From the NCBI GenBank assembly GCA_017459345.1, contig JAFUDC010000164.1, forward strand, positions 1-64,000: a stretch of DNA of 64,000 bases, written 5' to 3'. Made by a program: the position numbers and the translations under genes. Source of the DNA: Eubacterium sp. (lineage in GTDB: Bacteria; Bacillota; Clostridia; Lachnospirales; Lachnospiraceae). Shown piece by piece: positions 1 to 64,000 of this stretch; the first letter of the stretch is position 1, and the number at the start of each line of letters is the position of its first letter. The notes under the pieces are model-generated. The model ran no database searches. It worked only from the letters and a program-made list of their open reading frames with translations, and was not told the origin of the DNA.

Positions 1-1
1 A

Positions 2-541
2 GTCGTGGGTGCCGGCAACGTGGCCATGGATGCAGCCAGGACAGCCAAGAGACTGGGTGCCGAGGAAGTCTACATCGTATACAGAAGAAGCGAGGAGGAG
101 GCTCCGGCCCGTCTGGAGGAGCTCCATCACGCCAAGGAAGAGGGCATCATCTTCCGCTTCTTAAACAACCCGGCAGCCATCCTGGGCGATGAGAACGGCT
201 GGGTAAAGGGCATGGAGGTCATCAAACAGGAGCTTGGTGAGCCGGATGCTTCCGGAAGACGCCGCCCTGTACCGATCGAGGGTTCCAATTACATCCTTGA
301 TGTGGAGACGGTAGTCATCGCCATCGGCCAGAGCCCCAACCCCCTGATCCGCCAGACCACACCTGGCCTTGACACCCAGAAGTGGGGCGGCATCATCGTC
401 AACGAGGAGACCATGGAGTCCTCCAAGGAGAATGTATACGCCGGCGGCGATACCGTTACAGGCGCAGCCACCGTAATCCTGGCCATGGGAGCCGGCAAGA
501 AAGCCGCAGCAGCCATTGATGCAAAATTGAGCGGAAAGTAA
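2..541 (+). CDS. gltA: NADPH-dependent glutamate synthase small subunit (5' truncated)
   Basis: C-terminal 179 residues of a flavin/NADPH oxidoreductase of the glutamate synthase small-chain family; the gene enters from beyond the left edge, and the frame is open from base 2. Visible are the second Rossmann motif (VVGAGNVAMDAARTA), the YRRS segment that favours NADPH, and the C-terminal FAD-site pattern VYAGGDTVTGAATVILAMGAG. The family passes electrons from NADPH to a glutamate synthase large subunit, or acts alone as a homotetrameric form in clostridia and archaea. Which partner it has cannot be seen. A hairpin 24 bases after the stop probably ends its transcript. Related sulfide dehydrogenase or ferredoxin:NADP oxidoreductase (NfnB-type) subunits share these motifs and are the main alternative. 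Confidence 0.85.
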   Translation, partial: VVGAGNVAMDAARTAKRLGAEEVYIVYRRSEEEAPARLEELHHAKEEGIIFRFLNNPAAILGDENGWVKGMEVIKQELGEPDASGRRRPVPIEGSNYILDVETVVIAIGQSPNPLIRQTTPGLDTQKWGGIIVNEETMESSKENVYAGGDTVTGAATVILAMGAGKKAAAAIDAKLSGK

Positions 542-564
542 TATTAATCATTGATGTACTATCG

Positions 565-595
565 GGCAGCTATGACCTCAGTCATAGCTGCCTTT
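565..595 (+). terminator. Hairpin terminator after the glutamate synthase gene
   Basis: A perfect 12-bp stem (GGCAGCTATGAC / GTCATAGCTGCC) with a CTCA loop, followed by only three Ts. The stem is strong and the T-tract is short, so termination may be partial. Confidence 0.7.
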
Positions 596-747
596 CGCGA
601 TTCCTGTCATGGACTTTTGCATAAAGATTCCTGTGCCTGAGAAAGTCAAATGCCATGGATTGCAGCAAAAAGGTTCCTGGGGCCGGGAAGCAAAAACCTG
701 CATAAAAGAGTCTGATTTTCTCCTGATTTCTTCATGATTTTTACACG

Positions 748-2353
<1,606 letters not shown>

Positions 2354-2388
2354 AATCAGCAGGAATAACTAATATATGACATGATTTG

Positions 2389-2449
2389 GCCGCCAGCGGG
2401 AGATGGTATCTGTTTACAGATAGGTATGTGTTCCTTCTGGCGGCTTTTT
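2389..2449 (+). terminator. Terminator after guaB
   Basis: An 8-bp outer stem (GCCGCCAG / CTGGCGGC) around a smaller inner hairpin (ATCTG / CAGAT), followed by five Ts. It occupies the 5' part of the open frame of the next gene, which argues for a later start for that gene. Confidence 0.75.
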
Positions 2450-2529
2450 GCTATATTCGGAGACGCAGAGTAAGAAAGCGAAATCTGCGCTTGAATCCAC
2501 CAAAGCGAATTCGTTGGAATAATAAAAAC

Positions 2530-3390
2530 ATGAAACAGAAGAAGAGAAAGCCTTCATATAAAAAAGGGAGAGGAAGAAAAAAGCTTTCAATCAGAAAACC
2601 CGGCGTAAGAAAGACAGGCAGGCAGAGAAAGAAGAGAAAAGCCGGAATATGGAAGCATATCCGGCGAAAATGGTCAAGGAGATTTCCCGGTATAGAAAAT
2701 GTCTGGCTGGACCGGGCGGCAATCCTGATTACAGTCATGGTGCTGGTATCTGCCGCTCTTCTTATCACAGGACGGGTCAGGAGAGTATTTTCCTCTCAGG
2801 CTGCACACCCTGAACAGCTATCATCCCTGAAGTCTGATTCCGACGGTGTTGAGATTCTCCCGGCTCAGGATGGACCCTGCGGCCGGCCGGAGATTGAGAA
2901 GGATTACATAGAACCTAATCCTTACAGCCGCAGTCAGATTGAGCTTAAAAAGGTGAAGGGTATCGTAATCCACTATGTGGCTAATCCGGGGTCCACAGCC
3001 AGAGATAACCGGGATTATTTTGAGAATCTCATGAATACCCATGCCACCAAGGCCAGTAGCCATTTCGTGGTGGGTCTTAAGGGGGAGATCATCCAGTGCA
3101 TCCCCTTAGATGAGATATCTTACGCGTCAAACCAGCGGAATAAAGACACAATATCCATTGAGTGCTGTCACCCGGGCAAGGACGGAAAGTTTAATAAGGC
3201 CACTTATGATGCTTTAGTCCGGCTTGCAGCATGGCTCTGTGACAGCTATGGGCTGGATTCGGCAGATGTGATCCGCCACTATGATGTTACCGGCAAGCTT
3301 TGCCCTCTTTATTATGTAGAGAATGAAGACGCCTGGGTCAGATTACGCAAAAATATTCAAAAAAACCTGGATAACCGCAATAATCATTAA
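2530..3390 (+). CDS. Membrane-anchored N-acetylmuramoyl-L-alanine amidase (Amidase_2 family)
   Basis: A 286-residue peptidoglycan amidase cleaving the bond between MurNAc and the stem peptide. A very basic N-terminus (Lys/Arg-rich, residues 1-62) is followed by one membrane segment at about 63-81 and an extracellular Amidase_2 domain from about residue 137. The zinc-site pattern of the T7 lysozyme family is visible: the His of IVIHYVA and the His and Cys of IRHYDVTGKLCP, with the Lys between them. The frame is open back to a TTG at 2386, but the guaB terminator lies there, so I prefer the ATG at 2530; its ribosome site is poor and the start remains uncertain. Sporulation, wall turnover and lysis are all possible roles. 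Confidence 0.85.
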   Translation: MKQKKRKPSYKKGRGRKKLSIRKPGVRKTGRQRKKRKAGIWKHIRRKWSRRFPGIENVWLDRAAILITVMVLVSAALLITGRVRRVFSSQAAHPEQLSSLKSDSDGVEILPAQDGPCGRPEIEKDYIEPNPYSRSQIELKKVKGIVIHYVANPGSTARDNRDYFENLMNTHATKASSHFVVGLKGEIIQCIPLDEISYASNQRNKDTISIECCHPGKDGKFNKATYDALVRLAAWLCDSYGLDSADVIRHYDVTGKLCPLYYVENEDAWVRLRKNIQKNLDNRNNH

Positions 3391-3429
3391 AGGAAATACA
3401 TAATTCGCGAATAAATCTTGCAAAAAACA

Positions 3430-3458
3430 TTGATTCTGAAAGCAAAATAAGTTATGAT
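3430..3458 (+). promoter_or_regulatory. Promoter for the leuB-ilvD-ilvB cluster
   Basis: TTGATT, 17-base spacer, TATGAT. The leader to leuB is about 50 bases, too short for a T-box, so control by leucine or isoleucine tRNA is not evident here. Confidence 0.6.
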
Positions 3459-3517
3459 TATACATTGTGGGTGTAATTAGAATTATTATCATTATTATAT
3501 AGAAGGGAATGAAAACT

Positions 3518-4600
3518 ATGGCTTATAAGATTGGAGTCATCCGCGGAGACGGGATTGGCCCGGAAATCGTGGCGGAGGCTTTGAAGGTGATGGACAAGGT
3601 GGCAGTCAAATATGCTGCAGATTTTGATTATACAGAGATCCTTCTCGGTGGAGCATCCATCGATGCCACCGGGGAACCTCTGACAATGGAAGCACTTGAG
3701 ACAGCCAGAGGATGCGATGCAGTCCTGATGGGTTCCATCGGCGGCAATACCACCACCTCTCCCTGGTACAAGCTTCCTGCCAATTTAAGACCTGAGGCGG
3801 GGCTTCTTGCCATCCGCAAGGGACTGAATCTGTTTGCCAACATGAGACCTGCGTATCTTTATGAAGAGCTTAAGGAGGCCTGTCCTCTGCGGGATGATAT
3901 AATCGGAGACGGCTTCGATCTGGTCGTGATGAGAGAACTGACCGGAGGGCTCTATTTTGGCGAAAGACATACAGAGGAAGTGGACGGCAGACTGACCGCT
4001 GTGGATACTTTGACTTACTCTGAGGATGAGATTCGCCGGATCGCCATCCGCGGCTTTGACATTGCCATGAAGAGGCGGAAGAAGGTCACCAGCGTGGACA
4101 AGGCCAATGTCCTTGACAGCTCCCGTCTGTGGAGAAAGATTGTGAATGAAGTGGCTGCGGATTATCCTGAGGTGGAGCTTGAGCATATGCTGGTGGATAA
4201 CTGTGCCATGCAGCTGGTAAGGGATCCAAAGCAGTTTGATGTGATCCTGACCGAGAATATGTTCGGGGATATCTTATCGGATGAGGCCAGCATGGTGACC
4301 GGTTCCATCGGAATGCTGTCCTCCGCCAGTCTCAATGAGACATCCTTCGGTCTTTATGAGCCAAGTCATGGGTCTGCACCGGATATTGCGGGCCAGGATA
4401 TCGCCAACCCTATTGCCACAATCCTGTCAGCAGCAATGCTGCTTCGCTACTCTTTGAACCTGGATGCTGCGGCTGACGATGTGGAGGAAGCTGTGAAACA
4501 GGTTCTTAAAGATGGTTACCGCACCGTGGACATTATGTCCGAGGGAATGACCCAGGTGGGAACATCAAAGATGGGAGATTTGATTGCAGAGAGAGTCTGA
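3518..4600 (+). CDS. leuB: 3-isopropylmalate dehydrogenase
   Basis: Oxidatively decarboxylates 3-isopropylmalate in leucine synthesis, NAD+-dependent and Mg2+/Mn2+-requiring. The 360-residue product has the N-terminal GDGIGPEI motif, the substrate-arginine region [20 protein letters not shown], the [10 protein letters not shown] motif and the NAD-site pattern [18 protein letters not shown]. Two ATGs lie in frame; the second (3518) is chosen because AGAAGGGA stands nine bases before it, whereas the first abuts that site. It leads a cluster with ilvD and ilvB, but leuA and leuCD are not in this window. Confidence 0.96.
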
Positions 4601-4723
4601 ACTGTATTATCATATGATTAACGCTGTCAAGGATTGCTTCGTCGCAGAACGATTCCCACAATCCTGATATCATCATAGAGATTGTTGTTTATTAAGGGAA
4701 AATGTTAACAGGAGGAGTTTGTT

Positions 4724-6397
4724 ATGAAGAGTGATCAGGTTAAGAAGGGGATGCAGCAGGCACCCCACCGTTCCCTGTTTAATGCACTGGGTTACACAAA
4801 AGAAGAGATGGAGCGGCCATTGGTTGGTATCGTATGCTCCTACAATGAGATTGTACCCGGACATATGAACCTGGACAAGATTGCCCAGGCAGTCAAGATG
4901 GGCGTAGCCATGGCAGGGGGAACGCCGGTTTTATTCCCGGCGATTGCAGTCTGTGACGGTATTGCCATGGGACATGTAGGGATGAAGTACTCTCTGGTGA
5001 CCAGGGAACTGATTGCCGATTCTACAGAGTGTATGGCCAAGGCGCACCAGTTTGACGCCCTGGTAATGATTCCTAATTGTGATAAGAATGTACCTGCCCT
5101 GCTGATGGCAGCCGCCAGAATCAATGTACCGACCGTATTTGTCAGCGGCGGCCCCATGCTGGCAGGCCGTGTGGACGGATGCAAGAGAAGTCTTTCCTCC
5201 ATGTTTGAGGCAGTTGGTGCTTATGAGGCAGGCAAGATGTCCGCGGACAAGGTGGAAGAGTATGTGAATAAGGTTTGTCCCACCTGCGGTTCCTGTTCCG
5301 GAATGTACACAGCCAATTCCATGAACTGCATGACAGAGGTGATCGGAATGGGCCTTCAGGGCAATGGTACGATTCCTGCAGTATATTCTGAGAGAATCCG
5401 TCTTGCCAAGCATGCCGGCATGAAGGTGATGGAAATGCTTGAGAAGAATATCCGCCCAAGCGATATCATGACCAAAGAAGCTTTCATGAACTGTCTTACC
5501 GTGGATATGGCTCTTGGATGTTCAACCAATACCATGCTTCATCTTCCGGCAATTGCCCATGAAGCTGGCGTAGAGCTTAATATGGATATCGCCAATGAAA
5601 TCAGCAAGAAGACGCCCAACCTCTGCCACCTGGCACCGGCAGGTCCCACCTATATGGAAGATCTCAATGAGGCAGGCGGTGTCTACGCTGTGATGAATGA
5701 GCTCAGCAAGAAGGGGCTTCTCAACGAGGACTGCATCACAGTGACAGGCAAGACGGTCGGGGAGAATATCAAGAATGTATATAACAGGGATCCGGAAGTT
5801 ATCCGCCCCATCGATAATCCTTACCTGGCAACCGGCGGCATCGCTGTGTTAAAGGGCAACCTTGCACCGGATACCGGTATCGTAAAGCAGTCCGCTGTCG
5901 TTCCCGAGATGATGGTTCACGAGGGACCAGCCAGAGTATTTGACTGTGAGGAGGATGCCATCGCAGCGATCAAGGGCGGCAGGATCGTTCCCGGTGATGT
6001 GGTTGTCATCCGCTACGAAGGCCCCAAGGGCGGCCCGGGCATGAGAGAGATGCTGAACCCGACCTCCGCCATTGCAGGTATGGGCCTTGGCGATTCCGTG
6101 GCTCTGATCACAGACGGACGTTTTTCCGGTGCCTCCAGGGGGGCATCCATCGGTCATGTATCCCCGGAAGCTGCAGTAGGCGGCCCCATCGCATTGGTGG
6201 AAGAGGGAGATATCATCAAGATCGATATACCCAACAACACATTGAATGTCGACGTTTCTGACGAGGTGCTGGCTCAGAGAAGGGCCAGCTGGCAGCCGAG
6301 ACAGCCCAGGGTTACAGATGGATATCTGCTCCGCTATGCAGCCCTGGTAACTTCAGGAAACCGCGGTGCGGTTCTGGATATCAACCAGATTAAATAA
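4724..6397 (+). CDS. ilvD: Dihydroxy-acid dehydratase
   Basis: Dehydrates 2,3-dihydroxy-isovalerate and -methylvalerate to the keto acids that give valine/leucine and isoleucine. The 557-residue length is typical. Iron-sulfur ligand cysteines are visible in [11 protein letters not shown] and [18 protein letters not shown], and the C-terminal [20 protein letters not shown] signature is present. A strong AGGAGGAG ribosome site precedes the ATG. It lies 123 bases after leuB with no terminator between and 41 bases before ilvB, so co-transcription is likely. Confidence 0.97.
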
Positions 6398-6438
6398 ATA
6401 AGATACATTTGATCCTGTCTTAAGAAAGGAATATATAT

Positions 6439-8115
6439 ATGAGACAGATGCTGAACGGTTCGGAGATCGTCATCGAATGTCTGAAAGAACAGGGAGTGGA
6501 TACCGTATTCGGTTATCCGGGCGGCGCGATCCTGAACATTTATGATGAATTATATAAACATAGTGATGAGATCCATCACATCCTGACCTCCCATGAGCAG
6601 GGGGCATCCCATGCGGCAGACGGCTATGCCAGGGCCACCGGCAGGGTGGGTGTCTGTATGGCAACCTCCGGTCCCGGAGCCACCAACCTGGTGACAGGCC
6701 TCGCTACAGCCTACATGGATTCCATTCCGGTTGTGGCAATCACGGCAAATGTGGGCGTAAGCCTGCTGGGGAAGGATTCCTTCCAGGAAATCGATATCAA
6801 GGGCGTGACCATGCCCATCACCAAGCATAATTATATTGTGAAGGATGTGGAAAATCTGGCAGATACTATCCGGGACGCCTTCAGGATTGCCAGAACAGGC
6901 CGGAAGGGTCCGGTCCTCATTGATATCCCCAAGGATGTCACTGCAGCAACCACATATTATGAATCCAGAGAGCCGGAGAAGGTTTATCCGGTCTGTGAGA
7001 CTATTCAGGAGAAAGATCTGAAGGAAGCCGTGGATATGATTGCCCAGGCAGAGCGTCCCTTTATCCTGGTGGGCGGGGGCTGTACCCTGTCTGATGCTGC
7101 CGATGAGGTCAGGGAGCTTGCAGCCAGGATCGATGCCCCGGTATGTGATACCCTGATGGGCAAAGGTTCTTTCCCGGGAACTGATTCCAGATACACCGGC
7201 ATGATCGGCATGCATGGAACCAAGGCCTCCAACATCGGCGTGTCCGAGAGTGATCTGCTGATTGCCATCGGCTGCCGCTTCAGTGACCGTGTATACGGCA
7301 ATGCCGATACATTTGCCAGGGATGCAAAGATTCTGCAGATTGATATTGATCCGGCTGAGGTGAACAAGAATGTGCTGGTGGATACATCCATTATCGGCGA
7401 TGTCAAAGCAGTCCTTACCATCTTAAACCGCAGGATTGCTGAGGCAGATCATCCGGAATGGATGGCAAGAATTGCAGAGCTTAAGGACAAATATCCCTTA
7501 ACCTATCATCAGGATCAGCTGTCCGGTCCGGGCGTCGTTGAGTCTGTCTATAAGCTGACCGGCGGAGATGCCATCATCACCACGGAAGTGGGCCAGCACC
7601 AGATGTGGGCAGCCCAGTTCTACAAATATGACAGACCCAGACAGTTTCTGACCTCAGGCGGTCTTGGAACCATGGGTTATGGCCTTGGAGCTTCCATCGG
7701 GGCGAAGACGGCATTTCCTGACAAGGTAGTTGTCAATATAGCCGGAGACGGGTGCTTCCGCATGAATATGAATGAGATTGCCACCGCAACCCGGTCTGAA
7801 ATACCGGTAATCCAGGTCGTAATCAATAATCACGTGCTGGGTATGGTCCGTCAGTGGCAGACTCTCTTTTATGGGGAGCGATATTCCGCCACGACCCTCT
7901 TTGACAAGGTGGACTTTGTCAAACTGGCTGAGGCCATGGGTGCAAAGGCTAAGCGGGTCACCAGTATCGAGGAATTCGAGGCTGCATTTAAGGAGGCCGT
8001 GGAGCTGAAGGAGCCCTACCTGATCGACTGTATGATCGATTCCGACGAGAAGGTTTGGCCTATGGTGGCGCCGGGCGGTTCCATCAGTGAGGCATTCTCC
8101 GAGGAAGACCTGTAA
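6439..8115 (+). CDS. ilvB: Acetolactate synthase, catalytic (large) subunit
   Basis: ThDP-dependent condensation of two pyruvates, or pyruvate with 2-ketobutyrate, at the entry to branched-chain amino-acid synthesis. The 558-residue product has the three domains of the family: the N-terminal pyrimidine-binding domain with the catalytic Glu in SHEQGASHAADGYAR, the central FAD-like domain, and the C-terminal ThDP/Mg2+ motif GDGCFRMNMNEIAT. An AAGAAAGGA ribosome site precedes it. No regulatory subunit gene (ilvN) lies next to it; the next gene is serA. The biosynthetic neighbours and anabolic-type sequence argue against a catabolic AlsS. Confidence 0.94.
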   Translation: MRQMLNGSEIVIECLKEQGVDTVFGYPGGAILNIYDELYKHSDEIHHILTSHEQGASHAADGYARATGRVGVCMATSGPGATNLVTGLATAYMDSIPVVAITANVGVSLLGKDSFQEIDIKGVTMPITKHNYIVKDVENLADTIRDAFRIARTGRKGPVLIDIPKDVTAATTYYESREPEKVYPVCETIQEKDLKEAVDMIAQAERPFILVGGGCTLSDAADEVRELAARIDAPVCDTLMGKGSFPGTDSRYTGMIGMHGTKASNIGVSESDLLIAIGCRFSDRVYGNADTFARDAKILQIDIDPAEVNKNVLVDTSIIGDVKAVLTILNRRIAEADHPEWMARIAELKDKYPLTYHQDQLSGPGVVESVYKLTGGDAIITTEVGQHQMWAAQFYKYDRPRQFLTSGGLGTMGYGLGASIGAKTAFPDKVVVNIAGDGCFRMNMNEIATATRSEIPVIQVVINNHVLGMVRQWQTLFYGERYSATTLFDKVDFVKLAEAMGAKAKRVTSIEEFEAAFKEAVELKEPYLIDCMIDSDEKVWPMVAPGGSISEAFSEEDL

Positions 8116-8198
8116 TTAAAGTTACAAAGAAGATACTTGAAGAGAGAATAAAGAGACTAAAATAATAAAAACTTGTAAAATAGTTGAAGGAGTTAATC

Positions 8199-9362
8199 AT
8201 GTTTCAGTACAAAACCTTAAATCCGATCGCGGAGTGTGGAATTTCCCTGTTTGATCAGAACTATACTCAGGTGGATGATCTTGCCGAGGCTGATGCTGTC
8301 CTGGTAAGAAGTGCATCCATGCATGACATGCTGGAGGTTCCTAACCTTCTCGCAGTGGCAAGAGCAGGAGCCGGCGTCAACAATATCCCTGTCAGCCAGT
8401 ATGCTGAAAAGGGTATCGTTGTCTTTAACACACCGGGAGCCAATGCCAATGGTGTAAAGGAGCTGGTGATCGCAGCCATGCTTCTGGCATCCCGCGACCT
8501 GATCGGAGGCAATGCCTGGGTTGAGGCAAATAAGGATGATGAGAACATTACCAAGGATATGGAAAAAGCCAAAAAGGCCTATGCAGGTACTGAGATCAAA
8601 GGCAAGAAGATTGGTGTCATTGGTCTGGGAGCCATTGGTGTCCTGGTGGCAAATGCGGCAAAGAGCCTGGGAATGAAGGTTTACGGTTTTGATCCATACC
8701 TGTCCCTGCCCAACGCATGGAACCTCTCCAGGTCTGTTGTCCATGTGGATTCTGTAGACGAAATCTTTGAGAACTGCGATTTTATCACCATTCATGTGCC
8801 CCTTCTGGACAGTACCCGCAACATGATCGGGGAAGCAGGCATTGCCAAGATGAAGCCCAACGCAGTCGTTCTGAACTTCTCCAGAAATGGACTGGTGGAT
8901 GAGCAGGCAATCGTAAAAGCCCTGGAAGAAGACCGGATTCGTCACTATGTGACAGATTTCCCGACCCCCACAACCGTAGATGCCAAAGGTGTGATCGCCT
9001 TCCCCCATCTTGGAGCCTCCACCGAGGAGTCCGAGGAGAACTGTGCCATTATGGCAGTAGAGCAGCTGAAGGATTATCTGGAGAATGGCAACATCCATAA
9101 TTCCATCAACCTTCCGAATGTTGATATGGGCGTATGCCGGACTGCCGGAAGAATTGCTGTGATCCACCGCAATATTCCCAACATGCTGACCCAGTTTACA
9201 GGTGCCTTCTCCAAGGATAACATCAACATCACCGAGATGAGCAACACAACTAAGGGAGACTATTCCTACGCCATCTTTGATGTAGATAATGTTGTTCATA
9301 ATAAAGCAGTGGAAGCCATCAGCCAGATTGAAGGGGTGCTGAAGGTAAGAGTGATTAAATAA
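8199..9362 (+). CDS. serA: D-3-phosphoglycerate dehydrogenase
   Basis: Oxidises 3-phosphoglycerate to 3-phosphohydroxypyruvate, the first step of serine synthesis. The 387-residue product has the D-2-hydroxyacid dehydrogenase fold: NAD-binding KKIGVIGLGAIGVLVAN, the FSRNGLVDE stretch after it, and FPHLGASTEESEENCA containing the catalytic His. A C-terminal ACT domain (about residues 310-387, from VIHRNIPNM) suggests allosteric feedback by an amino acid, presumably serine. The ATG at 8199 is chosen because GAAGGAG stands eight bases before it; a TTG five codons upstream lies within that site. serC is not beside it, unlike in many clostridia. Confidence 0.94.
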   Translation: MFQYKTLNPIAECGISLFDQNYTQVDDLAEADAVLVRSASMHDMLEVPNLLAVARAGAGVNNIPVSQYAEKGIVVFNTPGANANGVKELVIAAMLLASRDLIGGNAWVEANKDDENITKDMEKAKKAYAGTEIKGKKIGVIGLGAIGVLVANAAKSLGMKVYGFDPYLSLPNAWNLSRSVVHVDSVDEIFENCDFITIHVPLLDSTRNMIGEAGIAKMKPNAVVLNFSRNGLVDEQAIVKALEEDRIRHYVTDFPTPTTVDAKGVIAFPHLGASTEESEENCAIMAVEQLKDYLENGNIHNSINLPNVDMGVCRTAGRIAVIHRNIPNMLTQFTGAFSKDNINITEMSNTTKGDYSYAIFDVDNVVHNKAVEAISQIEGVLKVRVIK

Positions 9363-9379
9363 TCAGGAGATAAAAAGTA

Positions 9380-10465
9380 ATGGAAAAGAAATTAAAAGTT
9401 GCCATCCTGGGCGGAACCGGCATGGTGGGGCAGAGATTCATTTCTCTGCTGGAGAACCACCCCTGGTTTGAGGTGAAGGCCATCGCGGCCAGTCCCCGCT
9501 CAGCAGGGAAGAGATATGAAGAGGCTGTAGGCGGCAGATGGAAGATGACCACTCCCATGCCGGAGGCCGTAAAGGATATTGTTGTGATGAATGTCAATGA
9601 GGTGGAAAAGGTTGCTGCCGGTGTTGACTTTGTATTCAGTGCTGTGGATATGTCCAAGGAAGAAATCCGGGAAATTGAGGATGCTTACGCAAAGACTGAG
9701 ACTCCGGTTGTTTCCAATAACTCAGCTCACCGCTGGACACCGGATGTGCCAATGGTGGTCCCGGAGATTAATCCGGAGCATTTTGAAGTGATTGAGGCCC
9801 AGAAGAAGCGCCTGGGGACCAGCCGCGGCTTTGTGGCTGTAAAGCCTAACTGTTCCATTCAGAGCTATGCACCGGCCTTATATGCCTTAAGGGAGTTCGG
9901 ACCCAGGGAAGTGGTGGCAACCACTTACCAGGCAATCTCCGGTGCAGGAAAGACATTCAAGGACTGGCCGGAGATGGTGGAGAACGTCATCCCCTACATC
10001 GGAGGAGAAGAGGAGAAGTCCGAGCAGGAGCCCCTGCGTCTCTTCGGCAAGGTTGTGGGTGACCATCTCGAGAAGGCAGAGCTTCCGGTGATCACAACCC
10101 AGTGTATCCGCGTGCCGGTATTAAACGGTCACACAGCTGCTGTATTTGTGAAGTTTGACAGGAAGCCCACCAGGGAAGAGATTATTGACCGCTGGGAGCA
10201 TTTCAGCGGCCTTCCGCAGGAACTGAATCTGCCAAGTGCACCCAGGCAGTTTATCCGCTACATGCAGGAGGACAACCGCCCTCAGGTAACCCTGGATGTG
10301 GATTATGAGAACGGCATGGGAGTATCTATGGGACGTCTCAGAGAGGATACCGTTTATGATTATAAATTTATCGGTCTCTCTCACAATACAGTCCGCGGTG
10401 CAGCAGGCGGTGCGGTTCTGTGTGCGGAGCTTCTGACAGCTCAGGGCTATATTCAGCCCAAGTAG
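9380..10465 (+). CDS. asd: Aspartate-semialdehyde dehydrogenase (archaeal/fungal-type)
   Basis: Reduces aspartyl phosphate to aspartate semialdehyde with NADPH, the branch point for lysine/diaminopimelate, threonine and methionine. The 361-residue product begins with the nucleotide loop GGTGMVGQRF and carries the catalytic Cys in KPNCSIQSYAP and the GHTAAVFVKF substrate motif near residue 255. The length and the RGAAGGAVLCAELL end match the archaeal/fungal branch rather than the Gram-negative enzyme. It starts 17 bases after serA, so the two are very probably one transcript. Confidence 0.94.
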   Translation: MEKKLKVAILGGTGMVGQRFISLLENHPWFEVKAIAASPRSAGKRYEEAVGGRWKMTTPMPEAVKDIVVMNVNEVEKVAAGVDFVFSAVDMSKEEIREIEDAYAKTETPVVSNNSAHRWTPDVPMVVPEINPEHFEVIEAQKKRLGTSRGFVAVKPNCSIQSYAPALYALREFGPREVVATTYQAISGAGKTFKDWPEMVENVIPYIGGEEEKSEQEPLRLFGKVVGDHLEKAELPVITTQCIRVPVLNGHTAAVFVKFDRKPTREEIIDRWEHFSGLPQELNLPSAPRQFIRYMQEDNRPQVTLDVDYENGMGVSMGRLREDTVYDYKFIGLSHNTVRGAAGGAVLCAELLTAQGYIQPK

Positions 10466-10567
10466 ATTATTTGAAGCACTTGCAATGTGATTTCATAAGA
10501 AAAAAGATAAAGTAAAGTACTTCTTCTTTTTTCGACCATAAACAATTGTTTATTTTAGGAGAAGGAA

Positions 10568-11500
10568 ATGTTATATCATACAAATGGGCTGCCCTACAGA
10601 GCAGCCCTTTTGACTATCACAAAAAACAATGAACTGGTGGATGCCGTGACAGAAAAAAGTGAGTCCTTTAAGTCCAGGATCAAAGAACTGATCCTTGATT
10701 ATTTCGGTACCAAGGGCGTAGGGCTGGCAGATTTCGCTGTGAATCTGGTAGTTGCCTTCCTTATTCTGATCATCGGTCTTAAGGCTGTCAAATACCTGGT
10801 GAGGGTAGTGCGGAAAATCTTCGTAAAATCCAGAATGGATCCGACCCTTCAGACCTTCCTCCTGTCTTTCATGAGCATCTCCCTTAAGATACTGGTAATT
10901 TTTATGGCCGTAAGCAAGATAGGGGTGGGTGCGTCCAGTATCGTGGCCCTGCTGGGTTCTGCCGGTCTGGCCGTGGGCCTCTCTCTGCAGGGATCCCTGG
11001 GCAATATTGCCGGAGGAGTGATCCTGCTTCTCATCAAACCCTTTGAGGTGGGGGACTATATCATGGAGGAGAGCACCGGCAAAGAGGGAACTGTGGAAGC
11101 CATCGGCATGATCTACACCAAGCTTCTGACTCTGGATAACAAGGCAGTCATGGTGCCAAACGGCAACCTGGCCAACTCCAGCATTACCAATTATACACAT
11201 CAGGAGAAGAGAATCGTGGATCTTAAAATCGGTGTATCCTACGATACTGACATCGATAAAGTCAAGGAAATCCTGATGAAGATTGTGATGGATGAGAAGC
11301 ATCTGGTTCCCGGAGAGCCGATAAAAATCTTCATCAATGATTACCTTGACAGCAGCATTCAGATGGGACTGCGGTACACCGTGGTAACTGCAGAGTACTG
11401 GACATCCAGGTGGTATGTGCTGGAAAGAATCAAGAAAGAGTTTGAGAAAAATGGTATCGTGATTCCTTTCAATCAGCTGGATGTGCATATGGTGAAATGA
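10568..11500 (+). CDS. mscS: Small-conductance mechanosensitive channel (MscS family)
   Basis: A tension-gated channel that releases solutes on osmotic downshock. Up to 310 residues, with three membrane helices: about 57-78, 95-120, and a Gly/Ala-rich pore helix (SSIVALLGSAGLAVGLSLQG) at about 122-141. The MscS beta domain follows (KPFEVGDYI, VPNGNLANSSITNYT). The ATG at 10568 has an excellent GGAGAAGGA site, but codons 7-15 fold into a terminator-like hairpin and the predicted first 20 residues do not look like the family; a GTG at 10636 is the alternative start. Its stop lies two bases from the end of argH on the opposite strand. Confidence 0.9.
   Translation: MLYHTNGLPYRAALLTITKNNELVDAVTEKSESFKSRIKELILDYFGTKGVGLADFAVNLVVAFLILIIGLKAVKYLVRVVRKIFVKSRMDPTLQTFLLSFMSISLKILVIFMAVSKIGVGASSIVALLGSAGLAVGLSLQGSLGNIAGGVILLLIKPFEVGDYIMEESTGKEGTVEAIGMIYTKLLTLDNKAVMVPNGNLANSSITNYTHQEKRIVDLKIGVSYDTDIDKVKEILMKIVMDEKHLVPGEPIKIFINDYLDSSIQMGLRYTVVTAEYWTSRWYVLERIKKEFEKNGIVIPFNQLDVHMVK
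10586..10611 (+). terminator. Terminator-like hairpin overlapping the start of mscS
   Basis: A perfect 7-bp GC-rich stem (GGGCTGC / GCAGCCC), 8-base loop and four Ts. Its position after serA-asd suggests it ends that transcript, yet it lies inside the first codons of the mscS frame. Confidence 0.5.
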
Positions 11501-11502
11501 GA

Positions 11503-12885
11503 TTAACTCTTTTCTTTTATCCAGCTCTCATTGATAGCAATCACCCTCTCCATAGCCTCCGGCCCGGGGGCGCCGAGGGTGTTTCTCTTGTCAATGCAGG
11601 TCCTGATGGAGATGGCATCATAGATGTCCTCCTCAAATACCGGGCTGATGGCCTTGTATTCTGCAAGGCTCATTTCGTCTAAGGAGATTCCCCTGTCGAT
11701 GCAGTAGAGAACCAGGCGTCCTACGATACCGTGGGCATCCCGGAATGGGACACCGTGATTTACCAGGTAATCTGCGGCGTCTGTGGCATTGGTAAAACCG
11801 TTTTTGGCGCTGGCTTCCATGACTTCCGGATGGAAGGAGATGGTCTTTAACATACCGTTAAAGAGGGCCAGGCAGCCTTTTACCGTGTCATAGGCGTCGA
11901 AGGTCAGCTCCTTATCCTCCTGCATATCCTTATTATAGGCCAGGGGAATCCCCTTCATGGTGGTAAGCAGAGAGTTCAGGGCGCCGTAAACACGGCCGGT
12001 CTTGCCTCGTACCAGCTCGGCGATGTCCGGGTTCTTCTTCTGAGGCATGATGCTGCTGCCGGTAGAGTAGGCATCATCGATCTCGATAAACTGGTACTCG
12101 TTGGAGTTCCACAAGATGATTTCCTCACAGAAACGGCTTAAGTGCATCATGATGATGGAGAGGGCTGATAAGAGCTCAATCACATAATCTCTGTCAGAAA
12201 CAGAGTCCATGCTGTTTAAGGTAGGGCCGGCAAAGCCCAGGAGCTCTGCAGTCATCTCCCTGTCCAGGGGGTAGGTGGTTCCTGCCAGGGCTCCGGATCC
12301 CAGGGGACAGTAATTCATGCGGTCATAGATATCATTAAGACGGCCGTAGTCCCGCTTGAACATCTCCATGTAGGCCCCGATGTGGTGGGCCAGGGTCAGG
12401 GGCTGGGCTGTCTGCAGATGGGTAAATCCCGGCATGGCTGTGTGGATATGTTCCTTCATCAGCCCATGGCAGGTCTCAATCAGGGAGAAAAGCTCCCCTC
12501 TGATGGCAATAAGCTCATCCCTGGTATAAAGCTTCATATCAAGGGCCACCTGGTCATTCCGGCTTCTTCCGGTGTGCAGCTTCTTGCCCGCATCCCCGAT
12601 CCGGTCGATCAATGTGGCTTCCACAAAGCTGTGGATGTCTTCGTATTCTTCGGTGATTTCCAGGGTGCCCGATTCCACATCTTTAAGAATTCCCTCAATT
12701 CCCTCAAGGATGGCATCTCTTTCCTCTTCCGTGAGAATTCCCACTGCAGCCAGCATTTTTACATGAGCCATGCTGCCTTCCATATCCTGTCTGTAAAACT
12801 TTTTATCAAAATTGATGGACGCATTAAAATTATAAACCAGCTTATCTGTTTCCTTGGTAAAGCGTCCTCCCCATAACTGAGCCAT
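11503..12885 (-). CDS. argH: Argininosuccinate lyase
   Basis: Splits argininosuccinate into arginine and fumarate, the last step of arginine synthesis. The 460-residue product shows the superfamily elements: MAQLWGGRFTKETD at the start, SRNDQVALD, TAQPLTLAHH, and the flexible catalytic loop GSSIMPQKKNPD containing the catalytic Ser. An AAGGAGGAG ribosome site stands before the ATG. It is convergent with mscS (2-base gap, no terminator seen between) and separated from argG by about 4.3 kb carrying an exporter and an ABC transporter. I find no clear ArgR-box upstream. Confidence 0.97.
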   Translation of the reverse strand: MAQLWGGRFTKETDKLVYNFNASINFDKKFYRQDMEGSMAHVKMLAAVGILTEEERDAILEGIEGILKDVESGTLEITEEYEDIHSFVEATLIDRIGDAGKKLHTGRSRNDQVALDMKLYTRDELIAIRGELFSLIETCHGLMKEHIHTAMPGFTHLQTAQPLTLAHHIGAYMEMFKRDYGRLNDIYDRMNYCPLGSGALAGTTYPLDREMTAELLGFAGPTLNSMDSVSDRDYVIELLSALSIIMMHLSRFCEEIILWNSNEYQFIEIDDAYSTGSSIMPQKKNPDIAELVRGKTGRVYGALNSLLTTMKGIPLAYNKDMQEDKELTFDAYDTVKGCLALFNGMLKTISFHPEVMEASAKNGFTNATDAADYLVNHGVPFRDAHGIVGRLVLYCIDRGISLDEMSLAEYKAISPVFEEDIYDAISIRTCIDKRNTLGAPGPEAMERVIAINESWIKEKS

Positions 12886-12982
12886 AATATTTCTCCTCCT
12901 TATATTCCTGTTTCGGTCATCATGTTAAGTTTATGATAACTCCTTGTCATAATATCTACATCATTGTACATGAAAACAGGTC

Positions 12983-13051
12983 CGGTGACAAGGAAAAAGC
13001 CGGGAGAGACCGGATTTATTACTTGTCACCGAGCCGGGATTATAGTATAAT
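12983..13051 (+). promoter_or_regulatory. Promoter with flanking inverted repeat ahead of the EamA transporter
   Basis: A promoter TTGTCA, 17-base spacer, TATAAT lies at 13023-13051. Its -35 overlaps the right arm of a perfect 10-bp inverted repeat, CGGTGACAAG (12983-12992) and CTTGTCACCG (13022-13031), which could be an operator or an upstream RNA hairpin. Confidence 0.5.
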
Positions 13052-13163
13052 TACGGGCATTGGGCTCATAGTATGTATTCCTTATAGGGAATTATCGCTG
13101 ACAGAGCAGGGAGATTCCATGCAGGATCCCTGATTTAAAAAGAGGCAGCAGGAGGAGAGAAGA

Positions 13164-14069
13164 ATGCAGACAAAACACAAGATCAGAAATATCATACTGC
13201 TGTTTCTCACAGCCATGATCTGGGGACTGGCCTTTGTCGCCCAGAGTGTCAGTATGGATTACATTGGTGCCATGACATTTATTTTCCTGCGGTCCCTGAT
13301 CGGAGGAATGGTGCTGGTTCCCTTTATCCTCCTGCTTGACTGGAAAGAACACAAATCAGATACTGGTCTGCTTTCCCTGTGGAAGGACCCCCTTCTCCTT
13401 CGCGGAGGCATCGTCTGCGGTATCTTTCTTTTTCTGGGCAATGCCTTCCAGCAGAACGGGATCAAATATACTACCGTAGGCAAGGCCGGCTTTATCACCA
13501 CATTTTATATTATCATTATTCCCATTATCGGCATATTTTTTAAGAAGTTCTGCGGTCCCCTGACCTGGATTGCCGTGGTTATTGCCCTGGCAGGATTATA
13601 TTTTCTGTGTATTAATGAAGCCTTGCAGTTTCAGTTCGGAGACCTGCTGATACTGATCTGTGCCTTCATGTTTTCCGGTCAGGTTCTGGCCATTGACCAC
13701 TATAATCAGTGGGTCAACAGTGTGAAGCTGTCCTGTATCCAGTTCCTGGTCTGCGGTGTCATTGCATTTGTGCTGATGCTTGCTACGGAGAAGCCTGATT
13801 TTACCATGATCCGGGCAGCAGCTATTCCCATCCTCTATACAGGTATCATGTCCACCGGTGTGGCTTATACTCTGCAGACTGTGGGACAGAAAGGGATGAA
13901 TCCCACAGTGGCAGCACTGATCCTTAGTATGGAATCTGTTTTCTCCGCTCTGGCGGGTTTCTTTATCCTTCATCAGGTTCTGTCAGTAAGGGAACTCCTG
14001 GGCTGCGGTCTGATGTTTATTGCCATCATACTTGCCCAGCTGCCGGACCGGAAGAAAGCTGCTGCATGA
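13164..14069 (+). CDS. EamA/DMT-family transporter
   Basis: A 301-residue integral membrane protein with about ten hydrophobic segments in two halves, the duplicated EamA layout of drug/metabolite transporters. Family features visible are AMIWGLAFVAQS at the start of the first half, the FLRSLIGGMVLVPFILLL segment, and in the second half STGVAYTLQTVGQKGMNPTVAALILSMESVFSALAG. Many relatives export amino acids or other metabolites; the substrate cannot be read from sequence. The arginine genes on both sides are suggestive only. Ribosome site: AGGAGGAGAGA before the ATG. Confidence 0.88.
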   Translation: MQTKHKIRNIILLFLTAMIWGLAFVAQSVSMDYIGAMTFIFLRSLIGGMVLVPFILLLDWKEHKSDTGLLSLWKDPLLLRGGIVCGIFLFLGNAFQQNGIKYTTVGKAGFITTFYIIIIPIIGIFFKKFCGPLTWIAVVIALAGLYFLCINEALQFQFGDLLILICAFMFSGQVLAIDHYNQWVNSVKLSCIQFLVCGVIAFVLMLATEKPDFTMIRAAAIPILYTGIMSTGVAYTLQTVGQKGMNPTVAALILSMESVFSALAGFFILHQVLSVRELLGCGLMFIAIILAQLPDRKKAAA

Positions 14070-14116
14070 TATTTTGATATGTAAAGCATTAAATTTAAAA
14101 AGTATTGGTCAATCTA

Positions 14117-14161
14117 TTGATTTTATTATCATTTTTGAGTATAATAATGAATAAATATGCA
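14117..14161 (+). promoter_or_regulatory. Promoter with ArgR-box-like operator for the amino-acid ABC transporter
   Basis: TTGATT, 17-base spacer, TATAAT at 14117-14145, followed at 14148-14161 by TGAATAAATATGCA, which fits the ARG-box half pattern recognised by ArgR/AhrC (TGAATA then an A/T stretch then ATNCA). A repressor bound just downstream of -10 would block initiation, so arginine repression of the transporter is a reasonable inference. Confidence 0.6.
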
Positions 14162-14263
14162 CTAACAGTTTGATTGTGGTTTTCTCCTGCTTTTCACATT
14201 TTAAAGGGTATTTGCAGGGGTGAGACTGATTAATTCGTGCGAAGAAGAAAAGGAGATTGTATT

Positions 14264-15070
14264 ATGAAGTTGAAAAAATTAGCGGCAATTGCAATGAGCA
14301 CAATGATCCTGGCTGCATCACTTATGGGATGCGGCGGCGGCAGCGGCTCCTCCGAACAGAGTACAACTGCCGAAACTACAGACGCAGCGGCTTTTACCAC
14401 TGTAAAAGAGGGTGTCCTTACCATGGCAACCAACGCATATTTCCCACCTTATGAGTACTATGAGGGACAGGATATCGTTGGTATCGATGCTGAGATTGCC
14501 AAGGCTGTAGCTGATAAGCTTGGCCTGGAGCTGCAGATTGAGGATATGGAGTTTAACTCCATCATCGGTTCCGTGCAGACCGGCAAGGTGGACATGGGTC
14601 TTGCAGGTATGACGGTTACAGACGAGCGTAAGGAATCCGTTAACTTTACCGAGTCCTATGCAACCGGAATCCAGTCCATCATCGTAAAGGAAGGTTCCGA
14701 CATCCAGACTGTGGATGATCTGGACGGCAAGAAGATCGGCGTGCAGCTTTCCACCACAGGTGATATCTATGCGGTAGATGATTACGGCGCAGAGAACGTG
14801 GAAGAGTATAACAAGGGTGCTGATGCAGTTCAGGCTCTGATCACCGATAAGGTTGACTGTGTTATCATTGACAATCAGCCGGCTATTTCCTTTGTGGCAG
14901 CCAATGAAGGACTGAAGATCCTTGATACCGAGTATGTCACAGAAGATTATGCGGCCTGCCTTTCCAAGGACAACGAGGCTCTGCTTGAGGCAGTGGACGG
15001 AGCCATCAAGGAGCTGAAGGAAGACGGAACAATTCAGGGCATTCTTGATAAGTATATTGTATCTGAGTAA
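14264..15070 (+). CDS. Amino-acid ABC transporter substrate-binding lipoprotein
   Basis: A 268-residue family 3 solute-binding protein. The signal peptide ends in the lipobox LMGC (Cys about residue 23), followed by a Gly/Ser linker and the SBP_bac_3 fold: the Asp of GIDAEIAKAVADKLG binds the ligand alpha-amino group in the family, with MGLAGMTVTDERK and GKKIGVQLSTTGD after it. The ATG at 14264 is chosen for its AAAGGAG site. First gene of a three-gene importer. The ArgR-like box in its promoter and the flanking argH and argG point to arginine or another basic amino acid, but homologues also bind cystine, glutamine or histidine. Confidence 0.92.
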   Translation: MKLKKLAAIAMSTMILAASLMGCGGGSGSSEQSTTAETTDAAAFTTVKEGVLTMATNAYFPPYEYYEGQDIVGIDAEIAKAVADKLGLELQIEDMEFNSIIGSVQTGKVDMGLAGMTVTDERKESVNFTESYATGIQSIIVKEGSDIQTVDDLDGKKIGVQLSTTGDIYAVDDYGAENVEEYNKGADAVQALITDKVDCVIIDNQPAISFVAANEGLKILDTEYVTEDYAACLSKDNEALLEAVDGAIKELKEDGTIQGILDKYIVSE

Positions 15071-15160
15071 TCATTTTCAGCATCAGGAGGAACTGCACAT
15101 TAACTGCAGTTCCTCTGTTAATGTAAAGTGATAATTGTTTAGAAAGATCAGGTGAATAAT

Positions 15161-15892
15161 TTGAATACATGGTTTTCTGATTTACAGGCCAAGTTCATAC
15201 TGGATTTTGTCGAAAAGCAGAGATATATCTATATTGTGACAGGTCTGAAGGTTACTTTTGAGGTGACCCTGCTTTCCCTATTCTTCGGTATGGTGATCGG
15301 TGCTCTTGTGGCTATTGTTCGGACCACCCACGACCAGACCAGGGAGGAGAATCGTCGAGGGTTCGGTCATGTTGTCTTAGGAGCGGCTAATTCCATCTGC
15401 AGGCTTTATCTGACGGTAATCCGAGGAACTCCCACCATGGTTCAGCTCCTCCTGTGGTTCTTTGTATTCCTGGTAAATGTAAACAATAAAGTTATTGTCG
15501 CTGTGGTGGCTTTCTCCGTAAACTCCGGTGCCTATGTGGCTGAGATCTTCCGTTCCGGTATCATGTCCATCGATGCAGGACAGATGGAGGCAGGACGGTC
15601 TTTGGGGTTATCCTACAAAGACACGATGATTGAGATCATTATGCCCCAGGCGGTTAAGAATTGTCTTCCTGCCCTGGTCAATGAGATGATTACCCTCCTG
15701 AAGGAAACCTCCATTTCCGGATACATCGGACTGAATGAACTGACCCGGGGCGGTGAGATCATCCGAGGTGTGACCTACGATGCATTTCTTCCCCTTATCG
15801 CAGTAGCGTTGATTTATCTGGTAATCGTCATGTTCTTTACCTGGTGCATGGGTATTCTGGAAAGGAGGCTGAGGAGAAGTGATATACGTTAA
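15161..15892 (+). CDS. Amino-acid ABC transporter permease (HisM/GlnP type)
   Basis: A 243-residue inner-membrane permease with about five hydrophobic segments and the ABC-binding loop motif EAGRSLGLSYKDTMIEIIMPQAVKN (EAA loop) near residue 145. RGTPTMVQLLLWFF is typical of the polar amino-acid subfamily. The TTG at 15161 is chosen because AGGTGA stands six bases before it; a GTG at 15152 would also open the frame. The 3' end overlaps the ATPase gene by 14 bases, which indicates translational coupling. Confidence 0.9.
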   Translation: MNTWFSDLQAKFILDFVEKQRYIYIVTGLKVTFEVTLLSLFFGMVIGALVAIVRTTHDQTREENRRGFGHVVLGAANSICRLYLTVIRGTPTMVQLLLWFFVFLVNVNNKVIVAVVAFSVNSGAYVAEIFRSGIMSIDAGQMEAGRSLGLSYKDTMIEIIMPQAVKNCLPALVNEMITLLKETSISGYIGLNELTRGGEIIRGVTYDAFLPLIAVALIYLVIVMFFTWCMGILERRLRRSDIR

Positions 15893-16601
15893 TAATCTTT
15901 GCAAGGCTTTCGGAGATCATGTGGTGCTTAAGGATATCACGGAGCATATCACTCAGGGTGAGAAGCTGGTTATCATCGGCCCCTCCGGATCAGGCAAGTC
16001 CACATTCCTTCGCTGCCTGAACCTGCTGGAGTATCCCACCTCAGGTCAGATTATCTTTGATGGCGTGGATATTACCGACCCCAAGACGGATATCAACAAG
16101 ATCCGCCAGCATATGGGCATGGTTTTCCAGCACTTTAATCTTTTCCCCCATAAGACCATCATGGACAACATTACCCTGGCCCCCACCAAGCTCAAGCTGA
16201 TGAAGACATAAGAAGCCAAAGAGGAGGCCTTAAGGCTGCTTAGGATGGTCAACCTGGAGGATAAGGCAGATGCCTTCCCCGGACAGCTCTCCGGCGGTCA
16301 GAAGCAGCGTATCGCCATCGTCCGTTCTCTGGCTTTGAAGCCCAAGATGATGCTTTTTGATGAGCCCACCAGCGCCCTTGACCCTGAGATGGTCGGCGAG
16401 GTTTTAGAGGTTATGAAGCAGCTGGCCAGAGATGGTATGACCATGGCTGTGGTAACCCACGAGATGGGCTTTGCCAGGGAGGTTGGAACCCGGGTATTCT
16501 TCATGGACCAGGGAGGTATTCTGGAGCAGGGAACGCCCGATGAGATCTTCAACCATGCCAGGGAAGACAGAACCAAGGAATTTTTGTCGAAAGTGTTATA
16601 A
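15879..16601 (+). pseudogene. Amino-acid ABC transporter ATPase interrupted by an in-frame TAA
   Basis: The frame encodes a complete GlnQ/HisP-type ATPase of about 240 residues but has a TAA at 16209-16211. Before the stop (110 codons) lie Walker A (GPSGSGKS) and the Q-loop (MGMVFQHFNLFPH). After it, in the same frame, lie the signature LSGGQKQR, Walker B ([14 protein letters not shown]) and the His switch (VVTHEMGFA). No base is gained or lost: one substitution (CAA or AAA to TAA) explains it. An ATG at 16245 could restart a 118-residue second half, with GAGGAGG about 17 bases upstream, rather far. Possible readings are a recent nonsense mutation, a sequencing error, readthrough or a split protein. 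The ribosome site before the GTG start is GAGGAG. Confidence 0.8.
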
Positions 16602-16613
16602 TGAAAGAATATG

Positions 16614-16644
16614 GGAAGCAGACCGTCAGGCCTGCTTCCTTTTT
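16614..16644 (+). terminator. Terminator of the amino-acid ABC transporter
   Basis: An 8-bp stem GGAAGCAG / CTGCTTCC with a 10-base loop, followed by five Ts. It overlaps the 3' end of the convergent gene on the minus strand. Confidence 0.8.
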
Positions 16645-17069
16645 GCTGATAAATAAAGGGGATACTTCCCTGAGAAGAGGGCATAGCGGATCAGATCATC
16701 CCCCACGATGCATAGGGGGGTGAAAGTCAGCCAGAGCAGGCAGAAGGGAAGGCAGATCTGGCCCTGCAGATTAAGAGGCATGTTGGAATAATCCCAGACC
16801 TTCAGATCCAGGATCTTATTCACAAGAACTCCGGTAATATACTCATATCCGGTGATGATACCCGAACCTGCAAGCATCTGCAGGGGAAAGCTTAAGTGAA
16901 TCTTCTTTTGTTCATTGAGGAGGCCGACAGTGTAGAAGCTTAAGCCTCCGCACAGGAACATGGAAATATGAGAGCGGCCTCTGCAAAGTATTTCAAAATT
17001 ATAATAAGACATTCCTCCGGCGCTGATGAGAAAAAGCGGCCGGAGGATTTTTTTCATGGTTTTCATCAT
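16626..17069 (-). CDS. Putative ABC-transporter type IV family membrane protein (CmpB-like)
   Basis: A 147-residue membrane protein with about four hydrophobic segments. The segment VWDYSNMPLNLQGQICLPFC resembles the conserved WDYS...N..G.IC block of the putative ABC-transporter type IV family (PF06541). The function of that family is not established. An AAAGGAT ribosome site precedes a double ATG. It ends within the terminator of the convergent transporter and sits alone between that operon and argG. Confidence 0.6.
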   Translation of the reverse strand: MMKTMKKILRPLFLISAGGMSYYNFEILCRGRSHISMFLCGGLSFYTVGLLNEQKKIHLSFPLQMLAGSGIITGYEYITGVLVNKILDLKVWDYSNMPLNLQGQICLPFCLLWLTFTPLCIVGDDLIRYALFSGKYPLYLSAKRKQA

Positions 17070-17199
17070 ATGCTATCCTTTTATCGTATCGTTAGTAAAG
17101 AGTAAGGATAGTATATGTCTGATTATATTAATTATGAAGCGTTTTGATTAATGGAGTAAATTGGCACAGAAATAAATGGTCTGCAATTTACATCAATAC

Positions 17200-18426
17200 T
17201 TACTTCTTATTCTCTTTCACTTCCTGCATCATCATGGCGCGAACCTTCAGGGGCAGGCCGAAAAGTGTGATGAATCCTTCTGCATCGTGATGGTCATACA
17301 TATCACCGGTGGTGAAGGATGCCAGGGACTCATTATAAAGGCTGTATGGCGATGTGGTGCCGGCTTTGATGATGTTGCCCTTGTAGAGGCGGAACTTCAC
17401 TTCCCCAGTGACTACCTTCTGGGTGGATGCCACGAATGCCTTGATGGCATCACAGAGGGGAGTGAACCACTTTCCTTCATAGACAACCTGGGCCAGCTTG
17501 TTGCCCATCTCTTTTTTCATCTCCATGGTCGCACGGTCAAGAACCAGCTCTTCAAGCTGCTGGTGGGCCTCCATCAGGATGGTTCCGCCGGGTGTCTCAT
17601 AGATTCCCCTGGACTTCATGCCTACCACGCGGTTTTCCACGATATCGATGATGCCGACACCGTGTCTGCCGCCCATCTCGTTTAACTTGCGGATGATGTC
17701 GGCAACCTTCATGGATTCGCCGTTGATGGTTTTTGGAACACCTTCCTCAAATGTCATGGTGACCAGCTCACTCTCGTCGGGTGCCTTCTCAGGGCGTACG
17801 CTCATGACCAGAACATGATCATAATCGGGCGGGCAGGAGGGGTCTTCCAGCTCCAGACCCTCATGGCTGATATGCCAGAGGTTGCGGTCACGGCTGTAGC
17901 TGGAATCGGTGCCGAAGGGCAGGTCGATGCCATGGGCCTTGCAGTATGCGATCTCGGCCTCTCTGGAGTCCATCTGCCACTTGCTGTCCCGCCAGGGGGC
18001 GATGATCTTGATATCCGGTGCCAGAGCCTTGATGCTGAGCTCAAAACGAATCTGATCGTTGCCCTTACCGGTAGCTCCGTGGCAGATTGCCACAGCTCCC
18101 TCTTTTCTTGCAATCTCCACCAGCTTGGCGGCGATGCCGGGGCGGGCCATGGAGGTTCCCAGAAGATACTTATGTTCATAAACAGCGCCTGCCTGCACGC
18201 AGGGCATAATGTAATTCTCGGCGAAATCATCATTCACATCTTCTATATATAATTTGGAAGCGCCGGAATAGAGTGCCCTCTCATCCAGGCCATCAAGCTC
18301 ACTGCCCTGTCCGCAGTCCACGCAGCAGCAGATAACATCATAATTATAGGTTTCCTTCAGCCAGGGGATGATCGCTGTGGTATCAAGTCCTCCTGAGTAA
18401 GCCAGTACAACTTTTTCTTTGCTCAT
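17200..18426 (-). CDS. argG: Argininosuccinate synthase
   Basis: Joins citrulline and aspartate at the cost of ATP in arginine synthesis. The 408-residue product has the N-type PP-loop VVLAYSGGLDTTAIIPWL, the CHGATGKGNDQIRFE citrulline/aspartate region, and the DSSYSRDRNLWHISHEG motif. An AAAGGAG ribosome site precedes the ATG. It is transcribed away from argC from a promoter at 18489-18517 whose -35 is overlapped by an ArgR-box-like sequence. argH is not adjacent. Confidence 0.97.
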   Translation of the reverse strand: MSKEKVVLAYSGGLDTTAIIPWLKETYNYDVICCCVDCGQGSELDGLDERALYSGASKLYIEDVNDDFAENYIMPCVQAGAVYEHKYLLGTSMARPGIAAKLVEIARKEGAVAICHGATGKGNDQIRFELSIKALAPDIKIIAPWRDSKWQMDSREAEIAYCKAHGIDLPFGTDSSYSRDRNLWHISHEGLELEDPSCPPDYDHVLVMSVRPEKAPDESELVTMTFEEGVPKTINGESMKVADIIRKLNEMGGRHGVGIIDIVENRVVGMKSRGIYETPGGTILMEAHQQLEELVLDRATMEMKKEMGNKLAQVVYEGKWFTPLCDAIKAFVASTQKVVTGEVKFRLYKGNIIKAGTTSPYSLYNESLASFTTGDMYDHHDAEGFITLFGLPLKVRAMMMQEVKENKK

Positions 18427-18488
18427 ATTGGTTAACTCCTTTTATATTATTATTTTTATTGTTTTAAGCGAGCCGTATAACGCTATCT

Positions 18489-18517
18489 ACTATACGTCAT
18501 TTTCGAATAATATGCAA
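18489..18517 (-). promoter_or_regulatory. argG promoter overlapped by an ArgR-box
   Basis: Read on the minus strand: TTGCAT, 17-base spacer, TATAGT. The sequence TGCATATTATTCGA (18503-18516 on the + strand reads TCGAATAATATGCA) covers the -35 and start of the spacer and fits the ARG-box pattern, so arginine/ArgR repression is inferred. Confidence 0.65.
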
Positions 18518-18555
18518 GCCTAAATTTATAAATATTAATAAATATTAAAAAATAC

Positions 18556-18657
18556 TTGCTTAAATTGAAATTGGAGTGTATAATTATGTGCTGATAGCGA
18601 ATAAATATTAAATCCAAGGAAAACTGACTTGTCATCAGACTTAATTTGTGACATAAT
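18556..18657 (+). promoter_or_regulatory. Two tandem promoters for argCJBD with a possible ArgR site between
   Basis: P1 is TTGCTT, 17 bases, TATAAT at 18556-18584. P2 is TTGTCA, 17 bases, CATAAT at 18629-18657. Between them CGAATAAATATTAA (18598-18611) resembles an ARG-box, more weakly than the one over the argG promoter. The 282-base divergent gap is very AT-rich. Confidence 0.6.
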
Positions 18658-18708
18658 AGGGAACAGTGCGCGGGATGAGTGCAGACTTAAGAAAAGAGGA
18701 TATATAAT

Positions 18709-19749
18709 ATGATAAAAGCAGGAATAATCGGTTCTACAGGCTATGCCGGACAGGAGATTGTCCGCATTCTTCTGGGACATAAAGATGCAGAGATTAAATG
18801 GTATGGATCAAGGAGCTATATAGATAAGGAATATGCCAGTGTATTTGCCAATATGTTTGAGCTGGTACCGGATATCTGCAGGGGGGAAGATCTTAATGCC
18901 CTGTGCGAAGAGGTTGATGTTGTATTTACCGCTACCCCCCAGGGTCTTTGCTCCACTCTGGTGAATGAGGAGGTCCTTTCCAAAATCAAAATCATCGATC
19001 TGAGTGCTGACTTCCGCATTAAGGATGTGGAAACCTATGAGAGCTGGTACGGCATCAGACACGGGAGTCCGGAGTTTATTGAGGAGGCAGTCTACGGTCT
19101 TTGTGAGATTAACAGGGAGAAGATTAAGACGGCCAGACTGGTGGCTAATCCCGGATGCTATCCAACCTGCTCCTTCCTGTCCATCTATCCTTTGGCCAGG
19201 GCAGGGCTCATCGATATGAAATCGATTATTATCGATGCCAAGTCCGGGACGTCCGGTGCAGGCCGCGGTGCCAAGGTGGCCAACCTGTTCTGTGAGGTCA
19301 ATGAATCCATCAAGGCTTATGGGGTGGCAAGCCACAGGCATACCCCTGAGATAGAAGAACAGCTATCCTACGCTTCCGGCCAGGAGACGATCATTAACTT
19401 TACCCCCCACCTGGTTCCCATGAACAGGGGCATCCTGGTTACCGCCTATGCCGATGTTACCAGGGAGGTAAGCCAGGAAGAGCTGCGCAGCCTTTATGAG
19501 GAAGCTTACAGGGGCGAGCAGTTCGTCCGTGTCCTGAAAAATGGCCTATGCCCTGAGACCCGCTGGGTTGAGGGCAGCAATTATACCGATGTGAATGTAA
19601 AATATGATCCAAGAACCCGCAGAGTCATCATGATGGGTGCCATGGATAATCTGGTTAAGGGTGCTGCCGGGCAGGCTGTGCAGAATATGAACCTCATGTT
19701 TGGTCTGCCGGAGAACACGGGGCTGATGATGCCTCCGGTATTTCCTTAA
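18709..19749 (+). CDS. argC: N-acetyl-gamma-glutamyl-phosphate reductase
   Basis: Reduces N-acetylglutamyl phosphate to the semialdehyde with NADPH, third step of arginine/ornithine synthesis. The 346-residue product starts with the nucleotide loop GIIGSTGYAGQEIVR, has the catalytic Cys in NPGCYPTCSFLS and the substrate motif SGTSGAGRGAK near residue 180. AAGAGGAT precedes the ATG. It is the first gene of argC-argJ-argB-argD, with gaps of about 30-45 bases. Confidence 0.97.
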   Translation: MIKAGIIGSTGYAGQEIVRILLGHKDAEIKWYGSRSYIDKEYASVFANMFELVPDICRGEDLNALCEEVDVVFTATPQGLCSTLVNEEVLSKIKIIDLSADFRIKDVETYESWYGIRHGSPEFIEEAVYGLCEINREKIKTARLVANPGCYPTCSFLSIYPLARAGLIDMKSIIIDAKSGTSGAGRGAKVANLFCEVNESIKAYGVASHRHTPEIEEQLSYASGQETIINFTPHLVPMNRGILVTAYADVTREVSQEELRSLYEEAYRGEQFVRVLKNGLCPETRWVEGSNYTDVNVKYDPRTRRVIMMGAMDNLVKGAAGQAVQNMNLMFGLPENTGLMMPPVFP

Positions 19750-19794
19750 GGAGATATTGATTAACATTTCTTTTAGAAAAAAGGGGATGATAGA

Positions 19795-21024
19795 ATGATG
19801 ATAAATACAGATATGGGCATCACTGCCCCCAAAGGCTTCTATGCCGCCGGCCTGCGCGCCGGAATTAAGGCGGGAAAGACCAACAAAGATATGGCTCTGA
19901 TCTACTCAGAGGCCCCGGCCGTCTGTGCCGGCACCTACACAAGGAATGTGGTCAAGGCGGCACCGGTTCTCTGGGACCGGGAAATAACTAATGAGGGCGG
20001 AACTGTCCAGGCGGTGGTGGTGAACAGCGGGATAGCCAATGCCTGTACCGGAAGCGAGGGCTATGATAATTGCCGGAAGGAGGCGGAGATAACCGCCGGC
20101 CTGCTGGGCCTATCCCCCAGGCAGGTCCTGGTCAGCTCCACCGGTGTGATCGGACCCCAGCTTAATATGGATATCATTGAGAATGGCATCCGGGCCCTGG
20201 TGCCGGCTAAGGCGGACACTACCCAGGCCGGACTTGATGCCGCGGAGGCCATTCTCACAACAGATACCCATAAAAAGGAATGCTCTGTAAGCTGTGAAGT
20301 TGCCGGTAAAAGAGTTACCTTAGGAGGCATGTGCAAGGGATCCGGCATGATCCACCCCAACATGGGAACCATGCTGGCCTGTGTGACCAGTGACGCAGCC
20401 ATTGAGGCTCCTGTACTTAAGGGAATGTTAAAAGAGCTTGTGGAGGATACATTCAACATGGTATCCGTGGATGGTGATACATCCACCAACGATACCTGCC
20501 TGGTGTTGTGCAACGGCCTTGCAGGAAACCCGGTGATCACAGCCGACAGCCCGGACCTGCCCGTATTTAAGGCGGCTCTTAACGAGGTTCTCACCTTCCT
20601 CTCCAAGCAGATTGCCGGAGACGGTGAGGGCTGTACCAGATTATTCGAGGTGACCTGCAATGGGGCGGCCTCAAAAGAGGACGCCCGGACCATCAGCAAA
20701 TCTGTGGTATGCTCCAGCCTGACCAAGGCGGCCGTTTTCGGGAAAGATGCCAACTGGGGCAGGATCCTGTGTGCCATGGGCTACAGCGGAGTCGTTTTCG
20801 ACCCGGAGAAAGTGGACATCACCCTAACGAGCAGTGAAGGAACAGTAGATATCGTAAAGAAGGGAATTGCCGCTGATTACAGTGAAGAATTCGCAACCCG
20901 GATTCTGTCTGCAAACCCTGTAAAGGCTGTTCTGGACGTTCATATGGGTGAGGAGACGGCCACTGCCTGGGGCTGTGATCTGACTTACGAGTATGTCAGC
21001 ATTAATGCGGACTACCGGTCCTGA
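19795..21024 (+). CDS. argJ: Glutamate N-acetyltransferase / ornithine acetyltransferase
   Basis: Transfers acetyl from N-acetylornithine to glutamate, closing the acetyl cycle; some members also use acetyl-CoA. The 409-residue precursor self-cleaves before a Thr, seen here in HPNMGTMLACVTSDA, to give alpha and beta chains. The CKGSGMIHP and ANWGRILCAMGYSG motifs support the call. Two ATGs lie at 19795 and 19798 behind AAAAGGGG. The presence of argJ and absence of argA/argE fit the cyclic pathway; whether it is mono- or bifunctional cannot be told from sequence. Confidence 0.96.
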   Translation: MMINTDMGITAPKGFYAAGLRAGIKAGKTNKDMALIYSEAPAVCAGTYTRNVVKAAPVLWDREITNEGGTVQAVVVNSGIANACTGSEGYDNCRKEAEITAGLLGLSPRQVLVSSTGVIGPQLNMDIIENGIRALVPAKADTTQAGLDAAEAILTTDTHKKECSVSCEVAGKRVTLGGMCKGSGMIHPNMGTMLACVTSDAAIEAPVLKGMLKELVEDTFNMVSVDGDTSTNDTCLVLCNGLAGNPVITADSPDLPVFKAALNEVLTFLSKQIAGDGEGCTRLFEVTCNGAASKEDARTISKSVVCSSLTKAAVFGKDANWGRILCAMGYSGVVFDPEKVDITLTSSEGTVDIVKKGIAADYSEEFATRILSANPVKAVLDVHMGEETATAWGCDLTYEYVSINADYRS

Positions 21025-21055
21025 TCTAATAATTTAATAACAGAAAGGAAAAGCA

Positions 21056-21946
21056 ATGCTTGAATATAACGACGTCGATAATGTAATGCTCAAAGCCAAT
21101 ACCCTGATTGAAGCCCTGCCTTACATCCGCCGCTTCTACGGCAAGACCATTATCGTGAAATATGGCGGAAGCGCCATGCTGGATGAAAAGCTAAAGTATA
21201 ACGTGATCAAAGACGTGGCTCTCTTAAAGCTGATCGGCCTGCGTCCCATCATCGTCCATGGCGGGGGCAAGGAGATCAGCAAGTGGGTCAAGTTATCCGG
21301 CAAGGAGCCGGAGTTTTATAACGGTCTGAGAATCACGGATAAGGAGACCATGAACATTGCCGAGATGGTTCTTAACAAGGTTAACAAGGAGCTTGTGGCC
21401 ATGATGCAGAAGCTGGGAGTGAATGCCGTAGGCTTATGCGGCAAGGATGGCAACATGATCCGGGTCAGTCAGAAGATGCCGGACGGCAAGGATATCGGTT
21501 ATGTGGGAGATGTGAAATCAGTGAACACAGGGCTTCTTGAGACCCTGATGGACCGGGATTTCGTACCGGTAATTGCCCCCATTGGTCTGAGTGACGACTA
21601 TGAGGCTTATAACATCAATGCGGATGATGCTGCCTGCGGCGTGGCCAAGGCCATGAATGCGGAGAAGCTGGTATTCCTTACAGATATTGAGGGAGTTTTT
21701 GTGGATCCTTCGAATAAGAAGACCCTGATTTCCGAGATGGACCTGAAAACCGCCAAGGAGTTTATCGCAAATGGCATTGTGGGAGGCGGCATGCTGCCCA
21801 AGCTCAACAACTGTATTGATGCCATTGAAGAGGGGGTATCCAGAGTGCATATCTTAGATGGCCGTGTTCCCCACTGCCTGCTTCTGGAGTTCTTTACCGA
21901 GAAGGGTATCGGAACCGCCATCCTCAAGGAGCCGCTGTTTTTATAA
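21056..21946 (+). CDS. argB: Acetylglutamate kinase
   Basis: Phosphorylates N-acetylglutamate, the second step and usual feedback point of the pathway. The 296-residue product has the amino-acid-kinase motifs IVKYGGSAM and [26 protein letters not shown], and [16 protein letters not shown] near the C-terminus. An N-terminal helix of about 20 residues before the kinase fold ([14 protein letters not shown]) is of the type found in arginine-inhibited hexameric forms, so feedback by arginine is plausible. AGAAAGGAAA is the ribosome site. Confidence 0.97.
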
Positions 21947-21979
21947 TCAACAATAACTATATTTAAGAGGAGTAATGCC

Positions 21980-23182
21980 ATGTCTTCTATGCAGGAATAT
22001 ATGAACCTGGGAGAACAATATATCTTAAAGACCTACAACCGCTTTCCGGTTGTCTTCGAAAAAGGTGACGGAGTCCGCCTGATTGATATGGATGGGAAAA
22101 AATATCTGGACTTTGCCGCCGGTATAGCTGTTTTTGCCCTGGGTTATCATAATAAAGAATATGATGCTGCCTTAAAGGATCAGATCGACAAGATTTTACA
22201 TACTTCCAATCTGTACTATAACAGACCCTCCATCGAGGCTGCCGAAAAAATCGTCAGGACCAGCGGCATGTCCAAGGTCTTCTTTACCAACAGCGGCACT
22301 GAGGCCATAGAGGGAGCCCTGAAGGTGGCCAGAAAATATGCCTACCTGAAAGATAATTCCAAAGACTATGAGTTTATCGCCATGAACCATTCCTTCCACG
22401 GGAGAAGCCAGGGGGCTCTGGCAGTGACGGGCAATGCCCATTATCAGGATGGCTTCGTTCCGGTGGGGATGCGGGCAGTCTTTGCCGATTTCAATGATCT
22501 TGAGGATGTGAAATCCAAAATTACCGATAAAACCTGTGGTATCATCTGTGAAGTAGTTCAGGGTGAAGGTGGAATCTATCCGGCAAAGAAGGAATTCCTT
22601 GAGGGCTTGCGGGCACTCTGTGACGAGAAGGACATCCTCCTCATCTTTGACGAGGTCCAGTGCGGCATGGGCAGGTGCGGTGCCATGTATGCTCATGAGC
22701 TGTACGGGGTAAAACCAGATGTGATGGCTCTGGCCAAGGCCCTGGGCTGCGGAGTTCCGGTTGGCGCTTTTGTCACCGGCGAGAAAGCTTCCCATGCCCT
22801 GGTTCCCGGAGACCACGGAACCACCTACGGGGGCAATCCATTTGCCACGGCGGCAGTCAGCAAGGTCTTTGACCTCTATGAATCAGAGCATATCATCGAC
22901 CATGTAAAGGAAGTTGGCGATTATCTGTATCAGCAGCTGGAAGCCCTTAAGGATAAGTATTCCCAGATTATCGATCACAGAGGCCTGGGCCTGATGCAGG
23001 GGATCGAGATGGATGTGCCTGTGGGAAATATCGTCGCCAAAGCCCTGAACCAGGGCCTGGTCATCATCTCGGCAGGAGCCAATATCATCCGCTTCGTTCC
23101 GCCTCTTGTCATCAGCAGGGAGGATGTGGATGAGATGATCCGGATACTGGATCAGGTCCTGTCTGAATGCGGAATTAATTAG
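21980..23182 (+). CDS. argD: Acetylornithine aminotransferase
   Basis: PLP-dependent transfer of an amino group from glutamate to N-acetylglutamate semialdehyde. The 400-residue class III aminotransferase shows FTNSGTEAIEGALKVARKYA, FDEVQCGMGRCG, the PLP lysine in MALAKALGCGVPVGAF, and THGTTYGGNP-like GDHGTTYGGNPFATA. AAGAGGAG precedes the ATG. Last gene of the operon, followed by a strong terminator. In many bacteria the same enzyme also serves in lysine synthesis. Confidence 0.95.
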   Translation: MSSMQEYMNLGEQYILKTYNRFPVVFEKGDGVRLIDMDGKKYLDFAAGIAVFALGYHNKEYDAALKDQIDKILHTSNLYYNRPSIEAAEKIVRTSGMSKVFFTNSGTEAIEGALKVARKYAYLKDNSKDYEFIAMNHSFHGRSQGALAVTGNAHYQDGFVPVGMRAVFADFNDLEDVKSKITDKTCGIICEVVQGEGGIYPAKKEFLEGLRALCDEKDILLIFDEVQCGMGRCGAMYAHELYGVKPDVMALAKALGCGVPVGAFVTGEKASHALVPGDHGTTYGGNPFATAAVSKVFDLYESEHIIDHVKEVGDYLYQQLEALKDKYSQIIDHRGLGLMQGIEMDVPVGNIVAKALNQGLVIISAGANIIRFVPPLVISREDVDEMIRILDQVLSECGIN

Positions 23183-23231
23183 AGCATGCGGCGTCAGGAA
23201 CTTAAAGGCCTTCCTGATTATGAATTACCGT

Positions 23232-23267
23232 CCCGGAAGAATACCTTTGTATCTTCCGGGTTTTTTT
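23232..23267 (+). terminator. Terminator of argCJBD
   Basis: A 9-bp stem CCCGGAAGA / TCTTCCGGG followed by seven Ts: a canonical intrinsic terminator. Confidence 0.92.
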
Positions 23268-23277
23268 AATCCACCTC

Positions 23278-23306
23278 TTGTAATTCTGTCAAAAGTTCGG
23301 TATGAT
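23278..23306 (+). promoter_or_regulatory. Promoter for the comEA transcript
   Basis: TTGTAA, 17-base spacer, TATGAT, about 55 bases before the comEA start. Confidence 0.55.
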
Positions 23307-23361
23307 TAATTCGATACGGAAGAGTATCATGGCCTGTCTCAGTCAGGAGGGAGTGTCTTGA

Positions 23362-24039
23362 TTGAGAATATGGACAAAGGATAATAAGAGAAGATGGATC
23401 ATTCCTGTTATAGCATTCTGGCTTCTGCTGGCAAGTCTTCTGTCATCGGCCTGTTTTTTGGCCGGATGCGGCAGAGGGTCCGGACTTAACAGCAGTTCCG
23501 GGCAGGAACAGGAGGGCTTTTTTGAGGAAGGTGAAGAGTCTGCCCAGTCAGAAAACACAGCCGATACGCCTGCAGAGGTCTATGTTCATGTCTGCGGTTG
23601 TGTGAAAAAGCCGGGACTGTATATCCTGGCTGCCGGTTCCCGGGTGGGAGATGCGGTGGAAATGGCCGGAGGGATGACTAAGGAAGCGGATAATGCCGGT
23701 GTCAACCTGGCCGCTCTGCTTGAGGATGGACAGCAGATTTATGTTCCGGATCAGTCTGAGGGCAGGGACCGGCCGGACAGGGGAGCCTCCGATTCAGGAA
23801 AAGCCGGACAGGAGTCTCCGGGAGAGACTGGATCTTCCGAAACCGGGGATAAGGTTAACATCAATACAGCGGATGCTGCAGATTTGATGAAGCTTTCCGG
23901 AATCGGCCAGTCCAAGGCGGAAAGCATTCTTGCCTACCGGCAGGAGCACGGTAGATTTTCTTCTGTAGAGGAGATAAAGAATGTGACCGGGATAGGCGAG
24001 GGAATCTATAACAGGATCAAGGATTCAATTACAGTATAA
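23362..24039 (+). CDS. comEA: ComEA-like DNA-binding competence lipoprotein
   Basis: A 225-residue surface protein that in competent Firmicutes binds incoming DNA and hands it to ComEC. A basic N-terminus and hydrophobic stretch end in a lipobox-like LAGC at about residues 32-35, followed by a Ser/Glu-rich linker, an SLBB/BON-like domain (VYVHVCGCVKKPGLYILAAGSRVGDAV), a second linker, and a C-terminal helix-hairpin-helix domain (VNINTADAADLMKLSGIG). The start is TTG at 23362, eleven bases after AGGAGG. Most ComEA proteins have an uncleaved anchor, so a lipoprotein form is a reading of the sequence, not certain. Confidence 0.88.
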   Translation: MRIWTKDNKRRWIIPVIAFWLLLASLLSSACFLAGCGRGSGLNSSSGQEQEGFFEEGEESAQSENTADTPAEVYVHVCGCVKKPGLYILAAGSRVGDAVEMAGGMTKEADNAGVNLAALLEDGQQIYVPDQSEGRDRPDRGASDSGKAGQESPGETGSSETGDKVNINTADAADLMKLSGIGQSKAESILAYRQEHGRFSSVEEIKNVTGIGEGIYNRIKDSITV

Positions 24040-24053
24040 CAGAGGTGTCGTAA

Positions 24054-24743
24054 ATGGGGAAAAAGGTGCTTGTTGTTGATGATGAACGTCTGATTGTAAA
24101 GGGAATCAAGTTTTCTCTGGTTCAGGATGACATGGAGGTAGACTGTGCCTACGACGGAGAAGAAGCCCTTGAGATGGCGAAAAAGACAGAATATGACATC
24201 GTCCTTCTTGATGTAATGCTGCCCAAGCTGAACGGCTTTGAAGTATGTCAGATGATCCGGGAGTTTTCCAACATGCCCATCATCATGCTTACAGCCAAGG
24301 GTGACGATATGGATAAGATACTGGGGCTTGAATACGGCGCGGATGATTATATCACCAAGCCCTTCAACATTCTGGAGGTTAAGGCACGGATCAAGGCCAT
24401 CATGCGCAGAAGCTCCAGGAAGGCAGTGGTGGAAGAAAAGAAGAAGATATTTGAGAAAAACGGCCTGAAGATAGACTGCGACTCAAGAAGAGTTTTCGTT
24501 GAGCAGAAGGAAGTTCGTCTGACGGCCAAAGAGTACGACCTCTTAGAACTGCTTGCCTTCCATCCCAACAAGGTTTACAGCAGGGAGAATCTTCTGAATA
24601 TCGTCTGGGGCTATGATTACCCGGGTGATGTCCGGACGGTGGATGTCCATATCAGAAGGCTCCGTGAGAAGATTGAGAAAAACCCCGGAGAGCCGGTATA
24701 TATTCATACCAAGTGGGGCGTAGGGTACTATTTCCAGGATTAA
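24054..24743 (+). CDS. OmpR/PhoB-family response regulator
   Basis: A 229-residue transcription regulator. Receiver domain at residues 1-120 with acidic pair DDE, phospho-acceptor Asp in VLLDVMLPKLNGFEV, switch Thr in MLTAKG and Lys in DDYITKPFN; C-terminal winged helix with YSRENLLNIVWGYDYPGDVRTVDVHI. It lies 14 bases after comEA and about 40 before its partner kinase. The sequence is PhoP/WalR-like. Its targets are unknown; placement inside a competence locus is suggestive only. Confidence 0.93.
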   Translation: MGKKVLVVDDERLIVKGIKFSLVQDDMEVDCAYDGEEALEMAKKTEYDIVLLDVMLPKLNGFEVCQMIREFSNMPIIMLTAKGDDMDKILGLEYGADDYITKPFNILEVKARIKAIMRRSSRKAVVEEKKKIFEKNGLKIDCDSRRVFVEQKEVRLTAKEYDLLELLAFHPNKVYSRENLLNIVWGYDYPGDVRTVDVHIRRLREKIEKNPGEPVYIHTKWGVGYYFQD

Positions 24744-24784
24744 TACAGGACTGATAATAGAAAAAACTTAAGGAGGGAAAGGTT

Positions 24785-26251
24785 ATTTCCAGGATTAATA
24801 TTCAGAATATACTTAAATATATTCCGCTTAATTTTCTTCTTGGGCTTGCCATCCTGGTGATACTTAATGTCTTCCTGTCCCTGGGAACGATCCAGCTGAG
24901 CGTCTCCCTCCAGAAAAAATCTCTGGAACAGAGAGTCACCTTTGTGGAAAAGAAATCAGCGATTCTGGCCAACCAGATTGCCAATAACGGTCTGGATGCC
25001 TACAGCATGATGGATATGGGGGATAGTGGAGAGCAGAAGACTGATGAGCTTAAGCAGTTTGCCCTGGAGCTTGATGGGAGGGCCCTGCTCATCGACTCTT
25101 CCTACCGGGTGCTGGCCGATACCTACGGGCAGCATACGGGCAGATATTATATGGCCAGGGATATACTCCGGGCCCTGTCAGGGGGTAAAGTCTCCTATAA
25201 GCGTATAGGTGATTCCTATATCCAGGTGATTACAGATGTTTATGAGCCGGGCACGGAGGATGTAAAGGCTGTCATTATTGCGGCTGCCTCCATCCGGGAG
25301 AGAAACGGCCTGATCGGATATCTGACCGGGCAGAGGGCAACCCTGTCGGGGATCTTCTTTCTGGTATCTCTGCTTTTGAGCATCCTGATCGTGCTCCTTT
25401 TAGGGCGGATCTTCCGCAGAACCCAGAAGGAACTGGATCTTATCGCTGCCGGCCATCAGGAGGAGAATATGCCGGAAACAGGTTTCAGAGAGTTTTACAA
25501 ACTGTCGGTTTCCTTTAATTCTATCATAAACCGTTACAAGGAGCTGGAGAATTCCAGACAGCAGTTTGTCTCCAATGTGTCCCATGAGCTGAAAACGCCC
25601 ATCACCTCCATGAAGATTCTGGCGGATTCCCTTCTTCTCCAGGAGAATGTTCCGGCAGAGCTCTATGCGGAGTTTATGAATGATATTGCCCATGAGATTG
25701 ACAGGGAGAATCAGATCATCACAGACCTTCTGGATCTGGTTAAGATGGATAAAACCCAGTCGGATCTCAACATCACGGCGGTCAACATCAATGAGCTTCT
25801 GGAGATGATATTGAAAAGGATTTCTCCCATTGCGGAGAAGAGAGATATCACCCTGCACCTTGAGACCATGAGGCAGGTGACTGCTGAGGTGGATGAGGGC
25901 AAGCTGTCCCTTGCCTGTACCAACCTCATCGAGAATGCCGTCAAGTACAACAATGACGGCGGCAGGGTGGATGTGTCGCTTAATGCGGATCACAAGTTTT
26001 TTTATATCCGGGTCAAGGATACCGGAGTGGGTATTCCTGAGGATGCCCAGGAGAAGATCTTTGAGCGCTTTTACCGGGTGGATAAGGCAAGATCCAGGGA
26101 GACGGGCGGTACCGGCCTTGGCCTGGCCATCACCCGCAATGTCATCCTCCTGCACAAGGGTTCCATCCGGGTTCACAGTAAGGAGAATGAAGGGTCCACC
26201 TTTATCGTCCGCATACCATTGACCTATGTGGGAGCCAGGAAGGATGTATGA
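24785..26251 (+). CDS. Two-TM sensor histidine kinase, likely with a non-standard start codon
   Basis: Partner kinase of the preceding regulator. Two membrane segments (about residues 12-40 and 180-203) flank an extracellular sensor domain of about 140 residues; then a HAMP-like linker, HisKA with the phospho-His in SNVSHELKTPITS, and HATPase_c with NLIENAVKYN, DTGVGIP and GTGLGLAI. The first standard start is GTG at 24857, which would cut the first membrane helix in half and has no ribosome site. AGGAGGG at 24771-24777 stands seven bases before an ATT at 24785, giving a full helix (YIPLNFLLGLAILVILNVFL), so I place the start there; 488 residues. Confidence 0.85.
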   Translation: MSRINIQNILKYIPLNFLLGLAILVILNVFLSLGTIQLSVSLQKKSLEQRVTFVEKKSAILANQIANNGLDAYSMMDMGDSGEQKTDELKQFALELDGRALLIDSSYRVLADTYGQHTGRYYMARDILRALSGGKVSYKRIGDSYIQVITDVYEPGTEDVKAVIIAAASIRERNGLIGYLTGQRATLSGIFFLVSLLLSILIVLLLGRIFRRTQKELDLIAAGHQEENMPETGFREFYKLSVSFNSIINRYKELENSRQQFVSNVSHELKTPITSMKILADSLLLQENVPAELYAEFMNDIAHEIDRENQIITDLLDLVKMDKTQSDLNITAVNINELLEMILKRISPIAEKRDITLHLETMRQVTAEVDEGKLSLACTNLIENAVKYNNDGGRVDVSLNADHKFFYIRVKDTGVGIPEDAQEKIFERFYRVDKARSRETGGTGLGLAITRNVILLHKGSIRVHSKENEGSTFIVRIPLTYVGARKDV

Positions 26252-27255
26252 TAGTTATGAAGCATAATCGATGGATGGCATTACTGCTGCTGCTCATCAC
26301 GGTCTGCACCCTTTTTTATGGCTGCAAAAAAGAAGAGCAGAAAACAGAAGCAGAAGTAGAAGAAAAGGGTGCCATCAACCTGTACTATCTGAATAAAGAG
26401 GAAGATGGATTATATCCCGTATCCTATGATCTCAGGAAAGCCGATGATCCCGAAGCTGCGGCCAAGGAAATCATTTTCCTTCTGACAGACACGGAGAATG
26501 AGAACGCTGACCAGTACAAGGCTTCAATCTATAAGGGAGTTACACCCCCGTCTGTCGAGATCAGTGATCAGATGGCCATCGTGGATTTCGGGACCAATTA
26601 TCAGCAGCTGGATGCAGATAAGGAGATCCTGCTCCGGTCCTCCCTTGTCCAGTCCCTGGTTCAGGTAAAGGGGATTGACTCGGTTTCCTTTACCATCAAT
26701 GGCAGCAGCCTGACCGGACCAGACGGGGAAGCGGTGGGAGTCATGACGGCAGATACATTTATCTTAAGCCGCAGAGACTTTTACAGCCAGAAGGAGGAAG
26801 TCGTCCTCTACTATGCCAACAAGGAAGGAAATGGTCTGGTTCCGGTGAAAAAGGAGATTGATGTCTCCGACAACATGCCCATAGAAACCAAGATGCTGGA
26901 TACTCTGATTCGTGAGCCGGGTCCGGAAGGTACCAGAAACCCTCTGCCCTCCGGCCTTACCATCAACCAGACCCAGGTTTACAACGGAATCTGTTATGTG
27001 GATCTCAGCGATGAGATTGATGACATCCTTCCGGAGATGGAGGACCGGGTCAAGGTCTACTCCATGGTCAATACATTGACAGACCGGGGTAGTGCCTCCA
27101 TGGTACAGTTTACCGTAGAAGGCAGGCCATTGGAAAAGCTCAATGATTTTCAGCACTTCGACCGGGTGATGACCAATGATCTGTCCCTGAGCGAGCAGAA
27201 AAGCAAGGAGGCAGAGGATCAGGAAGAGCCTGATAATGAGTCTGAATCCCGGTAG
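26248..27255 (+). CDS. GerMN-domain lipoprotein
   Basis: A 335-residue secreted lipoprotein (332 if the ATG at 26257 is used). The signal sequence MALLLLLITVCTLFYGC ends in a lipobox Cys. Two GerMN-type repeats follow, at about residues 45-175 and 185-305, each opening with LYYLNKEEDGLYPV or LYYANKEGNGLVPV. The family is named from the germination and sporulation protein GerM. The start overlaps the kinase stop (ATGA), so the three genes are translationally coupled; similar kinase-lipoprotein pairs (LpqB- or YycH-like) suggest a role in sensing wall or envelope state. An acidic, disordered C-terminus closes the protein. Confidence 0.85.
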   Translation: MIVMKHNRWMALLLLLITVCTLFYGCKKEEQKTEAEVEEKGAINLYYLNKEEDGLYPVSYDLRKADDPEAAAKEIIFLLTDTENENADQYKASIYKGVTPPSVEISDQMAIVDFGTNYQQLDADKEILLRSSLVQSLVQVKGIDSVSFTINGSSLTGPDGEAVGVMTADTFILSRRDFYSQKEEVVLYYANKEGNGLVPVKKEIDVSDNMPIETKMLDTLIREPGPEGTRNPLPSGLTINQTQVYNGICYVDLSDEIDDILPEMEDRVKVYSMVNTLTDRGSASMVQFTVEGRPLEKLNDFQHFDRVMTNDLSLSEQKSKEAEDQEEPDNESESR

Positions 27256-27291
27256 AATAAATAATCCATAATAAGGAAAAGGAGAAGGAAC

Positions 27292-27663
27292 ATGAAAGCA
27301 AGGTATATTCATCACTGTATTCATGTGATGGACAAGGAAAAAACAATCGCATTCTATGAGAAGGCCCTGGGTCTTAAGGTTAAGCGGGAGAAGGGGCCCG
27401 CAGACGGATCCTGGGTGAATGTTTTCATGGGTAATGACGAGTCCCCCTCCGAGCTGGAGTTCACCTGGAACCGGGGCTTCGACGGCCAGTATGAAAACGC
27501 CGGCAAGGATGTGCATATTGCCTTCCGAGTACCGGACATTGATGCCGCCCATAAGCTTCATGAGGAGATGGGCTGTATTGTCAGAGAGAATCCGAAAATG
27601 GGGTTATATTTTATCACTGATCCGGATGGACAGTGGATTGAGATTCTCCCGGAATTAAACTAA
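27292..27663 (+). CDS. gloA: Glyoxalase I (lactoylglutathione lyase family)
   Basis: A 123-residue VOC-superfamily protein. Beta-alpha-beta-beta-beta modules carry the expected metal ligands: His in YIHHCIHV, Glu in SELEFTW, His in DVHIAFRV and Glu in QWIEILPE. The family isomerises the hemithioacetal of methylglyoxal and a thiol; glutathione is often absent in clostridia, so another thiol or substrate is possible. AGGAGAAGGAA precedes the ATG. It sits between the GerMN gene and comEC with no functional link evident. Confidence 0.82.
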   Translation: MKARYIHHCIHVMDKEKTIAFYEKALGLKVKREKGPADGSWVNVFMGNDESPSELEFTWNRGFDGQYENAGKDVHIAFRVPDIDAAHKLHEEMGCIVRENPKMGLYFITDPDGQWIEILPELN

Positions 27664-27666
27664 TCG

Positions 27667-30102
27667 ATGAAAAGACCCTTATTCGTGCTGTTGACAGGGC
27701 TTGTGCTTGGAGAGGCCGCTGCTTATCTGTCTGGGCGGACAGGGGTTTTTTTCATGATAATATTAATGCTGCTTTCGGTCCGGCTGAGAATAAGCCGGGG
27801 TCTGAAAAGAGGGGATGAACCTGAAAAAGGAAGGCGGCAGAAAGAAAAACATACATTATACTCATGGTGTCTGATCCTGCTGCTGCTTTCCGTTTCCGGG
27901 ATAATCGGAGGACTCTTCTTTTTATCCGAGTCCTATCCCCGGCCGGATGAGCTTAAGACTTCGAAATCTGACCGGATTATGGGCCTTGTTAAGCAGATCA
28001 GGAGAAAAGAGGGCAGTGCCCAGGTGACCCTGAAAGCTGCAGGGTTAAGGGGAAGCCTGCTGGTGAACCTATCCATAGTGAATGAGGAAGACCTGCTGCC
28101 GGGAGACCAGGTGGAGGTCCGGGGGCAGATCAGCCTCCTTAAAGCTGCGGGAAATCCCGGTGAGTTTGACGCCCAAAAGTATTATCTGGCCCAGGGTGTC
28201 CGCCTTCAGATGGAAGGAGAGAGCTGGCAGCTGATCTGCAGACCCGCCTGGTCTGTCGCCGGGGCGGCCTACAGGCTCAGACTGCGGATCGCCGGGGTAT
28301 ACAGGAAGGCCCTGACCTCAGAGGAGGCGGCCCTCCTTACCGCGGTCGTTCTTGGGGATAAGACGGGACTTTCAGAGGACCAGCGGACAGTCTACCAGCA
28401 AAATGGCCTGGCCCATCTTCTGGCGGTTTCCGGACTCCATGTCTCCATCCTGGGAGGCAGTCTCTATCTGTTTATGAGAAAGCGCGGCTTCCGCTATCTG
28501 ACCTCCTGTCTTACCGGTTCACTGCTTTTATGCTTTTATGGCTGCATGACCGGCTTTGGCAGCTCAGCAGCAAGGGCCATCATCATGTACCTGGTATACC
28601 TTATGGCACAGTTTCTGGGTGCTGATTATGACATGGTCTCTGCCATGAGTCTTTCCGGTATCCTGCTTCTGCTTGAGTACCCCCTGAAGCTTTTTGATGG
28701 AGGCTTTCAGATATCCTTCTTATCCATCCTGGCCCTGGGGCTGGTTCTTCCATGGGCAAAGGAATTTATGGAAGCACATAGAGAATCAGGAGCCGGAGAA
28801 GCCCAGGATAGGGATAGGGACAGGGGAAGAGGACGATTCGGAAAATACTTTAAGAAAATGAGAGAGGCTTTATTTGCCGGCATCATCATCAGCGGAGTGA
28901 CTGCACCGGCTCTGATGGCTGTCTATTATGAGTGGGCTCCGGCCGGTATCCTGCTGAACCTGATTTTTCTTCCGCTTATGGAACCTCTCATGCTCTCGGC
29001 GGTTTGCGGCGGCCTTGCCGGCCTGCTGCTTTTTAAAGCAGGGGCCTTACTTTTGCTCCCGGCCAGATTGATATTAAGTCTCTTTGACGGGATATTCGCT
29101 ATTGTTAAGTGCCTCCCGGTCCATACCATCACCACAGGCTGTCCGGCAATATGGCAGCTTATTATCATGTATCTCCTGGAGGCCGGGCTCTTTTTTCTCT
29201 GGTACGGAAGGCCGGGGGTTATTCACAGAGTGTTGCTGCTAAGTCTGCTGGCTTTAGTCATTATTCCGGACCGGGGTGCAAGTATCTCCCTGCCGGCCTC
29301 CCTGGCAGCCGGTCCGGACAACATGACCATCCATATGCTGGATGTGGGTCAGGGAGAGAGCATTCTCATCCGTACTCCCGACAGGAAATGTATCCTGATC
29401 GACGGCGGCAGCACCAGCCGGTCCGGGGTGGGGCAATACGTGATTATTCCTGCCCTGAAATATCTGGGGGTAAAAAGACTGGATTACGTGATTGCCACCC
29501 ACATGGATGAGGATCACATTTCCGGTCTGGAAGAACTGTTCGAGAAGGACTTTCCCATATCCTGTCTCCTCCTGCCCGATGCAGGCCGTGATGATCCTGC
29601 CTGGCAGGCCTTTTCCGGCAGGGCGAAAAATGCCGGAATTCATGTGAATGAAATCAACCGGGGAGATGAGATCCGTTTTGCAGGGCTGGTATGCAGCTGC
29701 CTGCACCCGGTCAGCGGTTATGATCCTTCCGACCGGAATGATACATCGGTAGTCCTCTACCTGTCCTACAGGGACTTTGACATGCTTTTTACCGGAGACC
29801 TGGGAGAGGAAGGAGAGGAAATGCTGACCAGATCCATGAGGGTGCGGCAGGGTCTGGATGTGCTTAAGGTAGCACATCACGGATCAAAGTATTCCAGCAG
29901 GGAAAGCTTTCTAAGTCTCTTTCCGGGGCTTGAGACAGCCATGATTTCCGCCGGAAAAGGAAACCGCTACGGCCACCCTCATGAAGAATTGCTGAAAAGA
30001 CTGAGGGACAGGGGCATTTCAATCTATGTGACAAAAGAGAGCGGTGCCCTGTGTTTGAGAACAGATGGATATGAATATGATATAACAGGGTATAATCAAT
30101 GA
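27667..30102 (+). CDS. comEC: ComEC/Rec2 DNA-uptake channel protein
   Basis: An 811-residue polytopic membrane protein that forms the channel for single-stranded DNA in transformation. An N-terminal DUF4131-like region with an OB-type segment (about residues 90-190) is followed by the Competence membrane domain (HLLAVSGLHVSILGG near residue 255, then about eight helices) and a C-terminal metallo-beta-lactamase domain from about residue 555 with DVGQGESILIRTP, ATHMDEDHISGL and KVAHHGSKYSS. It starts three bases after the glyoxalase gene with a poor ribosome site, so it depends on upstream translation. It overlaps holA by four bases. Complete comEA plus comEC suggests potential competence, though no pilus genes are in view. 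Confidence 0.95.
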   Translation: MKRPLFVLLTGLVLGEAAAYLSGRTGVFFMIILMLLSVRLRISRGLKRGDEPEKGRRQKEKHTLYSWCLILLLLSVSGIIGGLFFLSESYPRPDELKTSKSDRIMGLVKQIRRKEGSAQVTLKAAGLRGSLLVNLSIVNEEDLLPGDQVEVRGQISLLKAAGNPGEFDAQKYYLAQGVRLQMEGESWQLICRPAWSVAGAAYRLRLRIAGVYRKALTSEEAALLTAVVLGDKTGLSEDQRTVYQQNGLAHLLAVSGLHVSILGGSLYLFMRKRGFRYLTSCLTGSLLLCFYGCMTGFGSSAARAIIMYLVYLMAQFLGADYDMVSAMSLSGILLLLEYPLKLFDGGFQISFLSILALGLVLPWAKEFMEAHRESGAGEAQDRDRDRGRGRFGKYFKKMREALFAGIIISGVTAPALMAVYYEWAPAGILLNLIFLPLMEPLMLSAVCGGLAGLLLFKAGALLLLPARLILSLFDGIFAIVKCLPVHTITTGCPAIWQLIIMYLLEAGLFFLWYGRPGVIHRVLLLSLLALVIIPDRGASISLPASLAAGPDNMTIHMLDVGQGESILIRTPDRKCILIDGGSTSRSGVGQYVIIPALKYLGVKRLDYVIATHMDEDHISGLEELFEKDFPISCLLLPDAGRDDPAWQAFSGRAKNAGIHVNEINRGDEIRFAGLVCSCLHPVSGYDPSDRNDTSVVLYLSYRDFDMLFTGDLGEEGEEMLTRSMRVRQGLDVLKVAHHGSKYSSRESFLSLFPGLETAMISAGKGNRYGHPHEELLKRLRDRGISIYVTKESGALCLRTDGYEYDITGYNQ

Positions 30103-31106
30103 AAGAAATTCGCAGGCAGATTAAGGAAAGACAATTTCATAAAGTATACCTCCTGACCGGAGATGAGGATTACCTGGTCCGGCAGGCGAAAACCATGTTA
30201 AAGCATGCCCTGGTTCAGGATGGGGACGAGATGAACTATACCCTCTATGAGACCGGCAGAATTGATTTCAGTCAGCTGGGTGAGCAGGCTCAGACATTTC
30301 CTTTTTTCAGCGAGAAGAGGGTGATTATGTTGGACCGGACCGGGGTGATGAAATCGGGAAAGGATCAGTTCCTTGAGATTCTTAAGACTCTGCCTCCCAC
30401 AACCTGCATGATCATCTGTGAGTCTGAGGTGGATAAGCGGTCGAAAATATATAAATGGATCAAAAAGAATGAATATGTGAGGGAGTTCCTGAAAAAAGAG
30501 CAGACGGAAAAGGTTCTCCTTCGCTGGATAGCTGCCATGCTGGCCCGGGATCATAAGCAGATCCGGGAATCGGATGCCAGATACTTTCTGGAACTTGTGG
30601 GAAATGATATGTATGAGATCAGCAATGAGACAGGCAAGCTGATTTCCTATGTGGGGGACCGGGCAGAGATCAGCAGGGCCGATATTGACAGCATCAGCTC
30701 CGGTCAGGTGGCCAATAAGATCTTTGAGCTTGTGGCCAGTATTGCAGGAGGAGAGAAGGCAAAGGCACTTGACTGCTATAATGACCTGCTCCTGCTGAAG
30801 GAGCCGCCCATGCGCATTCTCTATCTTATCGTAAGGCAGTACCGCACATTGCTCATGATCTGCAATATGCGGCCCCTGCGAAAGCCGGATTCAGAGATTG
30901 CCCAGGCCGCCGGCATCCCCCCCTTTGCCGTTAAAAGAAATGCTGCCCTGCTTAAGGGATATGATGCCCGCCAGCTGGAGCTTAGCATAGAGCGTTGTAC
31001 CCAGGTTGAGGAGGAGATCAAGACCGGCAGAATCGGAGACCAGATAGGCCTGGAACTGCTGATTGTGGGACTATCTGACCGGTCCTATCTGGTAGACCAG
31101 TCATAA
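30099..31106 (+). CDS. holA: DNA polymerase III delta subunit
   Basis: A 335-residue clamp-loader subunit that opens the beta sliding clamp. The N-terminal AAA+-like fold carries VYLLTGDEDYLVRQAK and the clamp-binding FPFFSEKRVIMLD region, the middle LRWIAAMLARDHKQI, and the C-terminal helical domain has VANKIFELVASIAGGEKAKAL and LKEPPMRILYLIVRQYRTLL. The ATG overlaps the comEC stop (ATGA), the usual Firmicutes arrangement. Confidence 0.93.
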   Translation: MKEIRRQIKERQFHKVYLLTGDEDYLVRQAKTMLKHALVQDGDEMNYTLYETGRIDFSQLGEQAQTFPFFSEKRVIMLDRTGVMKSGKDQFLEILKTLPPTTCMIICESEVDKRSKIYKWIKKNEYVREFLKKEQTEKVLLRWIAAMLARDHKQIRESDARYFLELVGNDMYEISNETGKLISYVGDRAEISRADIDSISSGQVANKIFELVASIAGGEKAKALDCYNDLLLLKEPPMRILYLIVRQYRTLLMICNMRPLRKPDSEIAQAAGIPPFAVKRNAALLKGYDARQLELSIERCTQVEEEIKTGRIGDQIGLELLIVGLSDRSYLVDQS

Positions 31107-31187
31107 TCAGAATCCACATCAGATTCGATTGTGGCTCCCTTTTCTATAAGGAGGAGAAAGTTCTTTTCCATCAGGTGGAGGAGAGAG

Positions 31188-32417
31188 TTATTGCTGCCGG
31201 TAACATTTCTCGCCGGAGAGGAGACGGTAGAGCAGCTCTGCCAGGGGACCCATGGCATGCTCTGCCTCAGAGAGCGTGTTGTTCTGGGCTCCAACTTCCA
31301 CCAGCATAGCCCTTTCCTTCAGATGAAGATTATACCGGTAGCCCTTTATGTAGATTTTCCGGGTCAGTCCCGGATAATAGCTGGCGGCCAGAAGCTGCAT
31401 CTGCAGACTGAAGGAGAGGTTGGCAATCTTGTTGGGATTATAGAGATAGTCAATTTCCCCTGTTCCTGTTCGCCGGCTCACTCCGTTAAAGAACATGATC
31501 TTGGCGGCCTTCTGCCCATTGATGTCTGTGACCAGCCGGTGGTGGTCATCCACAGAATCCCGGTGAAGATCAATGACCACCTGGATAGAGGGATTCTTTT
31601 TCAGGATGGCAGAGACACCCTCTCCGGCATAATTGTAGGCCAGACTCCGGTCCAGCTGGCCATTTACCATGTCATAGATGGTAGTGTCGTGGATGACCTT
31701 TATGTGGTATTTTTCATCAAGCTCCCTGGCCAGTACATTTCCCGCATCAACTACGGTGCCTGTCTTACCATTTTCCTTCCGATAGCTTTCACTTCCATGG
31801 GTGTGATAGATGAGGACCAGGGGCTTGTCAGTGTCAGTGTCCAGCGAAAGATCCTTCCGGGCAAGTTTTCTGCCATCTGTCTCTTCCTCTGTCATCCTGG
31901 TTGACTCATCCACAATATAAAAGTTGTTCAGCAGAAAGTCCCGGTCCGAGAGTTCCTTAAGTGTATATTGTTTGCCTGAGCCGATCTCGGGCATGATTCC
32001 AGGATCCTTCTTTTTCGGCTCCTCATTTGTTTCATCCGATTCCAGAAAATAATCCGGCACCTTGTCGCTGTATTCGGCTTCATATCGGGTATTCTCCTTC
32101 CAGTAATCCTTGCTGTAGCGCTGAATGGGAAATGTCTCCTTCTGCAGCATTTCTCTGACGAGAGGGAGAAACAGCATGGAGCCGGTCTGGTCAGAGGTGT
32201 CCGATAAGGCAGGAATCAGCTCCGCGTGAGCAGCCTTCACGAAAGAGACAGCCGATGTTTCCATTACATTCTCATCAATCTTGAGTTTATCCTTCATCAA
32301 GTCGTATGACCTGCTTACCCGGCCGATCCTTCCTGTGATGATTCCGGCCCATATGGTAATAAAAATCAAGAAGAGCAGGATTTCCAGCATGATGAGCTGG
32401 TGCTTTGTCTGATCCAT
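31188..32417 (-). CDS. spoIIP: Stage II sporulation protein P
   Basis: A peptidoglycan amidase/endopeptidase of the SpoIID-SpoIIM-SpoIIP engulfment machine, anchored in the mother-cell membrane. 409 residues, with an N-terminal membrane helix at about 9-30 (LIMLEILLFLIFITIWAGII) and a C-terminal catalytic domain with the zinc-site motifs IYHTHGSESY, VIDLHRDSV and LVEVGAQNNTLSEAEHA. GGGGGAAG precedes the ATG. It follows gpr on the same strand by 149 bases, the usual gpr-spoIIP pair, and converges on holA. Expression under sigma-E/G control is expected from the family, but I could not identify the promoter with confidence. Confidence 0.95.
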   Translation of the reverse strand: MDQTKHQLIMLEILLFLIFITIWAGIITGRIGRVSRSYDLMKDKLKIDENVMETSAVSFVKAAHAELIPALSDTSDQTGSMLFLPLVREMLQKETFPIQRYSKDYWKENTRYEAEYSDKVPDYFLESDETNEEPKKKDPGIMPEIGSGKQYTLKELSDRDFLLNNFYIVDESTRMTEEETDGRKLARKDLSLDTDTDKPLVLIYHTHGSESYRKENGKTGTVVDAGNVLARELDEKYHIKVIHDTTIYDMVNGQLDRSLAYNYAGEGVSAILKKNPSIQVVIDLHRDSVDDHHRLVTDINGQKAAKIMFFNGVSRRTGTGEIDYLYNPNKIANLSFSLQMQLLAASYYPGLTRKIYIKGYRYNLHLKERAMLVEVGAQNNTLSEAEHAMGPLAELLYRLLSGEKCYRQQ

Positions 32418-32566
32418 AATGCTTCCCCCAATCTGAGTTTATATTGGACGACCCTACATCATTTATATGAGTACAGGTTTTATTTCAGTACGAAAAAAAT
32501 GGTCAGATTCCCCTGGAAAGAGTTCGTCAGATTTCCATATATGCTGACAGTGAATGCTGTACTTAT

Positions 32567-33586
32567 TTATGAAGGAATGCTGCCAATGACCTGGTTGATG
32601 CCCTCCGAGATCGTAAAGCTGATACGATGCACAGCCTCATCCACATCTTTCGGCGTCATGGTAAAGCCGAATAACCTCCGGTCCAGTATGGAAGCAAGTC
32701 TGCGGTAATGATCTTCCGATTCTGTTCCCGTCAGGCGTTCAAGCTCTTCACGAACAGCCTCTGACATGTGGTCTGCACAGGCGGCGAGGATATCACTGGC
32801 CACTGACGGAATGGATATCACTGTCGGGACCCCCACTGCAATTACCGGAATTCCCAATGCAGCCTGGCTGATTTCCTTTCTTCGGTTGCCTACTCCGGAA
32901 CCGGGTGCTATACCGGTGCTGCTAAGCTGCACCGTACTGCCGAGCCGGTCAAGATTCCTGGCGGCCAGGGCGTCAATGACGATGATTTTTTCGGGACTGG
33001 TCTGGCCGATGATTCCCCGAAGGATTTCCACAGTCTCCATCCCGGTCTGGGCCATGACCCCCGGTGCGATAGCCGAGCTGATGCGGACAGGATCACTGCT
33101 GTTGTAAGTATCCTGAAGCTTATGTGCATTCTCCCGGAGGATCCCCTCCCTGCAGGAAACCGGAGCGTCCCCGTCAGCAGAAAGCAGCCGGCAAAAGACA
33201 GGGCGGGTGATCATAAGGTGGTCGACCACCAGGGGACCCAGTGCATCGGCCATGATATTGCGGTTTCCCAGGCCGACGATCAGAATCTTTCGCGACTTCC
33301 CCAGCAGTTTTTCCAGATTAAGCGCGATGCAGCGGCTCATTTCCTCATGAAATCCCCCATCATTCTCGGAAAGATCCACCCCCTCCAGAGTGACATAGGT
33401 TCCCGGGAATTTGCCGAAAAGCCTGGCAGCCTGGGAAGTCTTAATGGTGATTGTGGTCTCCCGGATCCTGTGGTTATAGTACTCTTGGTTTTTTACCTTA
33501 TAGCCTTGTTCCTGCTTATCTTTAAGCAGGTCCTCCTGAATCTCCAGAGCCAGGTCTGTGTGGGTATAGTAATGAGAATTGTTCAT
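32567..33586 (-). CDS. gpr: Spore germination protease GPR
   Basis: A 339-residue aspartic-type endopeptidase that degrades small acid-soluble proteins at germination; made as a zymogen in the forespore. The N-terminal propeptide contains YYTHTDLALE, just after which GPR self-cleaves in known species. Then come VEGVDL-like VTLEGVDLSENDGGFHEEM, the GLGNRNIMADALGPLVV stretch and VIDALAARNLDRLGSTVQLS. Ribosome site AAGGAGG. Together with spoIIP it shows a spore-forming host. Confidence 0.95.
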   Translation of the reverse strand: MNNSHYYTHTDLALEIQEDLLKDKQEQGYKVKNQEYYNHRIRETTITIKTSQAARLFGKFPGTYVTLEGVDLSENDGGFHEEMSRCIALNLEKLLGKSRKILIVGLGNRNIMADALGPLVVDHLMITRPVFCRLLSADGDAPVSCREGILRENAHKLQDTYNSSDPVRISSAIAPGVMAQTGMETVEILRGIIGQTSPEKIIVIDALAARNLDRLGSTVQLSSTGIAPGSGVGNRRKEISQAALGIPVIAVGVPTVISIPSVASDILAACADHMSEAVREELERLTGTESEDHYRRLASILDRRLFGFTMTPKDVDEAVHRISFTISEGINQVIGSIPS

Positions 33587-33918
33587 CGGATGCCTCCTTA
33601 TATTTATTTCAATCGTAATCTCCCGGATGAATGCTTTTTATCTGCACATCAAGAGGCAGGATAGCTATATGTCTGTAAAATGTAGTATATGCAGAGGATT
33701 CGCGATTTACTCTCTACTATAATACTAAGGAGGAAACTATATAAGTCTAAGAATTGGTGAAATGTCATGGATGGATTCTTTCTGTTTAATTTTTTAAAAA
33801 TCCCTATTGACAAATACAGGCTCCATCAATAAAATAGAAGAGTATGTTTACATTGCATTGTCCGTGTCCAGTATAATGTGAGATAAATGATGAGTTATAT
33901 TATTTGGAGGTGTACAGA
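33587..33918 (+). promoter_or_regulatory. gpr-rpsT divergent gap with rpsT promoters
   Basis: A consensus promoter TTGACA, 17 bases, TAAAAT lies at 33807-33835, and a second -10 (TATAAT) at 33872-33877 has only a weak -35. An isolated, perfect ribosome-site sequence AAGGAGG at 33727-33733 has no ATG, GTG or TTG at usable distance. No riboswitch or RNA gene is recognisable in the remaining sequence. Confidence 0.55.
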
Positions 33919-34182
33919 TTGGCTAATATCAAATCTGCAAAAAAGAGAATTTCCGTAATCGAGAAAAAGACTTTAAGGAATAAGATGATCAAGTCCCGTG
34001 TTAAGACTGCCATCAAGAAAGTTGATGCAGCAATCGCAGCAGGAGATAAGGAAGCAGCAGCTGCAGCATTACTGGCAGCAACATCTGAGATCAGCAAGGC
34101 TGCATCCAAGGGTATCTATCATAAGAATACCGCTTCCAGAAAGATTTCCCGTATGAACCTGGCTGTCAACAAGATGGCATAA
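33919..34182 (+). CDS. rpsT: 30S ribosomal protein S20
   Basis: An 87-residue small-subunit protein binding the 5' domain of 16S rRNA. The sequence ANIKSAKKRISV at the start, the Lys/Arg-rich helices, and the C-terminal HKNTASRKISRMNLAVNKM are characteristic. The start is TTG at 33919 behind GGAGGTG; a non-ATG start is common for rpsT and linked to autoregulation in other species. It is transcribed alone and closes at the terminator at 34223-34254. Confidence 0.97.
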   Translation: MANIKSAKKRISVIEKKTLRNKMIKSRVKTAIKKVDAAIAAGDKEAAAAALLAATSEISKAASKGIYHKNTASRKISRMNLAVNKMA

Positions 34183-34222
34183 TGGTTCGAATCATCAATC
34201 ATACAGTTTATAATGAAGATAT

Positions 34223-34254
34223 CCCGGAAGGAGCGGCTGCCTTTCGGGTTTTTT
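34223..34254 (+). terminator. rpsT terminator
   Basis: A 9-bp stem CCCGGAAGG / CCTTTCGGG (one G-U pair) with an 8-base loop and six Ts. Confidence 0.92.
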
Positions 34255-34255
34255 G

Positions 34256-34407
34256 GTAACTACTCAGAGCCATGCAGATTTTTGGACAATATGATTAGGT
34301 AAGCTTGCTTTCATAAGACATATTGAACAAAAATCTATATGGCGAGAGGCCACATCGAGATGTAGCGTAGCGAAATCGAGATGGGGTTCTGAGTAGTTAC
34401 GTTTTTT
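34256..34407 (+). ncRNA. Candidate structured RNA or repeat element between rpsT and lepA
   Basis: A three-way-junction fold can be drawn by eye. A closing stem of 13 bp pairs GTAACTACTCAGA (34256-34268) with its exact complement at 34388-34400. A long second arm pairs 34269-34293 with 34319-34343 (blocks GCCAT, AGATTTTT and CAATATG match, separated by short internal loops). A third arm is the hairpin at 34353-34383. Six Ts follow at 34402-34407, so transcription could end there. It starts immediately after the rpsT terminator and ends 25 bases before lepA. It could be a mobile palindromic repeat or an attenuator instead. No known family is recognised. Confidence 0.5.
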
Positions 34408-34431
34408 GTATAGAAGATTGGAGAAAGATCA

Positions 34432-36246
34432 GTGGCTCGAACAGATCAGAGTAAAATCAGGAATTTTTGTATCATCGCACACATAGATCACGGCAAGTCT
34501 ACCCTGGCAGACAGAATCATTGAGAAGACCGGACTTCTCACCGAGCGTGAGATGCAGGATCAGGTTCTGGACAATATGGAGCTTGAACGGGAAAGAGGCA
34601 TAACCATCAAGTCCCAGGCCGTCCGGATTATCTACAAGGCAGAAGACGGGGAAGAATATACATTCAATTTGATTGATACTCCGGGTCATGTAGATTTCAA
34701 TTATGAGGTGAGCCGCAGTCTGGCCGCCTGCGAAGGTGCGGTTCTGGTAGTGGATGCCGCCCAGGGTATTGAGGCCCAGACCCTGGCCAATGTATATCTG
34801 GCTCTGGATCATGACCTGGAGATCATGCCTGTCATCAACAAGATCGATCTTCCCAGTGCAGACCCTGACCGGGTGGTGGCTGAGATTGAAGATGTGATCG
34901 GAATCGAGGCTGAGGATGCCCCAAGAATATCCGCCAAGAATGGTATTAATATAGAAGAAGTTTTAGAGCAGATTGTCCGCAAGATTCCGGCTCCGGAAGG
35001 GAGCCCCGATAACCCGCTTAAGGCTTTGATATTTGACAGTGTCTATGACTCCTACAAGGGTGTGATCGTCTTTGCCAGAATCATGGAGGGGAGCATCCGG
35101 AAGGGAACCAACATGCTCATGATGGCTACCGGAGCCAGGGCAGAGGTGGTGGAGGTGGGAACCTTCGGAGCAGGCCAGTTCATCCCCAGCGATGAGCTGT
35201 CCGCCGGAATGGTTGGCTACATCACCGCCAGTCTGAAGAATGTTAAGGATACCCGTGTAGGTGATACGGTGACGGATGCTGATCACCCCTGTGAAGAACC
35301 ATTGCCGGGTTATAAGAAGGTAAACTCCATGGTATACTGCGGTGTCTACCCGGCAGATGGAGCCAAGTACCCCGACCTTCGGGATGCCCTGGAAAAACTC
35401 CAGCTGAACGATGCATCCTTAAGATACGAGCCGGAGACCTCGGTGGCCCTGGGATTCGGTTTCCGCTGCGGCTTCCTGGGATTATTACATCTTGAGATTA
35501 TCCAGGAGCGTCTGGAGAGAGAGTATAATCTGGACCTGGTAACCACAGCCCCCAGCGTAATCTATAAGGTCCATCAGACGGATGGAACCGTCTTTGACCT
35601 GACCAACCCCACCAACCTGCCTGATCCATCTACCATAGAGTATATGGAAGAACCCATCGTATCCGCCGAGATTATGGTGACCAAGGACTATGTGGGGTCC
35701 ATCATGACCTTGTGCCAGGAACGCCGGGGCACTTACATCTCCATGGAATACATGGAAGAGACCAGGGCACTTTTAAAATATGAACTCCCCTTAAATGAGA
35801 TCATCTACGATTTCTTTGATGCATTGAAATCCCGTTCCAGAGGATATGCGTCCTTTGATTATGAACTGAAAGGCTATCAGCGGTCTGACCTTGTCAAGCT
35901 TGATATCCTGATCAACCGGGAGGGTGTAGATGCCCTGTCCTTTATCGTGCATGCAGACTCGGCTTATGAGCGGGGACGCAAGATCTGTGAGAAGCTCAAG
36001 GAGGAGATACCAAGACATCTCTTTGAGATTCCCATCCAGGCAGCCATCGGCAGCAAGATCATCGCCAGGGAGACAGTCAAGGCAGTCCGCAAGGATGTTC
36101 TTGCCAAGTGCTACGGCGGCGATATCACCCGTAAGAAGAAGCTTCTCGAGAAACAGAAGGAAGGAAAGAAGCGGATGCGCCAGGTTGGCAATGTTGATAT
36201 TCCTCAGAAAGCCTTCATGAGTGTGCTCAAGCTGGATGAGGGATGA
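34432..36246 (+). CDS. lepA: Elongation factor 4 (LepA)
   Basis: A 604-residue ribosomal GTPase that back-translocates or remodels stalled ribosomes. G-domain motifs at residues 1-190: AHIDHGKST (G1), RGITI (G2), DTPGH (G3), NKID (G4). EF-G-like domains II, III and V follow, and the LepA-specific C-terminus with [21 protein letters not shown] is diagnostic. The start is GTG at 34432 behind GGAGAAAGA. It runs six bases from hemW, so the two share a transcript, as in many bacteria. Confidence 0.97.
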
Positions 36247-36252
36247 TGAACC

Positions 36253-37398
36253 ATGCCATTGGAATTATACATTCATCTACCCTTCTGCCTGAAGAAGTGC
36301 AGATATTGTGATTTTTTATCATTTCCCTTAGAAAAGAAGACGATCAGCCTTTATATGGCTGCCCTGCTTGATGAGATTAGACAGATGGCAAATCACATCA
36401 ATGCTTATGAGTTCGTGAATCATTCAGTGCAGAGTATCTTCCTCGGCGGGGGAACACCATCCCTTTTGGAACCTGATCAGATCAGGATGCTGCTGGACTG
36501 TCTTCGGGGACACTTTTATATAGAAGAATCCGCTGAGATTTCCATGGAAGCAAATCCCGGAACCTTGACCAGGGAGAAGCTCATCGCAGCTTATGAGGCA
36601 GGGATTAATCGTTTATCCATTGGTCTGCAGAGTACCGATGATCTCATGCTAAGACGACTTGGCCGGATTCATTCCTTTAAGCAGTTTCTTAATAACTATG
36701 AGATGGCCAGGGAGGTCGGATTCGATAATATCAATATCGATCTGATGAGCGGGCTGCCAGGACAGACTTTAACAGACTGGAAAGAGACTCTTTCCACTGT
36801 TGTAAGCCTCCGGCCTGATCATATCTCAGCTTACAGCCTGATCATTGAGGAGGGAACACCCTTTGCGGAGGATTCCCTTATTCTCAGTAATTTACCTGAT
36901 GAAGAAACAGACCGGCAAATGTATGAAATAACTGGAGAATTTCTGGCGGCACAAGGCTATAGGCGCTATGAGATATCAAACTACGCTCTTCCTGGCAAAG
37001 AATGCAGACATAACATGGGCTATTGGGAGGGAACGCCTTATCTGGGATTCGGTCTGGGGGCTTCCTCTTATTATCATCACGCCAGGTTTTCCAATGAGTC
37101 AGACATATCCAAATATATAAAGGACCCCTTTGTCCCCTTTCACCTGCGGGCAGATTATGAAGAGCAAACGAAAAAACAGGAGATGGAAGATCGGATGATC
37201 TTTGGCCTGAGGATGATGAAGGGGGTCTCCAGAGAAGAATTCAAAAGGGAATTCGGTGTGGAGATGGATGAAATGTTCGGGTCGGTGATTGACAAGTACA
37301 TTCTATATGGATTAATGGAAGATAATGAAGGCAGAGTTTGCCTCACGGATTCCGGGATTGATGTGAGCAACAGGATTTTTGAGGAATTTCTGTTATAA
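36253..37398 (+). CDS. hemW: HemW-type radical SAM protein (heme chaperone)
   Basis: A 381-residue radical-SAM enzyme long called coproporphyrinogen III oxidase-like. The [4Fe-4S] cysteines are in CLKKCRYCDF near residue 15; LGGGTPSLL, EANPGTLT and RLSIGLQS mark the SAM barrel; the HemW C-terminal domain begins around residue 300. The Cys pattern fits HemW (heme-binding) rather than true HemN. It overlaps the lepA end with GAGGGATGATGA as ribosome site. Confidence 0.9.
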   Translation: MPLELYIHLPFCLKKCRYCDFLSFPLEKKTISLYMAALLDEIRQMANHINAYEFVNHSVQSIFLGGGTPSLLEPDQIRMLLDCLRGHFYIEESAEISMEANPGTLTREKLIAAYEAGINRLSIGLQSTDDLMLRRLGRIHSFKQFLNNYEMAREVGFDNINIDLMSGLPGQTLTDWKETLSTVVSLRPDHISAYSLIIEEGTPFAEDSLILSNLPDEETDRQMYEITGEFLAAQGYRRYEISNYALPGKECRHNMGYWEGTPYLGFGLGASSYYHHARFSNESDISKYIKDPFVPFHLRADYEEQTKKQEMEDRMIFGLRMMKGVSREEFKREFGVEMDEMFGSVIDKYILYGLMEDNEGRVCLTDSGIDVSNRIFEEFLL

Positions 37399-37412
37399 TA
37401 ATGTATGACCAG

Positions 37413-37440
37413 GGGATTGTCGTTTAAAGCAATCCCTTCT
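37413..37440 (+). terminator. Terminator after lepA-hemW
   Basis: A 7-bp stem GGGATTG / CAATCCC with a 10-base loop, then TTCTTCT. Confidence 0.65.
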
Positions 37441-37583
37441 TCTATTGGCAGATTTCATGCTTAATTGTATGTGGTTCTGCCTTTTTTGTGGGAGAAAGAT
37501 CAACATCTGAAGATAGTCCCCTGTCTCCTTCAACCCCTCTTGTTTTAAATTGCACGAGTTTTTTGAAATATTAAAAAAAACAC

Positions 37584-37652
37584 TTGACATTCTGATTATA
37601 CAGTGCTAATTTAATGATAACGATATTAGCACTCGACATAGATGAGTGCTAA
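37584..37652 (+). promoter_or_regulatory. Heat-shock promoter with CIRCE operator
   Basis: The promoter TTGACA, 17 bases, TAATTT lies at 37584-37612. A perfect CIRCE (TTAGCACTC, 9 bases, GAGTGCTAA) lies at 37626-37652, the binding site of HrcA, made by the next gene. A further half-site AGTGCTAA lies at 37602-37609, so three half-sites occur within 51 bases. Confidence 0.95.
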
Positions 37653-37677
37653 TAACCTGAAAGAAGGGAAGGGGAAG

Positions 37678-38739
37678 ATGAACTTAGATGAACGTAAGAT
37701 GAAAATATTAAAGGCGATCATCTCTACTTATCTCGAGACTGGTGAGCCCGTGGGCAGCAGAACAATCGCCAAGGATTCCGACCTGAATCTGAGTTCTGCC
37801 ACTATCCGTAATGAGATGGCGGATCTGGAGGAGATGGGCTTGATCCTGCAGCCTCACACGTCTGCCGGACGGATTCCTTCCGATAAGGGTTATCGTTATT
37901 ATGTGGACCAGCTGATGGAAGAGAGAGATTCAGAGATCGCGGCCATCGAGGATACCTACCGGCAGGAGAGGCAGGAGCTCTATCAGAAGATGGACCGGAT
38001 GGAAGAGGTGCTGAAGAATGTCGCCGATGTGCTGGCGGCCAACACAAACTATGCTACTCTGATCTCCACACCTCAGATTAAGCAGTCCAAGCTGAAGTTC
38101 ATACAGCTTTCCATGGTGAATACCCGCAAACTTCTGGCAGTTATCGTGGTGGGGAATGACACCATTAAGAATCTGCTGATGAATATAGATGAGCCCTTGA
38201 GCAATGATGAGGTACTGAAACTCAACATATTGCTTAACTCCTTCCTGCAGGGACTGACGCTCAATGATATCAATCTGGAGCTGGTTCATACCATGAAGGT
38301 ACAGGCAGGAATGCATGCAGGGATTCTGGAAGGGATCTTTAACGGGATTGTGGAAGCCATCCATGAGGCTGATGACCTGGAGATCTATACCAGCGGCGCC
38401 ACCAACATGCTCAAGTATCCCGAGCTTGTTTCTCCGGAACAGACAACAGCTCTCCTGGATACTCTGGTTGAGAAGAAAGCCCTGGTGAAGCTGGTAGATG
38501 ATACGGTTAATCAGGAAGAAAAGCATGGTATTCAGGTTTATATCGGCAATGAGACGCCGGTACAGAGTCTTAAGGATTGCAGTATTGTTACAGCGACCTA
38601 TGAGCTGGCTGAGGGAGGAACAGGAACCGTCGGAATTGTGGGGCCCAAGAGGATGGATTACCGGAAGGTAGTAAAGACCTTGCGGAATCTGACCGATGAT
38701 CTTAATGAGATATTCAACAGTCAGGAGGAAGAACTCTGA
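37678..38739 (+). CDS. hrcA: Heat-inducible transcription repressor HrcA
   Basis: A 353-residue repressor of class I heat-shock genes that binds CIRCE and is tuned by GroEL in other species. The N-terminal winged helix has ILKAIISTYLETGEPVGSRTIA and SSATIRNEMADLEEMGLI; SAGRIPSDKGYRYYVD is the family signature; the C-terminal GAF-like domain ends with GPKRMDYRKVVKTL. The ATG at 37678 is chosen because AGAAGGGAAGGGG precedes it; the upstream in-frame ATG lies inside CIRCE. First gene of hrcA-grpE-dnaK-dnaJ, hence autoregulated. Confidence 0.97.
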   Translation: MNLDERKMKILKAIISTYLETGEPVGSRTIAKDSDLNLSSATIRNEMADLEEMGLILQPHTSAGRIPSDKGYRYYVDQLMEERDSEIAAIEDTYRQERQELYQKMDRMEEVLKNVADVLAANTNYATLISTPQIKQSKLKFIQLSMVNTRKLLAVIVVGNDTIKNLLMNIDEPLSNDEVLKLNILLNSFLQGLTLNDINLELVHTMKVQAGMHAGILEGIFNGIVEAIHEADDLEIYTSGATNMLKYPELVSPEQTTALLDTLVEKKALVKLVDDTVNQEEKHGIQVYIGNETPVQSLKDCSIVTATYELAEGGTGTVGIVGPKRMDYRKVVKTLRNLTDDLNEIFNSQEEEL

Positions 38740-38893
38740 AGCTGCTCATAAGGGAGATTGCCATAAGGGGCTGCTTACTTTTACTGATGGATTATTGAGA
38801 AACATATTAATAACCAGTAATCATAATAATGAAAACTGATTTATGCTTACACTGCTGATCAGTTATGACAATAAAAGAAAGGGTGATACTTAG

Positions 38894-39775
38894 GTGAAGG
38901 ACATGTTTAGGGAATTCGACGAAAGTATCGAGAAGGATGCCGGCTCTGTCCATAACATCGTGATCGAAGATGGCGATGCCAGGGAGGAAGAAGCCGAAAG
39001 TTCTGAGAAAGAAAAAATGATGGGGGGTTCTGAAGGACCTGAACAGGGAGAGGCGCCCGCACAGGAAGAAAGCGCAGTTTCCGAGGAGAATGCACAGGAG
39101 GAAATGGAAACTTCCGGGGAACCCGCAGAGGAAGAGACAGCAGTTTCCGAAGAGTCTGCAGAGGAAGAGACAGGAGCTGATGGGGAACCTGCAGAGGCAG
39201 GAGAAGAGGATGACGGAGACTCTGATGATCCATCAGAGGACGTTTCTAAAGATGATGGTAAGCCTTCCCGTAAATCTGCATTCGGTTCGAAAAAAGATAA
39301 AAAGAAGAAATCGGCCAGAGTTCTTGAGGTTGAACTGGAGAAGGCGGAGGCAAAAGCAGCGGATCTCACTGATCGTTATCAGCGTCTGATGGCAGAGTTT
39401 GAGAATGCCAGAAAGCGGATGGAGAAAGAAAAGAGCCAGATGTTTGATATCGGTGCCAAAGCTGTTCTTGAGAAGCTGCTGCCTGTAGTCGACAATTTTG
39501 AGAGAGGTCTTTCGGCACTTTCCGAGGAGGAAAAGGAAGATCCATTCGCCCAGGGCATTGAGAAGATCTACCAGCAGCTGATGACGACATTTACTGATCT
39601 GGGAGTCACAGCCATGGATGCCGCGGGCAAGGAGTTTAACCCGGATCTTCATAATGCAGTTATGCATGTGGAGGATGAGGAGCTTCCTGAGAATGTTGTA
39701 GCAGAGGAGTTCCAGAAGGGTTACATGTATAAAGAAAGCGTACTTCGCCATGCTATGGTGAAGGTGGCAAACTGA
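38894..39775 (+). CDS. grpE: Nucleotide exchange factor GrpE with long acidic N-terminus
   Basis: Co-chaperone that releases ADP from DnaK. The C-terminal 155 residues hold the long helix (RYQRLMAEFENARKRMEKE) and the GrpE beta domain with MDAAGKEFNPDLHNAVMHV and YKESVLRHAMVKV. The first 130 or so residues are unusually long and Glu-rich, with imperfect repeats around AVSEENAQEE and AVSEESAEEE, so the total is 293 residues against about 190-210 for most GrpE. The start is GTG at 38894 behind AAAGGGTGA; an ATG three codons on is possible. Confidence 0.95.
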   Translation: MKDMFREFDESIEKDAGSVHNIVIEDGDAREEEAESSEKEKMMGGSEGPEQGEAPAQEESAVSEENAQEEMETSGEPAEEETAVSEESAEEETGADGEPAEAGEEDDGDSDDPSEDVSKDDGKPSRKSAFGSKKDKKKKSARVLEVELEKAEAKAADLTDRYQRLMAEFENARKRMEKEKSQMFDIGAKAVLEKLLPVVDNFERGLSALSEEEKEDPFAQGIEKIYQQLMTTFTDLGVTAMDAAGKEFNPDLHNAVMHVEDEELPENVVAEEFQKGYMYKESVLRHAMVKVAN

Positions 39776-39849
39776 GTTAACAGGCATATTACTGCAAGGC
39801 AGTTTTAATAGATTGAACATGACAGACATAAAAAGTCGAAGACTTATGA

Positions 39850-41751
<1,902 letters not shown>

Positions 41752-41774
41752 AGAAGTAAAGGTATCAAGTTTAT

Positions 41775-42950
41775 ATGGCAGATAAACGTGATTATTATGA
41801 GGTCCTGGGTGTTGATAAAAACGCCACGGAAGCAGAAATAAAGAAGGCATATCGTAAAGTAGCCAAGAAGTACCATCCGGATATCAATCCGGGAGATAAG
41901 GCGGCAGAGGAAAAGTTCAAGGAGGCCGCTGAGGCCTATGAGGTCTTAAGTGACTCCGAGAAGAGAGCCAGGTATGACCAGTTCGGTCATGCTGCCTTTG
42001 AACAGGGCGGCGCAGGAGCCGGAGGTTTCGGCGGATTTGATTTCGGCGGCGGCGATATGGGGGATATCTTCGGAGATATCTTTGGAGATTTCTTCGGCGG
42101 CGGCAGCAGGGGAGGTGCCAGGAGAAACGGTCCCAGGCAGGGAGCAAACCTGCGGGCTGCTGTGCGGATTACATTTGACGAGGCGATACGCGGCGTAGAC
42201 AAACAGCTGGAGATCACACTGAAGGAAAGCTGCACAACCTGCGGAGGCAACGGCTGCAAGCCGGGAACCAGCCCCGAAACCTGTTCCAAGTGTAACGGAA
42301 CCGGCCAGGTGGTATATACTCAGCAGTCTATGTTCGGCATGGTAAGAAATGTGCAGCCATGTCCGGACTGTAACGGATCCGGTCAGATTATCCGCAATAA
42401 GTGTGTGGACTGTGCCGGAACCGGCTACATCAAGGTTCGCAAGAAGATTAAAGTGCCGATTCCAGCAGGTATCGATAACGGCCAGAGTGTCCGTATCCGT
42501 GAGAAGGGTGAACCGGGCATCAACGGCGGTCCAAGAGGAGACCTCCTGGTTAATGTCAATGTCTCCAGACATCCCAAGTTCCAGAGACAGGAGTACGATA
42601 TCTTCTCCACAGAACCCATTACATTTGCCCAGGCAGCCCTTGGCGCAACCTTAAAGATTGATACCGTAGACGGCCCATATGAGTACACCATCAAGCCGGG
42701 AACCCAGACGGATACCCGAGTACGCCTGAAGAATAAGGGCGTGCCCAGCCTGCGGAATAAGAACCTCAGGGGAAGTCATTTTGTCACCTTTGTCGTACAG
42801 GTGCCGACCCATATGACGGAAGCCCAGAAGGACGCCCTTAAAAACTTCCAGGAAGCCATGGGGGAGATTCCGCAGCAAGAACACGAAAGTAAGGCAAAGA
42901 CTGAGGAAAAACACGAGAAGAAGGGCTTTTTCGGGAAAAAGAAGAAGTAA
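41775..42950 (+). CDS. dnaJ: Chaperone protein DnaJ (Hsp40)
   Basis: A 391-residue co-chaperone that delivers substrates to DnaK and stimulates its ATPase. J-domain at residues 1-70 with the HPD motif in [11 protein letters not shown]; Gly/Phe-rich segment at about 75-115 ([15 protein letters not shown]); zinc-finger domain with four repeats ([33 protein letters not shown]); C-terminal peptide-binding domains, ending in a Lys/Glu-rich tail. It lies 23 bases after dnaK with only a weak ribosome site. Confidence 0.97.
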
Positions 42951-42979
42951 GGATTTAAGTTACTAACAGATGAACAATA

Positions 42980-43032
42980 GACCAGTCGTGATGTGGAGGG
43001 GTGCGCGAAGCCGCTTCACACCACGACTGGTC
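42980..43032 (+). repeat. Long imperfect hairpin downstream of dnaJ
   Basis: An 11-bp perfect stem GACCAGTCGTG / CACGACTGGTC extends inward to about 22 positions with three deviations, one of them a G-U pair, around a loop of about 9 bases. No real T-tract follows, so it is not a standard terminator; a palindromic repeat or mRNA 3' stabiliser is as likely. Confidence 0.6.
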
Positions 43033-43544
43033 AAATTATTTTGCGTTATTTTATATATTACTTAAATCGTTATCCGGTCAGAAATTTAAGAGTATGCCAT
43101 GCGAGTGCTGCAATACTTTATATATTGTTCAGTTAACTGACCTGAGTCCTTAAAGGGCATAGATATATTGACTAATATCAATATAAATGAATCTAAAACA
43201 TGTTTTACGGAAATTATTATTATTTCAGACATTTTTTACGCAAATAATTGGTAGAATGAAAATATTATGGCCTTTTCTACCCACGGGTTCTGGCATTTAT
43301 CCTGTAGTTCTTTCAAATCAGAAAAATAATGTGGGTAGAAAATCTGTTCTCAGAATTCCATACCCAATTTTGTTGGAAAAAACAAGAATATAACTGAAAA
43401 ATTACTTCATATATGATTCTATGAATATATTAGAATAACTTAAATACTAATTTATCACCAGATATTTGCTTTGTTTACAAATTCAGCAACTGCCCGGCTG
43501 TAAGAAATGAGGATTGTGATGATTTGGACAGCCATCAGTTATCA

Positions 43545-43800
43545 GGGCTGTCACTATAGCATATTCTAATCATTTCAGCAGTTCAAAATGAACAAGCTAC
43601 ATCTCTTCGGGCTGTTACTTTGGCGTAATCTTTTGATTTCTGCAGCCCAGGATCTGGCCTCAGCGATTCGTTGAGCTGTTACCCTAGTCCATTCTCTCCA
43701 TTTCGGCTGCTTTAATTGAATTTGCATAAGCCCTGCGGGCTGTCACTTTGGCATGATCTTTTGTTTTTAGCAGCCAGAAGACATTGAAAAAGTTAATCTC
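43545..43800. repeat. Four degenerate repeat units at an exact 64-base period
   Basis: Units begin at 43545, 43609, 43673 and 43737, each with G(G/A)GCTGT(C/T)AC followed about ten bases later by TCT and, near base 28, TTT then GC(A/T)G. The first 38 or so bases of each unit are similar and the last 25 or so differ. In units two and four GGCTG can pair with CAGCC 29 bases later. The period is not a multiple of three, so it is not a coding repeat. Confidence 0.6.
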
Positions 43801-43814
43801 GTGAATAAGTCCCA

Positions 43815-43897
43815 CGGATTGCTCCGCTGCTAAAGCAGCTCCCGCAATCCGCCACAGTATCTCGATTTCGCACTAATCGTGCTTCATCTCGATACTG
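43815..43897. repeat. Two adjacent palindromes, one with a conserved internal loop
   Basis: The first hairpin (43815-43851) pairs CGGATTGC with GCAATCCG around an inner GCTGC-TAAA-GCAGC. The second (43855-43897) pairs CAGTATC with GATACTG and GCAC with GTGC, separated by an 8-by-8 internal loop. On the minus strand that loop reads GAGATGAA and GAAATCGA, nearly identical to the loop in the element at 34353-34383. Confidence 0.55.
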
Positions 43898-43946
43898 TTT
43901 GTCGTGCGCAATGTCTGAGCAGTCTTACATGCAAGCATGACGCCTT

Positions 43947-44090
43947 GCAACTCCCCAGGCAGGCTCGCAGCCAGAGGCTGCTCGCTATCGGGCAGTCGCC
44001 CGATAGCCTTGAAAGATAGAGCATATGTCTCAGCCCGTGCAAGCACGGCTGTTTCTCCTGCTCTATCTTTCATCCTGCCTGGCTCGTTGC
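43947..44090. ncRNA. Candidate structured RNA or palindromic element with a four-way junction
   Basis: A closing helix pairs GCAAC (43947-43951) with GTTGC (44086-44090) and CCAGGCAGG (43955-43963) with CCTGCCTGG (44074-44082). Inside are three helices: GCAGCC/GGCTGC at 43967-43981, a perfect 10-bp GCTATCGGGC/GCCCGATAGC with four-base loop at 43984-44007, and a perfect 13-bp GAAAGATAGAGCA/TGCTCTATCTTTC at 44011-44071 that encloses a further CAGCC..GTGC/GCAC..GGCTG hairpin. Strand is unknown because palindromes fold on both. No known RNA family is recognised; a mobile palindromic repeat is the main alternative. Confidence 0.5.
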
Positions 44091-44154
44091 TACGTTAAAT
44101 GGTTAATCCTGCCGGACAAATAGTGACAAAGAAATTGCGGCTTAAAGAAAAGTA

Positions 44155-44183
44155 TTGAATTGAAATGCTGATTTTGGTATGAT
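44155..44183 (+). promoter_or_regulatory. Promoter for the DUF1294-hydrolase gene
   Basis: TTGAAT, 17-base spacer, TATGAT, downstream of the structured element, so that element is not in this mRNA leader. Confidence 0.55.
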
Positions 44184-44249
44184 ATTAAAGATATTGTTTT
44201 TTCTGTAAATACTATTTTTTCCGAATAATGAAGGCTGTCTGGAGGCATT

Positions 44250-45185
44250 ATGAAAATTGTTACTGCAATACTTATTTATCTCATCCTCATTAATATTATC
44301 ACCTTTGCCAACTACAGGTCAGATAAGCTGAAGGCTAAGATGGGATGGGACCGTATCTCGGAACGGCGTCTTCTGCTGCTGGCAGTTTGCGGCGGCGGGG
44401 TCGGCGCTTTTGCCGGCATGCGAATCTATCATCACAAGACAAGGAAGTGGCGTTTCCGGATCCTGGTTCCCTTATGTATGATTATTCAGATTCTGCTTCT
44501 TATCTCCCTCCTCGGGTTTTCCCTCTATGTGTCTGATTACTATCATGCGGGCAGCGAAGCCGCTTCTGCTATGCAGTCAGATGAAGAGGTTCAGGTAAAG
44601 GAGATAAGAACCGGGACACTATTTGATGGTCCGGGAGAAGAGAATGCGGTTATATTCTATCCGGGTGCCAAAGTGGAGGAGACTGCTTATGCTCCTTTAT
44701 TGCATAGGGCTGCGGCAGACGGAACAGACTGTTTTCTGGTAAATATGCCGGGCCGTCTTGCATTTTTTGGGAAAAACAAAGCCAAAAGAATAATAAAAGA
44801 TAAAAACTACAGTTATGATAATTGGTATATGATGGGTCATTCACTGGGAGGTGCCATGGCGGCAGAATTCTGCGCGGATTCAAAAAACCTCGTGACTGGA
44901 TTGATTTTGCTGGCGGCTTATCCTGTAAAGAATCTGAAAAGTGAGTCTTTCAGGCTGCTTTCCATATACGGATCCGAAGATAAGGTTCTTAATATGAAGA
45001 ATTATGAGGAAAACAGGGAAAACTGGCCGGAAGATGCCCAGGAGTATATCATCGATGGAGGAAACCATGCAGGCTTTGGGGAATATGGTCCCCAGAATGG
45101 AGATGGATCAGCTTCCATCAGCCAGGAGGAGCAGCAAAGTCAAACTGCCAGGATGATACACCTGTTTATTACTAAAGACAGATAG
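44250..45185 (+). CDS. DUF1294 membrane domain fused to an alpha/beta hydrolase
   Basis: A 311-residue two-part protein. Residues 1-75 match the DUF1294 pattern: a first helix (IVTAILIYLILINIITFANY), then DKLKAKMGWDRISERRLLL and GGGVGAFAGMRIYHHKTRKWRF. A further membrane helix lies at about 77-98. The rest is an alpha/beta-hydrolase-type domain of the dienelactone-hydrolase-like group, with VIFYPGAKVEETAY, the nucleophile elbow GHSLGG, SIYGSEDKV for the acid region, and GGNHAGFG carrying the His. GGAGG precedes the ATG. Usually the two domains occur in separate proteins. Substrate unknown; the hydrolase domain is probably extracytoplasmic. Confidence 0.8.
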   Translation: MKIVTAILIYLILINIITFANYRSDKLKAKMGWDRISERRLLLLAVCGGGVGAFAGMRIYHHKTRKWRFRILVPLCMIIQILLLISLLGFSLYVSDYYHAGSEAASAMQSDEEVQVKEIRTGTLFDGPGEENAVIFYPGAKVEETAYAPLLHRAAADGTDCFLVNMPGRLAFFGKNKAKRIIKDKNYSYDNWYMMGHSLGGAMAAEFCADSKNLVTGLILLAAYPVKNLKSESFRLLSIYGSEDKVLNMKNYEENRENWPEDAQEYIIDGGNHAGFGEYGPQNGDGSASISQEEQQSQTARMIHLFITKDR

Positions 45186-45269
45186 CATAATCATGATAAG
45201 ATATGAGGTGTCGCATTACGACAAAACCATCCATGATATTTTTTTAAACTCTTATCATAATAGATATAT

Positions 45270-46028
45270 ATGAAACACAATACATTTAAACTCAGACAAA
45301 AAGATCATACCATCCGTGGCTGGATAAAAAAGCCGGATATTTCTGTTACCCGAAAGGTACCTCTGGTTATTCTCATGCACGGAGTAACCCTGGATAAAGA
45401 TAATATGCTCTTACAGCCCCTGACAGACGGTCTCCTGAAAAAGGAATTCGCAGTGCTGAGCTTTGATTTTTTCGCCCATGGTGACAGCGGCGGCCGCTGG
45501 CAGGAGATGTCTGTTGGCAGGTGGGTTAAGGATGCCGAGGAGGTGCTTGTCTATGCAGGTACTCTGCCATACATAACAGATATTTTTGTGGTCGGGCATT
45601 CTCAGGGCGGCCTGACTGCATCTATTGTGGCCGGCAGGCATCCTGATCTCATTAAGGCCATGGCATTATACGCACCTGCAGCAGTTATCGAAGATGTAGG
45701 GAAGGAAGGTAATTTGTTGGGAGTAAGGTTTAAGCCCAGGAACATACCGGAACGCGTGCCCTTTTTCTCCAGTTATCTGGGACGGGACTTTTTTCGATCA
45801 GCCCAGAAGCTTCATGTTTATGATACTGCTGTAGATTATAACGGACCGGTCTGCATCCTCCAGGGGACTTCCGACGAGATGGTGCCTCTGTCCTACGCAT
45901 GGAAATATCACTATATTTACAAAGGGTCTAAGCTCTATCTCTTTAAGGATGAGGATCATATGTTTCATAATCACAGAGAAGATGCGGCGGAAGTCGTGGT
46001 GGAGTTTTTGATGGAATGTGTTCAATGA
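45270..46028 (+). CDS. Alpha/beta hydrolase (serine esterase/acyltransferase-like)
   Basis: A 252-residue cytosolic hydrolase. The oxyanion region LVILMHGVTLDKDNMLLQP, nucleophile elbow VVGHSQGGLTASIVAG (Ser near residue 112), acid Asp in CILQGTSDEMVPLSYA and His in DEDHMFHNHRE are all visible. The pattern resembles cinnamoyl/feruloyl-esterase-like hydrolases of gut Firmicutes, but the substrate cannot be assigned. The ATG lacks a good ribosome site. It follows another hydrolase-domain gene on the same strand after 84 bases. Confidence 0.85.
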   Translation: MKHNTFKLRQKDHTIRGWIKKPDISVTRKVPLVILMHGVTLDKDNMLLQPLTDGLLKKEFAVLSFDFFAHGDSGGRWQEMSVGRWVKDAEEVLVYAGTLPYITDIFVVGHSQGGLTASIVAGRHPDLIKAMALYAPAAVIEDVGKEGNLLGVRFKPRNIPERVPFFSSYLGRDFFRSAQKLHVYDTAVDYNGPVCILQGTSDEMVPLSYAWKYHYIYKGSKLYLFKDEDHMFHNHREDAAEVVVEFLMECVQ

Positions 46029-46068
46029 TTATGAAAAAGAACAGCTTCTAAGAGATAACTGGATAAGA

Positions 46069-46102
46069 ATCCGCAGATTATATTATTGTTCTGCGGATTT
46101 TT
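46069..46102 (+). terminator. Terminator after the alpha/beta hydrolase gene
   Basis: A 9-bp stem ATCCGCAGA / TCTGCGGAT with a 12-base loop and a run of Ts. Confidence 0.8.
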
Positions 46103-46156
46103 GTCATATTAGAGTCACCTGCTTTATCAGACTTTATTCATAGATAGGAAAAACAT

Positions 46157-47038
46157 ATGCATCAGATAAAAGTTAACCATTTCAGTCTTGACCAGATCAT
46201 GAGATCAGGCCAGTGTTTCCGTATGAGACAAACAGATACATACAGATATGAAATCATCGCCGGCAGCAGGTACCTGATTGCAGACCAGCAGGGCAACCTG
46301 CTCACCTTACACTGCAATAAAGAAGAGATGGATTTCTGGTATGACTATTTTGATTTAAATACAGATTATGGGGTCTATATTGACAGGCTTAATCCCAATG
46401 ATTCCTATCTCATGAAGGCGGTGGCTGCTTCTGACGGGGTGCGTATTCTTAAGCAGGATCTGTGGGAGATGATTGTGACATTTCTGGTTTCCCAGCAGAA
46501 TCATATCAAGAGAATCAGGCGATGTATTGAGCTTTTATGTAACAAATATGGAGAACACATATCATTTACTAACGGAGGGATCTTTTGTCCTGAGCAAGCA
46601 AATGTAAAACCAGATAATAAACTAAAATGTGGCAGGCATATACCGGAAGTAAACGGATACCATACATTTCCCCGGCCGGAGGCCTTTGCAGGTCTTAATG
46701 AGGATGCCCTGCTGGATTGCAATCTGGGCTACCGCAGCAAATATGTCGTCAGATCGGCCAGACAGATTCTGGAAGGGGAGGTCAGCCTCGAAGAGATTGA
46801 GAAGCTGCCTTACAAGAAGGCAAAAGAAGAGCTGCTTAAGCTTTTTGGTGTGGGAGAGAAGGTGGCAGACTGTATCTGCCTCTTTGCCAGACATGACCTG
46901 GACGCTTTCCCTGTCGATACCCATATCCGCCAGGCTCTTGATCAGCATTATAAGCGGGGCTTCCCCAATCGCAGATATAAAGGCTTCAGGGGCGTGGTCC
47001 AGCAATACATATTCTATTATGAATTGATGGGGAGCTGA
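46157..47038 (+). CDS. ogg: 8-oxoguanine DNA glycosylase/AP lyase (OGG1-like)
   Basis: A 293-residue base-excision repair enzyme. The N-terminal OGG domain begins with SLDQIMRSGQCFR; LVSQQNHIKRIRR and NLGYRSKYVVRSA follow; the helix-hairpin-helix GVGEKVADCICLFA contains the catalytic Lys (residue 235) and FPVDTHI the catalytic Asp (254), positioned as in eukaryotic OGG1. The likely substrate is 8-oxoguanine opposite C, with beta-lyase activity. The alkylation glycosylase AlkA is the nearest alternative, but it lacks the catalytic Lys. Confidence 0.9.
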   Translation: MHQIKVNHFSLDQIMRSGQCFRMRQTDTYRYEIIAGSRYLIADQQGNLLTLHCNKEEMDFWYDYFDLNTDYGVYIDRLNPNDSYLMKAVAASDGVRILKQDLWEMIVTFLVSQQNHIKRIRRCIELLCNKYGEHISFTNGGIFCPEQANVKPDNKLKCGRHIPEVNGYHTFPRPEAFAGLNEDALLDCNLGYRSKYVVRSARQILEGEVSLEEIEKLPYKKAKEELLKLFGVGEKVADCICLFARHDLDAFPVDTHIRQALDQHYKRGFPNRRYKGFRGVVQQYIFYYELMGS

Positions 47039-47173
47039 TATTCTTCCATGATTTGCACATTTGCATATAATCTGATATGATGATATGAGAGCTGTTTAGA
47101 AGCGAATGTACAGGCCAAAAGCAGTGAAATCAGAGAATTCGGCAAAGATAGAAAATGAAATGGAGATACAGAA

Positions 47174-48142
47174 ATGAAATGGAATAAACTAACCATAGAG
47201 ACTACCACCCAGGCAGAGGACATGCTAAGCTGGGAGCTTTCGGAGATGGGAATTACGGGAGTGGAGATTGAAGACCATGTCCCTCTGACGGAGGAGGAGC
47301 GCAAGATCATGTATGTGGACCTCCTGCCGGATGAGATTGCCCCCGATGACGGGACGGCAAGGATATCCTGCTATGTGGATGAAAAAGAGGATCTTGACGC
47401 GGTGATTGCTAGGATTCAGGATAAGCTGGAGGAAATATCCGCATTTCTCCCTGTGGGCAGCAGAAAGATTACTCTTGGGACCACAGAGGAGGAGGACTGG
47501 ATCAACAACTGGAAGGTCTTCTTCAAGCCCTTCAGATTGGATGATAATATCGTGATCAAGCCCACCTGGGAGACACTTTCCGATCAGAAAGATGATGATA
47601 TTGTCATTGAGATCGACCCGGGAACCGCTTTCGGAAGCGGTTCCCATGAGACCACCAAGCTTTGTATCAGCCAGCTAAAGAAATATGTGACGCCCAAAAC
47701 CCAGCTTCTTGATGTGGGAACCGGCAGCGGAATCCTGTCCATCATCGGCTTAAAGCTGGGAGCTTCCTACGCCATGGCGACAGACATCGATCCCAACGCC
47801 ATCCGGGCTACCAATGAGAATTTTGAGATCAATGGGGTGGCTGAGGGACAGGCTCAGGTCCAGCGGGTTAATATCCTGGATCCGGAGGAGGCCGGAGCCT
47901 TCTATGAGGAGAATGCCGGGAAAAAATATGACATTGTGGTGGCGAATATTCTGGCTGATGTGATCATACCTCTTTCGGCAATTGTGACTCCTCTTCTAAA
48001 GGAGGATGGGGTCTTTATCACATCGGGAATTATCAATACCATGGAAGATGCGGTCAGGGAAGCTATGATTGAGAACCATTTTGAGATAATCGAGATTAAT
48101 CATATGAAGGACTGGGTGAGCATTACGGCGAAACCCAGGTAA
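47174..48142 (+). CDS. prmA: Ribosomal protein L11 methyltransferase
   Basis: Trimethylates ribosomal protein L11 with SAM. The 322-residue product has an N-terminal substrate-recognition domain (MKWNKLTIETTTQAEDMLSW to about residue 100) and a Rossmann methyltransferase domain with EIDPGTAFGSGSHETTKLC, LLDVGTGSGILSIIGLKLG and the NPPY-like VVANILADVIIPL. It stands before rsmE, the usual Firmicutes order after dnaJ, although here 4 kb of other sequence separates it from dnaJ. Confidence 0.94.
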   Translation: MKWNKLTIETTTQAEDMLSWELSEMGITGVEIEDHVPLTEEERKIMYVDLLPDEIAPDDGTARISCYVDEKEDLDAVIARIQDKLEEISAFLPVGSRKITLGTTEEEDWINNWKVFFKPFRLDDNIVIKPTWETLSDQKDDDIVIEIDPGTAFGSGSHETTKLCISQLKKYVTPKTQLLDVGTGSGILSIIGLKLGASYAMATDIDPNAIRATNENFEINGVAEGQAQVQRVNILDPEEAGAFYEENAGKKYDIVVANILADVIIPLSAIVTPLLKEDGVFITSGIINTMEDAVREAMIENHFEIIEINHMKDWVSITAKPR

Positions 48143-48259
48143 TGATTCTTAGTGGAAGCCTGTCAGAATACTATAACGTTTTTAATGTCTGACGAGGAAT
48201 TCTCGTGACTTTGTCATGGTATGAATGTTGATCTTTTATTGATATTTAAGGAGCAGCCT

Positions 48260-49012
48260 ATGTATCAGTTTTTCATCAAACCGGAGAATATCATCGATTC
48301 CGAGGTCGTACTCACAGATCTTACTGACATCAATCATATAAAAAATGTACTCCGCATGCGGATTGGGGAGAAGGTGACCTTCTGCTGCAGCGATCTGGAA
48401 AAGGACTATATTTGCAGTATCAACCAGCTGACAGATGAAGAAATCCGGGCCTCCATTGAGGACATCAACGGCATTTCGGGGGAGCTTCCGGTTCGGATTG
48501 TCCTCTTTCAGGGGCTGCCCAAATCAGACAAAATGGAACTGATCATCCAGAAGGCCGTGGAGCTGGGGGCGGCGGAAATTGTTCCGGTGGCCACAAAGCG
48601 CTGTGTGGTCAAACTGGATGAGAAGAAGGCTGTAAAGAAGGTGCTGCGCTGGAATGAGATTGCTAAAAGCGCCGCCAAACAATCAAAGAGGAGCCGGATC
48701 CCGGAGGTTAAGGATGTGATGACTTACGGGGAAGCCCTGCACTATGCGAGAGCCCTGTCTATGATCCTGATTCCCTATGAGGACGCAAAAGGAATCAGCC
48801 ATTCCCGAAAGCTGGTGGAATCCGTGAAGGGGAAAGAGAGCCTTGGTATCTTCATCGGCCCGGAGGGGGGCTTTGAGGAGAAGGAAGTGGATCAGGCCAG
48901 GGAGATAGGGGCACATCCCATCACCCTGGGTCACCGGATCCTGCGGACAGAGACTGCCGGGATGACCCTTCTGTCCATCCTCATGTTTATGCTGGACGAG
49001 GATGGAGAGTAA
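48260..49012 (+). CDS. rsmE: 16S rRNA (uracil-1498-N3)-methyltransferase
   Basis: A 250-residue SPOUT methyltransferase acting on 16S rRNA. N-terminal PUA-like domain (ITHI-type NHIKNVLRMRIGEKVTFC), then the knotted domain with LPKSDKMELIIQKAVELGAAEIVPV, IGPEGGFEEKEVDQA, and LGHRILRTETAGM. The ATG at 48260 is chosen for the AAGGAG site and because the upstream open frame adds residues unlike the family. Confidence 0.95.
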   Translation: MYQFFIKPENIIDSEVVLTDLTDINHIKNVLRMRIGEKVTFCCSDLEKDYICSINQLTDEEIRASIEDINGISGELPVRIVLFQGLPKSDKMELIIQKAVELGAAEIVPVATKRCVVKLDEKKAVKKVLRWNEIAKSAAKQSKRSRIPEVKDVMTYGEALHYARALSMILIPYEDAKGISHSRKLVESVKGKESLGIFIGPEGGFEEKEVDQAREIGAHPITLGHRILRTETAGMTLLSILMFMLDEDGE

Positions 49013-49077
49013 ACTGAAGCAGGCATGTTGGGAGTAAGCCTTGAATTGGCATGAGCTGCCGGGATAGGAGAGAAACA

Positions 49078-51870
49078 ATGGAAAAACACAACGAAGCAAA
49101 AGCTCTGGACCGCTACCTGTCCAGGACCGATGTCTGGGCCATGGCCTTCGGCTGCATGGTGGGCTGGGGAGTATTTGCCATGCCGGGCACCACATTTCTT
49201 CCTGTGGCGGGTCCCGCAGGAACCCTCATCGCCATGCTGATCGGCATGGTCATCATACTGATCATCGGCAATAACTTTTCCTACCTGATGAGCAGAACTT
49301 CCATCACAGGAGGGGTCTACTCCTACACCAAGGAGGCTTTCGGGAGAGACCATGCCTTTATCTCCTCCTGGTTTTTATGCCTGTCCTACCTGACCATCGT
49401 TTTTCTGAACGGAACCGCCCTCTTTATTGTAATCCGTATCCTCATGAGCAGGACTCTTTCAGCAAGCCCGGCCTATCATATAGCCGGAAACAGGATTTAT
49501 CTCGGAGAGACAGCAGCCTCTGTCCTGGTTCTTGCCGGTGTGGGCCTGGTCTTTGTGGCGGCCAAGCCCCTGCTGCAGAGATTACATACTATTCTTTCTC
49601 TGATCCTCTTTGCAGGTGTGGTCATCATCGCCGCCGCCTGCCTGCCCCGTGTTTACAGCAGCGGTGCCATAGCTGATTTCGGAACGAGAGGGTTCAACCC
49701 TGCCTATGCCGTCTTCAGTCTGGTCATCCTGGCCCCCTGGGCCTTTGTGGGCTTTGAGATTACCTCCTTTGACACAGCACATTTTAAGTTTGAGATTGGA
49801 AAAACCAGGCGGGTGCTGATTCTTGCCATCATTGCTACCGCCCTCGCCTATACCTCCATGGCCCTGATCAGCGTGGCTGCTGTGCCGGAGGGCTTTGCCT
49901 CCTGGCAGGATTATATCAGCCTTCTGGAAACCCAGGAAGGGGTTGCATCTGTGCCGACATTTTTCGCGGCAAGATCCATCCTGGGGACTCCAGGCCTGGT
50001 CATCATGACGGTCACAGCCATCGCTGCCATCCTTACCGGAATCATAGGGGGATACCGGGCCACCACCCGTGTCCTTTCTACCATGGCGGAGGACAGGATC
50101 CTGTCGGATAAGTTTTCCCAGACCAGCTACAGCATCCTTTTTATCATGATCCTCTCCATCATCCTGTCCTTTTTCGGGCGGAATACCCTCAACTGGTTTG
50201 TGGATCTGACCTCCTTTGGTGCCATTGTCGGTTTCGGATATAGCTCGGCGGCTGCATATAAGATCGCCCGAATGGAAAATGTAAAAAAGGTCAAGGTGAC
50301 CGGTATGATCGGAACCGGGATTTCTGTCCTTTTTGCTGTTGTTCAGCTGGTTCCCAGGCTGGCTGCCATGGAGGCCATGGGAAGCGAAGCCTTTCTCCTT
50401 CTGTCTCTCTGGTGCCTGCTGGGTTTTGTCTTCTACTGGAGAACCGTCAATAAAAGCACCCTTACAGAATATTCCGGCATGTCCACTTCAGGCGTCGTCC
50501 TCTTTGCCCTCCTTCTCTATTCTGCCATCATGTGGCTGGCCAAGAGACTGATGGCAGGGGAAACCATAAGCCAGATGAAAACAGATCTTGTCTGGGGGGG
50601 CATCCTTCTCATTGCCATAGTCTTTGTGGGTCTGGCGGTCATGCTCTATGTCCAGAATGTGGTAAGAAAGAAGCATGAGACGGTGGAGAGGGAGAAAATC
50701 CGCGCCGTGGAGAGCTCCCTGGCCAAGAGCCAGTTCCTCTTTAACATGTCCCATGATATACGGACGCCCATGAATGCCATCCTGGGTTACACCGGCCTGG
50801 CTTTAAAGGAAGAAGACCTGCCCACGGTTCACGGCTACCTGGAGAAGATTGAGGGATCCGGCAATCACCTTCTGGCCCTGATCAACGATATTCTGGAGAT
50901 GAGCCGGATTGAGAGCGGAAAGATCGAGTTGGAATTCCTTCCCACAGACCTCTGCGAAATCTTTGACGGAATGCATGACCTTTTCACTGAGCAGATGAAG
51001 CAGAAGAAGATTGACTTTCATGTATACACCGGTCAGGTAAAGAACCGCTATGTCTGGTGCGACAAGAAGAACCTCAACCGGGTTCTTTTGAATATCTTAA
51101 GCAACGCTTATAAATTTACTCCCGAAGAAGGAAATGTCAAGGCTTCCCTCTGGGAGGTTGCCAGCACAGAAGAGGGCTATGCCTCCTATGAGATGCGGAT
51201 TCAGGACAGCGGGATCGGCATGTCCAGGGAGTTCGCCGAGAAGATGTTCCATGCCTTTGAGCGGGAGAGAACCTCCACGGTCAGCGGTATCGAGGGAACC
51301 GGGCTGGGCCTTGCCATCACCAAGAGCATTGTGGACCTGATGGGGGGAACCATTGAAGTACTGACCGCCCCCGGCAGCGGGACGGAGATGATCATACGGC
51401 TTAAGCTAAGGCTGGCGGAAGAAAAGGATGTGAAAAAGGCAGATGTCCCGGATCGTCCTGTGGAGCAGACCATTGATTTCACACAAAAGCGTCTCCTGCT
51501 GGTGGAAGATAATTTCATCAATATGGAGATTGCCAAAGAGATTCTGACCCAGAAGGGCTTCCTCTTGGAGACGGCGGAAAACGGGCAGATTGCCCTCGAT
51601 ATGGTCCGCGAGGCCAGGGCCGGCTACTATGACCTGGTGCTCATGGACATCCAGATGCCTGTCATGGACGGCTACGAGGCCACCAGGGCCATCCGGGCCC
51701 TGTCAGATACGGCCAAGGCCGGGATACCCATCATTGCCATGACAGCCAATGCCTTCAAGGAAGATGAGGAGGCGGCTGCCCAGGCCGGCATGCAGGGTCA
51801 TATTGCCAAACCCATCAATATTGAAACTATGATGGGAACCATTAAGAAGGTACTGTCCGATTTCGATTGA
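49078..51870 (+). CDS. APC-family amino-acid permease fused to a hybrid histidine kinase with receiver
   Basis: A single 930-residue frame. Residues 1 to about 530 are an APC-superfamily permease: about 12 to 14 membrane segments, with the glycine-rich first helix AFGCMVGWGVFAMPGTTF, TGGVYSYTKEAFG, and ILAPWAFVGFEITSFDTAHF. After a last helix (VWGGILLIAIVFVGLAVMLYV) comes a short coiled linker, then HisKA with phospho-His 559 in FNMSHDIRTPMNAILGY, HATPase_c (NILSNAYKFTPEEG, DSGIGMSREF, GTGLGLAITKSIV), and a receiver at about 800-930 with phospho-Asp 857 in LVLMDIQMPVMDG and TKP-like IAKPIN. There is no DNA-binding or enzyme output domain. The start is ATG at 49078 behind AGGAGAG. A permease acting as sensor or transceptor is inferred. 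Confidence 0.9.
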   Translation: MEKHNEAKALDRYLSRTDVWAMAFGCMVGWGVFAMPGTTFLPVAGPAGTLIAMLIGMVIILIIGNNFSYLMSRTSITGGVYSYTKEAFGRDHAFISSWFLCLSYLTIVFLNGTALFIVIRILMSRTLSASPAYHIAGNRIYLGETAASVLVLAGVGLVFVAAKPLLQRLHTILSLILFAGVVIIAAACLPRVYSSGAIADFGTRGFNPAYAVFSLVILAPWAFVGFEITSFDTAHFKFEIGKTRRVLILAIIATALAYTSMALISVAAVPEGFASWQDYISLLETQEGVASVPTFFAARSILGTPGLVIMTVTAIAAILTGIIGGYRATTRVLSTMAEDRILSDKFSQTSYSILFIMILSIILSFFGRNTLNWFVDLTSFGAIVGFGYSSAAAYKIARMENVKKVKVTGMIGTGISVLFAVVQLVPRLAAMEAMGSEAFLLLSLWCLLGFVFYWRTVNKSTLTEYSGMSTSGVVLFALLLYSAIMWLAKRLMAGETISQMKTDLVWGGILLIAIVFVGLAVMLYVQNVVRKKHETVEREKIRAVESSLAKSQFLFNMSHDIRTPMNAILGYTGLALKEEDLPTVHGYLEKIEGSGNHLLALINDILEMSRIESGKIELEFLPTDLCEIFDGMHDLFTEQMKQKKIDFHVYTGQVKNRYVWCDKKNLNRVLLNILSNAYKFTPEEGNVKASLWEVASTEEGYASYEMRIQDSGIGMSREFAEKMFHAFERERTSTVSGIEGTGLGLAITKSIVDLMGGTIEVLTAPGSGTEMIIRLKLRLAEEKDVKKADVPDRPVEQTIDFTQKRLLLVEDNFINMEIAKEILTQKGFLLETAENGQIALDMVREARAGYYDLVLMDIQMPVMDGYEATRAIRALSDTAKAGIPIIAMTANAFKEDEEAAAQAGMQGHIAKPINIETMMGTIKKVLSDFD

Positions 51871-51940
51871 AAACTGACCGATACCGGATTTGGTATAAAG
51901 AATATATAAGGAACTCACACCATTCATGGAGGACGTTGCA

Positions 51941-53173
51941 ATGAAACAATTTTGGAAGGAAGCTTTTCTGAAAGCGATACCGGGATTCTTAAGTCTTACA
52001 TTGACTGTCATATTTTTCTTTCTTATTTTCCGTTATGAAGGAATCAGCAGAGGATTCTCTGCCATCATGAATATACTGAAGCCTTTTATCTACGGTGGTG
52101 TGATGGCATATTTGCTTAAGACACCCTACAACTGGATTGAGAAGTTTCTTCAGGCGAGAATCTCAAAGAAGAGGCAGGGGCTGGTCAGAGTATTGTCTGC
52201 GGCAATCGTTATGGTTCTGGCCTTTGTCATCATCTATCTTCTTTTATCCATGGTCATTCCTGCACTGGTAGACAGTATCGTCAGAATTATCAACAAGGTG
52301 CCGGCAGCAGTCACATCCTTTGAGAGCTGGGTGTATGCCAAGACCAATGGAAATGAGGTCATCAACAATTATATTGACCAGGGTGCCTCTGCCATACAGA
52401 CCAATGGCATGGGCTGGGTAAGAGACCATATTCTGCCCAGGCTGCAGAGCATGATGGGGGGAGTTGCCAGCACCTTCGGAACCATTCTGGGGACTCTTTA
52501 TAATGTGATCATCGGAATCATCATCTGCGTATATCTGCTCCTTAGCAAAAGTCTCTTTGCCCGCCAGGGCAAGATGGTGATCTATGGGATTTTCCCGAAA
52601 AACCTGGCGGAGAAAATCCTGGATGAGTTCACATTCATTGATAAGACCTTTGTGGGATTCTTTGCGGGCAAGATTCTGGACAGCACGGTGGTGGGACTGA
52701 TCTGCTATGTCTTCTGCCTGATTATGCATTTTACCATGGGTCTGCAGAATGCAGTCCTCATTGCGGTGATCGTAGGTGTGACCAACATTATCCCCTATTT
52801 CGGGCCCTATATCGGTGCCATTCCCTCCGCCCTGCTGATTCTCATGGATAGTCCGGTAAACTGCGTGATATTTATTATATTTATCCTCATACTGCAGCAG
52901 TTTGACGGAAATGTGCTGGGTCCCATGCTGCTCTCTGAGAGTGTGGGTCTCTCCGGCTTCTGGGTGCTTTTTTCCATCACCTTTTTCGGTGGTATTATGG
53001 GCTTTGCCGGAGTGCTGGTGGGCGTTCCTGTTTTTGCAGTAATCTATGACCTGATCCGGCGATTTATTTATTACTGTCTGGACAGGAGGCAGATAGATCC
53101 TGCTTATTTTACAGAGAAGGAGGTCATTCAGGAGATAGAAGCGGAAAAGGAGGGTATTCCATCGAAATCTTAA
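51941..53173 (+). CDS. AI-2E family transporter (PerM/YtvI-like)
   Basis: A 410-residue integral membrane protein with about eight helices and a soluble loop at about residues 95-190. The C-terminal block VGVTNIIPYFGPYIGAIPSALLILMDSP is the family signature, followed by LQQFDGNVLGPMLLSESVGLSGFWVL. Members include the autoinducer-2 exporter TqsA, Na+/H+ antiporters and sporulation protein YtvI; function here is not assignable. The ATG at 51941 is preferred because GGAGGA stands six bases before it. Confidence 0.9.
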   Translation: MKQFWKEAFLKAIPGFLSLTLTVIFFFLIFRYEGISRGFSAIMNILKPFIYGGVMAYLLKTPYNWIEKFLQARISKKRQGLVRVLSAAIVMVLAFVIIYLLLSMVIPALVDSIVRIINKVPAAVTSFESWVYAKTNGNEVINNYIDQGASAIQTNGMGWVRDHILPRLQSMMGGVASTFGTILGTLYNVIIGIIICVYLLLSKSLFARQGKMVIYGIFPKNLAEKILDEFTFIDKTFVGFFAGKILDSTVVGLICYVFCLIMHFTMGLQNAVLIAVIVGVTNIIPYFGPYIGAIPSALLILMDSPVNCVIFIIFILILQQFDGNVLGPMLLSESVGLSGFWVLFSITFFGGIMGFAGVLVGVPVFAVIYDLIRRFIYYCLDRRQIDPAYFTEKEVIQEIEAEKEGIPSKS

Positions 53174-53300
53174 CACAATTTTAATACCAGAAAATGTACT
53201 CTAACACAAATTTCACAAGAGAGATGATATGATACTATCAAGAACATCCACAGGGTAAATCCCCTATATCATATGGTATTTTTATAAGGAGGCCGCTGCT

Positions 53301-53948
53301 TTGAAATCGATACTGCTGATCGGACTTGGCAGATTTGGACGTCATATTGCCATGAAGCTGAATGATTTAAATCACGAGGTTCTGGCTGTTGACAGTGATG
53401 AAGAACGTGTTAACCGGGCTCTATCCTTTGTCACAAATGCCGTGATCGGTGACAGTACAGATAAAGAGTTCCTTTCCACTCTCGGTATACGTAATTTCGA
53501 TGCCTGTATCGTAGCGATCGGAGATGACTTCCAGAGCTCACTGGAGACTGCCTCCCTCTTAAAGGAACTGGGAGCAGACAAGGTCATTGCCAGGGCCAGC
53601 AGAGGTGTCCAGGAAAAATTCCTGCTGCGAAACGGGGCTGATGAGGTGGTTTATCCCGAAAAACAGCTGGCAGTCTGGACGGCAATCCGGTGTACATCTG
53701 AGCATATCCTGGATTACATAGAGCTGGACAGGGATTACTCGATCTTTGAGCTGGATGTTCCCGCCGGCTGGGCCGGTAAAAGCATCCTTGATCTCAATGT
53801 CCGGAACAGATACCACATCAACATTCTCGGACTTAGAGAGGAGGGGCAGCTGTTTATGGATATCAAACCGGATACGGTACTGCATGTAAACAGCTCCATT
53901 TTGGTTCTCGGCAAACAAAAGGATGTACATAAGTGTTTTCATCTTTAA
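53301..53948 (+). CDS. ktrA: TrkA/KtrA-type potassium channel regulatory subunit
   Basis: A 215-residue cytosolic gating ring subunit. RCK_N domain with GLGRFGRHIA nucleotide motif, the acidic DSDEERV end of beta-2 and VAIGDDFQSSLETA; RCK_C at about residues 135-215. It binds ATP/ADP or NAD(H) and controls a TrkH/KtrB channel, encoded about 0.9 kb downstream (54858). Start TTG at 53301 behind AAGGAGG. Single RCK unit length matches KtrA rather than the double-length E. coli TrkA. Confidence 0.93.
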   Translation: MKSILLIGLGRFGRHIAMKLNDLNHEVLAVDSDEERVNRALSFVTNAVIGDSTDKEFLSTLGIRNFDACIVAIGDDFQSSLETASLLKELGADKVIARASRGVQEKFLLRNGADEVVYPEKQLAVWTAIRCTSEHILDYIELDRDYSIFELDVPAGWAGKSILDLNVRNRYHINILGLREEGQLFMDIKPDTVLHVNSSILVLGKQKDVHKCFHL

Positions 53949-53995
53949 AGAGTACATGAAAAAAATGCTTTACAAAGAAGGGCAGGGTGATTAAG

Positions 53996-54094
53996 ATGAT
54001 GTTAATCCTGGTAATAGCCTACATTATAGCGGTAATGTCTTTTGGATATCATATCGCCGGAGAGATAGACCGGTTTAAGAAGGGACATAGATAG
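53996..54094 (+). CDS. 32-residue single-span membrane peptide in the potassium locus
   Basis: A short open frame beginning with two ATGs (53996, 53999) behind AGGGTGA and ending at a TAG. The peptide has one hydrophobic helix (MMLILVIAYIIAVMSFGY) and a charged tail (EIDRFKKGHR), so a positive-inside C-terminus is expected. It sits between the KtrA-like gene and the KdpE-like regulator, followed by a terminator-like hairpin. Position and size recall KdpF, a peptide of about 29 residues in the Kdp pump, but no sequence relation is claimed. Too short to be judged by composition alone. Confidence 0.55.
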   Translation: MMLILVIAYIIAVMSFGYHIAGEIDRFKKGHR

Positions 54095-54097
54095 AAA

Positions 54098-54123
54098 AGG
54101 ATTCGGCCAGGCCGGATCCTTTT
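54098..54123 (+). terminator. Terminator or attenuator inside the potassium locus
   Basis: AGGAT / ATCCT and CGGCC / GGCCG stems separated by single mismatches with a one-base apical gap (effective loop slightly larger), followed by three Ts and CC. It separates the gate and peptide genes from the two-component and channel genes and may reduce readthrough. Confidence 0.65.
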
Positions 54124-54146
54124 CCTCTGAAGGGAGGTCAGGTCTT

Positions 54147-54842
54147 ATGAATAAATTGCTTATATTGGTTGTGGAGGATGATATTCCTGTTAAGAATCTG
54201 ATTACCATCACTTTAAAATCAAATGGATACAGGTATCTGACTGCAGCGGACGGGGAGACTGCCGTCATGGAGACAGCCTCCCGCAATCCGGATATTATGC
54301 TGCTGGATCTGGGCCTCCCGGATATGGATGGGGTGGAGGTGATCAGACGTATCCGCAGCTGGTCAAATATACCTGTCATTGTGATCAGTGCCAGAAGTGA
54401 GGATGAGGATAAAATCGAAGCTCTGGATGCCGGTGCAGATGATTACCTTACCAAACCCTTTTCTGTGGAAGAATTGCTGGCCAGGATCAGGGTGACAAAA
54501 CGGCGCCTGGACCAGATGGCCGGACATTCTGCTGCCTCACCCGTTTATGAGAACGGCAGCCTTGTGATTGACTATGTTTCAGGCTGTGTTTATCTTGGCG
54601 GAAAAGAGATGCATCTGACTCCCATAGAGTATAAATTGCTCTGCCTCCTGGCCCGAAACACGGGCAAAGTCCTCACTCATAAATACATTCTTCAGAACGT
54701 CTGGGGAAGCAGTCTTGAAAATGATGTGGGTTCCCTGCGTGTCTTCATGGCAACATTGAGAAAAAAGCTTGAATCACTGCCGGATTCTCCCCAGTATATA
54801 CAGACTCATGTGGGAATCGGTTACAGGATGCTTAAGATATAA
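54147..54842 (+). CDS. KdpE-like OmpR-family response regulator
   Basis: A 231-residue regulator. Receiver: acidic pair EDD, phospho-Asp in IMLLDLGLPDMDGVEV, VISARSEDEDKIEALDAGADDYLTKPFS. Winged helix: HLTPIEYKLLCLLARNTGKVLTH and GSLRVFMATLRKKLE with YIQTHVGIGYRML, a combination close to KdpE. The partner kinase is at 56263, separated from it by the TrkH-type channel gene. GGGAGG precedes the ATG. It probably regulates the neighbouring uptake genes in response to potassium or osmotic state; this is inferred from the pairing. Confidence 0.9.
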   Translation: MNKLLILVVEDDIPVKNLITITLKSNGYRYLTAADGETAVMETASRNPDIMLLDLGLPDMDGVEVIRRIRSWSNIPVIVISARSEDEDKIEALDAGADDYLTKPFSVEELLARIRVTKRRLDQMAGHSAASPVYENGSLVIDYVSGCVYLGGKEMHLTPIEYKLLCLLARNTGKVLTHKYILQNVWGSSLENDVGSLRVFMATLRKKLESLPDSPQYIQTHVGIGYRMLKI

Positions 54843-54857
54843 TCATATGGTGAGTAT

Positions 54858-56186
54858 ATGAAACAAATCATAAAACGGATGACCACACCACAAATCATTA
54901 TTTTCGGCTTCGCAGGATTGATCCTCCTGGGGAGCCTGCTTTTGATGCTGCCGGTCTCTGCAAGGAGCGGCAGCGGAGCTTCCTTTACTGATGCTCTTTT
55001 TACAGCCACATCTGCAGTATGTGTGACCGGACTGGTTGTTCATGACACGGCTTCCTTCTGGAGCCTCCCGGGTCAGATCATCATACTGGGTCTGATTCAG
55101 ACAGGAGGAATGGGAGTGGTCACCCTTGCCCTGGCAATCTATACTTTATCGGGAAAAAGGATTGGCCTCAAACAGCGTACTGCCATGCAGGAAGCAATCT
55201 CAGCTCCCAATATCGGAGGAATCATCCGTCTGAGCCGGTTTGTGATAAAAATGATCCTCATTATAGAAATGCTAGGCACGATTCTGCTGGCGACGATCTT
55301 CTGCAGGGATTTTGGCCTGATGAAAGGCTTATGGTATGCCTTATTCCACTCGGTGTCCGCTTTCTGTAATGCGGGATTTGATCTCATGGGCCTCCGGGCT
55401 CCCTATTCATCCCTGACCGGATATGCCGGTCACCCTGTGATCAATCTGACCATATCTTCCCTGATTATCATAGGGGGTATAGGATTTATGACCTGGGATG
55501 ATGTGAGAAAATACGGTATTCACATAAGACGCTATCATATGCAAAGCAAGGTAGTGCTTGTCACCAGCTTTTTTCTGATCAGTCTGCCTATGGTATATTT
55601 CTATTATTATGAATGTCAGGCACTCCCGGGAAAAGAGCGGGTCTGGGCTGCATTTTTTCAGTCTGTGACAGCCAGAACCGCCGGTTTTAACACAGTCGAC
55701 TTAAGTTCTTTTGGAGATACCGGTCTTATGGTACTTATGGCACTGATGCTGGTAGGAGGGTCTCCGGGCTCAACCGCAGGAGGAATGAAAACAACAACCC
55801 TTGCAGTGATGATCGCTACCATGGTTACGGTCTTTTTCCGCAAAGATCAGACCCATCTGTTCAGGAGAAGAATTCCGGAAGAAGCAGTGAGAAACGCTCT
55901 GGCCATCTTTATGCTCTATCTCATTCTCTTTCTGACAGGAGCCCTGCTCATATGTCATCTGGATGGCATCCCACTGGTCGCCAGTCTTTTTGAGACAGCC
56001 TCCGCCCTGGGAACGGTCGGCCTGACAACAGGGATTACGGAAGGTCTGTCCCTTTATTCCCGTTTTATCCTGATCGTCCTGATGTATACCGGAAGAGTAG
56101 GAGGACTGACCTTGATATTTTCTGCAGTATCTTCAAAAAAGGCCGGTTTCTCCAGGCTGCCTGAAGAAAAAATCACCGTGGGATGA
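54858..56186 (+). CDS. ktrB: TrkH/KtrB-type potassium channel subunit
   Basis: A 442-residue membrane protein with four M1-P-M2 repeats. Selectivity-filter Gly segments can be seen: TSAVCVTGLVVHD, SAFCNAGFDLMG, TARTAGFNTVDLS and ALGTVGLTTGITEG. GGSPGSTAGGMKTTT lies in the gating helix of the third repeat. It would partner the KtrA-like ring at 53301. It follows the response-regulator gene by 15 bases. Substrate K+ (or Na+-coupled K+) is family knowledge. Confidence 0.93.
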   Translation: MKQIIKRMTTPQIIIFGFAGLILLGSLLLMLPVSARSGSGASFTDALFTATSAVCVTGLVVHDTASFWSLPGQIIILGLIQTGGMGVVTLALAIYTLSGKRIGLKQRTAMQEAISAPNIGGIIRLSRFVIKMILIIEMLGTILLATIFCRDFGLMKGLWYALFHSVSAFCNAGFDLMGLRAPYSSLTGYAGHPVINLTISSLIIIGGIGFMTWDDVRKYGIHIRRYHMQSKVVLVTSFFLISLPMVYFYYYECQALPGKERVWAAFFQSVTARTAGFNTVDLSSFGDTGLMVLMALMLVGGSPGSTAGGMKTTTLAVMIATMVTVFFRKDQTHLFRRRIPEEAVRNALAIFMLYLILFLTGALLICHLDGIPLVASLFETASALGTVGLTTGITEGLSLYSRFILIVLMYTGRVGGLTLIFSAVSSKKAGFSRLPEEKITVG

Positions 56187-56262
56187 TTATTAAGGACCAT
56201 ATATATGTGGACTGACTGTTGAGGAGCATATAGATATGAGTTGTTTCTTTAGGAGCATACAT

Positions 56263-57840
56263 ATGAGACACATAAGAAATGATGCTAAGTCCCAGCCGGC
56301 AAAGATCCGGCCGGACCGGATCCGGGCTGCCTGGTACGATTTTCTGAAAAGCATTTTTTTCCTGGCTGCAGCCACCGGGCTTGGACTCGTATTTTACAGC
56401 TTTCATTTTACCAATGCCAATATTATCATGGTTTACATTCTCGGTGCGCTTCTGACATCCATTGCCACATCCCACCAGATATACAGCCTGGTCTCGTCCA
56501 TAGCCAGTGTATTTGTATATAATTATCTTTTTACCGAACCAAGATATACCATGCTGGCTCATGAGACAGGGTATCCGGTCACATTTATCGTCATGTTTCT
56601 TACCGCCTATATCACCGGATCCTTCTCCCTGCGTTATAAGAAGCAGGCCGGACAGTCGGCAAAGATTGCCCACAGGACCAGTATCCTTTTTGATACCAGT
56701 CAGCTTCTGTCCAAGGCAGATGGAAGGCAGGAGATTATGGATACCGCAGCCAGGCAGATAATAAAGCTGTTAAATCGGGATATCATATTGTATGAATATA
56801 CAGATGGAGTATTATCCGAACCCCGCCTGTTTCAGATTGATAATAAAGATACTGATATGAGTATTCAGGAAGAAAATGGGCAGGAGGAATCCATAGGGCA
56901 GGAACCGGGAGAGTCTATAGAGGATTATATTGATTATAACAAACTGATTGCCGGATACCATTATTATAAGCTGCATATCAATGACCGGATCTATGGACTT
57001 GTTGGCATCAATGCCAAGGATGAGCCCCTGGATGAATCAGAGCATGAGATGCTGCTGTCCATTCTGGGAGAATGCGCGCTGGCCCTGGAGAATGAAAAAA
57101 ATGCACGGGAAAAGGAAGCTGCTGCCATTCTGGCAGAAAATGAACAGCTGAGGGCAAATCTTCTGCGTACCATCTCCCATGATCTGCGTACCCCGCTTAC
57201 GACAATATCCGGAAATGCCAGCAACCTCCTCAGCAACGGTGAGATATTTACCGAGGAGGTCCGCCGGCAGATTTACCAGGATATCTACAATGATTCCATG
57301 TGGCTGTATGATCTGGTGGAAAATCTTCTGTATTCTACCAGGATTGAGGAAGGAAGAATGACCCTGCATGCTTCCTCAGAATTACTGGGAGATATCATCG
57401 ATGAAGCCATTGCACATTTTGACCGGAAGAGTAATAAGCACATTATCACTGCAGATTATGAGGATGAACTGATACTGGTCCGGGCAGATGCCAGACTGCT
57501 GGTTCAGGTGGTCATCAATATCATCGATAATGCAGTTAAGTATACTCCGGAGGGAACGGCTATCCATATCAGCACAAAAAAGGGCGGAGATATGGCTGAG
57601 GTCCTTATCGCCGATACAGGCCAGGGGATTCCCGATGAAGAGAAAGCCAAAGTCTTTGACAAGTTCTATCATGGAGCCGGCCAGATTGCGGACAGCCGGA
57701 GGAGCATCGGGCTTGGCCTGTATCTTTGTAAATCCATTGTGGAAGCCCACAAAGGTGTCATAAGCGTATCTGACAATGAACCCACCGGAGCGGTGTTTCG
57801 TTTTACCATACCGTTGCAGGAGGTCAGCTGCTCTGATTAA
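56263..57840 (+). CDS. KdpD-like sensor kinase lacking the KdpD/USP N-terminal domains
   Basis: A 525-residue kinase. It begins directly with the four-helix DUF4118 membrane domain of KdpD (residues 25-130; FYSFHFTNANIIMVYILGALLTS, VYNYLFTEPRYTM), then a GAF-like region, HisKA with phospho-His in LRTISHDLRTPLTT, and HATPase_c (NIIDNAVKYT, DTGQGIPDEEK, SIGLGLYLCKSIVEAH). The long N-terminal KdpD sensor and universal-stress-protein domains of E. coli KdpD (about 900 residues) are absent. Two in-frame ATGs (56236, 56263) each have an AGGAGCATA site in near-duplicate surroundings; I prefer the second. Partner of the regulator at 54147. Confidence 0.9.
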   Translation: MRHIRNDAKSQPAKIRPDRIRAAWYDFLKSIFFLAAATGLGLVFYSFHFTNANIIMVYILGALLTSIATSHQIYSLVSSIASVFVYNYLFTEPRYTMLAHETGYPVTFIVMFLTAYITGSFSLRYKKQAGQSAKIAHRTSILFDTSQLLSKADGRQEIMDTAARQIIKLLNRDIILYEYTDGVLSEPRLFQIDNKDTDMSIQEENGQEESIGQEPGESIEDYIDYNKLIAGYHYYKLHINDRIYGLVGINAKDEPLDESEHEMLLSILGECALALENEKNAREKEAAAILAENEQLRANLLRTISHDLRTPLTTISGNASNLLSNGEIFTEEVRRQIYQDIYNDSMWLYDLVENLLYSTRIEEGRMTLHASSELLGDIIDEAIAHFDRKSNKHIITADYEDELILVRADARLLVQVVINIIDNAVKYTPEGTAIHISTKKGGDMAEVLIADTGQGIPDEEKAKVFDKFYHGAGQIADSRRSIGLGLYLCKSIVEAHKGVISVSDNEPTGAVFRFTIPLQEVSCSD

Positions 57841-57843
57841 AGC

Positions 57844-59361
57844 TTACACCGAAAAATCCAGGTCAAGAATGTTCTTCCAGTTCTCCTTCAGTTTGGGATA
57901 GAGGGCGTCGAATTCCTGATAAACCTTCTCATAGATATGTACCATCTCGGGATCCGGCTGGTATACTTCCTCCCTCATCTTGATGATCTTATCGCAGGCC
58001 TCTACCACGCTGTCGTAAGCGCCGGTACCTACCATGGCCAGGATGGCAACACCCAGGGCGGCACTGTTCTCGGAATTCATATCCGGGAGAGTGACAGGCA
58101 GGTCATAGATATCGCACATGAGCTGTCTCCAGAAGGGACTCTTGGAGCCGCCGCCGCACATACGTACATTTTCCGGTTTCACGCCGCAGTTGCGGATCCC
58201 GGTCAGGATATCCTTCAAGGCATAGGTGGCACCTTCTAATACCGCACGGGTCATATCGGCCTTGGTATGGATGGCAGCCAGACCTACGAAGGAACCCCGG
58301 CAGTTTAAGTTAAAGTGGGGAGACTGCTCACCGTTTAAGTAGGGGAGGTAGATCAGTCTGTTGGCGCTTGGCAGGGAAGAGGCGGCGTCTTTATTGATCT
58401 CTTCATACTCGGTATCATCCGGGTAGAAGTTATTTCTCCACCATTTCAGGGAGGCACCGCAGGAGTTCACGCTGCCCATAAAGTGCCATGCACCCGGAAC
58501 CGGCATACAGAAGGTATATACAGACTTGTTGATGTCAAGCACCGGCTTCTCCGAGTAGGCAAATACGGTGCCGCTGGTTCCGATGGTGGTCATGGCACGC
58601 CCGGGAGCAACTACACCGGTACCCACTCCGCCGGCAGCGTTATCGCTGGCACCGCCTACAACGGCGCAGTCTGTGGTAATCCCCATTGCCTTGGCGACTT
58701 CGGGGAGTATGTAGCCGGTGATCTCCTGGGACTCAAACACCTTGCCGAGCATATCTTCGGTAAGTTCCATCTTTTCAAGAATCTCTTTTGCCCAGCAGCG
58801 GTTGGGAATATCTAAAAGCTGAGTTGCGGAAGCGTCGGAAACTTCTGTAGCATATACGCCTGTCAGACGATAGCGGAGATAATCCTTGGGAAGAAGGATA
58901 TGTGCCACCTTCTTGTAGATATCCGGCTGGTTGTCCTTCACCCACTGGATCTTGGCAGCGGTCAGGCCGGGTCTTGCCGGCGTGAGAGAGTACTTCATAA
59001 AGAGGTCGTCGCCGACAATCTGGCGGACATGCTCGCAGGACTCTGAAGTACGACCGTCATTCCAGAGGATGGCCCGGCGCAGGGTCTGTCCTTCAGCATC
59101 CAGCATAACAGCCCCCATCATCTGGCCGGAGATACCCAGGCCCTTGACATCGGCAGCGGCCACTCCGGAATCCGTCATGACCTTGCGCACGGTCTCCACA
59201 GCTGCCTGATACCAGTCCTCAGGTTCCTGCTCAGACCAGCCGTTGTGGGGCTGATAGAGCGGATATTCGATAAAATGTGTGGCAATTTCCTTACCGTTTA
59301 CATCAAATAATACTGTCTTAATACTTCCTGTTCCCAGATCCAGTCCTAAATAATAATTCAT
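57844..59361 (-). CDS. xylB: FGGY-family carbohydrate kinase, xylulokinase-like
   Basis: A 505-residue sugar kinase of two actin-like halves. The N-terminal phosphate loop YYLGLDLGTGSIKTVLFD, GLGISGQMMGAVMLD with ILWNDGRT, and the C-terminal ATP motif MCGGGSKSPFWRQLMCD are visible. These favour D-xylulose kinase, yet no xylose isomerase or transporter is near and its partner is a GpsA-like dehydrogenase, so another ketose or polyol substrate is possible. AAAAGGAGATA precedes the ATG. It is cotranscribed with the dehydrogenase, 18 bases downstream of it. Confidence 0.85.
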   Translation of the reverse strand: MNYYLGLDLGTGSIKTVLFDVNGKEIATHFIEYPLYQPHNGWSEQEPEDWYQAAVETVRKVMTDSGVAAADVKGLGISGQMMGAVMLDAEGQTLRRAILWNDGRTSESCEHVRQIVGDDLFMKYSLTPARPGLTAAKIQWVKDNQPDIYKKVAHILLPKDYLRYRLTGVYATEVSDASATQLLDIPNRCWAKEILEKMELTEDMLGKVFESQEITGYILPEVAKAMGITTDCAVVGGASDNAAGGVGTGVVAPGRAMTTIGTSGTVFAYSEKPVLDINKSVYTFCMPVPGAWHFMGSVNSCGASLKWWRNNFYPDDTEYEEINKDAASSLPSANRLIYLPYLNGEQSPHFNLNCRGSFVGLAAIHTKADMTRAVLEGATYALKDILTGIRNCGVKPENVRMCGGGSKSPFWRQLMCDIYDLPVTLPDMNSENSAALGVAILAMVGTGAYDSVVEACDKIIKMREEVYQPDPEMVHIYEKVYQEFDALYPKLKENWKNILDLDFSV

Positions 59362-59379
59362 GGTATATCTCCTTTTCCC

Positions 59380-60417
59380 TTACATCTTCTTCTGAAACTT
59401 TTTCCATGGAATATCCAATGTCTTCCCTTCGTTCAGCAGCTCATTTACATGCATAAGCAGCGGGAAATCATCCTCACTTACTCTGCCGCGCTTAGCCAGA
59501 GCCTTTACAGCCCGGGCGGTTCTTGTGGCGATAACCACTGCCTCCAGGGTCTGTCCCTTTAACTGCTCCAGGGTTTCCTCAATGGTGTAGCCCTTGCCCA
59601 GAAGAAGACCGACGGTCCTGCTGCGGCCTGCGGAAACGGTGACATCCAAATCTCCGGCTGCAAACATGATGTTCTCTGCGCCGCCGCCTACAAGGTAGAG
59701 GAGGTCAAGCATCTCCTTCACGCTTTCCTGGAAGAGAGCAGCCTTCATGTTGTTATGGTTGATACCGTCATCACCAAGCTTTTCCTTAATGCCCACAGCC
59801 AGGGCAGTGCCTAAAGCGTAGCCGTTCTTTAATGCCACTGCACACTCCAGACCGACCACATCGAGGGTAAGGCTGATAATGTAATAATCTGTCTGGAAGA
59901 TATCCCGGATCCACTCCAGTGTCTCAAAGTCCGGTCCGCAGTAGCCAACGAAGGATGGGTCGTGGTCTGCCAGGTCTCTTGCAGTACAGGGACCGCCTAT
60001 GGCGTAGATCCTGAGCTTGCTGCCCTCAGGAAGCTTTGTCTGCCAGTACTCCGGATAGGTCTGCATGGTTCCGTCTTCGTAATCCAGCATGCCCTTGGTC
60101 ACGGAGATGAGAGGAACATCTTCATTCAGAATGGGAAGAATCTCATCGGCAAACCAGTCCACGCCAAAGCTGGAGATACCGCAGACGATCAGGTCTGCAC
60201 CATCGATGGCTTCCTTAACCTGGGAGCAATTGTAATAATGGATCCCATCGTGAAGAGTCCGTAAAAGATTAACATGATAATTGTCTTCCCGAAGTCTTGC
60301 CATGATGTCATCATCCAGGGGGCTTCCCACCAGTCTTACTTCGTGTCCGTTCTCAAAAAGTGGAAATGTCAATGCTGATGCCATCTGTCCTGCGCCGATT
60401 AATGTAACTGTACTCAT
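59380..60417 (-). CDS. GpsA-like NAD(P)-dependent glycerol-3-phosphate dehydrogenase family protein
   Basis: A 345-residue two-domain dehydrogenase. N-terminal Rossmann loop VTLIGAGQMASALTFPLF, ISVTKGMLD, AIGGPCTARDLA (substrate-binding region of GpsA), and the catalytic Lys in ECAVALKNGYALGTALAVG with a helical C-terminal domain. Divergence from housekeeping GpsA (for example GPCTARDLADHD in place of the usual GPSFAxE) and its place beside a sugar kinase under a SorC-type regulator suggest a catabolic polyol-phosphate or related substrate. AAGGAGGTAAA precedes the ATG. Confidence 0.75.
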   Translation of the reverse strand: MSTVTLIGAGQMASALTFPLFENGHEVRLVGSPLDDDIMARLREDNYHVNLLRTLHDGIHYYNCSQVKEAIDGADLIVCGISSFGVDWFADEILPILNEDVPLISVTKGMLDYEDGTMQTYPEYWQTKLPEGSKLRIYAIGGPCTARDLADHDPSFVGYCGPDFETLEWIRDIFQTDYYIISLTLDVVGLECAVALKNGYALGTALAVGIKEKLGDDGINHNNMKAALFQESVKEMLDLLYLVGGGAENIMFAAGDLDVTVSAGRSRTVGLLLGKGYTIEETLEQLKGQTLEAVVIATRTARAVKALAKRGRVSEDDFPLLMHVNELLNEGKTLDIPWKKFQKKM

Positions 60418-60484
60418 TAGTTTACCTCCTTATAATATGGTTGTTGAATTTTTCTCCTATCTGGAGAATTGAATTTATTGTCGC

Positions 60485-60658
60485 TTTGAAATTATTCCCG
60501 ATTAACTAGAAATTAATTTCGTTTATGACTACATTATACCACGGGCTTGGGAAATGTCAATAGCAAAAATCAAAAAAGTTTTAAAATTTGAAATTAATTT
60601 ATTGATATATGAAATTTATCCCAAATTCATTGACTTTTTCTTATTAGATAGATATAAT
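60485..60658. promoter_or_regulatory. Divergent promoters and repeated operator motif for the SorC-type locus
   Basis: Minus strand (dehydrogenase-kinase): TTGACA, 16 bases, TATAAT (60533-60560), a consensus promoter. Plus strand (regulator): TTGACT, 17 bases, TATAAT (60630-60658). The motif TGAAATTWATYYC occurs four times: 60488-60499, within the perfect palindrome GAAATTAATTTC at 60509-60520, 60590-60601, and 60610-60622. The palindrome lies just after the -10 of the minus promoter, a good repressor site; the fourth copy is just upstream of the regulator -35. Confidence 0.65.
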
Positions 60659-60711
60659 GATAGTTACCTGAACAGTGTAGCAGTGAAAGGTTTCAGGTAA
60701 TTCGTTAAAGA

Positions 60712-61680
60712 ATGGAGAAAAATATGACTTTAGATACAAAGAAGCTGCAGCAGATTATTAAAATCGCAAAGATGCATTATGAACTCCACTACAGCCAGCT
60801 GGAGATTGCCAAGGAAGAGGGGATGAGCAAGTCAACAGTCAGCAGGCTCTTAAAGACAGCCATGGATGAGGGGATTATTGAAGTGCGTATTAAGGAATCG
60901 ATTCTGATGAACAGCTCACTGGAGAGTGACCTTCTTGCCAGGTTTCCCATCAGTCGGGCCGTCCTGATCCCTGACCTCCTGGGCAATCCTCAGGTTCTCT
61001 TAAGGGATATCTGCCTGGCTCTTGCCAAGGATCTTCCCCGCTATGTGAAGAACGACAGCATTGTGGGCGTGGCCTGGGGCAATACCATGGCGGTTCTGGC
61101 AGGACATCTTAATAAGATGAAGCGGACCGGTGTCTCTGTCATACAACTGACCGGAGGCTTCTCCCGGGCTATCTATGAATCCGGTGCTCTGGATATCTTA
61201 AGAAGCTTTGTGGATTGTACCGGGGGGACCGGATATCAGATACCTGCCCCGGCTATGGTAGATACAGCCTACCTTGCCAACGCCTTGAAGGAGGATTCCC
61301 AGATTCGCAATATACTCGATATGGCTGAGCAGTGTCAGACGGCCATCTTTTCCGTGGGGAACCTGGAGAGGCCATCTGTCCTCTATGAGATGGGGGTCAT
61401 CAGTGATGAAGAATATGTAGATTTCCGCCAGAGAGGAGCGGTGGGGGACTTCTGCTCCCACATTCTGGACAGAAACGGCAGGATTCTTGACAAGGAACTG
61501 GATGAGAGAGTGGTAGGTGCTTCCCTGGAGACCATTCGCAAGGTTCCCAACAAGCTGCTCATCGCCTGCGGGAAAGAGAAGGCGGAGGTGGTCAGTGCTG
61601 CCCTGACTGGAGGGCTGGCTGATGTCCTCTATATTGATGTTCCTGCGGCGGAGGAGATTGTGAGGATGAATCCGATGTAG
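60712..61680 (+). CDS. SorC/DeoR-family sugar-binding transcriptional regulator
   Basis: A 322-residue regulator. N-terminal helix-turn-helix (LHYSQLEIAKEEGMSKSTVSRLLKTAMDEGIIEV), then a SorC sugar-phosphate-binding domain with VGVAWGNTMAVLAGHL, QLTGGFSRA, MAEQCQTAIFSVGNL, GAVGDFCSHILDRNG and LLIACGKEKAEVVSAAL, which is typical of the effector site. It probably controls the divergent dehydrogenase-kinase pair and itself, sensing a phosphorylated sugar made by that pathway. Confidence 0.9.
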   Translation: MEKNMTLDTKKLQQIIKIAKMHYELHYSQLEIAKEEGMSKSTVSRLLKTAMDEGIIEVRIKESILMNSSLESDLLARFPISRAVLIPDLLGNPQVLLRDICLALAKDLPRYVKNDSIVGVAWGNTMAVLAGHLNKMKRTGVSVIQLTGGFSRAIYESGALDILRSFVDCTGGTGYQIPAPAMVDTAYLANALKEDSQIRNILDMAEQCQTAIFSVGNLERPSVLYEMGVISDEEYVDFRQRGAVGDFCSHILDRNGRILDKELDERVVGASLETIRKVPNKLLIACGKEKAEVVSAALTGGLADVLYIDVPAAEEIVRMNPM

Positions 61681-61876
61681 AATGAATCTGTTAATATACC
61701 CGTTCGGGAATATTTTAGCGACAAGACGATGTGAATCAGGCCTTAGACATGTTCGGAATGCAGGCTGTGCCTGGAAAGCTTGTGGCTTTGGATGAGGAGG
61801 TGCAATGACAAGCAGCATATTTCCGGATTTAATGTCTATGAAGAGCGGGAGATCCAATAAAAAGTAGAAGGATATT

Positions 61877-62542
61877 ATGATTGATACAAATATAAGAACA
61901 GAAAACGTGGAACCTGGCTCTGAATACCTGCAGGGTGCGATAAAACAGTTCAGGAGAAACGGTTTTACCGTATCCTACTTTGAACAAGGAAGGGATGCAG
62001 CAGAATATCTGTGTGGTAAGATACAGGGTAAGACGGTTGGATTTGGCGATTCGGCAACATTGGCTGCCCTGCAGCTGGCAGAAAGACTTAGAGAAAAAAA
62101 CCGGGTGATTGATCCGGGGCCTTACAGCGGGGAAGACTTTTACAGAGTCGCCAGGGAAGCAATGAACACAGATATCTTCCTGCTCTCCGTGAATGCTGCT
62201 TCTGCCAGCGGAGAACTTGTCAACATTGACAGCAGCGGAAACCGGGTCGGCGGATCTCTGTTTGGACATGAGAAAGTGTATTTTGTCTTCTCTGCAGATA
62301 AGATTGAGCCTTCCCTGGAAAGGGCTGTCTGGCGGGCAAGAAACATTGCCGCACCACAGAATGCCAGGAGATTTGGCTTTCGCACACCCTGCGCTATAAA
62401 AGGGGATAAATGTTATAATTGCAGCAGCCCCGACCGCATATGCAATGTACTTGCAATCCATATGAGAAAAGAGAAGCACATGGAAGAGGAGCTTGTGATC
62501 ATCGGAGAAAATGTGCTCCAGCATAGAGAAGATTCTTTTTGA
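61877..62542 (+). CDS. LUD-domain protein (lactate-utilisation LutC-like, DUF162)
   Basis: A 221-residue LUD-fold protein. VGFGDSATLAALQLAERL and SVNAASASGELVNIDSSGNRVGG match the conserved LUD core, and the C-terminal CAIKGDKCYNCSSPDRIC is a four-Cys block common in the clostridial single-domain members. The family includes LutC/LutB subunits of L-lactate dehydrogenase, but solitary forms have no proven function and no lutA or lutB is here. The ATG follows AGAAGGATAT. Confidence 0.85.
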   Translation: MIDTNIRTENVEPGSEYLQGAIKQFRRNGFTVSYFEQGRDAAEYLCGKIQGKTVGFGDSATLAALQLAERLREKNRVIDPGPYSGEDFYRVAREAMNTDIFLLSVNAASASGELVNIDSSGNRVGGSLFGHEKVYFVFSADKIEPSLERAVWRARNIAAPQNARRFGFRTPCAIKGDKCYNCSSPDRICNVLAIHMRKEKHMEEELVIIGENVLQHREDSF

Positions 62543-62550
62543 GGTGAATA

Positions 62551-63480
62551 ATGATTCTGAACACCGGATCCAGAACGGACATACCTGCTTTTTACAGCGA
62601 ATGGTTTATAAATCGTATACAGGAAGGCTTTGTAATGGCCAGAAATCCCTTTTATCCGACACAGGTGACTCGGTTTCGGATTGATCCGGAGCTTTTAGAT
62701 ATCATCGCCTTCTGCACGAAAAATCCTACCCCCATGCTTTCGCATATGGACGAGCTTACACGGTTTCGGCAGTTCTGGTTTGTAACAATCACTCCCTATG
62801 GGAAAGAGATTGAACCGGCAGTTCCGGACAAGAGAGAAATATGTGAGAGTTTCCGAGAACTGTCTTCTATCGTCGGGAAGTCATGTGTCGGCTGGCGTTA
62901 TGACCCCATTTTTCTATCTGAAACCTATACAGTTAAATACCACCTGCAGGCCTTTGAGCAGATCGCTTCCATGCTGGAAGGATATACCGAACAGGTTGTG
63001 ATCAGCTTTATTGACCTTTATGAAAAGACAAAGAGAAACTATCCGGAGGCTAAAGAGGTGGCAAAGAAAGACCGTCTGATCCTGGGCGAGGCTATGGCGG
63101 AGATTGGATCAAAACATGGGATGCAGATTTACACTTGCCTGGAGGGGGCGGATCTTGCTCCATATGGAGTTAATACGGGTGGCTGCATGACAAAGGAGGT
63201 CCTGGAACATGCCATCGGGGAGGAGCTTCAGATTCCTTCCGGCCTGTCACCGGCCCGCAAGGGATGTCGGTGCCTTCTTGGCAGTGATATCGGGGCTTAT
63301 AATACCTGCCTGCATTTTTGTAGATACTGTTATGCTAACTATGATAAGGAATCCGTCCTTCGAAACAGAAAGCTGCATGACCCTTCGTCTCCTCTCTTAG
63401 TAGGGCATCTACTGGATGGAGACCAGGTCAGGGAAGCGAACCAGGTTCGCTACAGGACCGGGCAGCTGGTTTTTACATAA
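62551..63480 (+). CDS. DUF1848 family protein with a C-terminal cysteine cluster
   Basis: A 309-residue protein of the DUF1848 family. The start (ILNTGSRTDIPAFYSEWFINRIQEGFVMARNP) and the VGWRYDPIFL and SFIDLYEKTKRN blocks are characteristic. The C-terminus holds CRCLLGSDIGAYNTCLHFCRYCYAN: a CxxxCxxC pattern as in radical-SAM enzymes, but at the C-terminal rather than N-terminal end. Metal or cluster binding is likely; function unknown. It starts eight bases after the LUD gene and is probably cotranscribed. Confidence 0.85.
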   Translation: MILNTGSRTDIPAFYSEWFINRIQEGFVMARNPFYPTQVTRFRIDPELLDIIAFCTKNPTPMLSHMDELTRFRQFWFVTITPYGKEIEPAVPDKREICESFRELSSIVGKSCVGWRYDPIFLSETYTVKYHLQAFEQIASMLEGYTEQVVISFIDLYEKTKRNYPEAKEVAKKDRLILGEAMAEIGSKHGMQIYTCLEGADLAPYGVNTGGCMTKEVLEHAIGEELQIPSGLSPARKGCRCLLGSDIGAYNTCLHFCRYCYANYDKESVLRNRKLHDPSSPLLVGHLLDGDQVREANQVRYRTGQLVFT

Positions 63481-63650
63481 ATGATTCCGGGCAGATCAGA
63501 AAGGTATAACATGATATACGCTATACGTATACCTTCATAGATGAAAAGCATTTCATTTTCAAGGAAGTGGATGATAGGAAACCTTCTTTGACACCTATGT
63601 TTTCTGAATTGAAACCTTTACCAAGCAAATATCATGATAATCATAAAATG

Positions 63651-63685
63651 AAAAGGCCATTTACTGAAAGAGCAGATGGCCTTTT
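63651..63685. terminator. Bidirectional terminator after the DUF1848 gene
   Basis: A perfect 10-bp stem AAAAGGCCAT / ATGGCCTTTT with a 15-base loop; T-runs on both strands. The gap of 448 bases from 63481 holds only this hairpin and the promoter below. Confidence 0.85.
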
Positions 63686-63846
63686 CTGATGCAAATCATT
63701 AGGACAGCACAGCCTTGCTGTTTCTCATATAGACTGGTACTGGAAATGCCGACATCAAATAATCTGGAAGCATAGTTTGAGTAGTATACGGCTGATTATA
63801 TAATAGATTTGTGCTTATAATCAGCCACGAACTGAAAAAAGCCATA

Positions 63847-63875
63847 TTGACGGCTGGTTATATTCAGGTTATAAT
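63847..63875 (+). promoter_or_regulatory. Promoter for the gene cut by the window end
   Basis: TTGACG, 17-base spacer, TATAAT, about 54 bases before the ATG at 63929. Confidence 0.65.
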
Positions 63876-63928
63876 GAACACAGCTATCTGCTTAAATGAT
63901 TGGATTCTTTAGAGATTGGGAAGGGAAT

Positions 63929-64000
63929 ATGGTTGCGAGAGATAAAGAAGTATCAGAACTAATAGAACTGTATAATCGCCAAAGTGCAGAGCTTGTTGCG
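63929..64000 (+). CDS. Start of a probable archaeal-type AAA ATPase (3' truncated)
   Basis: Only 24 codons are present, behind AAGGGA. The residues DKEVSELIELYNRQSAELVA resemble the N-terminus of the archaeal-ATPase family common in gut Firmicutes, where a similar stretch directly precedes the YGRRRVGKT Walker A region. The Walker motif itself lies beyond the window, so the call rests on pattern memory of a short segment. Confidence 0.5.
   Translation, partial: MVARDKEVSELIELYNRQSAELVA

Follow-up and report, generated by a model that had tools for sequence, protein, structure and literature searches.

Transporter folds joined to histidine kinases have been described in several bacterial systems. 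CbrA, CrbS and RpuS carry a LeuT-fold transporter N-terminal to a nutrient-linked histidine kinase, and CrbS is called a hybrid in the available parts of this literature (PMC13022988, PMC7918813, PMC5715377, PMC9100948); CbrA is termed a rare transceptor in the available part of PMC13022988. Ks-Amt5 likewise uses a transporter fold as receptor, with the histidine kinase fused directly and no HAMP domain (PMC5764959, in the part available). The 5TMR/S-component-fold sensor kinases have a membrane fold common to transporters and receptors and many outputs, including GGDEF and EAL; under the strict definition used there, the 2024 paper presents the S-component fold as the first such case in prokaryotes (PMC11109136, in the part available).

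Here we describe a gene from a 64,000-nucleotide stretch of Eubacterium sp. DNA (contig JAFUDC010000164.1, positions 1 to 64,000; the window) that joins a permease of a different family to a hybrid histidine kinase:

49078..51870, + strand: whole gene, APC permease plus hybrid histidine kinase, 930 aa (translation, Pfam)
49066..49072, + strand: Shine-Dalgarno-like AGGAGAG for ATG 49078 (read in the sequence)
49093..50481, + strand: LeuT-fold APC permease core, residues 6-468
49162..49170, + strand: TM1 break motif G29-W30-G31 (invariant in 51/51 rows; helix break in the model)
49735..49758, + strand: TM6 break motif PWAFVGFE, residues 220-227 (alignment of 51 rows)
50485..50667, + strand: TM13-TM14 hairpin, residues 470-530 (model helices 470-492 and 497-577; alignment)
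50566..50808, + strand: one continuous predicted helix, residues 497-577, comprising TM14, signalling helix and first DHp helix with H559 (DSSP of model mb25d50cb26b6)
50722..50919, + strand: HisKA, residues 549-614, with phospho-acceptor H559 at 50752-50754 (Pfam)
51061..51411, + strand: HATPase_c, residues 662-778 (Pfam)
51496..51843, + strand: receiver (Response_reg), residues 807-922, with D857 at 51646-51648 (Pfam)

Translation of 49078-51870(+) gives 930 residues and a stop without interruption, as the preliminary description had it; the in-frame ATG 49051 is a less likely start because the Shine-Dalgarno-like motif lies just 5' of ATG 49078. The neighbours by Pfam are PrmA, an RsmE-type RNA methyltransferase and an AI-2E transporter, in agreement with the earlier placing of rsmE upstream and an AI-2E exporter downstream. 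Within 44000-58000 no Rfam RNA reached the gathering score, and a search for plasmid carriage returned no match at E<=1e-30.

The N-terminal part belongs to the APC family both by sequence domain (AA_permease_2 at residues 15-426, 54.1 bits against a cut-off of 27.0; AA_permease, 27.8 against a curated cut-off of 24.6) and by a predicted LeuT fold with broken TM1 and TM6. The AlphaFold2 model contains the permease core and two further helices, consistent with the complete APC-type transporter of about 12-14 helices first proposed. HisKA, HATPase_c and Response_reg all score above the Pfam cut-offs, with His 559 and Asp 857 as previously assigned. In an alignment of 51 hand-chosen rows the position of H559 is His in 50/51, N676 is kept in 50/51 and G712 and G714 in 49/51 (N and G boxes), and D857 is Asp in 44/51, the remaining 7 being gaps, so that the phospho-acceptor His, the nucleotide-binding boxes and the receiver Asp of a hybrid histidine kinase are all in place.

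The preliminary description took such fusions to be unusual, an expectation that did not survive the searches. The permease, HisKA, HATPase_c and Response_reg are found together in 120/120 listed best matches of 1256 (one being the window protein itself), at 70-100% identity over 97-100% of the query, and all 120 have the GWG motif. For one subfamily, the permease part is matched at E<=1e-20 by 2038 proteins of a length set by a 989-residue query, and 117 of the 120 listed among these have the full kinase architecture. The architecture recurs in separately assembled genomes and in bacteria of two phyla, with relatives in named Butyrivibrio strains; it is common in databases and patchy among genomes. 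This patchiness and the identity of about 64% to Fibrobacter copies may reflect gene transfer. Database entries that carry a name are called, for instance, 'amino acid permease' or 'ATP-binding response regulator'. Among the best-ranked literature matches, judged by title or abstract start and with most subscription journals outside the scope, none described a fusion of an APC permease with a kinase or cyclase, and the permease-kinase is undescribed within that scope only.

The kinase-receiver end of the fusion was correctly recognised, but it is one of several output types: other proteins carry GGDEF, HD-GYP or GGDEF-REC-GGDEF-EAL ends, or no output, on the same 14-helix module. In a tree of 52 hand-chosen sequences the fused and 14-helix rows form a supported group, from which five shorter free permeases stand apart.

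We consider, with a probability of roughly 0.5, that this single membrane protein is an amino-acid transceptor feeding a His-Asp-His-Asp relay, the steps of which we infer from sequence, to a predicted c-di-GMP phosphodiesterase. An amino-acid ligand would bind the LeuT-fold permease and shift it; the shift would turn or slide the H559 helix via TM14, without HAMP or PAS domains; and phosphate would pass from H559 to D857 of the same chain, then to a small HPt protein and on to the receiver of a REC-GGDEF-EAL protein, which would act at the end of the relay as a c-di-GMP phosphodiesterase. Sister proteins have this permease module fused straight to GGDEF or HD-GYP, so that c-di-GMP would be the recurring end point.

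That the permease senses an amino acid, as the preliminary description proposed, is likely in view of the invariant binding-site motifs and the predicted LeuT fold. Residues of the putative binding site in TM1, TM6 and TM7 are invariant, and the TM1 and TM6 breaks contain many of the invariant residues of the 51-row alignment. Compared with the PDB by plain sequence, the permease gave no match at E 1e-3; its PDB relatives, with the GkApcT alignment, were reached by family profile only. In that alignment W30 corresponds to GkApcT Thr43, W221 (kept in 51/51 rows) to Phe231, and E227 (E in 48/51 rows, D in 3/51) to Asp237, the roles of the GkApcT residues aligned to W221 and E227 being those given in the available part of PMC5803215. 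W30 and Y258 are kept in the free permease rows too, whilst Trp at position 221 occurs in only 2/5 free permeases.

None of the five free relatives, which are 451-478 residues long, has the TM13-TM14 hairpin, an additional stretch that is hydrophobic by sequence. In the model about 20 residues separate TM14 from HisKA, residues 531-549 form one helix only, and TM14 is predicted to run as a single helix into the phospho-acceptor helix; the continuity of helix 497-577 is only inferred, because the block pLDDT is just 62-80 over 531-580. A second model, of an APC-GGDEF relative, has block pLDDT of 40-57 from about 440 to 580, covering TM13-TM14 and the linker, and for that reason no conclusion was built on it.

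Evidence for the later steps comes from related loci surveyed by tblastn, with length floors of 50 aa for HPt and 350 aa for REC-GGDEF-EAL and with HPt queries taken partly from the same loci. In 20/30 loci the permease-kinase has an HPt gene within 5 kb, and both HPt and REC-GGDEF-EAL genes are near in 19/30. These loci are not independent: among those with partners, one Ruminococcus-titled genus accounts for 4 and Fibrobacter for 14, and the two Fibrobacter types have a common HPt-regulator pair (REC-GGDEF-EAL 73-75%, HPt 55-69% identical), so that the second is not a fully separate case. L038, L039 and L044 were dropped as duplicates of L088, L087 and L141, L077 was counted apart, and L042, further loci of the same listing, L112 (a broken copy in G629 with REC-GGDEF-EAL upstream) and L113 (an N-terminally short copy in G678) stand outside the count. 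The HPt matches in L134 and L139 are partial (78 and 75 aa). Neither partner gene was found in the window or in L088, L069, L071, L072, L078 and L084, the flanks being short at two of these (just 1.5 kb upstream in L069, 1.2 kb downstream in L088). The earlier statement that no cognate regulator is adjacent is thus correct for the window and for six further loci, but not for the 19 with both genes nearby.

The REC-GGDEF-EAL proteins have EAL motifs and a degenerate first GGDEF. The receiver Asp and QG motif of the C108 protein, missed by the motif pattern, were read by eye in slightly variant wording, as was the QG motif of L080; L082 has EGL instead of EAL and was missed by three EAL patterns, making its phosphodiesterase activity doubtful on sequence grounds. 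Outside the count, an EAL protein matches over 446 aa at 29% in L083, a GGDEF locus.

Of the two HPt matches in the window's genome, one is stand-alone and the other lies within a 1220-residue frame. The stand-alone HPt shares 43-53% identity with six operonic HPts and 25% and 39% with two more; it and the REC-GGDEF-EAL homologue are on contigs other than that of the permease-kinase, and it is a candidate for the unlinked phosphotransfer protein to which the signal had been proposed to pass. The REC-GGDEF-EAL gene adjoins another hybrid kinase, which it may serve instead.

A tentative alternative, overlapping with the transceptor relay, is that the amino acid is both carried and signalled, as histidine is by CbrA. 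The transporter domain of CbrA transports histidine (PMC7918813, in the part available), and the TM6 acid E227, Y258 and gate W221 are kept here. Set against this, Ks-Amt5 lost transport as a sensor (available part of PMC5764959), and the position of GkApcT TM5 Lys191 is Leu177 in the window protein and Leu or Met across the aligned rows, a substitution that argues against transport according to the available part of PMC5803215. None of 20 aligned rows (19 of them distinct), among which are free permeases, has Lys there, and a transport-dead permease, suggested by Leu177, was accordingly not concluded.

It is less probable, though arguable, that the protein is an amino-acid receptor kinase whose HPt serves all hybrid kinases of the cell as a common hub, the REC-GGDEF-EAL protein being one of several targets. 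Four more long frames of the window's genome (C176, C108, C163, C161) match kinase and receiver domains, and its one stand-alone HPt is unlinked; the Blautia MAG G331 has 14 kinase matches, with HPt matches on other contigs; and HPt also occurs close to other kinases (in G332 C26, and with matches below the cut-off in G331 C21 and C8). Fibrobacter clusters have three or four hybrid kinases, the permease-kinase included, around one HPt, and with up to three further hybrid kinases near the permease-kinase the HPt may be shared. In G615 and G702, however, the sole close hybrid kinase and the sole HPt match are adjacent, by the REC-GGDEF-EAL gene, and the direct fusions to GGDEF or HD-GYP also speak against a hub.

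That the protein is primarily a transporter, with uptake set by phosphorylation state through its kinase and receiver, is improbable: the permease fold and binding motifs are wholly kept, but relatives swap outputs for c-di-GMP enzymes, the TM5 Lys required for GkApcT transport is missing, and HPt genes are linked in 20/30 loci. A worn-out permease anchoring a kinase that senses another cue is more improbable still, given the invariant residues in the TM1 and TM6 breaks, W30 and Y258 shared with free rows, and a permease module retained while outputs change. An assembly join, frameshift or annotation artefact between permease and kinase can be dismissed, because the same open frame occurs in separate assemblies and in two phyla.

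Beyond this locus, we give even odds to a wider scenario in which a permease lineage gained TM13-TM14 once, had its outer lid closed by two Trp, turned into a plug-in receptor for amino acids and was afterwards coupled several times to outputs (hybrid kinase with HPt and EAL, GGDEF, HD-GYP), giving a large unnamed transceptor class in anaerobes, including several from the rumen, that couples amino-acid supply to c-di-GMP level. Here the family of AdiC, LAT1 and CAT1 would appear as a modular sensor. If correct, the protein would be a clean test case for LeuT-fold movement driving a kinase helix without a linker domain, and would provide a permease input for c-di-GMP signalling; a 2022 review on such inputs (PMC8846402) nowhere uses the word 'permease' in its main text. 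The reading also puts forward a relay with named components for a hybrid kinase that lacks neighbouring partners.

In comparison with CbrA, CrbS and RpuS, the transporter here is of APC type (AA_permease_2) rather than SLC5, the window protein having two APC models and no SSS (SLC5) or PAS match at E 1e-3; TM14 is predicted to continue directly as the DHp helix; GGDEF or HD-GYP outputs occur in relatives; and the genes linked to it in related loci encode HPt and REC-GGDEF-EAL. Membership of the CbrA/SLC5-STAC group was rejected on transporter type and the missing PAS; the Pfam scan listed no STAC domain, although Pfam may hold no STAC model. Ks-Amt5 is an Amt-fold trimer with a simple kinase, its regulator not identified in the available part of PMC5764959, whereas the present protein, which has no Amt match in Pfam, combines an APC fold with a hybrid kinase, and its relatives in many loci have HPt and REC-GGDEF-EAL genes close by. 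The 5TMR/S-component-fold kinases use the S-component fold of ECF transporters, and LeuT takes its place here. GkApcT, AdiC, ApcT and SLC7 share the fold and the TM1/TM6 binding frame with the permease-kinase, which differs from them in its signalling domains and from GkApcT in having Trp for Thr43 and Leu or Met for Lys191.

Translation of the stretch between rsmE and the AI-2E exporter gave the uninterrupted frame of 930 codons that the preliminary description had reported, with an AGGAGAG site directly 5' of its ATG at 49078. The gene and the neighbours discussed here are:

46157-47035, upstream: an ordinary OGG_N-type 8-oxoguanine DNA glycosylase
49078-51870 (+): the permease kinase (APC permease, TM13-TM14 hairpin, HisKA with H559, HATPase_c, receiver with D857)
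53301-57840, downstream: a K+-uptake set of a TrkA-N protein, a response regulator with Trans_reg_C, TrkH and a DUF4118 histidine kinase, which we take to be KdpD-like

The K+-uptake set comes with a kinase and a regulator of its own and probably has nothing to do with the permease kinase. In the latter, AA_permease_2, HisKA, HATPase_c and Response_reg each score over the Pfam cut-off, and a protein search found the same four domains in all 120 matches listed (the best 120 of 1256, window protein included), at 70-100% identity to the window protein. These 120 sequences carry the TM1 GWG and TM6 motifs throughout, the H-box in 118 and the receiver Asp motif in 116; such matches bear source names including 'amino acid permease', 'Signal transduction histidine kinase' and 'ATP-binding response regulator'. 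Since architecture and motifs recur across the listed matches, the permease-kinase junction is real, and an assembly join or frameshift at this boundary, raised earlier as a possible objection, is ruled out. The finding is better than originally claimed, although the single protein, then regarded as unusual, is an ordinary member of its own family.

When the architecture was sought in related genomes as proposed, matches across both permease and kinase turned up in 3 of the 24 genomes from the window's genus (its own included), and in a fourth genome the match is truncated at a contig end. The permease part alone matched 1 of 295 genomes of the order sample at E<=1e-90 (the window's own), 6 of 291 of the class sample at 1e-60 (own included), 7 of 125 within the genus to which a Ruminococcus-titled MAG belongs (1e-80; two copies broken or short) and, again at 1e-80, 14 of 150 within the phylum that includes a Fibrobacter-titled MAG. 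The Fibrobacter MAG permeases are 64% identical to that of the window, which suggests gene transfer across phyla. The permease part of another subfamily retrieved 2038 proteins at E<=1e-20, and 117 of the 120 listed contain all four domains; several named Butyrivibrio strains and some Selenomonadaceae are among them. One locus (L112, genome G629) holds a broken permease-kinase copy with a REC-GGDEF-EAL gene upstream, and another (L113, G678) an N-terminally shortened copy, both with intact copies in sister genomes.

The permease module was compared with GkApcT, residue correspondence being taken by hand from a printed alignment: Thr43, Phe231, Asp237, Tyr268 and Lys191 correspond to W30, W221, E227, Y258 and L177. 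In PMC5803215, Thr43 and Phe231 form the outer lid of GkApcT, the backbone of TM1 and TM6 clamps the amino acid, and changing Lys191 to Ala abolishes transport while binding is kept. Across 51 aligned rows W30 and W221 are invariant, position 227 is Glu in 48 and Asp in 3, and position 177 is Leu in 47 and Met in 4. A 20-row alignment (19 distinct) that takes in fusions to other outputs and five free permeases, relatives lacking both the signalling part and TM13-TM14, has W30 and Y258 in every row and Lys at position 177 in none, whereas W221 occurs in 15 of 15 fused or 14-helix rows and in 2 of 5 free permeases, the remaining three having Tyr, Tyr and Phe. By these residue counts, the amino-acid binding frame is kept in the module, the whole subfamily lacks the TM5 lysine, and a lid of two tryptophans sets the signalling branch apart.

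In other genomes the same permease and hairpin are fused to hybrid kinases carrying either one or two receivers, a longer hybrid kinase with two receivers (L077), a lone GGDEF domain, an HD-GYP domain (L085) or GGDEF-REC-GGDEF-EAL (L076, and likewise L075, cut by a contig end). In a 52-row, midpoint-rooted tree, a supported branch (99/93) parts 47 fused or 14-helix rows from the five free rows, two of which are long-branched, and the output label changes five times for kinase and four times for GGDEF; this branch and the repeated changes make it likely that outputs were exchanged on one receptor lineage. One GGDEF protein (P0172) has, by eye, a kinase-type permease over its first about 400 residues and GGDEF-type last helices, possibly an exchange inside the permease. 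In a length-limited search, 75 of the 120 matches listed are 520-585 residues long and have neither kinase nor GGDEF motif. These are a mixture, since the complete sequences of P0151, P0160 and P0203 retain TM13-TM14 and then end, while P0137 resembles a kinase version broken after TM14. The former and others (about 555 residues, 57-60% identical, short tail) group beside kinase rows in the tree, so the kinase was likely lost in them; such proteins may now serve as decoys, as partners or as transporters.

The earlier statement that no cognate regulator is adjacent holds for the window, but not for most of the related loci counted here. At a Ruminococcus-titled locus, genes for a REC-GGDEF-EAL protein (a predicted c-di-GMP phosphodiesterase) and for a 111-residue phosphotransfer protein (HPt) lie near the kinase gene in one direction. 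Among 30 permease-hybrid kinase loci, searched by tblastn with 5 kb allowed between midpoints, an HPt lies nearby in 20 and a REC-GGDEF-EAL gene in 19; the loci are related to one another, and we estimate three to five separate cases. Three of ten misses (L111, L140, L068) have a contig edge near the kinase gene. Neither partner was found by tblastn in the available flanks of the window, L088 (1.2 kb downstream), L069 (1.5 kb upstream), L071, L072, L078 and L084; L070, which belongs to the window's genus and sits on a 6-kb contig, has an HPt but no REC-GGDEF-EAL gene nearby. Both genes are near one of nine permease-GGDEF or HD-GYP loci (L082), REC-GGDEF-EAL is in the same chain in two of nine, and tblastn found neither near the free permeases (0 of 5 loci). 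Ten Fibrobacter-phylum loci with a 36%-identical kinase, fetched after the linkage was noticed, have both partners in nine, the tenth meeting a contig end; they are a partly independent test, because the two Fibrobacter types themselves share a conserved HPt-regulator pair (REC-GGDEF-EAL 73-75%, HPt 55-69%). In Fibrobacter clusters (L086 6996-18850, L131-L139) a single HPt and a single REC-GGDEF-EAL gene accompany up to four hybrid kinases, possibly a many-to-one relay.

As a control, 11 genomes gave one to four HPt matches and one to fourteen close hybrid-kinase matches each, kinases weaker than E 1e-35 escaping the count. G615 and G702 have one of each, adjoining (the G702 HPt being below the Pfam cut-off), and in G437 both HPt matches adjoin permease-fused genes. 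The pairing is not exclusive, since other kinases, too, have an HPt close by (G332 C26; G331 C21 and C8, below cut-off).

The window's own genome has two HPt matches, one stand-alone (contig C133; 43-53% identical to six operonic HPts, 25% and 39% to two from G437) and one within a 1220-residue frame (C161). A REC-GGDEF-EAL homologue (50% identity) lies on C108 beside another hybrid kinase, and a second on C27 is cut by the contig end. The C108 protein has EAL motifs, the receiver Asp, a degenerate first GGDEF and a second, terminal GGDEF domain whose motif reads REDEF, and is predicted to degrade c-di-GMP. All proposed relay parts are therefore present, but unlinked to the permease kinase gene.

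Domains, motifs and linkage in other genomes are observed directly; the signalling steps that we infer would make up a plausible relay for the family, in which an amino acid or amine would bind between TM1 and TM6 and shift the permease, the TM14-DHp helix would pass this shift to H559, and phosphate would move from H559 by way of D857 and the HPt to the receiver of the predicted phosphodiesterase. Since sister proteins fuse the permease directly to GGDEF or HD-GYP, c-di-GMP would be the common theme.

In the literature searched, no paper was found that describes fusion of a kinase or cyclase to an APC permease. By Pfam, the window protein is of the APC family, with neither the SLC5 and PAS domains of CbrA nor the Amt domain of Ks-Amt5, and membership of either group was rejected. 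The comparison also takes in CrbS and RpuS (further literature: PMC8846402, PMC5847659), and the protein is unlike S-component receptors (PMC11109136). It resembles CbrA (PMC13022988, PMC7918813) and Ks-Amt5 (PMC5764959) in that a transporter fold would read a nutrient for a kinase, and within the searches made its family is a new, large variant of this transporter-receptor kind.
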